Assembly (NCBI RefSeq): GCF_040054535.1
Contig: NC_090796.1
Location: forward strand, 5,941,001 to 6,005,000
Source of the DNA: Antennarius striatus
Taxonomy: Eukaryota; Chordata; Actinopteri; Lophiiformes; Antennariidae
Direction of reading: 5' to 3'
Length of the DNA: 64,000 bases
Below are positions 1 to 64,000 of this stretch, piece by piece (within the stretch, counting starts at the first letter, position 1; every line of letters begins with the position of its first letter). The position numbers and the translations under genes were made by a program. The notes under the pieces were generated by a model. That model was given only the letters and a program-made list of their open reading frames with translations. It did not search any database and was not told the DNA's origin.

Positions 1-533
1 AGCCCTTCAGTAACTCACCGTTAAAACGCATGTGTAAGTGGTTCAGGGTTAAAATAGAGGTTAAACATTTTGGAAATATTCAATACTCATTGATGCACTT
101 TGTTTGACAGAGATGAGAAGATCAATGTCATTCACATGTCTGTTAAACTAATGTGAAGCTAGAGGCTATAATTAAAGCTTTTCATTAGACCTGAGAGAGG
201 CAACCAAAATAAAGTAAATTAAAAGCCAACAGCACGCCTAAAACTAATTTATTCATCAAGATTATTTGATTAATTCATAAAAAAAAGTCAGAGAGAGACT
301 CTAAGACAGTACTTAAATAAATGATACAACAAATAATCAGATAGAGAACCCCCCTTAAAACTCAGATTATCACTTTTTTACACACTTTTTTATAAAAAAA
401 TTTACAGTCTACCTACATACTCTATTTTTCAGGCTTCATGCTAAGCTAACTGGACACTGTTGGTATGTTAATGTTAGTACAGTATATAAACAAGCTAATT
501 CCCCAAAATGTCATTTGTATTTTCAGTTTTTCA
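1..533. other. Intergenic, AT-rich, no gene seen
   Basis: AT-rich sequence without a convincing exon, promoter or repeat that I can name. Open frames here are short and have no protein character. Confidence 0.5.
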
Positions 534-606
534 GGGGCAGCATAGTGGTGCAGCGGGTGGTGCTGTCGCCTCACAGCAATTTGGTTCTAGGTTCGAATCC
601 TGATGA
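534..606 (+). repeat. tRNA-derived SINE head
   Basis: The segment has an A-box-like stretch (TGGTGCAGCGG, near 546) and a perfect B-box-like stretch (GGTTCGAATCC, 590-600) spaced as in a tRNA-type RNA polymerase III promoter. The wording around 'gcctcacagcaa' is typical of the tRNA head of abundant teleost SINEs. A related copy lies on the minus strand at about 19905-20005. It cannot be a working tRNA because the acceptor stem does not close. Confidence 0.65.
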
Positions 607-1070
607 TGTTAACAAGATCGGATGGTACAAGCAGACAAACCGTCGCGCACCTGGTGTTACCAGGGAACTGTGTGCTGTTTTCAGGTCCAACTGTGATGTT
701 TGAACACACAAACACTTACAACACATTGTGGAATTTATCTTTGAGAATTATACAAAGAAAAACAAGGGATATTCACTATTTGAATCTAAGCTGCTGAAAA
801 AAAAAGTGGTCATATTTCAGCTATGCAACCAAACCAAAAAATGTGAATAATTTATTTTCCCCACCAAAAAACCAACATGCTGTTAGAGCAATCACATTAT
901 TTTTGATATAATGTAAACCAAACTATCTGTTGGAAAATCCCCACCAGTTTTGGTTTAGCTCTTTGTACACCAAACTCCACCCATCGGCCGTCTCCTCCTG
1001 CTGGTCCTGACCCCGTCGCTCCAACCACTCCACAATCCCAAGCAGAGCAATGCACACACTTTAGATGTAC

Positions 1071-1242
1071 CTATCTTGCATTTGTCAAACTGGGATGTGA
1101 TGCTGATTAGCTTCCTGGTAGAACCGCTACCACCCACTCCCAGAGCCGATGTGGGGTTCCTCCTGGTGGGCCCGACGGCCGATGGAGAGCTGTAGCCGCT
1201 GCTGTTTGTTTGCCCTGTGTCCTTATTTCCGTGAATTCTGGC
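1071..1242 (-). CDS. Possible coding exon of an unidentified gene
   Basis: On the minus strand a good acceptor (CTTCCTGTCAG, ending at 1243) is followed by about 57 open codons. A moderate donor (ATAG|GTACAT) follows 1071. The predicted peptide is Ser/Gly/Thr-rich with the look of a disordered linker (it includes NSSGYSSPSAVGPTRR) and ends in a more hydrophobic stretch. I do not recognise the protein. No neighbouring exon could be tied to it in this window, so it may belong to a gene running off the left edge, or be chance. Confidence 0.25.
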
Positions 1243-2134
1243 CTGACAGGAAGAGTGGAGTTGAGACGAGACAATGGGCTATTGTAAGACAGTACTTAAG
1301 GTCCATGCAAGGCTAAAACAGGAAAACTTACAAAGACGGGCGCATGCACACACACAACCCAGTGTTCACAAATAAATACTCAGGCTCTAGCAGCAACAGT
1401 CATGTTCCCTGTCCTGTTTAGTGACCACCATCACTCTCCTTCGAAGATAGTGACTACATAGTCTAAATCTGCCCTCATCTGACCCTTTAGGTAAATCTCA
1501 AGACTTCAACATGAACACAGTTTAAAGCCCCAACCCTAAACGTACCTCTTTCCTGCGAGACAAGTAGTAAAGATCATATTTTACTTTTAAATAAATCTTA
1601 ATCACGCAGAACGTTTTATGAACTGAGGTACCACAGCTTCTCTGTTTAATGGTAATGTTATTGGCAGACTGGATACGCCCGTTAATGCTGGAGGCTCACG
1701 AACACGACGTCACGATGCACCGACACACCCGGAGAGCTCTTTCCTCTAGCTGACCGCAGCGCAGGGAGAAGCTGGGCCACTCAAGGTTGAGTGTAAAAAA
1801 CAGATCTTATTTCTTGCTATGCAAAAATGAACAAAGCCGAATACATTTGCATAGTTTCACTTTATGCCTTTTGCTGTTTAGGAACTTTCAGTATTTGTGT
1901 TTTTCTAACAAACTGAATTTAGTGAGAGGGACACCCTGAGGGTTTCCCTGACAGGACTCAAAAACTTTTTGATGTTTTCTCACATAATTGTATGTACACA
2001 TCTCTCATGAGTATCGAGATGCTTTTACATACTTTGGGAATTTTAAGAAGGAGGAATTGAGATTAATAGTTTAAGTAATCTATAGTTGCTGTCAGACTAA
2101 AGCTGCACAGTTTGTCAAATGTATTTTCTGTGCA

Positions 2135-2140
<6 letters not shown>
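1243..2140. other. Intergenic; small CpG-rich patch near 1670-1780
   Basis: No exon is convincing. The stretch 1670-1780 is richer in CpG than its surroundings and contains ACGTCA. It could be a promoter of a leftward gene, but nothing else supports that. Confidence 0.3.

Positions 2141-2204
<64 letters not shown>
2141..2204. repeat. (CA)n microsatellite
   Basis: Uninterrupted CA dinucleotide repeat of about 32 units. Confidence 0.97.
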
Positions 2205-2206
<2 letters not shown>

Positions 2207-2491
2207 ACCATGTCCATGTCTCAGTCTGTGACCTCGACCACGTCACCTTTCAGGTCAACTGGGAGACCTGAGATCTGAGACTGAGTGATCTATGGATGCA
2301 CACAGGATTTCTAAAGAGCTATTTACAGTGTGGAGGTATGTGGCAGAGCAGTGCTGCTTCTGTGCTGTGGCTGAGATTATAGATTCCCTCTTCAAAGTGT
2401 GTGCATCTACTCTTAAATAAACTGTTACCTGTGTTTGTTTAGTTGATCCATCAGACGGTCGAGTCCAAGGCTCCTATAGAAGAGAGGTCAG

Positions 2492-2618
<127 letters not shown>

Positions 2619-2702
2619 ACTGTGAGGAATGTCAATGTCTGACCTCTGTGTATGTTGCACATGGATGATTGACCTGGAAGACTGACCCATGTGTTCTGGC
2701 TT

Positions 2703-4055
<1,353 letters not shown>

Positions 4056-4082
4056 GTGTGTGTGTGTGTGGGTGTGTGTGTG

Positions 4083-4114
<32 letters not shown>

Positions 4115-4135
4115 TGCGTGTGTGTGTGTGTGTGT
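4056..4135. repeat. (GT)n with an embedded (CGTG)n block
   Basis: A GT repeat interrupted at 4096-4120 by a run of CGTG units. This is an almost pure alternating purine-pyrimidine tract containing CpG steps. Confidence 0.95.
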
Positions 4136-4181
4136 TTGGAGGCTTGTAGGAGCATGTGTGTGCATGCAGTGCGGAGGACTC

Positions 4182-4182
<1 letters not shown>

Positions 4183-4261
<79 letters not shown>
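4183..4261. repeat. (GT)n microsatellite, about 39 units
   Basis: Uninterrupted GT repeat lying 47 bp after the mixed GT/CGTG tract at 4056-4135. Confidence 0.97.
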
Positions 4262-4262
<1 letters not shown>

Positions 4263-4607
4263 CATCTCCTCTGGGATCTGCTGGCAGATGCAGCAGACTG
4301 TGGGTACAGAGAGGCGGATAAAGTTTGGCTCAGCCTGCAATCCAACCACCCTAAAACCAAAGAGCCACGCATGCAGTCCTTTTTATTTCATTCGCCTCTC
4401 TTGTCTGTTTTGAAAAATCTTTTTTCTTTCTTTGCATTTGTCTTTGTTGGTTTAACTAAACACAAATCTTTGTCTATCTTTGGTCAACACGCTCACATCA
4501 GATGTTTCAATCAGTCGAATACTGATGTTGTTGATAAAATCTGTTTTTTTACTCGTTTACAGATGAAAAAACAACTCCTGAGGAAAAATACTGTATGTCT
4601 TTCATTA

Positions 4608-4795
4608 GTTACCTACTCCAGGGAGGTTGTTTACACAGGAGCTGTTTGTTGGTTACCTCCACCGAAGAGGGTTGTTTTCTAATCATGTCCATTTGTTTGT
4701 TGGTTCCCAGCAGGATAAGGTAAAAAACTACCAAATGGATTTCCCTGAAATTGAGTGGGAGGATGGGTCTTGGGCCAGAATATTTGGCTGTGAAC
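4608..4795 (+). repeat. Degraded dispersed repeat
   Basis: The text pattern (a 'gttacctccaccgaagagg' phrase, then 'tttgttggttcccagcagga', then 'ctaccaaatggatttccctgaaattg') resembles a dispersed repeat I recall as widespread in fish genomes. I cannot assign a family from sequence alone. Confidence 0.4.
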
Positions 4796-7700
4796 TTTTT
4801 TTTAACATTAAGAGACAAACTTTTTCTTTAAAACAAACATTTTATTCTCAGAGTCCATAAATGGGGCTGATATCTATGAGTATGTATTTGTGAGGAGCAT
4901 GTATTTATATAACTGTCCTGTAGTTGTTTTTTTCTTTGTCTTTTAGCAGGATTTCATTTGGACAGATCTTCATGAGAGGATTGGGTGATGAGCAGGAATA
5001 TCAGATTGCTGTGAGGAAGCAGTTATAGCTCAGGATATGCCTGCAACCCAGCAGTTCATGGCTAAACGTCGGTAGTATTGCAAGAGAGTGTGAAAAATCA
5101 AATCAGTAAGTAAATAAAGAAGTTTTATGTTTTAAAAAAGGACCCTCGGCTCTCTTCATAGATCATTTACTTCAGATTTTAAATAATGATGGTTTCATCT
5201 TACGACAGACAAAACTTTGTTCTGACATGAAAGCAAAAAAAAAAAAAAAAAGTTCTCCTGAAATGTTCCACGATTGCCATGTTCCAGCCATAGGAACGTT
5301 TTTCAGATCGTATCCTACTCTTTCTTGTCAAGTCGCACTGATGTTCATTCTTAAAGAAAAACATCTTAAAGAAAAACATCTCTTACACTTAAAAGCAGTA
5401 ATGAGCAATCCAAGCTTGTTTCTTTGTCTGCTGTTTTTTTGTTTGTTTGTTTTTTGAGGGAAGAAGAATGTAATGTATGTATTTGGTGGGTTAGGATAGT
5501 TTTTAAATTCCTTTTAAAGACATGACTTTATGTATAAATTTCAGTTCAAAGGTCACTGACATTGGTTCATAACATGAGGATTGACATTAAAATCATCCAC
5601 TGATCACTGATCACATCCACTGATGTCCCAGTGACGACTTCTGTGGTCGTATGTGGTTTGAGTGCGCTACTCATGAATGTCTCTCAGTTGGAACAAATGA
5701 GGATAAAACAGGAAACTGGCTGAGTGAAAAACAAATGTGCATTTTAAAAGTTAACCGGGTGTTTATAATAAACTGAGGAGCAGAAGGTTGTGTTTGTCTA
5801 ATTATTGCAGATGTTGTGGAATACATTTTAAAAAAGCAAATACCCCACTGTGAAGGTGTCAAGTCTTATTCTATTTTTCACATAAGGAGAAGGGATGAGC
5901 TTAAATATCATGCTGACATTGCTTTTGATGTCTTCAAATTCAAAACAGCTTGATAACTTATGAATTCATGTGAGTAGAACGCAAACGCGCCAGAGCAATT
6001 TTCATATTTTGTCGTCCTTTCAGCCGCTGAGGACAAACACAGAAACAATGCCTTTATTTGAACTGCTGCTGGTTTCTTTCCAGCTTCACTTTGGCAGGCT
6101 GCTCGAGGTTCACGTCCATTTCCAACCGGCAGCTATCAGTCTGATGGAAACTGAGTCCAGCGAGAGATCATCAGTTGACTACTCACACAACACTGAAAAA
6201 GTCTGACCAAAATTATTTGGAATTATTCACAAAGTTGTATAATTAGACCAGTGGCTTTCAACTGCAGTGGAAAATATTCAAAGCGGAGCCTTAGGACAGA
6301 GAAAGAAGTAACGAGTGCTTGCAGAAAAATGGGCACATAGTGCACCGGTACCAGCTCATACCACACATCTTAAGATAATTAGAGAGTGGAAACGCGTTTT
6401 TGTATTCCCATCAGTGTTTCCATCCACGTGCGTCCCCCAGCAAATGATTAATTTGGAACTGAGGAATGTGTGCTCACTGTTTAGTCTTCCGCTCCTCTGG
6501 GTTGTAACCCCTGACACAACCAGATCACCTCTGAAAACCATCACACATCTGCTTGTCTAAACTATGGTGCAGATACCAGGACCAGCCTCCTCCATATTCA
6601 ACCTCCAACCATCCTTTCCTCCGTCCAAATCAAAACTCCGCAAACGGCAGACTTCATTTTCATCGATGCAGACTCTAACAGTCTGGACAGGCATTTCCTG
6701 TGGGTGGGAACTGAGAGCAGAGACATTCTTGGTCCAGGCACCTCCACTTCCTGTCTCTGTTAACAACACACAGAAAGACACAGTGTCTGGGTCTGCTCTA
6801 ATTTTATACTTTACATCTTTTCCAGTGGTAGACTAAGTTTAAACACCAAGATTACTAATGTTGCATGTAAACAATAGTAAGAGGGCCAAGGTCAAAGTCT
6901 CAGTGCTCAGATTATCTGTGGAACGGAATGAACATGTGAACCCAGTGTTAGACACGTGTGTGATAGACACACTAGGATAAGATAAGGATGGATTGTGTAT
7001 AAAAACATATCAGAGCAGAAAACCCAGAAAGGTGCATTTTAAGCAGGTCATTGTGTCAGGGAGGGTTTTCCTTTTCCGTTACTGCATGTACCTGCTTGTT
7101 TATGTGCACCAAGGGGTGTTGGAATAGCTGTGATAATCAATTCCTGTCCTCCCAGGGGTCAACAGCTGCACCAAAGTGTTGGTATGTGACAGCTGTCGTG
7201 TGTCTTCAGGGGTTCCCTAAAAAGCCAAAGTTCAAAAGTAGATGCAAATTACAGAATCAACAGCACCATTTGCACCTTCTTTTTTTTTATAGGTATTTCT
7301 TTGCAAGGTAAAATTACAGGTTGATTTTATATAACTAGACATTTTAAATGATTTCATATACCAATGATCTAGTGAACACTGGAAACTAAAACATACTTGT
7401 TCACTTGTCTCATTCCTCTTTAATCTTCTAAATGTTTTCACCGAAATCCTTCATTGCAATTTATGTAATTTCTTTCAAAAAAAAGATATGCATGATTTTA
7501 CAGTTCTGTAACCTCAAACGAATATTACCCTGCATCAGTGATCTACAATGGGGTCACTAGAAAGGGCATCTGTGTTTTGCGATCACCGGTATGTGGAAAG
7601 GTAAGTTGTGAATTTGAAAGTTAAATATTAGTTCCTGCAAATTGAAATTGCACTATTACAAATGTGACTGAAGCATTCTAAACGTGGGGATTTTATGCAG

Positions 7701-7814
7701 TTTCCTCAATGCACTACACCAAAAACCGTAAGATGCATGAAATTACGTATGTTTGTGCTGTATTTATGTGTTGTTACTGCTCTCTTCTGGTCAACAGTGA
7801 ACATGACAACTCCA
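4796..7814. other. Intergenic, no gene seen
   Basis: AT-rich sequence with an A-run at 5233-5250 and a short direct repeat at about 5352-5384. All open frames are under 95 codons with no recognisable protein. Confidence 0.45.
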
Positions 7815-7826
7815 CGGTATAATACA

Positions 7827-7969
7827 AATTATTTATTAAACATATTTATTCCCAAAAAAAATAAACTCACAGGAACTCTTCATGTTGTGGCTTTGGTCTT
7901 TGACAAACACTTCATTTTGTAACAGACATGCAAACTATGTATTTCAGAACCAGGTTTAGCAGTGTTTCT
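7827..7969 (-). terminator. 3' UTR and poly(A) signals of the EndoIV gene
   Basis: Downstream of the TGA at 7970-7972 the minus strand has two AATAAA hexamers, at 7845-7850 and 7832-7837. The mature 3' end is probably within about 30 bp below them, giving a short 3' UTR. Confidence 0.55.
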
Positions 7970-10161
7970 TCAGCGTGTTCTCTTTTTTTTCTCACAGAGG
8001 GAATTGAGAAGCTCAATCTGCTCTGGATACTGGAATCCTAGCCTGCAGAAAAAACACATCAGTCATGTTATAACTTAATTTCACATATTTATCACATCCT
8101 GGTAAATATCTGTGGAGCTGCACAGCGATCTGATGTGTGGCTATGAATCGCTTTAGCTGGAGGGCAGAGCAGCTAAAGAATCTCTACAAAGTACTGCAGA
8201 CACTTGTCAATAAGTGGTGAATCATTTGGAAATTGCAGCAGTCTTTAAAGGAGCACTTTTTGTTTTATTTGGGGAAAAAACCCTTGTAATATATGAAATA
8301 CTGATGTATTTCAAATGTTCTTGTTTGATTATCATTTGATTATTTGGTTCTGCAGCTGATCAATTGGATGTTTTCAAAGTAAATCTAATGTACACGGCGA
8401 CTGCTGAAAAGGTTTGTCAGATCAGACTGTAACTTCTCCTGGTCTTCGCAGTCATCTCACCGTCCAGGAGTCTCCAGTAACAGAGGGATGTCGTCCAGTC
8501 TGGGCTCATTAACAAGGTCGTGGAAAGCGGTAAGTCCAATGAGACCTTTACCAATGTCTTCATGTCGATCAAGATTGCAGCCGACCTTGCCTGCAAATAG
8601 ATAAATAACACCAAAAGGATGAGAGATGAAACAACAGACTGACTGTGTAAGTCCTGGATGTACCTTTGGAATCATTGACATGGATCGCTTTGAGGTAGTG
8701 GAGACCCACTTCCTGATCAAATTCATCAAGCATGGCCTTCACCCCTCCCTCTGCAGACAGGTCATATCCTAAAAAAACCAAAAAACTGTAAAAACCTTAC
8801 GCAGCTGTATTATTTTATGACTTCATATGCATCTTCTCTGTATCAACTGCTGAAAGTTTGGATGTCATGAACTTGACTTACCTGCTGCGAAGGCGTGGCA
8901 GGTGTCCAGACACACTCCCATTCTGCTCTGGTCTCTCACTTTGTCTATGATGCTCCTCAGCTCGGAAAACTTTCCTCCCAGCGTGTGGCCCTGGCCACAC
9001 ATGTTCTCCAACACTGACCGATTTGAGGGTAAAAAGGAAAAGAATATTTACAACAATACCAAAGTAGCCTGTTATTGTCACACCAGTGACTTTTTATTTT
9101 GGGGAAAATAAGTCAAAATAACTGGTAACAAATAAAGCAACACATGTGAATTACAGTATTTTCGGCACTATAAGGCGCACCTACAAGCCTTTTTCTCAAA
9201 AACCAACGGTGCGCCTTATATATGAAGAAAATTTTAAAATAGGACATTCATTGAATGTACGCCTTATAGTCTAGTGCGCCTTATAGTGTGGAAGATACTG
9301 TAGATGCAAAGGGATTCCGCGACCACCACTGACTGAGAGGCGTGGTACGCTCTGGACAAGTTTCATCGCTGAGCCACACGAAAGACAAAGAACCATCACA
9401 CACACATTTTAGTTTTCCTGTGTTACTGTGTTTTCCCATCTACCTGTAACCACAGCAGGTGTTTGCCTGTGAGCATGGTTGATGGCTCCTGCTATCTTCT
9501 TTGCACATTCTTCAGTGGAGATGATACCTAAGGAGGATCCAGGGTGAAAGTTGTAGAGGTCGAGTCCCAGACGGTTGCAGCGGCTGAGCTCGTCCACCAG
9601 CAGAGCCTGGCTCTTCTCAAACACATCTGAGTGCCACATGGTACACAAACCACAAGACGTCAGAGGAGAGAAGTCAAGGCCGGGACGCACAGGAGACATC
9701 CACCAGTGGGTTGACTCACCCTCTTTAGGAGATCCACAGTTCATCAGGTAGGATCCGTGAGGCACAATGTGAGCTGGGTCGAACTCGTGGAGGGCACACC
9801 GCTCCTGAGACTTCTCTGCAGCTGCCTGGTCCAGAGCAGGCCTCTTCCAAGACCTCTGAGAACCCAGAAACATGGCAAAGCTTCTGCCGCCGATCTCTGT
9901 GCAGGCCTCCACTGCTTTCCAGATCCCACCTGGAGGCAGGAAACAGCACAAGACATGAGGTTAAATTAGTGTTTAAACAGTTTAGGAGCATTAGCCAAGA
10001 TGGCATCCAGCCTCACCTTGGATGCCAACATGTGCTCCAATATATTTCTTATTCCCACGCCTCTTAGTCTTCTTGACTCCTCTCTCCTCGTCCTTCCTGT
10101 CTGGACTCTGGTGGTCCTCTTGGGCTTTTCTTGTCTTTATTTCACACTTTTTGGGAGCCAT
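7970..10161 (-). CDS. Endonuclease IV-type apurinic/apyrimidinic endonuclease (7 coding exons)
   Basis: Base-excision-repair enzyme of the EndoIV/Nfo/Apn1 family: it cuts the backbone 5' of abasic sites and trims 3' blocks with a trinuclear zinc centre in a TIM barrel. Coding exons, minus strand: 10161-10017, 9929-9720, 9626-9444, 9013-8882, 8768-8664, 8590-8461, 8042-7970. They total 978 nt, or 325 aa, with GT-AG junctions throughout. All nine zinc ligands known from E. coli Nfo are present at a constant offset of 37: H106 (PHGSYL), H146 (FHPGS), E182 (VLEN), D216 and H219 (LDTCH), H253 (IHVND), D266 and H268 (DRH), E298 (LLET). The H7 equivalent is H44 (GAHV). The extra 37 N-terminal residues are Lys/Arg-rich ([10 protein letters not shown]) and could be a nuclear localisation signal. 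The start is the first ATG in a good context before the basic extension. The gene looks intact. It is divergent from tnrc6b. Confidence 0.93.
9154..9300. mobile_element. Palindromic MITE, copy 1 (EndoIV intron 3)
   Basis: Starts CAGTATTTTCGGCAC and ends in the inverted counterpart GTGTGGAAGATACTG, with TA on both sides (9152-9153 and 9301-9302). Motifs like 'ataaggcgcac' recur inside in both orientations. The shortest of three copies in the window. The TA flanks suggest a Tc1/mariner-type target duplication, although TA could also be part of the terminal repeat. Confidence 0.75.
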
Positions 10162-10639
10162 TCTGGGAAATTATGATGCAACACTTGTTGATGAGCAAAT
10201 CGGCACAAAAGAATCGCGATTCTAGATGTGAGGCTGGCATGAGTTCGACTGTCAGAGTTCTCTAAGGTCAATCTCGTCGTTTCGTGCGTCCCTCCGGCGG
10301 GAACCAGCCAGTCAGGGGGCCTGAAGGCGGCGGCCGAGGGCTGCCCGTTACAGACGACTCACACTGAGCAGCAAAATGGCCGCCCGTCAGCCGACTGAGT
10401 CCACAACGCTTTGAATTTTAAATTCTCCTGCACATTAGGGTTTACACCGTTACAGCGTTAGTACTTATTTGCGAAGCAGTAGCGTGTTACGTGTGTGTTT
10501 TTCATCATCTGTCACTTACTTGACTTTCTGCTCAGGCGTCGCTCTTCTTGTAGCCTCGAATGCCTCAAAAAGCATCGCACTGAAGCACTTTAGCTAAGCT
10601 AACTAGCAGACTGGCTTTTCTTCATATGTGATTCCCGAG
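10162..10639. promoter_or_regulatory. Shared bidirectional promoter and tnrc6b non-coding exon 1
   Basis: The EndoIV start codon (10161, minus) and the tnrc6b leader lie head to head. The interval 10260-10400 is GC- and CpG-rich and contains AAAATGGCCGCC (10373-10384), close to a YY1 site. The tnrc6b leader ends with a strong donor, CCCGAG|GTGAGTAA, after 10639. The transcription start sites cannot be placed from sequence. No TATA box is evident. Confidence 0.6.
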
Positions 10640-11356
10640 GTGAGTAACTTGACGTTTGTGTGTAATTTATAAGATTTCAGACTTAGCACGCATGCTAAAT
10701 GCACCGTGTTTGACTAATTACTGTGTTAAGTCTTGATAGCCAAGCTAGCGCCTTTAGCCCGGCTACTTGTAGCTTCTGTCTAGTTAAGTCTCAGTAACCT
10801 CGTTAGCCTCTGTTAGCATTAGCTCTGGGATAGCATTATTAGTAACTATTAACATTAGCTGAGTAGGATATGTAGCTCAAGTCTGACTTTTGTTGTTAAA
10901 GACGTGTGTCTACAGAACAGAGACGCTACCTAGCAAACGTTTCACAGCTGCTTGGTGTCTTTAAAGTAAACGCATTAATGTACGTGCTAATCTGTGTCTG
11001 CGTATTTAACGAGTATGGGCAGAAACCACTCCTTCACGTTAGCCGTCGACCTGATGCAGAATGTTAACAGCAGCTGCTGTTGAACTCGTCGCCTCAGTAA
11101 ACTATAATGACATGAGTGAAGGTGTTTGCTCATGAACTCAAATGTTAATCCGTGTATTCAAGGTTCAGTTTGAGCAGCTCAAGAAAAAACTACTTCGTGT
11201 TGAATAAAAAATAAATAAATAAATAGTGTGGTAACGTTAGCTAGATCGCTAAATGCAGATGATCCTTTGACAACGTTGACGGAACAGGACGTGAAGAGGC
11301 AGCGTTAGCTGGTGTGTGTCAGCTATTTGGAGCGAGGCTGGACAGATCTGTGACTT

Positions 11357-11405
11357 TATAATAATAATAATATTGATAATTATAATAATTAATAATAATA
11401 ATAAT
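11357..11405. repeat. (TAA)n-like imperfect microsatellite
   Basis: Imperfect ATA/TAA repeat within tnrc6b intron 1. Confidence 0.9.
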
Positions 11406-11463
11406 GGTGTGTGGGCTCCTGATCAAGAAGGCCTGTGGGCAGATGAACGTCAGGAAAGACGTG

Positions 11464-11465
<2 letters not shown>

Positions 11466-11534
<69 letters not shown>
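11466..11534. repeat. (CA)n microsatellite
   Basis: Uninterrupted CA repeat within tnrc6b intron 1. Confidence 0.97.
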
Positions 11535-11536
<2 letters not shown>

Positions 11537-12262
11537 TTGGGTCGTGGCTGTTCAAGTGTATGCAGTTTAATTGCCTGTTGTAATGGGAATTAAATAGTTT
11601 TCAGGGTTGTATTTGTCATTTTCAAAGCTGGGATACATCTAACAGGTGGACCATCTTTTCTAGATTACTGACAAACCTGTTCAAGGAAAAAGTAGCACAA
11701 GTTAATAATGACAGAACTGCTTAAAAAGATCACGCCACTTGATTTTTTGCATGTTCACCTTCTGGGTTAACCCAGTGAATCATGTTAATGACAATGCAGT
11801 TTTTCCATGGGTATTTTAAGACTTAAATGATGTTCAATGGAAGATTTGCTGCGAAATCATACTTAATATTCAACTTGAACAATACATGCAAATTCATTTG
11901 TGTGTTTGATGATGTTTTGTTAAATTAATCCAACCCTGACTCGGTTGGTTAAATCTAACCATTATCACTTTGTAATATTCTCTATACCTATGATGATAAT
12001 GACTGTGTTTGTCCTGTAGTATTTTTAGTTTTTCTATGTAAACAACTCATCCAGTCAAGTACACAGTATTTCGTCACTGACTCATGGATGTTTTCTTCTT
12101 GCCGTGGCTATTCTAAACTGGTAGTCAGTGGTTGACCAGTGATGATCTGAAATTAATTGCCACTGAACAAGCAAGTGGCCACTGTGATTTAAGTGTGTTA
12201 CTAAATTGTGATTATTATTTTTTCTCTAGAAGAGAAGAGTGTCAGGACAGGAGTAGTAGTTC

Positions 12263-15200
12263 ATGGAAGACAAGAAAAGGAAAAAAGACGACAAAAGGAA
12301 AAGGGAAGCCTCTCAGAAGGTAAGCATTTTTACAATTATAAGATCATATGTTTTGCTACAGCATCTTGTTAAATCTTGCTAAATTTCCCAGTTTGGGATA
12401 AAGTATATCTATCATTCATATTATTTTTGATATAGCCTCAGGAACACAAGCTGGATTTACATGGACAAGTTTCTTTACTTTTATTTAGGCCATTTTTATT
12501 TGGTGTCATTTCACCTGTTTGGATGACTTGTGATCTCAGATCTGATGTTTACATGCGTCGCTACATTTAATTGGAACAGCCGTATGACATGCTTGGAAAT
12601 TACGCTGCCTACATTATCCTCAAGTGATAATCGCTGCTACAAAGCTGGTTCATCGCTTTGTAGGTCTTCTCTGGACCTTTTCTCCCACTTTGTCAGTCTT
12701 TACTGCAGAGTTGGTTTGGCCTGTTGCATGTTGCTACCATGGGATAATTTTTAAAAGTAGAAGTATGATTCATAATATCAGTAACTGTGTCACTGCGCCT
12801 GTTTCCCTACGTGAAAAGAGACTTGATCCAGACTTTATATGCGTTTCAAATATTTAATCATAATTAATCTTAGCATATGTGTGTTTGTTATAATTAACTT
12901 TTTTATGATAATTATTTAAAGTAGAGTGATTGTAATTCTAAACTTGGGGTTAGGGTTAAATATTTAACAAATCAGGTTATTTACGCTGAGAAAACAATTT
13001 TGGATTGAGCCAAATTGTCTTAACGTTTCACAGATCCAGGAGCAGCTTTTTGCTAAACTGTTTATAGAATATAAGGAGATAATGGGAACAATAACAGATC
13101 ATGACAGTCAGTCACTAATGAATGGCTGATGGGAAACATGATAAATATATTATTCCAGGTCTCTTAGGATTCCTTTAACTAGCTACGATCAGTCGTACAG
13201 CATATTGTAGCCATTCCTATATACTATTTTTCACCTTTGCCCAGCACTTAATGTATTTACAGTTGAAATATGAATTGTGTTGTTCTCTCTTTGATGACAG
13301 TTGAATAAATATTTCTATTCTATTCATTTTAGGTAGCAGAACAAAAAAACAAAGGTAAGCAACACTGATTTTTACTATACACACACATAAATCTGATCAT
13401 CTCTCCTTTTTTTATTATTGTGCTTAGTAGTATTCTTGTTTCTGTGCGTCTTTACGTCTTTTACACACATTTTTTGACAGGGACGTACGATCATCAGACA
13501 TCGTGCGTCTCTGGGACGCAAGCTTTAAATACCTTTAAAAAATGACCGACTGACCAAAAAAAATCTACAAAAATATTCAGTTTATCCATTTCTCCACTTA
13601 GATTACGAACCGAGAAATCGCCATTATTTTTTCATCTTGCATGAGTTTCTCTTCACAATATTCACCTGTGTGATTCTGCCTTGTCAAAATTACATTATCA
13701 CCAGGCCTCTATAAAGATGCAAAAGTTTGAGAAAAAGCACTGCTTGGTGCAGTGTCCACAGGAGAATATATGAATTAAAGGAAAAAACAAAACAAAACTA
13801 TATTACATCTTTCCTTATTTCTAAAACTTTTTTTAAGAATGATCATCAGGCTCTAACATTTTGATAAAAATAATACAAAACTTTACTTTTTTTCATTTTA
13901 CTAAAACAGTTATGACTTAGTTACTAATAAAATCTTAAATTAACAATTTATTTAGTTTTTATATTGTACTATTGGCAAAACTCAGTCCTTGCATACGGCT
14001 TCTACTGTATATTCTGTTATAACTTTTGGGATGCATAAACGTCCTATTGGGATACACAAATGTTTTTGTTGTGCACTACTTTTTTGAGGTAAAATTAATT
14101 CTGGCTTAGTTTTAGATTTCAAATTGCTGGCATTACCAAACCCCTGGAGTTGTATTCATTTTATGTTTTAAGACAAATAGAGACTTTTCATCTTCAAAAT
14201 GCAATTTTCTTAATTTCTCAATAGTTGCTTGTTAGTTTGATTTGTAAAAATATGATCCAAAGTGTTGGCATTCAGTAATTCTCTGTATTATCTTCTCTCT
14301 ACTATGACATACAGTTACCTTGGGTAATTAATAAATGAATTATGCCTGATATGTTTTTCTCTCCATCTCCAAATCATGCAGTGCCAGACTCGACCAAGCC
14401 AGCGTCTGCCCAGTCTCCTGCCACTCAGAGCAGCTCTGCCTCCCCCAGCCCTGGACCCACCCCCTCTGCCTCCCCATCCCCAGCCACCTTGGGCCCTGGC
14501 AGTGCTGCCACCCCATCACAGGGCGGCAACAATGCCAAGCGCCTGGCGGTGGCCAACGGACAGCCCACCTCTACCAACATTTCTTCCTCTTCCGTTGGTG
14601 GCCCCGGTGCTGCTGGAAACAGCGGCGCGAGTAGCGGAGCCCAGGCGCCTCAGCAGCAACCGCGCTACATGCCGAGAGAAGTGCCGCCTCGATTCCGCTG
14701 CCAGCAGGACCATAAAGTGCTACTGAAGAGAGGTCAGCCGCCACTGTCCTCCATGCTGCTGGGAGGCGGAGGAGGAGGAGATGGCCCCAATGCAAACATG
14801 GCTGCTGTCTCAGGTAAGTGCTAATTATGCCATTTTCATACTAGGATAACTGCATTCTTGTATGAAGGTTGTATCTATTGCTATTTACTTCTAATGAATG
14901 TCTTGATGGATTTGGTTTTTCAGATTCGGGTGCAGCTAGCTCCTCACTGGCCCTCACCTCATCATCAGTTGCTGCTTCTACTACTACTTCTAATTATGCA
15001 AATACCATGTGGGGGATGAGCTCGAGCAGCCAGACCTCCTCTCAGGGCAGGGAGAAGGTAATCGTCGATGGCAACGACCTGGAGGAGTGGCCTAGCATTG
15101 CCGGTAGTGATGGAGGAGGAGCTTCTTTCACTGGGGTCGGAGGGGGTAGCGGCAGCAACAACAACAGCATGCCTGGGAACAGCATCAGTGGCTCCGGCAA

Positions 15201-18200
15201 CCAGTCGTCACCCACTTCCTCGTTCTCTTTGTCCAATGAATGTATGCAGTCGTCCAACAGCGTGGCATGGGGGATGTCTGCCTCCCAGGGTCATCTTGGA
15301 GGAGGGAGTGCAGCGGCAGCAGTCGGGCCTCTGCTACAACAACCCTCCTCACTTTCCAAAGCCTCTACTGTGCCGGGGGGCCACGACGCCAGTGGCCCCG
15401 CGAACGGCAGCAGTGGGATTCCAGGTGCCAATTTCAATCCAAATGCCAACCCTTCGGCCTGGCCTGCCCTGGTGCAGCAGGATGGGCCTGCTGCTGCTGC
15501 AGGGGAAGGAAACCCATCGTCCTTCCATCACCAGGGCCCCGGAGGGTCTTTGTCTGCCAACAACTCTGCTTGCCTGGGGCTGGGAGGCGGGGCAGTCGGG
15601 GTGCTCGCGAGTCACCCACCTTTATCTGTGAATCAATCAAGCACCCATCAGCGCCAACTTCACCAAATGCAATCAAGAGACAGAGACATTGGAGGGGGGA
15701 AGTGGGACAGCGAATCAATGGGACCAAAAACTGCAGGGGGGGACGGGATTGTCGGTGGTATGGACCGTGGTGTTGGAGGAGGTGAAATAGGAGTGGGAGA
15801 CCACAGCCTCAACTCCTCCTGGAGAGGCCATCCCTCTTACTCTGCAGCTAATTCCAAAATTGGTGCCTCAAGGACTGACGGGTGGGAGGGTGGAGGAGGG
15901 GGCGTGGGGGGATTTGGAGCTGCTGAAGGAGATAATGGAACCTCAAGTTGGGGTTACCCAAGTTCCGCTGGTGGAGTAAATGCTTGGGACAGTGCTGGAA
16001 CTGGGGCAAACGGTAGTCAAACCTCCGGGTTATCTCAGGGAGGGTGGGGGTCATCAGGAGTAGGAGGGGAAAGAGGGGGTTCCGGTGGCGATTGGAGTGG
16101 GAGCTCTACGGGTGTGGGTGGAGCTAATCCAGGAGGTGAGGCAATGGGTGGGGCCTGCAGCAGCAACAGCAGCAGTAGTGGAGGCAGCACAGCCGGTAAC
16201 CCCCCCGCCTCCACCTCCTCTTCCTCAACAGTCACTACCGTGACGAGAGCTTGGGACAATCAGAAGGGAGAGGGGGAAACTGGGGAGTGGGATGGGATAG
16301 GAGAAGGACGTGGGGGGTCCTCTTCCAGCGGTGGAAATTCCAGAAGTGGGAGTGGGCCCAGCAGCGGTCACAGTCGTTCTCATCACTCGGCACCCAACGC
16401 TGAAGCTGCCTTACAGAACCTGCTAAGCCGATCTGATCTGGACCCTCGAGTCTTGTCCAACACGGGGTGGGGCCAAACGCAGATTCGACAAAACACATCC
16501 TGGGTCTTAGAAGAGCACGGAGTGAAAAGTAAAAGCGGATCTTCTGCTACATCGAAACAGTCATCTTCTCTTAGTGGTTCTTCTCAGTATTCCGGTGGAC
16601 CGAGGACCCAGGTAGCTGACGCGGTTGGACTCGGGGCCAATTCGGCCCTGATTCCATCAACTGGGTCCTCCGCAGAGGGCTGGGAGAGTAGCAGTAACAG
16701 TAGCAGCAGTGGGGCGTCTCTGTCTGGGAGAACCCCGCTACCTTCAGGCACCAACGTGAGGAACCTGGGCGTATCACAATCTGGGGCAGTGACCACAACA
16801 GGATCTGGTATGGGGTCGGGGGTCATACCAGGACATAGCCAGCAAGGGAAGGCTACTGGCTGGGGTGGGGGAGGGATGGATAGCCAGGAAGCCAAAGGTT
16901 GGGGAAGTGAGGAATGGGGAGAGAGGAGTAGAGGAGGAAATGGAGGAGGATGGGGTGATCATGGACAACAGGGTGACCCAGGGAGTGGAGGGTGGGGAGG
17001 AAGTCAGGAGGAGAAAGGGACGGGGGGGTTGAAAGATATGGAAAGGGGAAATGGAGGAAGTGGGTGGGCATTAGGACAAAAGGTGGGGGCAGGTAGAGAC
17101 TGGGGAGAGCAGCAGTCCAAAGGAAATAGCGGATGGGATGATGGGAGGATGAACGGAGGAAACTCAGGTGGGGATTCAGGCGGGGGTGGTTGGGGGAGCT
17201 GGGACGATGGTGCTCCCAGGAGAACCTGGGGAGCAGGGGGAGGGGGGGGTGGAGGGGGAGGGGTAGGGGCCATGGGGTCCAAACCCAATCAGAGTTGGAG
17301 CAGCGGAAATAAAACACACCAGATGCCAAACAGCCTGCCGGGTTCCATCGCCGGCCCGCAGGCACAACTACAACAGCAACAATCACAGCCCCGCAATCAG
17401 CATCCGCAGCGGCAGCAAGTATCGGACCAAGGGGCTATGCAAGGGGGCGTGGGGAGGAAATCCGTCTCTCAAGCCCAGAATCAGAACCAAAGCTCAGGCT
17501 GGACCTCAGGGCCCATCCCTGGTGGCTCCGGAGGAGGAGGAGGTGGATCTGAACCGAGTGGGTGGGAAGAACCTTCACCGCAATCTATTAGCAGGAAGAA
17601 CGAAATCGATGATGGAACATCAGCATGGGGAGACCCAACTCATTACAACTACAAGCCAGTCAACCTGTGGGATAAGAACAGCGCCCCCGCCGGACAGCAG
17701 CCACATGACCACAGTCAAGTTCAACAGCAGCAGCAGCAGCAGCAGCAGCAACAGGGACCTCCGATACAGCAACAGCCTTGCAGGCAAGCTGCAGGGCCGA
17801 ACAGAGATTTCAGCACTGGTCATGGACCTGGAAAAACACCAGCTATGGGTAAGAATCCACAAACCGAAGCTGATCACAGCACTGCTGTTATCAACCAAAC
17901 AAGACTTGGTTCATTCAGTGCCAAATTCAGTGTGAAAATGAAAAAAAGTTCTTGCATAAGGATAAGGACATTTTTAGCAAATGTTTTTCTTGAATTTAGT
18001 TTGACTCTTTACTCACTTGATGAAAAACTGAAACTCCGAAGTTCATCATTAGTCTTAGGATAAAGGGTTTTGTGTACAATATATACTTGACAAAAGATAA
18101 ATGGAAATTTTATATAATTTCAATTTTGAAAGAATTGAAGCCGCGAATATGATAAATACAGAATTTTCCGCACTTTAAGGCGCACCAGACTATAATGGCG

Positions 18201-21200
18201 CAACTTCAACGAATGGCCTATTTTAAAAAACTTTTCACATACAAGGCGCACTGGATTATAAGGCGCACCATCAAATAATGGCCTATTCTAACAAAAAATT
18301 TCACATATTAGGCGTTTTGGATTATAAGGCTCACCGTTGGTTTTGAGAACCTTAAAGGCTTTTTAGGTGTGCCTAATAGTGCGGAAAATACTGTAATCTG
18401 AATATAGGGCTAAAATAACAAACAGGTTTATCTTTCAGGCTGACATTCGTAACAGTAGTTTTCATTTAATAGTTATGTAAGTGGATTGTGTTTCTGAATC
18501 AGTGATGGCAGTATGACACCTGTTCTGATGTATGCTGCTGTGAAAATTACTCGGAAATTAATGACTCAAAATGCACAACCACAACCACGTTCTTCACGAG
18601 GAAGGCTGAATTTCTGTTTATAGGTTAGCATTGAGGTTTATTAGTGTGAGCAGCATCGTTTCACATCCATCCGTTTGTTTTCTCTGCAGTTAAATCTTAA
18701 AACCAATAGCAACAGTAACCATGACCTGAATGCTTTTAGTAGTAAGCTGTTCTTTACGGTAACCAAGGCTACTCTAGCTGTCAACGTTAGCTGTTGTTTT
18801 TCATCCCATTAGCTTGATGGAGCTGCTTTCATTTTTAAACAGCAATGCTGCATGTGAGAAAACTGTCCCATGTGTGTTCTCCATGTATAACATTCAAGTT
18901 AACAAGCAAATATTTTCTGAGAAATGTTTTGCTGAGCTTCAAATGCTCAGTTTTTTTGACAAAAAAATGTAATTCAGGGGAGACTATTCATCCATCTTGT
19001 AAATTAGACGATCACAATCGTCCATCTACAGCTACTTATCCACCTCTAGCGGGTCAAAGGTCTGCTGGAGCCCATCTCAGCTGGCTGGGTGAGATACAGG
19101 GGACACCACAGATAAAACGCCAGCTCATTACGGAACAACACGGGAGACAAACAAACCCTCATGCTCACACCTGCGGACAATTTTGGTGAAGACCGATTCA
19201 CCTAAGCTGCATGTTTTTGGAGGTAGCCGGATCTTTTTGAAAATGGAACTTTATGTCTTACGGTTACGCCGTCCGTCCACATGACAACGCAGATTTCTGT
19301 GACGAGAACGGAACTTTTCAAAAATGGCAGGTCTGCGTTGTCGTGTGAACGCTGTAATGTAAACTTTTACTACAAGGGGGGAGTCTCCCTGTGGGGAAAA
19401 CCGCTGTGACGTTAGAGTGTGTGACCCGTGTCTACATGTACACACAGAATCAACAGAGTTAAAACCGGCTATTTTCTGACATATAACAGCTCCACATCAA
19501 AGATGCGTTGATAAACATACTTGACAGTTCAATATTTGTTTGTTTCTTTTTTTATGAGTCATGAAGTGTATATATTATTTTTTCATTCATCCACGTTCTT
19601 TGGCAAAGATGCCGACCCCAGGTCTGGGTCAGACCGGAACGCGTTGCCTGCTGGTGGAAGAACTCTCTGATGGTTGTCGTCCTCCAGGAGGAACGGGGTG
19701 AATTTCTACACGTCCCAGTCCTGTCTGTTGTAGTTCTCGAAGCTGTTACGGAGAGGTTCTGGTTATGAACCTGTTGATCAACTGACTGATGCGTTACGTG
19801 TGAACGGAGTTTTTTCTAAAACACTGTTGTGTGGAGGCAAATTTTTTCTATGCGGGGGAAAAGAAAAATCCGTTTTCAAAAGGATCCTTCTACGTGTGAA
19901 CATGGCCCAAGACACAGGAAGAACATATAAATTCCACAGAGGGGAATCGAACCCCAAATGTTCTAGCTGTCAGACAGCAGCGCTACACACTGCACCACCA
20001 CCATCAAGAAACTGTCAAATTTAATGATGCACAGTCTACACGCTGGACTTTTTTTCAACAATTTATAGCTGTGTGCTTCCCTGCCACGTTTCTCTATCTT
20101 GACCTTTGTCTGCAGGACCATCAGGGTGGGGTGGTACTTCTCCAAGCAGCCCTCCAGTAGACAATGGAACATCAGCTTGGGGAAAGCCTAGTGATGCTCC
20201 TACTGGCTGGGGAGACCCTGATGATACTGGGGGAAAGACAGCGGGTTGGGGAAACCCTGCTCCAAACCTCATCAAGTCTGGTTAGTTCTCATTGTTATAC
20301 CTAAACCCTCAGTGGTTGTTGATTTGGAATTACAGTATTTGCCTTTTGATTATCCACGCCATCTTATTTTGCTAAATTGATTGTGTGCGTACTTTATAGT
20401 CCACAAATAAAAATGAATTCCAGATGTGGGCCTTTCCCCTGCAGGCTCAAAGTCTATGCAAGATGACTGGGGGGACAAGGAGGTCTCTGTGACAGCATCA
20501 CGTCACTCAAGCTGGGAAGATGAGGAGGAGGGAGGCGGCATATGGAACAGCACTGGCTCCCAGGGAAGCGGCTCATCCTGGGGACAGGGAAGCAACGGAG
20601 GCTGGGGGCAGAGCACTGCAGGGAAGAAGCCCAGCAACAAGGTGTGTTACTGCTGGGATCATGGGAGAAAAAAAAAAGCATTTAAGAAAGGAAACGGCAC
20701 ATGGCAGCGTTTTGGTCCTGCAGTCGTCACATTAATATTTTCTATTAAAACCCTGCAGAGCATTTCAATAATTTTAATTTGCTTTACAGGGTCCACTGAA
20801 GACGGGTGGAGGAGATTCATGGATGAGCCCCGTCAACAGACAGTTCTCTAACATGGGGCTGATGGTAAGACAAAACAATGTGTCCATTTTTCAAGTCGTT
20901 TTCCTAAACCAGGATGATGATGATGATGATGATGGTGGTGGTGGCCTTCTTCTTGTGGACAGAACGACGATCCCAGTGGCCCAAACATCGACCTGGCCCT
21001 CCAGGAGAAGAAGATGGACATGGAGAAGAGAGGCATGGGCATGAGCGATTACAATGGCGATATGAGGAAGGGGGGGAGAGGAGGGGGTGTGGCGTATCGC
21101 CCACCTATTTCCAAAGAGGCAGCCACTGCGGAGGCTCATTCATTCTATGATAAGGTGATCCTTCTCCACCCACCTGAACTCTCTTGTTGTGTGTTTCTCG

Positions 21201-24200
21201 TGTCTGTTTAACATTTTGTCCTTTCTTACTATTCTTTATCTCCTTATGTGGTTCTACCTCGTCTTCTGGTCTGCCCCACTTCCTTCTGTCTTAACCCCTA
21301 CCTCACCCCCTCACCACCACTCAAAAATTGGTCTTCTATTGGCTGTCGCTGTGACAGACCTTGCCGTTGACCAATCAGGATTGGTGCCTTGGGGAGGAGG
21401 GTCCTTGCTCTCTGTACTCACCACCCACTGTCTACAAGCCCCATCCCCTCTTCAACCACACTATCCCCTTTAGACAAGTAAGATCACGGCTCCCACTGTT
21501 TCTGTCCCACCATCTTGTGCATTAGGTTTTAAAAGTTTGGTTTCTGTGAACAATGAACTTTTAATTGTACCGACAATTTGCCTGTTCCAGTCGTCATGTT
21601 TTTCCTAATGTGCATATTTTTATACACGTGTTTTTCACACACATCAGGTATTTAAGGGACCTTTTTAACATTTTGTTTTCATCTTTGATCTTAGGGCAGT
21701 CACAGTATTTTTGGCAGCGGTGGAGGGATGGCTCAGTCAAGACATCAGCAAACTGTCCCACCCATAAACCAGTCCCCAGGGATACGAGCGCAAGTGCCTC
21801 ATCAGTTCCTGTCTCCTCAGGTACAAATGCTTTCGGTTTTATTCAGTATTACTTTCAGTTCTGTAGATATTTCACACTTCTCAGTGACACAGGAAATGTG
21901 TGGGTGGACTGTGTAGAGGAGATGTTGTTTTTTTTCCCCTCTATTTGCACTACTGAGTAAACTAAAAGTAGTTTATTCAACTTGGAAATGTGTTTCACTT
22001 GTTTCCTTCTCCATTTTTCTTGCTTGTAGTTAAATTTATTATAAATCGTCAGGTATATGCATGCAGCACCAGGCTGTTCACTGACATCTTTGTGAATTCT
22101 CTGAGATGCATTTTACTGATTCTTCATTGAGTGAACTAATATCACATGACCTGCTGACTCTGTGTTTGGTATTGATTAGTTAGTACAATCCCTAGAGGAC
22201 ATGATCGGTCTTTAGAACAACGTGGATCACATTTCCTGCCTTAATTTGGAAGAAGAGAAAGTGAGAAACACGTATTTTCTGCCAATTTAATTAATCTCAT
22301 TCTTCGTTCGTGTACCGGATTAAGTCAGTTGTTAACACCAGCTAATTAGAACATGAAGAAGAATCAATACTAAGTGGAAGAAGCAGAAAGCTTATATGGT
22401 TGCTAGGGGTTACTGCACCAAAATTTCTATGGTAACAGGTGTGCCTTACTGCTGTTGTGTCTGTCTCCAGGTGCCAGGTTCCATGCTGAAGCAGGTGCCC
22501 CCTCCCAGCGGGAGCGTGGGAGGAGTGGCAGGACTAGGGGGAGGTGTTTTCCCTCCACAGCTGTCCCCCCAACATATTGCCATGCTCAGCAGCATCTACC
22601 CACCTCACGTTCAATTTCAACTGGTGAGAGGCAGCAGTAAACATGAAGCACTGCAGGTTTTCATCCTCATTCAGTAAATTATCAGTTTGGAAGTCACAAA
22701 AATTTAGAAAGAGAAAATTGTAAACACCAACTGTTTTGAACATTGTACAGGTGAACAGGTGATCGTATAGAAATATAATATGTATAACTAATACTCTATA
22801 GATAATGAAATGTAGAAATATATTTTTGTATGAAAGGTATTTGTAAGGTTTATGCAAACCTTTTTTGGCCACAGCTCTAAAAGTTTGGTTATTTATTTTC
22901 CTGACAAAACAATGAAGTCTTTAAAAACTGCATTTATTGTGGAGTATCTACCATACACACTAGAAGTTACAACACATAAAAGAAGTGATTTGGTTTATTA
23001 GCATTACGTGGAAGTAGTGGTCTCCATAACGTGAGAGGTTTTTCTTGCTGTCTTGTTGGAACCCACTTCCTTTTTGAGCGTATTGGGGGAAAAAACGTTT
23101 GTGCCACCACCACAGAAAGTCTCCTTAAATATCAATGTACAGTGGTACCTCTACTTACAAAATTAATTGGTTTCCTGAAGAAATTTCGTAAGTAGAGACG
23201 CAAATGCCCTAATCCATTCCAAGCCCCAAAAAATTCTGACATAAATGTTTTATAAAGCATAAAAATGCATCAAAACATGTAACAAATACATGTTACAATT
23301 AGATTATTACACAATAAATGAGAGTTGTGCATAACCTAAAAAACAAAGAATAGAGTAAAGAATAATAATGACAGTCATTTACCTTTTAACTGCTGTCCTC
23401 ATTGTTTTTTGCCCTCTTTGGTTCATGCGCTCCTACCTCACCATGCCGGACAATGGAGTGAATTCCAGTCCTCCTTTTGAACTTCTCCAACCACCCACGC
23501 GATACCTTAAACTCCTTAAACTTCCTTTTGTTTTAATAACGTGGCGATTGTAGATACACTACAGCCACATTCTTTTGCGAGATCAACCAAACGTATCCAT
23601 TTTTCATGCTTTTCTATCATCTCTTGCTTTGTTTTTTCAGACAAACTCTTTTCTTCGTCTTTTCTTTTCCTCTTTTCTCCGTCACTTTCTTGGGGTCCAT
23701 AGCAAATACTCTAAAAGTTAATATATTTACGTAAAACTATGAGAAAACATCATGGGTCGAGAGCCAAATGACGAGGACCCTGCATTAACACCGATCTAGC
23801 TCCACACAGAGGTCCCTCTTAGTCAATGGGATGCCAGGAAGATACTAGGTAATAGCCAGTGGCAGAGCAGCAATGATAATTGTTGCATTCAGGAACCTGT
23901 GGGAGCTGCAAGTATCAGCCCATACTGTATTTTTACCTTACATAAGTTGAAATTTTTTTCGTAACTACAGGTAATATTTTCCTGCTGAGAAGTTTCGTAA
24001 GAAGATGTACCACTGTATTAGCTATTTTTCATCATGCACCATTCATGTGAACACACAACTGTTCGGGGTGTATCTTGTCACAGCAGCTTTGCGCTGAGAT
24101 TTGGACCGTTTTCCCACCAAACTTCACTCTTTGAAATGAATCACAGATCACATGCAGCTTTATCAGGGGAGGGCAGTCTGAACAAGGATCAGCCATTGTC

Positions 24201-27200
24201 CCTTGCACAGAAGCTCACAAACGGAAAAGATTATTTTTGAATGAATTCTTGATGATACTTTTCATAAAAAGAAATATTTTTGGCCTGTTGCTGGCCTGGC
24301 AGTCAGTGGTTTACTTTTGTAAACCAGTCGTATACTGTATAATTAAACACAGCTAGATAAACACAAGCTAATTAACAAATTGTTACATGTTTGTATTTAG
24401 AATTTTGTTTTTGCTGTTGGCTCGGTCCTCCGTGTTTTTTCAGGCTTGTCAGCTCCTCCTCCAGCAGCAGCCGCAGCAGCAGCAGCAGCAACAACAACAA
24501 CAACAACAACAACAACAGCAACAACAGCAACAACAGCAGCTGCTGCAAAACCAGAGGAAGTTTGCACCCAACGTGCGACAGCAGACTGACCCCCAACAGG
24601 TACACACAGATACAGTATATCACACAATCCTTTTTTTTTCCCCCTTCATTTTACCAGTTTAACTAATCTCTGGCTGTTGTTGTGTTTTTGTTTGTTTTTT
24701 ATTTTTTGGGGGATCTCAGCTGGCCAGGATCATGGCGGTTCTCCGACAGCAACAGCAGCAGGTTGGGGGTTTAGGTGGTAGCTCCAAACTTTCACCCTCC
24801 CACCATGGAGGAGTTGGTGGTGGAGGTCCAAAGCTGCCTGGGACTGATCCTGTGCCTCATCCAGGCCTTGCAGGATCTGTGACTGACATGCACCAGAAGA
24901 ATCTGGGGCCGTACTCTGGTAAAGTGTTGTTTCTAGATGACTTTAATGCACAGGTTAGTCCAGTCAATATTCTGGGTTTCCTTTAGCAAGAAATTAAACG
25001 TTCTCTATTTTTCTGCATCTCCTCCTGTGAGCAGGCTTTAGCTCTGGTGTGAACCTACCTGGCATGGACCTGGGTGGCTCTGTGGTGGGGGGACCTGGGG
25101 GCATGAAGGACCTGGGGGGTCAGCAGTCCCGCTTCAAATGGATGATGGAAGGACACTCTTCTCCAGACACCACCTCACTTGAAAATGCGTTCCACAAAAA
25201 TGGTGAAATGCTTATTATTATGTTTATTATTCATTCACATGTTGGATTTGATAAAACAGGGAACAGGAGGGTGTTAAGATAAAAGGGGTTAATGGGATTC
25301 CTTGTGAAATCACATTTAAAGATGATCAGTGAACTCATCTGGTGTTGAATGATGTAACAAATGTGATCATCAGCCTCTGTCAACCTTCTAGGTCCTGTCA
25401 CCCCTATGAAGATGCCAGGGGCCTCGCCCTACTCCCAATATGACATGATGGTTGGAGATGGACTGGGTGATAATTGGCACCGCACTCCTGGCAACAAGAT
25501 GGGTGTAAAGCCTCCCACCACCCCCAGCTGGCCCCCTGGTTAGTGACAAGTGAATGTTCAAAAGGGTTATCTGAGTTGGACCCAGGAGAGGAGGGGTTAA
25601 AACCCGTGTCCCCTCTGACCTGTACACCTGTAGTTTCCTAGGGTGATAGCTGCGTTTAGGCGTCTGTCAGGCTGACGCCTCGCTCGAGGTTTTTATTAGT
25701 TTAAGGTGACGGAAAACTAGGTGACGTGTGTTTCCTCTTCAGAGTTCCATCCTGGTGTGCCCTGGAAGGGCATTGACCGTGCTGACCCTGAATCTGACCC
25801 TGATATGACACCAGGGAGCATGATGGGAAACGCGGTGTCCCCCAACCTCAATGATACTGAGCACCAGTTGTTACAAGATAATCCTGGTAAGAACTCCACG
25901 TGTCATTTTCCATGTGTGTCGTCTTGTTCCTGGTGTTTCTGTCCCTGTCGGAGCGTAACCGCTGACGGACCTGAAACAGAGGTTCAGGTTTTCATTTAGG
26001 GGAACATGCCTGAGGCAGATGATGTGTTTTTCTATACAGATTCCACCCCTCCCCTCAACACCTTGCTGCCTTCACCTGGTGCCTGGCCCTACCGTGCCTC
26101 TGACAGTCCCCTAAGCAACGCACACAACTCAGGTAAATACAAGCCAACACACACCTTGTACTTTCTGAGCTTGTGTGTTCTTTTGTCTTTACTTCTGATT
26201 AGAGCCAAAATTATGTGCTAGCTGATGAGTTTATTCCAACGTTACAAATTAGTTGGCAACGTAATAAGTTTAATGTAAGCCAAAGTCAAACATATGCGTC
26301 TCACATGTCTCTTGTTTTTTTTAACTTGGGTGAATAAACATTTGATTTTAGGCTCTGATTCCAAAAGAACAAACAATGTGGTTTTGTAAAGTTGGGTTTA
26401 ACAAGTTATTTTCCTCTGTTTCACAGACCATCATTTGGTATATTTTTTAAATGAAAAGAATTCATAGTGGGATCCATTTCTGATTGTCCCAGACATGATC
26501 AGTCTGAATGTGCTAAAGATATTTTTAGAATATTTAAATTCACATTTTAAATGCCCTAAAATCAGTGGAGATGTAATAATTTTTTCACAATGACTTTGGG
26601 TACCTCTGTACCCTAACAAGATGTCTTCTCTACTAGTTGAAGATACTGGAGTATGTCAAATGAGAGAAAAACCTTGAACCATAATCTCTATGCTTCATGC
26701 TTTGGGCATTTGTATTGAATCCCAATGGTGGTGCATCGTACACAGATCAGTTTTGTCTTGATCCAATGAGTAATCCTAGTATACAGAGTGACATAGTATT
26801 ATAAGCCCCCTTTAGACCCTCATTTACTTCCTTTACTTTCCAGCAAAGTACACAGAATACAAGACCAGCTGGCCCCCAGAGCCCATTGGACACAAGTCTT
26901 GGAAAGCCAGCCGCAGCAACAGCAGCCAGAACCAGCTGTCCCGCCCACCCCCAGGACTAGCTAGTCAAAAGCAGCCATTGCCTTCTCCTTGGTCCGGAGG
27001 AGGCCCTCGACTGGCTGGCCGGGGTTGGACCAGTGGCTCCAGCACCGCTGGTAATACCCCAATGCGTTTCGTTTGTTTTTTCTTTAACAAGGTTGTCCCT
27101 TTTCCTCATTCCAGGCACAGCATTTGTTCAGATATGGTGCTAATGCAGATGCACGTCATGAAACAATCCACTATTGCAGAATTGTATCAGCTTATTTAAA

Positions 27201-29217
27201 AAGAAGAATCCAGTTTCATTTTATTTATTTTGGAAGGGCAGCCAAGGTTTGATGTGGTCATGTTTACACAGAAAAGGAATGCTCCCACTCAGTGTGTTTG
27301 CTTGCTCTTCCTGTTCTGCAGGCTCAACTTGGAGTGATGGCAGCTCTCGGGAAAGCTGCTGGTTGGTGCTCAGTAACCTCACACCACAGGTACGGAAAAG
27401 ATATACAAATGAAGCGACTGAAAGCACTGGGGAGTAAAGTGGAATATGTTTTCTAAATGCAATATCAACTGTCATAGTTGATGTATATTTGTTTTGATGT
27501 ATTCATAAATATCCAGACCTCTGACTTTTATGCTTGATGTATTAATACAGCTTTGAATTTCTTGTTCACCAGATAAGATATATTGTCTAACTTACATGTT
27601 CCTGCAGATTGATGGCTCCACTCTGAGAACGATCTGCATGCAGCATGGACCTCTGCTGACCTTTCACCTTGGCCTGACCCAGGGAACTGCTCTGATTCGC
27701 TACAGCTCCAAACAGGAGGCGGCCAAGGCGCAGAGTGCACTCCACATGTAAGACTCAGGCTGTTGTTAACATGATGTCTGTGTCACCGTCCGTTCTGTTT
27801 GGTCAACATGTAACTGAAACCAGTGGACGTTTAGCTTAGCTTCCCAGAAAAGATAAGAAATGGGTCAGTGACGGCTCATCGGGCTCCGTCAACGAGCCAA
27901 AACATCTGCCTGTCAGAAACTAACACAGCTGGAGAATTAATCAAAACTCATTTATAAAATGTATTTTCATAAACAGCTTTTTACATCCGTACTTGTATTT
28001 TGTGGTAGCTGTCGTAGCTCAGACCATTTGCTAGGCAACAGGACAGACTCCAGGGAGTACCCCTAGTAAACCCTCACCAGTGATTTTGCTGTGGTTTCAC
28101 TGATAGACAAGTTTTACTGTTATTGTTGAGCTTAATTTGACAGGTTACTCTTTCAAAATACACTGATAGTGGAACTAGCTGCACATAAAGTTTTAATTTG
28201 AACAAAAAATGTTATTTTATTAATAACAGTTACAGTATTTTCGGCACCATAAGGCGCACCTCTAATGAACGGCCCATTTTAACACTGTTTTCATATATAA
28301 GGTGCACTGGATTATAAAGTGCGATAGATTATAAAGCGCACCTTCAATAAATGGCCTATTTCTTAAAAATTTTCCGTATATAAGGTGCACTGGATTATAA
28401 GGCGCATTGTAGGTTTTTTGAGAAAATTAAAGGCTTTTAGGTGCGCCTTGTAGTGTGGAAAATACTGTAATATGAAGATGCCAGGCGAGCCCCCTGCATC
28501 TTCATAAGGGTGACAGGACACAGTTTGTATTACTTTTTTTTTCAGACAACATGATTTACAGTGACCTCTGTGGAAAATATTGTTGATTTTGACATGGATG
28601 TGAAAAAAATTATTTATTGGCTTTTCTTTTGTACCAGGTGTGTTTTGGGTAACACCACCATCTTGGCGGAGTTTGTAAGCGAGGAGGATGTGACTCGCTA
28701 TATCGCACATTCCCAAGCAGGAGGGGCAGGAAGCGGCGGAACCACAGCCAGCTCTGCAGGCTCTGGGCCCACAGCAGCCTCTGCTGTGGGGGCCAACAAC
28801 GCTAACGGAGGTAGCTGTGAGAGAGCTGGAGCAGCAAGCAGTGGTGGTGGGGGGGGAAGAGGAGGAGGAGATGGAGGTTCCACCGCTGGAGGAGTGGGAA
28901 GTGGTGCGAATGCTAATTCCAACTCTGGATGGCAGAGTCTGGACAGCACAGGCAGCTCATCGGACCAGTCCGTCATCCAGGGGCCCGGGCTCGGCATCTT
29001 CACCCAGTGGAGCAACAACGGCGCCAATGTGGGTGGGGCTGGAGGAGTGGAGGCTGGACGGCATGGCCTTTGGGGGGGGATGGGTTCAATGAGCGGTGCT
29101 GGGTACCCCAGCAGTAGCCTCTGGGGTACCCCGGCACTGGAGGAACGTCACCAGATGGGCAGCCCAGCTTCACTGCTCCCAGGAGACCTGCTAGGTGGGG
29201 GGGCCGACTCCATCTGA
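12263..29217 (+). CDS. tnrc6b: TNRC6B (GW182-family microRNA silencing scaffold), 21 coding exons
   Basis: Cytoplasmic scaffold that links Argonaute to PABP and the CCR4-NOT and PAN2-PAN3 deadenylases. Coding exons: 12263-12319, 13333-13354, 14382-14813, 14924-17848, 20116-20280, 20445-20641, 20790-20864, 20963-21154, 21358-21477, 21695-21820, 22471-22623, 24444-24599, 24720-24918, 25035-25202, 25392-25538, 25743-25886, 26040-26132, 26844-27050, 27322-27389, 27608-27747, 28638-29217. Sum 6366 nt, 2121 aa; human TNRC6B is about 1830 aa. In-frame stops just before 12263 fix the start (MEDKKRKK). Residues about 171-1145, one giant exon, are Gly/Ser-rich with more than 30 Trp in GW/WG contexts, including the Argonaute hook near 670-700 ([12 protein letters not shown]). 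Then a Q-rich block (about 1489-1540, ending LLQNQRK), a PAM2 motif ([14 protein letters not shown], about 1708-1722), an RRM (about 1873-1943) and a C-terminal GW segment ending GGADSI. TNRC6B rather than A or C is chosen from [26 protein letters not shown] and synteny. Confidence 0.95.
13333..13354 (+). CDS. tnrc6b: tnrc6b 22-nt microexon
   Basis: Bounded by TTTTAG and GTAAGC. It encodes VAEQKNK plus one base and joins in frame to exon 14382 (giving KVPDSTKP), matching the conserved VTEQKTKVPEVTK region of human TNRC6B. At 22 nt it is not a multiple of three, so skipping it would shift the frame. Confidence 0.85.
18159..18393. mobile_element. Palindromic MITE, copy 2 (tnrc6b intron 4)
   Basis: Starts CAGAATTTTCCGCAC, ends GTGCGGAAAATACTG, flanked by TA on each side. 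Inside are repeated 'aaggcgcac' motifs with a spacing of roughly 40-50 bp. Same family as 9154-9300 and 28233-28467. Confidence 0.8.
18985..20005 (-). repeat. SINE/LINE-type repeat, split by an insertion
   Basis: Read on the minus strand, the right part (20005-19905) is a tRNA-like head (complement of 'gcaccaccacc', B-box-like 'GGTTCGATTCC'). The left part (19229-18985) is the continuing body, with wording typical of teleost repeats ('ggagcccatctcagctggctgggtgagatacaggg', read on plus). The body is interrupted at 19230-19904 by another element. Confidence 0.6.
19230..19904. mobile_element. Non-autonomous palindromic DNA element nested in a SINE-type repeat
   Basis: The left end (GGATCTTTTTGAAAATGG) and right end (CCGTTTTCAAAAGGATCC) are near-perfect inverted repeats. 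A second inner inverted pair lies at about 19275-19355 (ACATGACAACGCAGA against TCTGCGTTGTCGTGTG). No transposase frame was seen. The family is not assigned. Confidence 0.6.
23140..24015. mobile_element. Non-autonomous mariner-like element, about 876 bp
   Basis: Begins CAGTGGTACCTCTACTTAC and ends with the inverted GATGTACCACTG. TA flanks it on each side (23138-23139, 24016-24017), the expected target duplication for Tc1/mariner. Subterminal 'ttcgtaag' motifs occur near both ends. No intact transposase frame. Sits in tnrc6b intron 11. Confidence 0.75.
24468..24545 (+). repeat. tnrc6b: CAG/CAA repeat encoding a glutamine tract
   Basis: Mixed CAG and CAA codons in tnrc6b exon 12 encode about 25 consecutive or near-consecutive Gln. 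The CAA interruptions reduce slippage at the DNA level while keeping the protein tract. Confidence 0.9.
28233..28467. mobile_element. Palindromic MITE, copy 3 (last tnrc6b intron)
   Basis: Starts CAGTATTTTCGGCACC, ends GTGTGGAAAATACTG, flanked by TA. Internal 'ataaggtgcactggattata' motifs recur in tandem. Same family as 9154-9300 and 18159-18393. Confidence 0.8.
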
Positions 29218-31025
29218 GGGGCCGATTTCAAAACACACTTTACATCCATGTTATAATACGTATGTCACACACTGCAATCATTTACATGCAGAGATGACAT
29301 GAATCATAGCTACACTGGTTACCAAACATACAGGCTACATGCAGTACATGCACACATTATTTTTTACACGTACACATTTATCCATTCAACGTAAAAATGA
29401 AGACGACAGTGAAACTTGAACCCGGGAAAAAGGTGAAATCCATTCAGCTCTTACAACTCAACTGGATAGCTCTTTTTACTCCAAACCCCCGTCATCTGCA
29501 CTCGGAGATCCGATCACTCAGGCATGCACTGTAGACAGGCTCAGCCGGAGTCGTACAGAGTTGTGAGTTTAGCTATTGCTGTTTTTAGTGTGCCACAGTT
29601 AGTTTGTTTTTTTCTTTTGTATTACTATTTAATGGTCGAATCTCAAAATTCAGACTTGCAGACTCTGAGCCCTTGCAAACCTGGCTGGTATACTTCCGAG
29701 TTCTCACGTTTGGAAGCTTGGTAGTGTGGAGGGATCTGGACTTTGTAGGGAAAGGGACGATCAGCGACGTTTGAGGTCTGGAAAAGAAGAGCATTTTTTG
29801 GTAGGTACTGACAACCTCTATCACCATGGGACCCAGGGTAAAAAAAAAAAGAGAAATCTAAACAAACAACATTAGCCAAACTTGCACTATATGCCTCTGG
29901 GTTTGTTGTTGACACATGCCCCAGAAATCCCTCCATTTTTTTTACTTTTTTTTGTTTTGTTTGGAAACGGCTACAACACAACTACACAGACCTTACAGGA
30001 CGACTAAATGTTACAGCAGCAGTGGCCTTGGCTCGCACCCGACGGCCACCCACCCGCCATGTCAGCAGCAGAAGCATCACCTACGCATCAGTTACACACT
30101 GCTCTTATATTTGACAAGCAAAATTGTAACTCCTTGTTGATGTATGTTGGTTGTTTCTGTTTTTAAAAGAAAAGAAATGCGTGACACTTTGTGGAAATCC
30201 ATAGATGTCTTTTTGTTTTTGCCCTTCAAACACTGACCTCGCTATTGTATTTTTTTCTTACTCGAGAAATTAAGTTGGTTATTATATATTATCATAACGT
30301 AAATGATGACTATGATCACTTATTTACTCGCTGTACAAGGTGCCCTCCTGCCTGCCTGTGTGAGCATGAAAGGAGAGATAATGACCGAATGGTGGAGGAT
30401 GAGATGAAGATGATGATGATGATGTTGGGAGTGTGTGTTATGCTATAATGTTGAATGTGTCTTTTTTTTTTTTGTATCTGAGAGATTCATGAGAAACATG
30501 TCTGTGTGTGTGTGTGTGTTTGTTTTTGAACACTTATTTGCTCCAGTCAGGAAAGTGAATAGATGTTGATCTGACAGAAGGTGTGTGTCTGTGTGTGTGT
30601 GTGTGCTTGACGATCTGGATATTGTGATAGCTAAAATGTTCAAAAACGTTGGCACTATTGCATATGTCTCTTAAGTTGTGTTTTTAGCACCATGTTGTTT
30701 GTGTTTTGTTTTCTGTCGATTGCAATAAGAGAATATTTTTGTTTTTAAGAAGAAACAACCAACTGAAGGCATTTCTCTTTAAGATGCCAAATCCTACCAT
30801 ACCAAGCTGAGCTGGAACAGTGTTTTACAGACACGTTAAAGACATTACCTGTTATATTTTACTGTTTGATTTTAATTTCTTATTTTTCAATTTAAATTAA
30901 GTTGGTCTTTATTATCAGTCCCGTTCAGGATGTTTTTGTTGTTTCTTTCAGATGTTACAAAAAGGAGAGGAATTTAATTTAAAGCAGAAAAGAACAAGAT
31001 AATAAAGGTTGAGTTAAAGTCTGCA
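29218..31025 (+). other. tnrc6b: tnrc6b 3' UTR with poly(A) signal
   Basis: About 1.8 kb after the TGA at 29215-29217 up to a clear AATAAA at 31001-31006. There is no open frame with protein character. It includes a segment that is duplicated elsewhere in the window (29795-30554). Confidence 0.7.
29795..30554 (+). repeat. Inverted duplication, copy 1 (within tnrc6b 3' UTR)
   Basis: Nearly identical, in reverse orientation, to 42575-43342. The match starts around 'ttggtaggtactgac' and ends around 'gctccagtcaggaa'. About 130 bp (30154-30285) match without a difference. Elsewhere there are scattered substitutions and small length changes in simple repeats. This copy is probably the parent because it lies in the natural 3' UTR of tnrc6b. 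Confidence 0.93.
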
Positions 31026-32100
31026 GTGGTTTGTCCTTCATCTGTTACCGGGTCATCGCTAAACATCCTGATCCTACTGACGTCAGCAGGACTGTAGCAT
31101 TGTGTTCCTTTACAGCAAATCCTTCCAAATACTATTTACCATAATACAAAATGTATACAAATATGATTTTGTTTTGATTGCAACTGAAATACACAATAAT
31201 TGTTCATTTTAAAGTGATTCCAACGTTAACTGGACATATATTTCCTTAGTTAGAATTTTCTAGTTATTTTAACTTGATATGAAGGTTTCCTCTGGTGTCC
31301 AGCTGAAAAAACAATAAGGATCACTCACATCAGTTGGTCTGTTAGTTGTTCAAACTTAAAAAGTTTTTTTTTTTTTTTTAAAAAAGGGGGAGCTATTTGA
31401 AAAAAAAAATTAATTGAATAAAGCAGTACATGAACGACATTGTATTAGCAATTTCCTTGGAGTCTGTTAATAGACGCAACAACAAACATTTAAATACTTT
31501 CATTGATTAGTCAGTAAAGTGTTTACTGTATACCTGAAGGTAACGTGAACGCGTCCTTCATTCCGTCACGTACCTCATCCACGCTGTTTTGGCTACAGCT
31601 CGGGCTTCTGTCCTGTGTGTTTGTTTTGTGTGTGTCCCCAAACACGTCTAATTACAGTGATGCGGTTTGGTTTGTCTTGTGGGAGTTCCTCTTTGAAGGG
31701 AAGGACTCCTGCCCCGATGACTTCTGGGTGTCGGGACGAATCCTATTTATAAACAAGGTTTGACATTTCCGACGCGACTCGAACGCGGCTGACGTGGGAA
31801 CCAGGTAAACCTCCACCTGACGCTGAACGCGGCTGCGGTTTTTACGCTTTTTTCAACAATTAGACTTCAGCATGTAAAGGTAAAAGCAATAGTTTTTGGG
31901 GTTTTTATTGTATTATAAATTGCTGTAAACTGAACACAAAAATGTAAATTTTAGCAGCTTTAAATAAGCTTCTGTCAAAAATGTCGGTCAAATTCAGGTC
32001 GAATTGGTAATTTTGGAAGAAATTAAAACCAGGAGGGGAAGAAAGTGTGTAAGTGTTAACACCCGGGGTTATAGCTGCACTGTTCGGAACAAGGACGCTG
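31026..32100. other. Intergenic between tnrc6b and csnk1e
   Basis: AT-rich with a T-run followed by an A-run at 31365-31385 and an A-run near 31400. No exon seen. Confidence 0.45.
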
Positions 32101-32533
32101 TTTAAATATGTTTTGTCTTCATCTTTATGTGAGAGCGGCTGGTGGCTCCATTCATGCCCACGGACGAGCAGCAGCGTCTTTAAGACAATCCGGGCATCTC
32201 TGCGTGTCCGTGGATGACATCATTGATATTGTCAATGGTGTAAACCGAGAGGAGACTGGGTGGGAGTGTGTGAGGAGGGGTAGAGCAGCCACAGAGGTGA
32301 AGGAGAAGCATCACTCTGGTTTCGGTGTATTTAAAAAGAAAGAAAGAAAGAAAAAACAATTATCCCGACAGTGTGGGGATTTTCACACCTCGGGGCCGGC
32401 GTGGATATTTTTTGCTGGGAGTCTTTGTTCGGGTCCGAGGTTATGATCCGTCCAAAGCCGCGTCGGTGCGTCGCTGTCCGGGGTCCTGAGTGAGACGGAG
32501 CCAGCGGGCTGCCACGGAGCCTGACATAACCCG
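32101..32533 (+). promoter_or_regulatory. csnk1e: csnk1e promoter and non-coding exon 1
   Basis: CpG-rich from about 32380 to 32533, ending with donor CCCG|GTGAGG. The likely splice partner is the acceptor at 33686, just before the start codon exon. A CRE-like ATGACATCAT is present near 32213-32222. The transcription start is not resolvable. Confidence 0.5.
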
Positions 32534-32707
32534 GTGAGGAAGAGGAGGAGGGGGTGGAGGTGGGGGTGTATGTTCTCCGGTCAGGGGGTCTGATCGTGTC
32601 CGTGAGGCGGCTTTTGGGTCGTGGAGCGTTCAGAGGTCCTACCTGTGTTTGGAGGGTGCGGTTAGGGGAATAATCCACACATTTTATGGTCAGTGAGGAA
32701 TGAACAG

Positions 32708-32708
<1 letters not shown>

Positions 32709-32746
<38 letters not shown>
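32709..32746. repeat. (GTT)n microsatellite
   Basis: About 12 uninterrupted trinucleotide units in csnk1e intron 1. Confidence 0.95.
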
Positions 32747-33708
32747 ATTCATCACCATTTCATCACGTGGTCATCTGCATGAAATGATTATCTGATTTGT
32801 GATTTTGGGCTCCTTTTTGCAGCATTTGTGTGTCTCAGTTTTGTAACCTGGCAGCCCTTCGAGGCTCAAGGTTTATGCAGCAGAGGCGTTCCTCTGCCTG
32901 CTGCTGCCTGCACAGGGCTGTATGTAGGTCTCCATTGCAGAGGAGCCTACATAAATGAACCCAGTCAGCGTTTAGTGCAATGCAAACCTGCAAACTGAAA
33001 TTTCATTCTATGCTGAAACGGCCCTCAGCGGGCTCCTGCTTCTCGGCCCCTATGTCATGGCTGCTTAGACGTGTAGAAAAACATGAGTCATTTCATCAGG
33101 GGACCCCAGTTAGATCCGGGGAGTTCATGCAGATTTATTATACACATGACCAGACTCCCTTGAAGTGCTTTGGGAAGAGTGTGTGAGATGCTAATCCAGC
33201 CCCCTACCTCCCCCACCCCATCCTCTTCCTCCTGCTGCTCTGAATAAATCATGTTATACAACTACACGCTCTGTTCTTCTTTGCTCTCATCTTTTTCCCT
33301 GTGCACTTTATAAACACTTCATTGGCTACAAACCAGGATTTATTATCACGTCCTCTGGAGGTGTAAAAAGCTCTGACTCAACCAAACACGGCTGCTTAGA
33401 GCAGGGAGGTATCTTTAGATCTTATTTATTCAACATCTTTTGCTTCCACAGTGGGTTTAGTCACATGAAGTCACTTCATAACCTGGAAGGCAGCAGCGTC
33501 GTCAGGCTGCATTATGTCACCGTGGGGATTCAGGAATTTGCACGTTTCATTTGCTTTCTCACCTCTCTTGTCAGTGAAGTGTACACTTATACACTTGGGA
33601 TTCACGCCTGACCTTTATTTCTGATCATCGGTGATTGAGGATGGCTTCATGTGTGTGTTTGTTTCTGTGTGTCCATCCTCTTTCAGTGAGCTGAAAAACT
33701 CTGGAGCC

Positions 33709-36700
33709 ATGGAGCTGAGGGTGGGGAACAAGTATCGCCTCGGGAGGAAGATTGGAAGCGGGTCGTTTGGAGATATTTACCTCGGTGAGGATTTGAACCT
33801 TCCCATCCCAATCCTGCTCCCTATCGTCCGGGCAGATATTCCTGTTTTTGAGAATATCACTTTGGAGTTTCTGTCCTCACGACTGACACGGTGAAAATTC
33901 TCCTGTCAGGTTCCAACATCGCTACAGGAGAGGAAGTTGCAATCAAACTGGAATGTGTGAAGACCAAACATCCACAGCTCCACATTGAGAGCAAATTCTA
34001 CAAGATGATGCAAGGGGGAGGTGAGACATGGGGGGAGGAAGGGGGACCGTGAAGGAAGGGGTTTTTGAAATGACTAATTTTGTATTTTATATTAACAAAT
34101 GATATCTAAATCTTATTTCACGGCTCAACAGAATAGACTTTTTAGTAGATCCATAAATATGTGAAATAATGAAAAAGAAGAAATTTAGGATAAGTTGGCT
34201 GAAAATTAAAGCTGATATAAAGTACTGTATGTGAATGAAAATTAAATACATATAATACAGCGTTCCAGGGCTGTTCTTGGGATGCTCGTGTCATTTTGCA
34301 TCTTAGTTGTATAATAGAATACAGACTGTGTTTGCCTTTGGCTGATGGTCCTTTCAGTTTCAGTTTTGGGTTAAGATATGGTCAGTGTACGTAAATTAAA
34401 TGAGACAGGTGTACAAATATTTATACTAAAAATATTTTGACTGTTTACATCATATGTGATTCAAATACTAACATCTTAGTTGAATTAATAATCCAATGGC
34501 CTTAAAGAGCAATTACAAAACTATTCATCACGCCAACTATTAGATGTTGCTTTATTGTAAATATATAAACAGTTAAGATCTCCAACATGACCTTAAACAA
34601 CAATACAGATAGCGAAATGTCAAATACCGCAAGTCTTTAGATAAAATATACACTTTGATTAAAATCTGTGTGGTAAATTACTCAAAACAGTTCACAGGAC
34701 CCATTCAGGGGTGTCAAACTCATTTTTATTGAGCATAATGATTGTCCTCCAAGGGGCAGATGTAACTAATGAATCTAACTAAATGTAGGTCAATGTAATG
34801 TAAAATAAATGTAACTACTCCTAAACATTAACTAACTCTGAATTTATAACTTATTCAAGTTACAAACATTACAGTTGCACAGAAAAAAATATGTTAGCTT
34901 GTTTCTCTGTTATAAAATTTTAATTTTTCAGGTTATGAAACCCACAAAAATCCATCAATGAAGGACTAAACTATCAAACTAAATAAAGAAAAATAACATA
35001 AAACACAAATTAGGACATTAACTTTGCTCAAAATGTTTTTGTCACATTTAAAATGGGCTTGATTACTGAATTGTGGGAAATGTAGCTTCAGGTTAAAGCA
35101 CGCTTTTGACCTATTTGTTTTCAGACACTCCGGCCTTTTATGCCCTCGAGGGCCACATAAAATAATGTGGCGGGCCACATCTGACCCCCGAGCCTTGAGT
35201 TTGAAACATGTGCATTAAGTGATGATGGATAAGTTGTTGAAACATTTAGTTTAAATTAATGAATAAATTGTTGAAAATACAGTTCCACATTCTGTTCTGT
35301 AACCTCTTGTTTCGTCCTGTGCCAACAGTGGGGATCCCGTCCATTAAATGGTGCGGCGCAGAAGGCGACTATAACGTCATGGTGATGGAGCTGCTGGGTC
35401 CCAGTCTGGAGGATCTGTTCAACTTCTGCTCCCGCAAATTCAGCCTGAAAACGGTTCTGCTGCTGGCCGACCAGATGGTGAGATGGGCCGACTCCGTCCA
35501 AACCGTAAAACACAGTCAGAGTCTCCTCTGACGTCTAAAGCCAGGGTTCGACACTGAGTCGCCTTAGCAACCAATTACATCAAAAAAGGATCATTTGAAA
35601 TTGGAGAGTAATTCTGAAGCTCTTGTCTCAGCTCAAGGTGAAGTTTAACCTGTGACTATCTGGCCAAGCAGCCTCTCAGTGAAGGTCTGTCTCAATGAAG
35701 GATGTGGCAGCTCTTCTCCCCCAGGTGGGGGGTCAGCCTGTGGCTCCTTTATGAGCCTCTCTAATCCCCCTTATATCATTCTTTGGTCCTTCTGCCACAT
35801 TTGTTCTTTTCAGCACATTTTTTCTTGACCACTCTGACCTCTGACCTTTTTCCTCAATCCTCTCCTCTCCTCTCATTTTAACTTTCCCATAACACTGCAT
35901 AAAATGAACTCTATATATCTGCAGACAAGCTGACAGGATTATTGATCATTATCAATGACTCAGCTCTTCTTTTACTGGGTGATGAGACTTGTGACCTTTA
36001 AAAGTCGCCCTCTGTGACTGTTGGAACAACTCTAGTAATCATGACCAGGAGGGGTCATTCATGATCTGAAAAGAACTAACAGTTGAAGCTCACATCCAGT
36101 CGGTACACTCATTAATCTGGACCTCTGATGAAAAACTTTTTTAGATTTTCAAACAACGGATCGTCAGATTTTACAGCTTTATGAGCGACACAGAAAAGAT
36201 CAATCTCCCAGCAAATAGATGCTTTCAAGGATCCAACCCTGTCAATATATTCAGTATATAAAATAAACCTGCTACTTCATTGCTTTAGTTTTGTAACTGT
36301 AGTTTGTTTAGAATCTATTTTTGGTAAGGACACAGTGATATTTAAGATTTTATAGCTGATGATTGACGATAATCCTTTATAAGCAACATCTAAATATACA
36401 TCATATACTGTACCTATACATCTACCTTATCAATCTGGTACCTGCATGCCTTTTTTCTTTGATAGTTAAATCTATATAACTCATTCATTGAATGCCTTTT
36501 GGTGGCCAACCCTCAAACTGTGTTTTTCTGAAGATGTACTACTTTCCTAATTTGACAGAAGGTCAGTGTACTTGTCACACTGCTGTGAATACCGCTGTAC
36601 ACACTTCTACAATATCATCTGTGTCTCTGAAGGGATCTGTCTAATTTATGAGTAAACAACCAGGATGACGTGATCTAGGTTGTGACCGAAAAAAGCTTCA

Positions 36701-39237
36701 GACTGTTCTGACCTTGGTTTTGAACATGTTCACTAGACAAGAAGTGTTTTTGGAGCTTCACCGGTTATCATGTCACCCTGTCCTGCTTTATTTTTACTGT
36801 CTGTCTTATGTAACTGTCTGATTTTATGAAAGCGCACTTTTTAAATGCTGGAGGACACTTAAACTAAATTGTCACTCATGCATTACATGACTTGAAACAA
36901 GCTGGCGGTGTCCTGTCCTGTTTGAACCTGAAAATCGATAAACACTCTGACAAATTCCATTTATTACTGGACTTATTCACCTCTGTGAACTCCTGCTTCT
37001 TGTCTCTGTGCTCCAGATCAGTCGTATTGAATACATCCATTCCAAGAACTTCATCCACAGAGACGTGAAGCCCGACAACTTCCTGATGGGGCTGGGCAAG
37101 AAGGGCAACTTGGTCTACATTATCGACTTTGGCCTGGCCAAGAAATACCGTGATGCCAGAACGCACCAACACATCCCCTACCGTGAGAATAAAAACCTCA
37201 CCGGCACCGCCCGCTACGCCTCCATCAACACCCACCTAGGCATTGGTAAGCCAGCCTCCACATCTGTGTGACCGTTGTGACAACCCAACTGTGTTTTATG
37301 TGATTTCACTGCAGGAGATGCTTATCGATTAGTGATTATTGATCAAGGCTGGATTCTTGGAACTGCAGCCTGTTTTGTTGTTTTTTCCCATTTTTGTTCA
37401 GCGTCTTCTCCAGACTCACAACTTTTTTCCATTCCACAATCTCTTCTCTTCACTCCGTCCTTTTTTCTTTCTTTCACAGAGCAGTCGAGGCGGGATGACC
37501 TGGAGTCTCTGGGTTACGTCCTCATGTACTTCAACCTGGGCTCTCTGCCCTGGCAGGGCCTGAAAGCTGCCACCAAGAGGCAGAAGTACGAACGCATCAG
37601 TGAGAAGAAAATGTCGACCCCAATTGAGGTGCTTTGCAAAGGCTACCCATGTGAGTATGACCCAAAAAAAAAAAGATGAGAATATTTCAGTCAAATGTTC
37701 TTACTTAAAAAATTAATCACTTTTATTTTCCTCCAGCCGAATTCTCTACATACCTGAATTTGTGTCGTTCGCTGCGTTTCGATGACAAACCAGACTACTC
37801 GTATCTGAGGCAGCTCTTTAGGAACCTTTTCCACAGACAGGGGTTCTCCTATGACTACGTGTTCGACTGGAACATGCTGAAGTTTGTGAGTAACTCATCT
37901 CCAATCATGACAATCATCAGATCTGTGACAGACTTGTTTTTGTAAATCAGTTCCGGATTTACCCACATCTGAATTCTTCCTCCGTCTCAGGGCGCCAGCA
38001 GGACCACGGAGGATGGAGAACGAGAGAGAAGGGAGGGAAAGGAGGGCGAGGAGCGAGCAGGAGGAGGCCAGAGAGGAGCTGGAGGCCGGGCCTTAGCGTC
38101 TGGTCCGAACCCTTCAGCGGCCAACAGGGTCAGAAACGAGGCAGACGCCGCTCCATCAAACCCCGCCACGCGTGGGGTCCAGCAGTCAGGTCAGGACGCT
38201 GTCGGTGTTTCTGGAGTTTTAGAATTAAACTGTGAGGAAGAGTTGGAGCAGCGTTAAAAAGACTTTGTCGTCACGTCTCTGCAGGTAACCGCTCACCTCA
38301 GGCGGGGAGAGCAGAGCGAGCTGAGCGGGAGAGGAAGGTGGCCATGAGGCTCCATCGGGGGGCGCCTGTCAACGTCTCCTCTTCTGATCTCAACGCGCGT
38401 CTGGACCAATCACGCATCACAGCCACGCAGGTAGGCGTGGTTACGGAGAGGAGTGTTGATGCACGTTATTTTGTTCAACCAAGAATAATATCTTGTTCCC
38501 ATGAAATGAAGAATTTTGTCTTTCCTGATGTTCAGACACTCTAGTTAGCTCCTTCTATTTATTCCAGACTGATAAATGTCTTTTCTTTTTTTTTTTTCCC
38601 AAACAAAACATAAAAACAATAACGAAACAAAATAAGGGGTGTTATACAGTTAATAGTAACAACAGAATAGCAGTAGAAAAAAATAAATATACATTAAACA
38701 AAGGAAGGGTATTTCTGGGCTATGTCTTTTCCAGTCTGTCCAAAATTCTTCAAATTTAGTCTTTTGAATTTAATCCTTGCTACAGGTTATGTCTTATCAT
38801 TGATGGGAGCAAGTTAGTAATAAGCTGTTAGCATTTAGCTGAAGGATGCCTGGACCTTTGTTTTTTTTTGACACTCATGTTGAGACAGAACACATTTTTT
38901 GAGCTGAGGCAAATCTAACATAAGATGCTCAAAATTCCAACCACAATCATGTGGTGAGATGCTTTCACTCATCTCATCACATGAGACAATATGGTTAAAT
39001 TTGTGTAACTTGATAATTCACAATTACCTCAAATTAACTTTTGTTGTAAGTATTACTTCAGGCAATGACTTCAATACTACTTTCAAACTCCGAGAGGAAA
39101 GCTCCTGCAAAGCTCTTGGAAGAGCTGAAAAGTGGGAGTGAGTTCTTGAGGTTTCTGTCTTCTCTTTTTGATCTGATCAAGCTCGTCTTCCTCTCCTCTC
39201 TCAGGTCAGCGTGCCGTTTGAACACCTGGCAAAGTGA
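33709..39237 (+). CDS. csnk1e: Casein kinase I epsilon, 9 coding exons
   Basis: Ser/Thr kinase of the CK1 delta/epsilon group. It phosphorylates PERIOD clock proteins and acts in Wnt signalling through Dishevelled. Exons: 33709-33784, 33910-34020, 35329-35477, 37017-37245, 37480-37650, 37737-37885, 37991-38189, 38285-38430, 39205-39237; 1263 nt, 420 aa (human 416). The protein starts [16 protein letters not shown]. Visible motifs are the glycine loop (IGSGSFGD), the ATP lysine in VAIKLE (K38), HRDVKPDNF (D128), the DFG motif and the CK1-specific SIN segment (ARYASINTH). The kinase domain, residues 9-277, is almost identical to human. The Arg/Gly-rich tail (about 295-420) is divergent but ends in [10 protein letters not shown], like the epsilon C-terminus. 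Delta is less likely because the next gene is tmem184b, as in the human CSNK1E locus. Confidence 0.96.
34706..35212. mobile_element. Degraded hAT-type non-autonomous element
   Basis: Starts CAGGGGTGTCAAACTCATTT and ends with 'ggccacatctgacccccgag...gagtttgaaacatg', the imperfect inverted counterpart. This terminal wording is characteristic of a common vertebrate hAT family. No clear 8-bp target duplication survives. Lies in the intron between csnk1e coding exons 2 and 3. Confidence 0.65.
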
Positions 39238-41070
39238 GGTACTTCAGGCTGATCTGCAGGACAGAGGCAGGTATGGACGTGTCGCTCAGACAGGCTCTGG
39301 TTTCAATGAAACCTGCATCTTTTGTCCTTGCTGTCCTTGGACCCCACAGGTCTCGAATTAAAAAAATAAATGCTTGTTATTTAGCTAAGACATGATATTA
39401 TGCATTAATATCCAGACATTAATTACAATTTAAATAAAACATTTTCAATAAAAGAAAGGAAAGGAGGTAAGTATTCTACGACTTGTCTAATGTGTCAATG
39501 CAGAAGTGTGCAACAATCATGGGTGTAAACGAATTATTTTTGTAAACTTGTATATTTCTTGGAAGTGTATGGTGATTTCTGATGTGTGTCGACTCATGAT
39601 GAGATTTGTTGGCTTCACCACAATTACTTCAAAAAGTGACATTTCTCCTTCCTCTGTTTCATGTGATTCAGCGGCTGCAGGGTATCAACTACTTTTCAAA
39701 TGGATGAATGAAAACATGAGTGAGTGGAGGAAAACAAGGGCATGAGGGAGAGCTGTGGGCCCTCTGGAGGGGGATGGAGGCCGTCCGTGTGTCTGTCAGT
39801 ATGCTGTGTGAACACTGGTGATCAGGAAGCGCCTGAGGAAACACTGAGGTGAAGGACGTCAGTGGGACGAACTGACTCTGAAGTGGAACTGGATGCTTCA
39901 CGGTGTGAGCGGGTGAAACAGCACACAGGTCTCTACCCCTATATTTTTTTGCCTATTTTCAATTTAGAGGCTCAACTTGCAAAAAAGAAAAAAAAAAGAA
40001 AAAGAAAATTCAAAAAATAAAAGTGCACAAAATGCACAAAAATTCCATTGTTCTGGGGTTTATACCTATGATAAAATAAAGGAAAATATCACCTATCAGC
40101 CTGCAAATATTTGAGAGCTACATCTGCTGCTTACAGTGTTCTTGATTATAAATATGTAAACATCTATGAGACAAAGACAAATATGTTTCAGGCCTATAAT
40201 AAGCATACATCTGAGTATATAGACAGGAGAATGCTTGAAAACTAACCAAGGAGGGAATCAGAGGCAAGGCATGAATGTGATTTTTGGAACAAAGCTGCTT
40301 TTTGTCAGTAATTGTCAGTTTTATTCTGTATTTTATTGTCTTAAATGTTTGTTTCACCCACGGCTTTGCTTTAAAGAGTCCGAGGAAAGGATTGGCAACA
40401 GAGGGTAAATTAATTTTTGGTGACTTTCTTCTAACAGAGAACACATGCCACCTCAAACTTCCTCTTCTTCAGCACAGTCATTACTTATTTACTCACAAGA
40501 GACTGACAGGGACATAAACTCATTGATTGTGAATATAGAAGGGGAGGAGGACCACTATGAGGGGGAGCCATGAGTATTGTGGGATATGATAAAGCCTTAG
40601 TCCAGCTTGTAACTCCAGGCATGACAGACTTAAGAAAGTTTAAAGATCTTGGTGATGGACAAGTCTGGTGTGCATTTGTATTTTTGTCCATTCTTTTTTT
40701 TTTTTAACTTTACGAGACATGTAAAATGTGTAGATAACTTTTACCAGAATGTGACAGATTGTTTGAGGGTGGGGGCCGGAGAGAACTGTTTAGTCTCTGA
40801 CATCCCCAGGCCAAAAATTGTAACTGAAATATTTAGAAATAACCTTTAGAGTCTGCCAAGAATGTGTGTTTTAGTTTCCACTGAGGCAAGCAATGACAGA
40901 AAGGTTTTTGTCAATATTTCAGGGAGGGTTTTTACCCGGGCCCGTTGGGGGTGGACATGGGTCACTGATGGGACTGATCAACTTGATGCCATGTACATTC
41001 CAATGCTTCAACTTTATTACTATAATTTTTGTGTATATTTTCTGAATCAATAAAAATATACACAACAAGG
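39238..41070 (+). other. csnk1e: csnk1e 3' UTR with several poly(A) signals
   Basis: AATAAA occurs at 39433-39438, 39447-39452, near 40016 and at 41049-41054. The last would give a 3' UTR of about 1.8 kb. Which site is used cannot be told from sequence. Confidence 0.5.
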
Positions 41071-41179
41071 TCTTCTGCTTCATTTCATAGGAAAATCGTT
41101 GATATTCATGTTTATTATTGTATACATAATGACAATCTGCTGTAGTGGACCCCAATGAGAAAACGCCTAAAGGAGAGTT

Positions 41180-41229
41180 GGATTTCTCTGAAAGAAACAC
41201 TGGTGGATTTCTCTGAAAGAAACACTGGA
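41180..41229. repeat. Two tandem 25-bp units
   Basis: A 25-bp unit beginning 'ggatttctctgaaagaaaca' is repeated directly with one difference at the last base. Confidence 0.9.
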
Positions 41230-41589
41230 TTTACAAATAAGTATTTTGTCGTGACGTAGTCCGTATAAATGTATAATAGTTCATCAACTTCTGCTATGTC
41301 AGTTGTTCTGTTTTGCCTTTGCCTCAAAATTATTGGTGTGCAACTATCAGCACCTGAATGTTTTTAGTCCTAGGCTGAAATAGCTCTACAGCATGACGAA
41401 CATGTCTTAACAACAGATCCTGAATGTCATTGGACAAAAAAATAAAAACGTTGTACTTTTTTGGAAAATCGATGAATAAAAAACACTCTAAATGTGTTGA
41501 TGACAATACGACACTCACATTCTCACCGTCATCAACACCCACAGCCCAATTACTGCCAGACCAGAATAGATTCGCGCATGCTCAGTTGT

Positions 41590-42038
41590 TAGGAATCAAA
41601 CCTCGCCTTCTTCCGGGATGTTAAAGGTAGTCTGTTTGTGATTGGCTGAACAAATCCGCCCTCGCGGTTGTGGGCGGTGCTTATATGATCTGCGGTTAAT
41701 CCGACGGGGATTGTTTGAAGTCCGTGGAGTGAAGTAAGAAGATTGGGAAGGAAGGAAGGAGGATCCCGTTATAGCTTTATAAACACTTTCTTTAGACAAG
41801 GTTAATATTCAGACAGGAGTAGAAAACTTATTTCATAAAGCTTGTTTACTATGAGCAGTAAACTTTAGGGGCTGGTGTTTGGGGGAGACGCGGAGGGTGA
41901 CGGGCTGTGTGTTGTTCAACATGGATGTCCGGGGAGCAACGGTGCGACTCTGAGGAGGAATTAAGGTCGTTTCTTGGTTATTTCTGGTCCTGAGTTCGTT
42001 GAGGAGGATTTATTTTAAAGCAGCAACTTATTTTCCAG
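41590..42038 (+). promoter_or_regulatory. tmem184b: tmem184b promoter and non-coding exon 1
   Basis: An inverted CCAAT box (ATTGGCT, 41641-41647), CpG-rich sequence to about 41700 and again near 41890-41940, and a strong donor TTCCAG|GTGAGT after 42038. The donor pairs naturally with the acceptor at 44015 directly before the start codon. The leader appears to be a few hundred bp. Confidence 0.6.
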
Positions 42039-42574
42039 GTGAGTTACGCCTCTTGAACAGGTTGGGAATACTTTTACTATAGAACACCTTTTGTTTGATT
42101 AATGTGTCACATTCAAGATAAGGTGCATTATCTGTTAGCGACTCGCTGCTGTTTACGGTTCATTTGTTTTCACTGTAACGTTGGGTTTTAATTAAAAATC
42201 AAAATGTGAAAGGAAAAAAAACACAAAGTTTTGTTTTAGAACCACTTTCTGACAAATTTTCACCCCCCCCTTTTTTTTTTTTTTGTTTTCTGCTGTATTA
42301 ACCAGTATGCTAATCGGGCTACTGATGAGACATTTCAGACCCTCCGTCTGCCCCCGTCACCCCTGTCCATCTGCTGGGGTCCTGAAGCCTGTCTGTGATG
42401 TATGACTCTCTGTCTGTGGCTGAGGGACACATTGACCTTTGAAATGAAGCACACAGATGTCCCTTTGCTCCAGATCATCATTTCACTGCCTGTGCTTTTT
42501 TGTTTGTGTTTGGCTGCTGATGCCTTCACCGATTTGTTGGCCTGTGGATCTGATCCTCATCAGATCCCTCTCTC

Positions 42575-43342
42575 TTCCTGACTGGAGCAAATAAGTGTTC
42601 AAAAACAAACACACACACACACACACAGACATGTTTCTCATGAATCTCTTGGATACAAAAAAAAAAAAAGAAGACACGTTCAACATTATAGCATAACACA
42701 CTCCCTACATCATCATCATCTTCATCTCATCCTCCACCATTCGGTCATTATCTCTCCTTTCATGCTCACACAGGCAGGCAGGAGGGCACCTTGTATAGCA
42801 AGTAAATAAGTGATCATAGTTATCATTTACGTTATGATAATACATAATAACCAACTTAATTTCTCGAGTAAGAAAAAAATACAATAGCGAGGTCAGTGTT
42901 TGAAGGGCAAAAACAAAAAGACATCTATGGATTTCCACAAAGTGTCACGCATTTCTTTTCTTTTAAAAACAGAAATAAACAACCAACATACATCAACAAG
43001 GAGTTACAATTTTGCTTGTCAAATATAAGAGCAGTGTGTAAATGATGCATAGGTGATGCTGCTGCTGCTGCTGACATGGCGGGTGGGTGGCCGTCGGGTG
43101 CGAGCCAAGGCCACCTTTGCTGTAACATTTAGTCATCCTGTAAGGTCTGTGTAGTTGTGTTGTAGCCGTTTCCAAACAAACAAAAAAAGTAAAAAAAAAT
43201 GGAGGGATTTCTGGGGCATGTGTCAACAACAAACCCAGAGGCATATAGTGTAAGTTTGGCTAATGTTGTTTGTTTAGATTTCTCTTTTTTTTTTTTTACC
43301 CCGGGTCCCATGGTGATAGAGGTTGTCAGTACCTACCAAAGA
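42575..43342 (-). repeat. Inverted duplication, copy 2 (tmem184b intron 1)
   Basis: The minus strand reproduces the tnrc6b 3' UTR segment 29795-30554 with only scattered changes. The matching outer edges are plain sequence, with no terminal repeats or target duplications visible and no poly(A) tail at the end. A DNA-level duplication therefore fits better than a retrocopy. It lies wholly between tmem184b exon 1 and exon 2. Confidence 0.93.
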
Positions 43343-44015
43343 ATAACCACAGAAATGGGTTAAACGTCTCATCTTATTAGGGAACAATCATTCTGATTGG
43401 TGACAGTTCTGTTAGGATCAGGGAACTTCTTTCTAGTTAAGAAGTGATGTCCCAATTCATTACTATTTTTTTTTAGTAATGAATCCACTATGATTCCTGG
43501 TGTGTTAAGTTATGCAGGAAGTAATAATTTAATGGGAACATGTTATTGATATTAGTGTATGTCCCCCTCCCACAAAAAGTCTGATCCTAGAATTGCCCCC
43601 AGAAGCTTTGATATACCAGAATGCCTTGCTGCTCTGACACGTCACCTTATATAAATTCATGCGTTGTGCCATCACACTGACACGCTCCAACTCAGACCAC
43701 ACCTGAATCCTGATGCTGGGGCTTGTTCTGTGGCAGCAGTCAAGTGGAATTGTGGGAGGTGGAGGAACTAACAGAGATCTTTTTTCTCCCCCTAACACAG
43801 ATACCATTGAGAAATGTTTATCTACTTTCCTATCACCTGTTACACATTACATTGATGACACAGTAATCAATATTCCAGGTTGATGATTACTGATAGAAAT
43901 AAATGATTATGCTTGGACTTTTGTGTCAGAGCGTATTCTCTGTTTGAGCTTCAGTGGATTCCGTGTGTCCACACACAGTCTAACAATCTAACGTCCTTCT
44001 TGGTGTCTCTTCTAG

Positions 44016-49483
<5,468 letters not shown>

Positions 49484-51830
49484 AGCAGAACGTGTTTGAT
49501 CTGGATCAGATTCACACTGTTTTAATGGTGGATGACATTTGAGCAGATGAGCAGCCGTCATCGACGTGAACGATTAGAGGCGTTTGTTTGTTTTTTTAGT
49601 CTGGCAGTGAAGACTTGAATGGTTCTGCACACACATTTCCCAGGAGTCTTATTTGGTGGTGAAATGCTCTGAAAATGTGATTGTTTGGGTTATGTCTGTT
49701 TCTGGAAAGTTTGTGAGTCACACTTTAAAAATAATGAGTCATACTTGACTCTTTAAATTTTCCAGTTTGGATAAAAAGCTTCATTTCACATTTCTTTTTC
49801 TTGTTTTCTTCTACCAACGTGAACTCCTGGCGAGGATATCGTCCACCAAGAAGTGATCTTCTTTTTCTGGTACGATGGTCATCGGTGTTTTTCAGTGTTG
49901 GAAAGGTGTGGAAAGGGTGTGGAGGTGACCCTGATGTGTTGTGGGATATTAAGGGATGACGATCGGTGTGTGGGGAAGGATCGTAAAGGCAACAAAATCA
50001 AAAAGGAGTTAAAATCACTTACATGGATCAATGTTCTTATGAGAGGGAGGAAGAGCAGATTAGAGATGATGCATCTGCAGCAGTAGTCTGGTGAAGAGGA
50101 GCTGTTCAGGATTACACCTTTGTAATTGGGGCATTATTTTGATGGATGGGATTAAAGCTGGAGCTGTTTCTCCTCATCAGACCTCTGCAGACCACAATGT
50201 AGGCTGACGGGTTGAGGTAAACAAAGCAGGAATATAGGTTAAATCTGTAGCAGCTTGCTCTCAGTAGATCATAAAAATGAAACCCCTCCTCCTCCTTTAA
50301 ATATAATTATTTATATCTATGCCCTATTTGTGTAAAGCCATTAAGGTGAAGAATTTTGAAGAAACCCCCCCAATATTTTGACATGTCTAAAGAAATGGTA
50401 ATTAAGCTTCACGCTTTTACACAGAGCCATGAGATGAAGCTTCTTCAGAATTTTTTTTTTGACCCACTAAGAACATATTTTAAATAACAAATACTTCTAT
50501 GCTCATAGCTTCTGTTTTAACAAGTTTTTCAAAAGCCTATAATCTCACAGCTCCATTGTTACTGAATGGAGTCAAAGTATTGGTGAAATCCATCTAAAAT
50601 GAGTCACAGCCACACCTGTTTTCATGAGGTTTAATAATTCTGTGTTTAGTGTTTTACTGCTTTGCACATAGTTTCCTCATCGGTAAAATCAAAATTTAAT
50701 AACTGCATAGTTGCACAAGAACTATTAAAAAACTAGTCATCATATTTCAGTTTTATGCTGTCTCAGTATATCATTATACACTCCCACACTTTCACTGCAA
50801 TTAGCGCCGTTTATTTTCTCCAACTAGTTGAAGTTCTTGAGTCATTGAATGAGTCATGGTAAGTTTGAGGACGTGTTTCCTGTCACTGCGCTGCTGTGAC
50901 GGTGTTTGTCCACCAGGGGGACAGGAGGACGTGGACACAGGCGGTCCTCACCCTTGAGACTGGTCTGAGCAGCAGGATGACTTGTCCTCCTTCAGTTGTC
51001 ATGGATTTTTCTTTATTTTTAATTCCTACTCTGCTTCCTGTTGCTTGAAGTCATAAAAGTTGGAGGCCTTTTTTTTGCAGGTACAAACTGGATAATTTTG
51101 ATCAAGACTGAGCTTCATCCCGTTACTATATATTCCGTCTACGTGTTTGTGGTGCATTTACAGTATGTTCTATGCACATAGTTTATCTAAATGTCATTTC
51201 AACTTGAACAATGAATGAAAATTTTTTTTTTAGTTCACAATCTTCTTTCAAAGATAGCTTGAAATAAACAAAAGTGATGTGAGATTTGGGCTTTACAGCA
51301 GTTTTTTTCTGATGATAGTTTAAAATCCTCTGTGGTGCAGGATGTGCTGCTCTTCCTCTCTGCATCTTTGCTATTTGGTGGAATAAGGAAGGGTTTTGTT
51401 TTTTAATTTAATACCTTTTTAACTTGACTTGTTTTTCTGTTCTTTGTGCATCATAAAGCTAATGTTGATGCCAGTGTATTAATCTGTACTTTAACCATTT
51501 GTTTCACGCTGGTTTGTGAAAAACCACATTAGAAAATGTCTTAGAGATGTTTGAATGTTAGTTCAGGAATAAATGAATGGGTTAAACGTTCTTAAAATTG
51601 CATTTTTGTCACTTTCAGCTGTTAAAAATGTGAATATGAAACCTTCATTATATCAGATCTCATCAGTAGCTTCATGCTCTGCTCACCTTAGACCAGATGA
51701 TGCTGAACACCTTAAACAGACCTGATATTTTTAGAATGTTGGAAGTTGGCATCATCAGGTTGCTGCACGACTCGGCATTAATTTAAGTGTGTGAATGTGT
51801 GAAATCACAAAATAAACCAGATTTATGAGC
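49484..51830 (+). other. tmem184b: tmem184b 3' UTR
   Basis: No further gene is seen before the convergent maff 3' end. AATAAA hexamers are near 51571 and at 51811-51816. The second lies only about 200 bp from the maff poly(A) signal on the other strand. Confidence 0.5.
50910..50922 (+). promoter_or_regulatory. CTCF-like core motif
   Basis: CCACCAGGGGGAC is close to the CTCF core consensus (CCASYAGRKGGC) with one weak position. A second partial match (CACAGGGGGCGC) lies at 59520-59531. Such short matches are frequent by chance. Confidence 0.25.
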
Positions 51831-52011
51831 TTGTTGCTCTTCATTGTCAAGCGGAACCTGTTATTTTTTAACCAGCAGTTTATCTTGTGATCCAGCGATA
51901 ACTTGCGCAACACATCCTGACTATCTACTTCCTGTCTGAACCACGTGTTCATCCACTGTTCCACTTTATCCCACAACCAAACACACCATTTTATGTACAA
52001 TATGTACAACA

Positions 52012-53935
52012 TTTATTATAATTAATATATAAAATAGACAATGTACTTACATTTTCACAATAGAAAAAATACAAGTAATAAATACAAAAAACATTTGTTT
52101 GCAAGTATTACAAAACATCCAGCACAGTTTGACAGATGTGAGACAATAAAATATTGAGAATAAATGCTTTACCACGCTGATATTCATATAGCTAAATATA
52201 TATACCTCATATCTTCAGGAGTCAACACAGTCTAACGTGTTACAATGCCTGCTTAGAAATTATATTGCTAGCTCTATTCAGTGGCCTCGACTCCATGAAA
52301 TCCAAGCCTGTCGGAGCACATCGTCACAGATGTGACTGATGGAGGTTTTCAAGTGAATAAAAACACCACTTCTCTCCACTGTCTCGTCCCGTCCGCCTCA
52401 ACTTACTTTCTGACTCCATCGTTCAACAACTCTTCAACCCTCTTGTCTCCTCCTCATCATCTCTAATCTCTCTTCCCACAATTTCCCCACTTTTCTGTTT
52501 TCTTTTTAAACACCCTGCGGATCTCTTACCCAGCCAATTCAGAAGTGACCTTAATTTTTCCACACACACTTAACATAGATAGAAAAATAAAATCCCTCCA
52601 GGAATCCACTATGACAAGCCAGTACAAACATTGCAAAAATACACACGCAAAAGAAAACAAAAATCATACAGCAATATGGCCAATGGCTTTGAGCATATTT
52701 CTACATGGCTAATAATTAACATTTTGTAAAGTAATCACTTGCCACACAACACAATTAGACGTGAGAATATCCCAAGACTAGTCATAAGTACTTCTGAAAA
52801 CATATAGAACATCACTGCACTCATTAGCTTGTCTTTTATAATATCTACCTTTAAATACAAATAAAATATAGAATATAACTCTGATAAATGTCAATCAACA
52901 TTTTTGTCTCTCAATGACACATACGAACACTACAAACAGAACAGGAATGTATGCAGAGGATTTGCATCATCTTGAGTGTAATTCCTACCAGATGCCACTC
53001 TGCTGTTACACAATTTTAGCAAAATAAAAACGACCAACATCTGTTGTTGGGAGTCTACAAGATATGAAAAAAAGTCCCAGCAGCCTGTAGCTGGGATTGT
53101 GAAATGAGCGATGAGGGATTTCACCTCAGAAAGTAGGAGATTCCAGAGACGTCCTAACAAAGAAATGTGCGGTTGTGAACAGTCGGAGGAGTGATAACAG
53201 TTGGTTTTGAACCTTTACCCACGTGAGTTTTGCATTTTTATAACTGCAATATACACTGAAGGCACTGCATTAATGTGAGAATATGTACACGAGCAGTAAA
53301 GATTTACTTTCCCTTCGCATGGAGGGCTAGAATAGGTAGGAATGGAGGAACAGTAGGTTCATCCAAAAACATTTGCAGCACTTTTAAACTATCTTCAGAA
53401 CTGTGTGACCAGTTTTTTTGCAGCCTAAATCTTCCCAACCCAAGCAACAAAGACCAGAATGTGAGTGTGGTATACCGTTACTGGAAGCTCAAACCGATCA
53501 TATAGCAACGACCCTTTTGAAACCATTAAACAAAGACCTTAATAATAAGGACAATAATAGCCTTCGTTGTGACCACACCTGCATATCAGATGACAGAGCG
53601 GCTGGAAAAGCTCTTCATTAATGACTAACACAAGTGACTCATACTCTGGGATACTTCTGTGCACAGTGGCAGTGACCCATGTGGCCCGGTTGGAACACAA
53701 ACAGCAAAAAAAGAAAAACTTCAGACTGCAACTGCACCAGGAATGCAAACACTGTAGGTCTAGAGGAAGTTACACGTACGTCCGCTCCACCCTCGCTGTT
53801 GGTCGGGGGCCACGGAGAGAAGCAGAGCGAAGCCCCGGCTCTCTGCAGCGTCAGAGCTGTATCTGCTGAGCAGGGATCTACAGTCATTCTGGGCAGATCG
53901 GGCTTCGGTTCAGGATGGGTTTTGTTGGATTAACT

Positions 53936-54004
<69 letters not shown>

Positions 54005-54449
54005 TGACATCAGTGCTCCAGTGCCTCGTTCACATTCAAGTCTCCCATTTTTCTAAGCATCATTTGAGACTTGGGGTCCCTGTTATTATGATTTACACCA
54101 CGTCTGTTAGCCGATCTGCGTTAGGTGGGGGACGGCTCCACCTGTCCTTCATGTTTGTTTTTAACGGTTCCTGGGCCTTGATTAGAAAACCAAATGTTGT
54201 TGTTGTTGTTTGGTGACGTTACCAAACACTCGTCGCACAGAAATGTACGACTCACGTCAACACGATCCAAAAGAACTTGACAATGTGAACGAGGAACGAC
54301 ACGAACAAGTGTTTAGTGTGTCCATCTAACATCTACCTGTTGTGTGCATGTGTGTGTTTTATATGTAAGCCTGCAAGAAGGGGTTGGAGGGGTGAGTGTG
54401 CATTGCAGGTGGTGCCTCCCTCCCACCAGTCTGGTTAAAGCACCTCTTT
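52012..54449 (-). other. maff: maff 3' UTR with poly(A) signal
   Basis: AT-rich minus-strand sequence downstream of the maff stop, ending at a candidate AATAAA (52012-52017 on plus as TTTATT). It includes the (GT)n tract at 53937-54003. Its length, about 2.4 kb, is inferred from the poly(A) signal and the absence of another gene. Confidence 0.5.
53937..54003. repeat. (GT)n microsatellite
   Basis: Uninterrupted GT repeat of about 33 units within the maff 3' UTR or its flank. Confidence 0.97.
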
Positions 54450-55690
54450 CTAGGACGACTCCTGCTCTCTCTGAGGCTGAGGCTGTTGTGGACTCTTCAC
54501 GATGGTGATGACGGAGGCTGTGTTGAGGCGTGGCGCGGTGGCCAGCAGGTGGCCCCCTCCAGCCTCCAGGCCCCTTGCGAACCTCTGGAGCGCTGCCAGA
54601 CGGGCGCCCAGGCCCTCCAGCTCTTTCCTCATGCCGGCGTTCTCGGCCCCCAGCCGCTCCACCTCTCTTTGCAGCTCCATCTTCTGCTGCTCCAGAGCCT
54701 CGCGCTGCGACACCCGTTTGACCCGGCAGCTGGCGGCGTAGCCTCGGTTCTTCAGGGTGCGCCGGCGCTGCTTTAGCTTTTGGATCTCCTCACGGGACAG
54801 GCCACGCAGGTGGAGGTTGAGCTCTCGTACGGACAGAGACATGAGCTCGCTGTCCGACAGCACCGGCACGTTCTCACCACATTCCTGCTTCACCTGATGA
54901 GTATGAGGAAGAAAGACAGGAAGTGACAGCGGGGGAGGAAGAAAGGGAAAAGTCAATCTAGAGGTCAGCTGATGACAAAATGTATTTGCTGTGAAAACTA
55001 CGAACTAAACACAAAGCACTGTTGTTACAGATATATACACACACCCACATATATACACACACACATGTGTTAAAGCATTTTTTGCTCTTGAGTACAGCTT
55101 CAAGTCATGTCATATTTTTCACTACAGCTGTGAAGGTTTATTAGAAGTGGCTCAAAACGCTGATATGAGCATTTCTACTTTATTCAGGTCAGTCATGAAT
55201 TTTCTCACTGATATTTGTTTTCATGGCGGCTCTTTTGAGGTATATTACTTGGGTGTTGAAGGAAATGTAGGCCAAGTATCACAAAGTTCAGCTCTTATCA
55301 AATGTACTGTTATCGTCTGTATTCTTTTATGACCAATTCCACGAATTACCCAGTGTTAACTTCTGAATGATAGTATAAACTGGACATGTTTCTGAAACTA
55401 TAGGACACCACTTTAACCCCTCACCTCTAATAACATTATTACTAATCAGATGGTTACCAAACAGGAGCTTAATAAATAGCACTCCAAACATAATACAGAT
55501 CTGGTGTATCTGGATTATTATCTGGATCTGTCACACATTATGCACACGTGTAACGTACCGACGTGTGATTTCATTTAATATCAGGAGGATTTCAGGACAG
55601 AGGAAAGTTATAAAGGTGACATAAAGAGTAACGGTGAGATTTCTGTGTGTGTGTTACCTTTAAGGCTTTGCTGCTTCTCTCTGTCGTCAT
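54450..55690 (-). CDS. maff: MafF small Maf bZIP transcription factor, 2 coding exons
   Basis: Small Maf protein. It has no activation domain and binds MARE/ARE DNA as a homodimer (repressor) or as partner of NRF2, NF-E2 or BACH. Coding exons: 55690-55658 and 54893-54450; 477 nt, 158 aa. The protein opens [19 protein letters not shown] fits the known small-Maf SUMO motif. The extended homology region ([14 protein letters not shown], about 24-47), the basic region ([20 protein letters not shown], 52-71) and a leucine zipper (about 77-120) follow, then the conserved ASVITIVKS tail motif. MAFF rather than MAFG or MAFK is inferred from position next to tmem184b in convergent orientation, as in human. 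The coding part of the first exon lies in a 5' exon starting at 55739. Confidence 0.93.
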
Positions 55691-55739
55691 GATCTGACTG
55701 TCTTCTGCTGTTTCCCCCCCGAACACAGATACAGATTCT

Positions 55740-58509
55740 CTGGAAAACCCGAAAAGAGACACAAACAAAAGATTGTATGCTATCGCATGTGACTCAGGCC
55801 ATCATGTTGTTATGGTTAAATTCTGGCTTAACATCTACCATCCGCTCACAAGACAGCCAGTCATGCATGATAAAGACACTGAGAACTAACGAGCCGTTCC
55901 ATTAAACGCTGCGGTTTGATTAGAAAGCAAGAGGAGGTTTTGAAAGTGACATGCCTTTCCCTGTTCGCTGGGATGGCGAGGGGGAAGTAATCGTCATGTG
56001 TCTGCACTTTGGTTGCTCAAAGCAGGTGTCCTAACCAATTCCCTCAACACTTCCCTTTATCAACACAACACCAACGGTTCCACACGCTCACTGCAAAAAC
56101 ACAATCTGACAGGAAACTGTTTTAGGAGACTGTTTGACAGTGATGTAGTTGACATTAAAATTCAAAGTAACATAACTAGATCACAATAATCTCTACACAA
56201 TAAATTCTACTGTAACCTCAAAAAAAAAAAAGCAATCCTGCTTCCAGTGTTTCTATTTCATGGGGGAATAAAACACCAGGAGTGGTTAAGTTTACACGCT
56301 CTTAATTTGCTGCTTGCAGCGATGAGCTATGACTTCACACTACTCAGGTTTTTTTCTCCCAGTCTTCTTGCTGATCAGTTCACTCAGAGCATGTGGGGAT
56401 TTCCACACTGCCCTTAAGGTCAGCTCATAAAAGCTGTCTGGCCACTCCAGTGGGTCACTTTGAGGTGACACCCCTCCATGAGCTCTACATTGATCTGTCT
56501 GTGCATTTCAAATCACTGTCATGTTGATCAAATGACTACAGTTCAAACCAAGGCCTTTGAGCCGCAATAAATTTCTCCACCCTGACCAGAGCACACAGGG
56601 CAGAAACAAACAAGTATATAGAAGAAAAACCTCTTGATATTACTATTAAGATCTAACAGAGACAACATGCCACTTTGACATCATTATATAAGTCAATTTT
56701 AACTCCCTTTTGGAGAGAGGATGTGCTCTCTTTTATATTTATATAAAAATTGTACTGAATGTGCTCAGATGTCGTTTCTTTATAGCCAAGATTTGTAAGA
56801 ACAACCAAGGAAAATAAGGAAGGCTTTATTACGTCAACCTTGCAGTTTCATTTTGAGAAACAGACTAATCCAGACAAAGTAATCCTGCAGCTGAATGACC
56901 TCTTCTTGATCTTTGACATTTCTTTCCTCTACACCCCCCCCGCCCCCCAAGATCATCTCTGTCATAGTGGAATGTTGCAGTACCTTTAAGGTAATTTAGT
57001 GTTTTAAAAGTATTTGAATTGTACAATTTTTTTCAGTCCATTTTTACTGAAAATTATTTATTATGAATTCAAGTTACATTTAATTCTTTTTTTGAAGATT
57101 TTGGATTCAAATATTGATTTCCTTTAAATATATATCCCTGATGACAAAATATTTATATGTACTGAAGTTAATGAAATTTTCATTTTTAGTTTAGTCACAT
57201 TTTACTTCCAACTTTTTTGTAAGTGAAAATAGTTGATGAATTTGTCTACATGGACTCAAATATGCCAAACCTAAAAAGGTGCAGAACTTGTACAGCAAAT
57301 GTTTACATAACCCGTGGATGTAAACAGGAAGATTGATTTGTGCTCCCTCAGCAACATTTTCAAAGACATGCTTCCCTCCCAAGAGGCTAATATTCAGCCA
57401 GACAGCAGGTGAACATACAAACACAAGAAGAAACTCAAGTTACAAAATCTCTCCTTCCTTTTCAGGCCAGCTAAAAAACAAAACCTATTTTTTACAAGTT
57501 TATTTCATTATAATAAATATATTAGTGTATTGTGACACGTGAATCCCTCCAGGAAGTGGTTATCCACATTGGGTAAATACAGCAACGGTGTAATTAAATA
57601 GTCTGTATCTTGCTGACAATAAACTACATTTCCCAGAATAGGTGGGAAGTGAAGGTTTCAGCAAACTGTGGTTGTTCAATGTCCCCGCCGCCGGTGGACT
57701 GAGACCGCCATCGTTTCGTAAAGTCACGGTGATTCAGCAATAAACAGTTTGCTCAGCTCTGTGACTCCAGTCCGTCCAAACCGCAGAGAAAACAGTGCTA
57801 ACCGTATATTTTGTACAGTCGCCCGAACAGCACAGGGTTTAAATATCTTTACTGTCCTATAAATACTATTTTAAAGGACACACAGCTTCAGGAATAACGA
57901 CAGTGGACCGCAACAAGTGAACGCAGCACTGCCATGACAAGCGCAGGCTATGACGAGTTAACAAGGTTTATAACGTTCAATACAGATCTATTCTCTAATT
58001 CTCCATGGTTAAATAACAAACATAGAACGCATACGACACGCTGGTTATCCCTCTATCTTAAAATGCATCAAGAAAATATCCTAATAGGGTGAAAATGTAG
58101 CCAGTTTGTGGTAAGTCTGCTGGTATAGTAAACAGCCATAACGAATGCCCTCGACATCCATTTTATTACGACTCCAAATCATCATATTCAACCAAACACT
58201 TAAAAAAAGGAAGTAATGTCTTCCATTGGTTGTCCAACATTTCGGATTGGAACAGTGAAAATATTAAAAGCTGGTCAAATTAGCCACCTCGTCTTAACAT
58301 GCTAACAGAGCAGTAATGTTAATGTTAGCATATAGCATCAGCGGTTTGTGACTAGCTAAAGGGGATTAAAGCAAACAGCTGCCTTGTCCTTGGTTGGTTG
58401 GCCAGTCCCCGGTGGATACACCTAGTCTCGAGTTCGGCCGTTTTATGAACCGTCTAAACATTCAAAATAAATATTTTAGCGTTTCTTATTTTAGAAAAAT
58501 ATATATTAC
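55740..58509 (-). other. maff: maff intron 1, no other gene seen
   Basis: AT-rich intron between the leader exon ending at 58510 and the exon starting at 55739. The only non-random-looking stretch is the CpG-rich segment at about 57620-57800, listed separately. Confidence 0.5.
57623..57739. promoter_or_regulatory. ZNF143-type motif plus ARE-like site in maff intron 1
   Basis: ACTACATTTCCCAGAA (57623-57638) matches the ZNF143/THAP11 element closely. GTGATTCAGCA (57729-57739) fits the antioxidant response element RTGAYNNNGCR. CpG-rich sequence (CCCCGCCGCCGG) lies between them. This could be an alternative maff promoter. Confidence 0.4.
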
Positions 58510-58680
58510 CTGCTGGGTCGAAGCGACTCTGGCGACAAAATGTCAGTCCGCCTTTTCCCGGAATTACTCTGCTGCTCTCTGAGGTTGGATTCTTTCATTC
58601 ATAAAAAACACAAGCGATGATGACGTCAAGGCTAAAGAATGAGGGCGGAACTACCCCGCCCCCGCGGCGTACTCCGAGAG
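58510..58680 (-). promoter_or_regulatory. maff: maff non-coding exon 1 and core promoter with a CRE
   Basis: The leader exon ends with donor CCCAGCAG|GTAATA (58510). Just upstream, on either strand, is a perfect palindromic CRE, TGACGTCA (58621-58628), then a GC box (CCGCCCCCG) near 58658. CREs bind CREB/ATF factors. An inducible early-response promoter is plausible for maff. Confidence 0.55.
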
Positions 58681-58689
58681 GATGTAAAC

Positions 58690-59518
58690 AAGGAATCCCA
58701 GCATCCCAGAACTTTTCCATGACCAGCTCCTCTTTAGCTATTTCCAGCTACATCTTCTCTGGAAAAAAAGATACAATCATAGGAAGTGGTTTAAGAGTCC
58801 CGTTTTACCTAAGGCTGTTTAAATGTGACATTTGATTTAAAATTTAAAATATAACTAAATCCAAAAATTAAACCCAGATACTGAAACTAAAACCCTCCAC
58901 ATTCAAGACAAAGTTCAAGTTTCTATTAGGAATGTTCTCTGCAAGCATATGGAATACTACACCATTTGCATCCATACAGGGATGTTCCTGACATGAAACC
59001 GTTGGTGTTTTTTAATTTAGATTTTTAAAAAGTAAATTGCTTTTGTGTAAATAGAAAAGTAGTTTACTTTTCCATAACTTTGTATAGCTGTCAGAAAAAA
59101 TATGAATTGAGCATACCCAGAGAAACCAATTTGAACTATGCTCTGTCAGCTGTGACAAAATGCAATTCATTGATTTGTGCTACGTGTCTGGTTTAGAGGT
59201 GACCTCACAATGACGCAGAGCAAAATAATTTTTTTGTGATGTTTTTCTGAAATTTCCATGAAAATAGTGTCATTTCACACGCACAAAAAAATATTTCAAA
59301 ATAGCCAAAACTTAATTTACATGTGTAATGTCTTGTTGGACCTGTTGTGCTATTGCACTATTATTCCAACATTTTATAAAGATACTATAACTATATTGGT
59401 GTGCGGAAAAAGATTCTTAAACACTTTTTTGAATATACTGGTAATGTTCATAAGGTGAAAGTGGTACAAAATAACCATACAGTATTTAGTACGTGACTGT
59501 GACTGCAGTTAGACATAG
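58690..59518. other. Intergenic between maff and tomm22
   Basis: AT-rich, no exon seen. Confidence 0.45.
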
Positions 59519-59579
59519 TCCACAGGGGGCGCTGTGTATTTTGTGAACCACAAATTGACCCCTCCAAAGCTCTTTTTCA

Positions 59580-59799
59580 AAGCTCTTGTTCTGGTTCCGG
59601 TTTACGCTTCTGACTTCCTACCGTTTTCCTCCCTTGACCTCAGGCCGTCGTGACGCCGCCGCATGCTTCCCGGTACTATCTTTAAAGAAACTGAGTCGGT
59701 GAAATACTCAGACGGACATTAGGTTCATTGTGCTTACGGGGCTTTCTGGCTAATTCCCCGCCGCGCAGCCTGCTAATCCCGGCAAGCTAACAGGCTATC
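59580..59799 (+). promoter_or_regulatory. tomm22: tomm22 promoter and 5' UTR
   Basis: CpG-rich, TATA-less stretch with ETS-like cores (GGTTCCGGTT near 59594, TTCCCGGTA near 59667), as is usual for housekeeping mitochondrial genes. The leader is short and unspliced. Confidence 0.5.
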
Positions 59800-60833
59800 A
59801 TGGCTGAAATCGAGGAGCTTTCCCCGTCTGCGGGCCCGGTCTCTACACGGCCCCCCGAGGACGAGATTGACGACGATGACGATGACGATGAAGATGTAAG
59901 TGACTGGACAACATGAGAAATGCGGTTGATAACATAAAATCTAACCGGAATAGCAGTCTTGTTCCTCAGGTTGACTGAGAATGGGTAGCTAATAATACTG
60001 TACCGATGCTAACTCAGCGGTCAGTGGGTCAATGCAGTGACAGTAAAATACAGCTATCATTTTTAATAGGAGAGAAAATCTGTTGGCAAAAGTCATCCTA
60101 AAATAGTTTTTTGTATGTTTGATTTTAAATGGCTTGATGACTTTCCCATTTTTTATTGTACCAGTATTTATTCTCTTACTTGTTTTTCTCAAGTTGGATG
60201 AGACGCTAACGGAGAGACTGTGGGGCCTAACAGAGATGTTTCCTGACAAAGTTCGCACCTTTGCTGATATGTCTGCACAGTGTTCTGTCTCACTGGCCAA
60301 GATGTTTTACAGGTAGATCTCTAAGTGATTTCCTTCCTCCTCATTGCACAAATGTTAGCCAAGCAATCACAATAGATTAAAAGACAAAACCCTTAAGTAC
60401 TACAGGCAGTAGTTGTTGGGCCTGTCTACTTCCTGGATAAAGAACCAAATCTTCCCAAGGGATTAGGCATTATAAATCATTGGAATACATTTCCTTGGTT
60501 ATTTTTTGGACAAGCATACTTAAAATTTAAAAGCAGAAACTAATCAGGTTCTTTATGTGTTTCAGTTTTTCACGTTCGGCATTGTGGGTGGGTACAACAT
60601 CCTTCATGATCCTGGTAATGCCTGTTGTGTTTGAGACGGAGAGATTACAGCTGGAGCAGCAGCAGCTACAACAGCAGAGACAGGTGGGTATTCACATGAA
60701 TTGAAGACAATCCAGTGGAACAGAGGTCCATGTGCTTAATCAAGCCATTCTCCTCTAGATTCTGTTGGGGCCAAACACGGGTATGTCCGGTGGGATGCCA
60801 GGCATGACGCCTCCTGCACCAAGCAAAATCTGA
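59800..60833 (+). CDS. tomm22: TOM22, mitochondrial import receptor subunit, 4 exons
   Basis: Central receptor and organiser of the TOM complex in the mitochondrial outer membrane. Exons: 59800-59895, 60194-60312, 60566-60683, 60759-60833; 408 nt, 135 aa (human 142). The N-terminal cytosolic part has an acidic run (EDEIDDDDDDDED, about 20-32) that binds presequences. The conserved LDETLTERLWGLTEMFP follows, then a single tail-anchored transmembrane span (ALWVGTTSFMILVMPVVF, about 76-93), a Gln-rich linker and a short intermembrane-space tail (LLGPNTGMSGGMPG). All junctions are GT-AG and the frame is intact. Confidence 0.95.
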
Positions 60834-61460
60834 GACAAAGCCAAGACAACGTGAAGCTGAGATGGGCTCCAACAATAATAGCTTGATTGCTCACAAGGAG
60901 CTAGAGAGAGACCACGAAGGACAAAGAACCGCAGTTAAATAAAGATTCTAAAGCTGTATGTCAACAACACAAGATGACATTCACTCCAATGTATTGGATT
61001 GTAGAAAAGAGATCTCAATTCCTTCTAATGGTTTTATGTCACTGTTTCTCTTTACCACAACATCATGCAAAGACTTATTTCAAGAAGAACTTCTATTTTC
61101 TTTAATTTTTTTTTTATTTTTTTTATTTTAAGTAGGTAATTGTACCAATATTATATTGTGTTCTTTACAGGATAACATGTACATGTGGAATAATGTTCAC
61201 TTATCTGACATACAGACTGGAAGCACACTGTAGACAATATTCTCTGATCTGGTCTACAGAGTAGTTTCTGTTATCTGTCTCTCTTCACCATTGTGCTATG
61301 AATGTTTGTTATAGTGCAATGTCTCTCACAACATACAGGACACAGTTACTATTTTTATTATATGTTATTGAATTTAAAATGGTGTATAATCACACCAGGT
61401 TCCATACTGTTCCATCCAGAATTCTTTGTCCATTGAAATTAAAAAGTTATTGTATTTAAG
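60834..61460 (+). other. tomm22: tomm22 3' UTR
   Basis: AATAAA at 60938-60943, about 105 bp after the stop, and ATTAAA at 61438-61443 suggest a short and a long form. Confidence 0.5.
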
Positions 61461-62310
61461 ATGGCAAATTTATAAAGTTTTTGGATAAATGCATAATAGA
61501 ATTTTTGATTCTAAATGTCTCAAACTTCTATGACATGTTCTTTCTGAAGAATGTTCTTTTCTCTGTCATCCATGTTCACCCTCTCTTACCTCTGTTAAAT
61601 AGAAACCTCTGTGTCTGCTTAGTTTTCATCATGTGCTGTGATTAAAACCCAAAGTCTAATGGAAATCCAAGTGTTGAGTTTGACAGTATTGGAATGCATT
61701 TTTACAGCCTGTTGATTTTGGGATTTATGGTTAAAATATATCAAGAGATTATACATTTAAAAATCTTAAAGATTATTAAAATTAAGTTTTTATTTCAACA
61801 ATTACCAATATGCAGCATGCACAAAAACACTTATTTTTATTAAAATAGATATAACGCCTCATGCACATTTTTCCACAAATATTTTGATTTGTTGCTGGAA
61901 TAACAGGCGTAACTAGTTAATTATGTTTTCCTGAAAGATTTATGAGTCTTAAACATTGTTCAGTAGCATTATCTGTTTCACATACAGTACTACCCAGTGT
62001 ACAGATACGTAAAGGGACACCAAAGGTCAAGATCAAACCAGGGAAAGGTACTTGACCGGCATTGCCGCTAATTTCATGAGCAGGTTCAATTAGCTCAGAA
62101 ATGTGTTTACCTAAAAAGTGGCTGTCTAAGGTTGAACAAACACTGTTAATAACCATATAGTAATTCATGTTTCTTAACGTTTTGAAGTGCCATATGACTG
62201 CTTGGAAGGTCAGTCAGGGTTATATAATCATGAGTCCATTATTATTCGGGTCAAAATTTATCGTCACTCCTAAAAATGATAAATTCCGACGGCATTTAAA
62301 CGACACATCA
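61461..62310. other. Intergenic between tomm22 and dmc1
   Basis: AT-rich, no exon or identifiable repeat. Confidence 0.45.
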
Positions 62311-62602
62311 GCATTTGGCGCGCGCCAGAGTTGCGGAGCGCGTAGATTTGTGAAGTATGGCTGTGTAACAGTACGCTGAGTCTCTCTTTCTTCTTTTGCG
62401 ATACTGATAGTCTCCTTTCATAGTTATAGTTCGCAGTTTAACGTAATTCGAAGAGGAAACGTTTTATTGTCGATACATTCGTTTTATGCGTGTAGTTAAT
62501 TGTAGTTGAGCGTGGCTAGCTAAACGTCATCGCCATAGAAGGTTAGCTAACTGGTTCGTCTTGGCTAAAGACTCTTTAGCTGACTGACAGCACATTAAAA
62601 AC
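62311..62602 (+). promoter_or_regulatory. dmc1: dmc1 promoter and 5' UTR
   Basis: A CpG-rich patch at 62314-62345 holds a perfect E2F-type site, TTTGGCGC (62314-62321). The leader to the ATG is unspliced as far as can be seen and has no upstream ATG in the last 30 bp. Confidence 0.45.
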
Positions 62603-63889
62603 ATGAAGGCTCAAGAGGATCAAGTTGTTGAAGATGATTCCGGCTTTCACGATGAAGAGGTGGGATGTAATAGTTAATCCTTTATAACTCTATTTTGTGA
62701 GTATGTGTTCTGCGCACTGGATTTATATGAAGAGAAATTTCCTCACAGCTACAAATGCATAATTATAACAATAGGTTTGTATTGAAACAAGTAAATGTAA
62801 GCATAATCTTACTTTTACTCATTTCATAATAAATTAACAAATTGTTGTTAGGCACAAAGTAGTGATGACATAGTTGTATTCAATCATGTTTCTATGCTTA
62901 GAATTGCTTTGGACATTATGCTGTGAATACACTCGGAGTGAAAAAAGTATTTGTGTCTTAAGTTTGCTGTTTATCGACTATCATGTGGAATTTGTTTTTC
63001 CCTGATCCAAACAGGAGTCGTTCTTCCAAGACATTGACCTTCTACAGAAACATGGGATTGTGAGTATAGCACAGTTCACATGTACTATCACTTGATGGTG
63101 GGATCGTCTTGTATCCTCAGAATGATGAGAACCACTTGAAAATATTTAGTCTGAAGTTTGGTTGATATTTAAATTAACTTTATCCCATCAGACCGGAAAT
63201 CGGTTATCTATGTGAGCGTCTCTCTGTCTCGACCTGCAATCACAGAATATGGCAGACATAAAAAAAATGAAATTGGTGGGGATCTGCACTGTGAAAGGAA
63301 TCCAGATGACAACTCGCAAGGCCTTGTGCAACATCAAGGGCCTTTCAGAGGCAAAAGTGGAAAAAATCAAGGAGGCTGCCGGGAAAATACTGGTAAAAAG
63401 AGATGTTTTACAGTGAATTGAATGTAGAACTTAACTCTTAATGGGCTTAAGAATGAATTACTTGAGAAACCAAATAAGCAAAAATGAGTCACATAAATTG
63501 AATGTACTTGACAATTTTCTACATTCCAGAATGTTGGTTTCCAGACTGCTTTTGAGTACAGCACAAAGAGGAAGCAGGTGTTCCACATCACCACTGGCAG
63601 CCAAGAGTTTGAGTTAAGATTTACCCAATATATCAGTTTTATGTACACTATAGGATGTATTTGCATATACGATATGCTTCACCTTGAATATATGGTGTAT
63701 GTATAATTGTGAGAATTTATTTTTAATATTATGATATAGTTTATATGTACATATATGTATACTGTAGTAATACGGGGTCTATTACAGTAACTTTATATAA
63801 CTTATATACACTGACGGATATATTTTGTCTCTGCAGTAAACTTTTGGGAGGAGGTGTGGAGAGTATGGCTATCACTGAGGCCTTTGGAG
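62603..63889 (+). CDS. dmc1: DMC1 meiotic recombinase, 5' part (5 exons; runs off the window)
   Basis: RecA/RAD51-family recombinase specific to meiosis; it forms filaments on single-stranded DNA and drives strand exchange between homologues. Exons seen: 62603-62659, 63015-63059, 63246-63392, 63530-63612, 63837-63889, 385 nt or 128 codons. The protein starts MKAQEDQVVEDDSGF. The N-terminal helix-hairpin-helix DNA-binding region is present (KALCNIKGLSEAKVEKIKEA, about 61-80), followed by the linker and the start of the ATPase core (HITTGSQEFDKLLGGGVES). DMC1 rather than RAD51 is clear from ESFFQDIDLLQKHGI and GICTVKGIQMTTRK. The Walker A motif should be in the next exon, outside the window. 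Confidence 0.95.
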
Positions 63890-64000
63890 GTTAGATTTAT
63901 GTTTAGAGATAAATAAACTGTGTTTGATTAAATTATTTGAATCTCACACATTTGAAGCACTGCTTCAAAACTTATTTCACTCATTATTGCCTTTTAAAGA

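Follow-up and report, generated by a model that had tools for sequence, protein, structure and literature searches.

The window, a 64,000-nucleotide stretch of the Antennarius striatus genome, carries tnrc6b, csnk1e and tmem184b, all on the + strand. An open frame at 28555-29217 (+), which we take to contain the last coding exon of tnrc6b, has a paralogue on C16 at 61% identity and ends in a stop codon at 29215-29217 (+). The putative tnrc6b 3' UTR (29218-31020, +) was drawn to end just past an AATAAA poly(A) signal (31001-31006, +), which is also found at the corresponding place in the C16 paralogue. The csnk1e coding region follows at 33709-39237 (+), with its ATG at 33709 and a last exon that is presumably csnk1e. 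What is probably the tmem184b promoter, together with a non-coding exon 1, lies at 41600-42038 (+, left end approximate), where the CpG o/e is 0.87 over 41501-42000 and a CAG/GTGAGT donor at 42038/42039 ends the probable exon. This donor would open intron 1 (42039-44015, +, GTGAGT to TTCTAG), followed by the first coding exon of tmem184b (44016-44243, +), which matches C16 at 62% amino-acid identity. Three of nine window peptides matched Pfam (kinase, Solute_trans_a and bZIP_Maf); because the other six had no match at 0.001, the tnrc6b open-frame peptide among them, some of the gene names are tentative. Searches of the window against Rfam at gathering thresholds and of viral contigs with one 22-base pattern each returned 0 matches.

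When the window was compared to itself with BLASTN, the highest-ranking non-self match was an inverted pair, 29793-30553 (+) against 43344-42575 (-), aligned at 94.85% identity over 777 columns with 17 mismatches, 12 gap openings and E=0.0. Global realignment gave 752 ungapped columns, 11 gap events and 17 substitutions, 14 of them transitions and 3 transversions, for a K2P distance of 0.023. The first-pass annotation had located both copies to within 2 bp or less and had described a fully identical stretch of about 130 bp, which we measured at 132 bp, and the 94.9% identity lies above the 90% line it had drawn for giving up the pair. The arms are ~765 bp long and 12.0 kb apart; at less than 1 kb, they are smaller than the repeats usually classed as segmental duplications.

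Copy 1 (29793-30553, +) begins 578 bp downstream of the stop codon, within the predicted tnrc6b 3' UTR, and is the probable source copy. Copy 2 (42575-43344, -) probably sits antisense within tmem184b intron 1, as judged from the splice signals on either side. The pair does bracket csnk1e, as first described, but with copy 2 in intron 1 the 5' end of tmem184b, which that description had missed, is probably bracketed as well, so that the predicted promoter and exon 1 would lie between the arms together with csnk1e.

A genome search with the duplicated unit returned 2 matches in 548 Mb, both in the window (2 candidates, 2 of 2 scored), compared to at least 42 for a control transposon from the same window (2,273 candidates, 40 scored); these counts are lower bounds, and absence of a match does not prove rarity. 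The alignments confirm the inverted pair as real, the two matches within the window mark it as more than chance, and on the comparison with the control the unit behaves as low-copy at the search sensitivity used. The size and inverted layout of the arms would suit a solo LTR or MITE, but the multiple dispersed copies expected of a transposable element were not seen at that sensitivity and no target-site duplication rose above chance, making it very unlikely that both arms are copies of such an element. The sequences flanking the arms are essentially single-copy, with 1 genome match for each of three flank queries; a fourth query gave a single full-length match and, in addition, 4 short matches (33-54 bp). 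An assembly artefact, in which a misplaced haplotype or a chimera created the second copy, is highly improbable, as 17 substitutions and 11 indels separate the copies, which stand in different flanks within an 18.29 Mb contig.

The best direct repeat within 12 bp of the ends of copy 2 is 4 bp, and the best at the ends of copy 1 is 5 bp and offset, while direct repeats of at least 5 bp occurred in 178 of 400 random placements. Both copies end ..CAGTCAGGAA, and the few bases common to both sides occur at one junction. As the first-pass annotation had claimed, the duplicate stops short of the poly(A) site, ~450 bp upstream of the AATAAA at 31001, and has no poly(A) tail, none having been added at either copy; read in the tnrc6b sense, neither copy contains an AATAAA or an ATTAAA. 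A LINE-type processed retrocopy was rejected on the same three features: a 3' end away from the poly(A) site, no tail and no target-site duplication. The earlier proposal of a DNA-level duplication is thus supported over a tailed retrocopy or a transposon, given the lack of tail and target-site duplication and the two genome matches. A spliced tnrc6b retrocopy on C16, suspected when window segments 23137-23352 and 23643-24000 matched C16 between csnk1e and tmem184b, was also dropped, as reading of both sequences and a genome search showed a dispersed element.

Insertions without a tail or target-site duplication have also been proposed to arise from RNA. Class 2 TSIPs, in the excerpted account of PMC5110952, are templated from elsewhere in the genome with the donor kept and lack both target-site duplication and poly(A), and experimental class 2 insertions decreased under reverse-transcriptase inhibitors. 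The window copy likewise lacks a target-site duplication and ends with neither a poly(A) tract nor a cryptic poly(A) signal, but the cases described in that excerpt came from distant regions, whereas this copy is local, inverted and known from one assembly. A fragment of tnrc6b mRNA reverse-transcribed into tmem184b intron 1 is conceivable because the unit lies entirely within one predicted exon, although for the same reason it contains no intron that could serve as a marker of splicing. A mobile cDNA could be expected to land at any place in the 548 Mb genome, yet this copy lies 12 kb away from the sequence it duplicates, and we consider an RNA-templated patch unlikely.

The direction of copying is only suggested by the sequence comparisons, which point to copy 1 in tnrc6b as the original and copy 2 in tmem184b as derived. 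Part of copy 1 aligns near the expected place in the 3' UTR of the C16 paralogue, which is 59% identical to the window over 30574-31007. Equal scores were reached by 99 of 1,984 control stretches and, when the alignment also had to lie as near the expected diagonal, by 4 of 1,984, a figure that depends on a diagonal tolerance picked after the hit was seen; by score alone, ~5% of controls were as good. Copy 1 also did worse under other scoring: among 500 shuffles and 115 windows, its score was reached by 14 and 9, respectively, under 2,-3,-5,-2, and by 282 and 29 under 5,-4,-10,-2. Copy 2 gave nothing against the C16 tmem184b upstream and intron region (75 of 200 and 57 of 200 controls scored as high on the two strands), a region that itself fails to align with the intron in the window. 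When the window was searched by BLASTN against the C16 block, neither arm matched at E 1e-4. Base composition agrees with the setting of copy 1, whose T-over-A skew of 0.096 lies between those of its flanks (0.003 and 0.147); read on the tmem184b strand, copy 2 has a skew of -0.089, opposite to the 0.159 of the rest of the intron. CpG decay, tried as a guide to direction, gave no verdict, as losses judged by eye from the substitution list were about equal in the two copies.

We conclude, at a probability of roughly 80%, that the pair arose by a single, fairly recent, local, DNA-level duplicative insertion, probably from tnrc6b to tmem184b. In this event, a stretch of ~765 bp in the central part of the tnrc6b 3' UTR would have been copied in inverted orientation past csnk1e and into tmem184b intron 1, 12.0 kb downstream. 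A local origin is favored because a genome-wide insertion process would rarely land 12 kb from its source. The likeliest route would be a template switch during repair or replication, or else the patching of a double-strand break with DNA; the junctions share few bases and give no positive demonstration of template switching. Ordinary substitutions and short-repeat slippage would then have produced the ~2.3% divergence. The duplicate is presumably neutral, and a function need not be invoked for it.

Inverted copies on either side of an interval could instead be the scar of an inversion. If staggered breaks had freed the csnk1e interval and overhang fill-in had duplicated the break region, one inverted copy would be left at each end, as described for Drosophila subobscura in the excerpted text of PMC5080602, and the geometry of the window pair fits this expectation. 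The window interval differs from that scar in its orientation, however: a paralogous block on C16 contains tnrc6b, csnk1e and tmem184b ordered and oriented just as they are in the window, and so no net flip of the csnk1e interval is visible relative to this block, which is paralogous and not an outgroup. With csnk1e sharing the strand of its two neighbors, tnrc6b and tmem184b, in both blocks, and the probable tmem184b exon 1 within the interval correctly oriented for splicing to exon 2, an inversion of this kind is disfavored and appears very unlikely.

The first-pass annotation had further proposed that recombination between the arms would flip the csnk1e interval. Highly identical inverted arms (94.9%, with the 132 bp run) do stand on either side of the interval, and ~765 bp arms are conceivable substrates for such exchange. 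In the portions of the reports consulted, repeat-mediated inversions recur in humans (PMC3961182) and inverted duplications lie beside 3 of 4 herring inversions (PMC11499932), and the window arms resemble these repeats in being inverted, intrachromosomal, gene-flanking and ~95% identical. The repeats in those excerpts are longer, however, at 7 kb and 94% identity in one human case (PMC3961182), where 782 bp in a row are 99.9% identical, and, in herring (PMC11499932), where one legend gives 3 and 8 kb and the text 8-60 kb, at 85-99% identity, whereas the window arms are below 1 kb, share an exact run of just 132 bp, and show no inversion in one assembly. Gene conversion between the arms was not supported, as the spacing of substitutions was not significantly clustered (longest run P 0.11, spacing variance P 0.08). 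A flip, if it took place, would cut tmem184b off from its probable promoter and exon 1 and would replace both the poly(A) site of tnrc6b and the distal part of its 3' UTR, consequences that had been overlooked. Given the short arms and the matching C16 order, the proposed flip is conceivable but unsupported, and it is extremely unlikely that the arms now recombine in the population so as to switch the 12 kb interval repeatedly between its two orientations. Equally far-fetched is the broader possibility that a recurrent inversion toggles csnk1e with these separations, or that antisense tnrc6b-UTR RNA from tmem184b intron 1 regulates tnrc6b.

Across a 264 kb part of C21 that takes in the window, 74 bases of it being N, 2 inverted pairs have a length of 500 bp or more, an identity of 90% or more and a spacing within 30 kb. 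The second of these shares 114 bp with a repeat that has a further copy at a distance of 44 kb. We regard the tnrc6b-tmem184b pair as an ordinary small duplication. It serves mainly as a caution that an inverted pair need not imply an inversion, past or likely. If borne out in related fish, it would provide a clean, datable case of a short local inverted duplication that carried 3' UTR sequence into the intron of a neighboring gene.

BLASTN of the window against itself matched copy 1 (29793-30553, plus strand) to copy 2 (43344-42575, minus strand) at 94.85% identity across 777 columns (17 mismatches, 12 gap openings). Realignment of the two arms gave 752 ungapped columns with 17 substitutions (14 transitions), 11 gap events and a K2P distance of 0.023; the longest stretch without a difference is 132 bp, and 12.02 kb separate the arms. 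Both alignments show that the inverted pair described in the first-pass annotation is real. Substitutions were not significantly clustered along the arms (P 0.11 and 0.08), leaving no clear sign of conversion tracts. A 4-base indel created an AATAAA at 42974 in copy 2, on the tmem184b strand and absent from copy 1, which is a possible intronic poly(A) signal.

The reading frame closing at 29217 with a 15-residue end, which we take to be the tnrc6b C-terminus, had no Pfam match; a tnrc6b paralogue with a nearly identical C-terminal end is found on another contig of the same genome, C16. Copy 1 lies 578-1,337 nt beyond the tnrc6b stop. Further on, 30574-31007 shares 59% identity with the region downstream of the C16 paralogue, and both alignments close with AATAAAG, suggesting that the tnrc6b 3' UTR probably extends to about 31020, with copy 1 probably internal to it. 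The csnk1e coding sequence spans 33709-39237 (plus strand), and the first tmem184b coding exon follows a TTCTAG and begins at 44016. A CpG-rich region at ~41.5-42.0 kb (CpG observed/expected 0.87 vs a window median of 0.44) terminates in a CAG|GTGAGT donor at 42038/42039 and is the probable tmem184b promoter and non-coding exon 1, which would place copy 2 antisense within tmem184b intron 1, so that the arms would enclose the tmem184b 5' end as well as csnk1e. The probable exon 1 stretch did not match the C16 block significantly; only 41012-41107, upstream of it, did. At 41179-41228, just upstream of the probable promoter, two identical 25 bp units stand in tandem.

A search of the 548,383,777 bases (42 contigs) of the same genome, in which all counts are lower bounds, returned two matches to the ~765 bp unit from two candidates, both in the window. 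Sequence outside the arms was essentially single-copy, as three stretches had one match each and a fourth had one full match plus four others of only 33-54 bp. For comparison, a control search was made with a dispersed element in the tnrc6b region (23137-24000, beginning CAGTGGTACCTCTACTTAC), probably a non-autonomous DNA transposon; it had at least 42 matches listed genome-wide, with 40 of 2,273 candidates scored. Thus, the arms do not behave like a transposon at this search sensitivity. No direct repeat stood out as a target-site duplication at the copy ends: the best were 4 bp (copy 2) and 5 bp, offset (copy 1), and 178 of 400 random placements had one of at least 5 bp. The unit carries no added poly(A) and ends ~450 bp short of the AATAAA at 31001, in agreement with the earlier description of a copy lacking a tail and not ending at the poly(A) site.

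Other repeats were also observed. A repeat family built on a tandem unit of roughly 66 bp (AAGGCGCACTGGATTATAAGGCGC..) occurs at 18177-18402, 28246-28476 and, inverted, 9150-9302, these being about 79-86% alike. A relative of the 23137-24000 element lies between csnk1e and tmem184b on C16 (7240717-7241362). Outside the window, the contig that carries it (C21) has another inverted pair (5801312-5801908 and 5828318-5828920; 94% over 603 bp, 26 kb apart), overlapping in part a repeat with another copy.

The direction of copying was addressed by local alignment of copy 1 to the proximal C16 tnrc6b 3' UTR. The best match (30095-30248) scored 28, its position deviating by 62-76 nt from the diagonal that the distal match predicts. 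That score was reached by 1 of 500 dinucleotide shuffles and by 5 of 115 window controls. Copy 2 matched the same place with a score of 24 (17/500 shuffles, 12/115 window controls). In a larger control covering both strands, 99 of 1,984 stretches reached 28, and four of these also had a start no more than 100 nt from the expected diagonal, a tolerance fixed after the match was seen. Results for copy 1 were worse with scoring (2,-3,-5,-2), matched by 14/500 shuffles and 9/115 windows, and with (5,-4,-10,-2), matched by 282/500 and 29/115. Neither arm matched the C16 block by BLASTN at E 1e-4, and neither copy 2 nor the flanks of the tmem184b intron found anything in the C16 tmem184b region, where 75, 57, 121 and 83 of 200 controls reached the scores. 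We have moderate confidence that tnrc6b was the source of the duplicated sequence.

The C16 block (7217001-7256000), probably derived from whole-genome duplication, contains the tnrc6b C-terminus together with matches to 7 of the 8 csnk1e exon peptides (three 100% identical; the short last exon unmatched) and to 6 of 6 tmem184b peptides, with the last tnrc6b exon at 55-61% identity. It had no inverted self-match at E 1e-5. All three genes lie on one strand in the same order as in the window, so the unflipped state is common to both blocks. Coordinates given, without strands, in PMC12626838 put human MAFF, TMEM184B and CSNK1E inside some 120 kb of chromosome 22. An inversion through staggered breaks, which could have left inverted arms, is disfavoured because that model, as presented in PMC5080602, predicts a flipped interval, and the interval is unflipped in the window and on C16. 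Recombination between the arms that flips the csnk1e interval, as the first-pass annotation proposed, is conceivable, but no flip is seen relative to C16, and inversion-linked repeats in the cited excerpts are longer than these arms: 7 kb at 94%, including 782 bp at 99.9%, in one case (PMC3961182), and 3 to 60 kb at 85-99% (PMC11499932). A flip would also remove the probable exon 1 of tmem184b from its gene and exchange the distal tnrc6b 3' UTR.

Within the limited literature collection searched, we found no published description of the tnrc6b/tmem184b inverted pair. Nothing was found on tnrc6b with csnk1e in teleosts, and tnrc6b with inverted repeats returned only work that was unrelated as judged by titles and opening lines of abstracts; three or more of csnk1e, tmem184b, maff and tnrc6b appeared together only in one human study.

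One local inverted templated insertion accounts for these results. Class 2 templated sequence insertions, as characterized in PMC5110952, likewise lack target-site duplications and tails, but the tnrc6b/tmem184b event differs in being local. Aberrant replication has also been described as a source of inverted copy-number changes (PMC10766186, PMC10766183 and PMC8421209). Patching from an mRNA template could have made copy 2, but because the arms are only 12 kb apart, a DNA-level event is favoured. The 2.3% divergence of the arms indicates that this duplication is recent. At usual fish rates its age would presumably be roughly a few million years.
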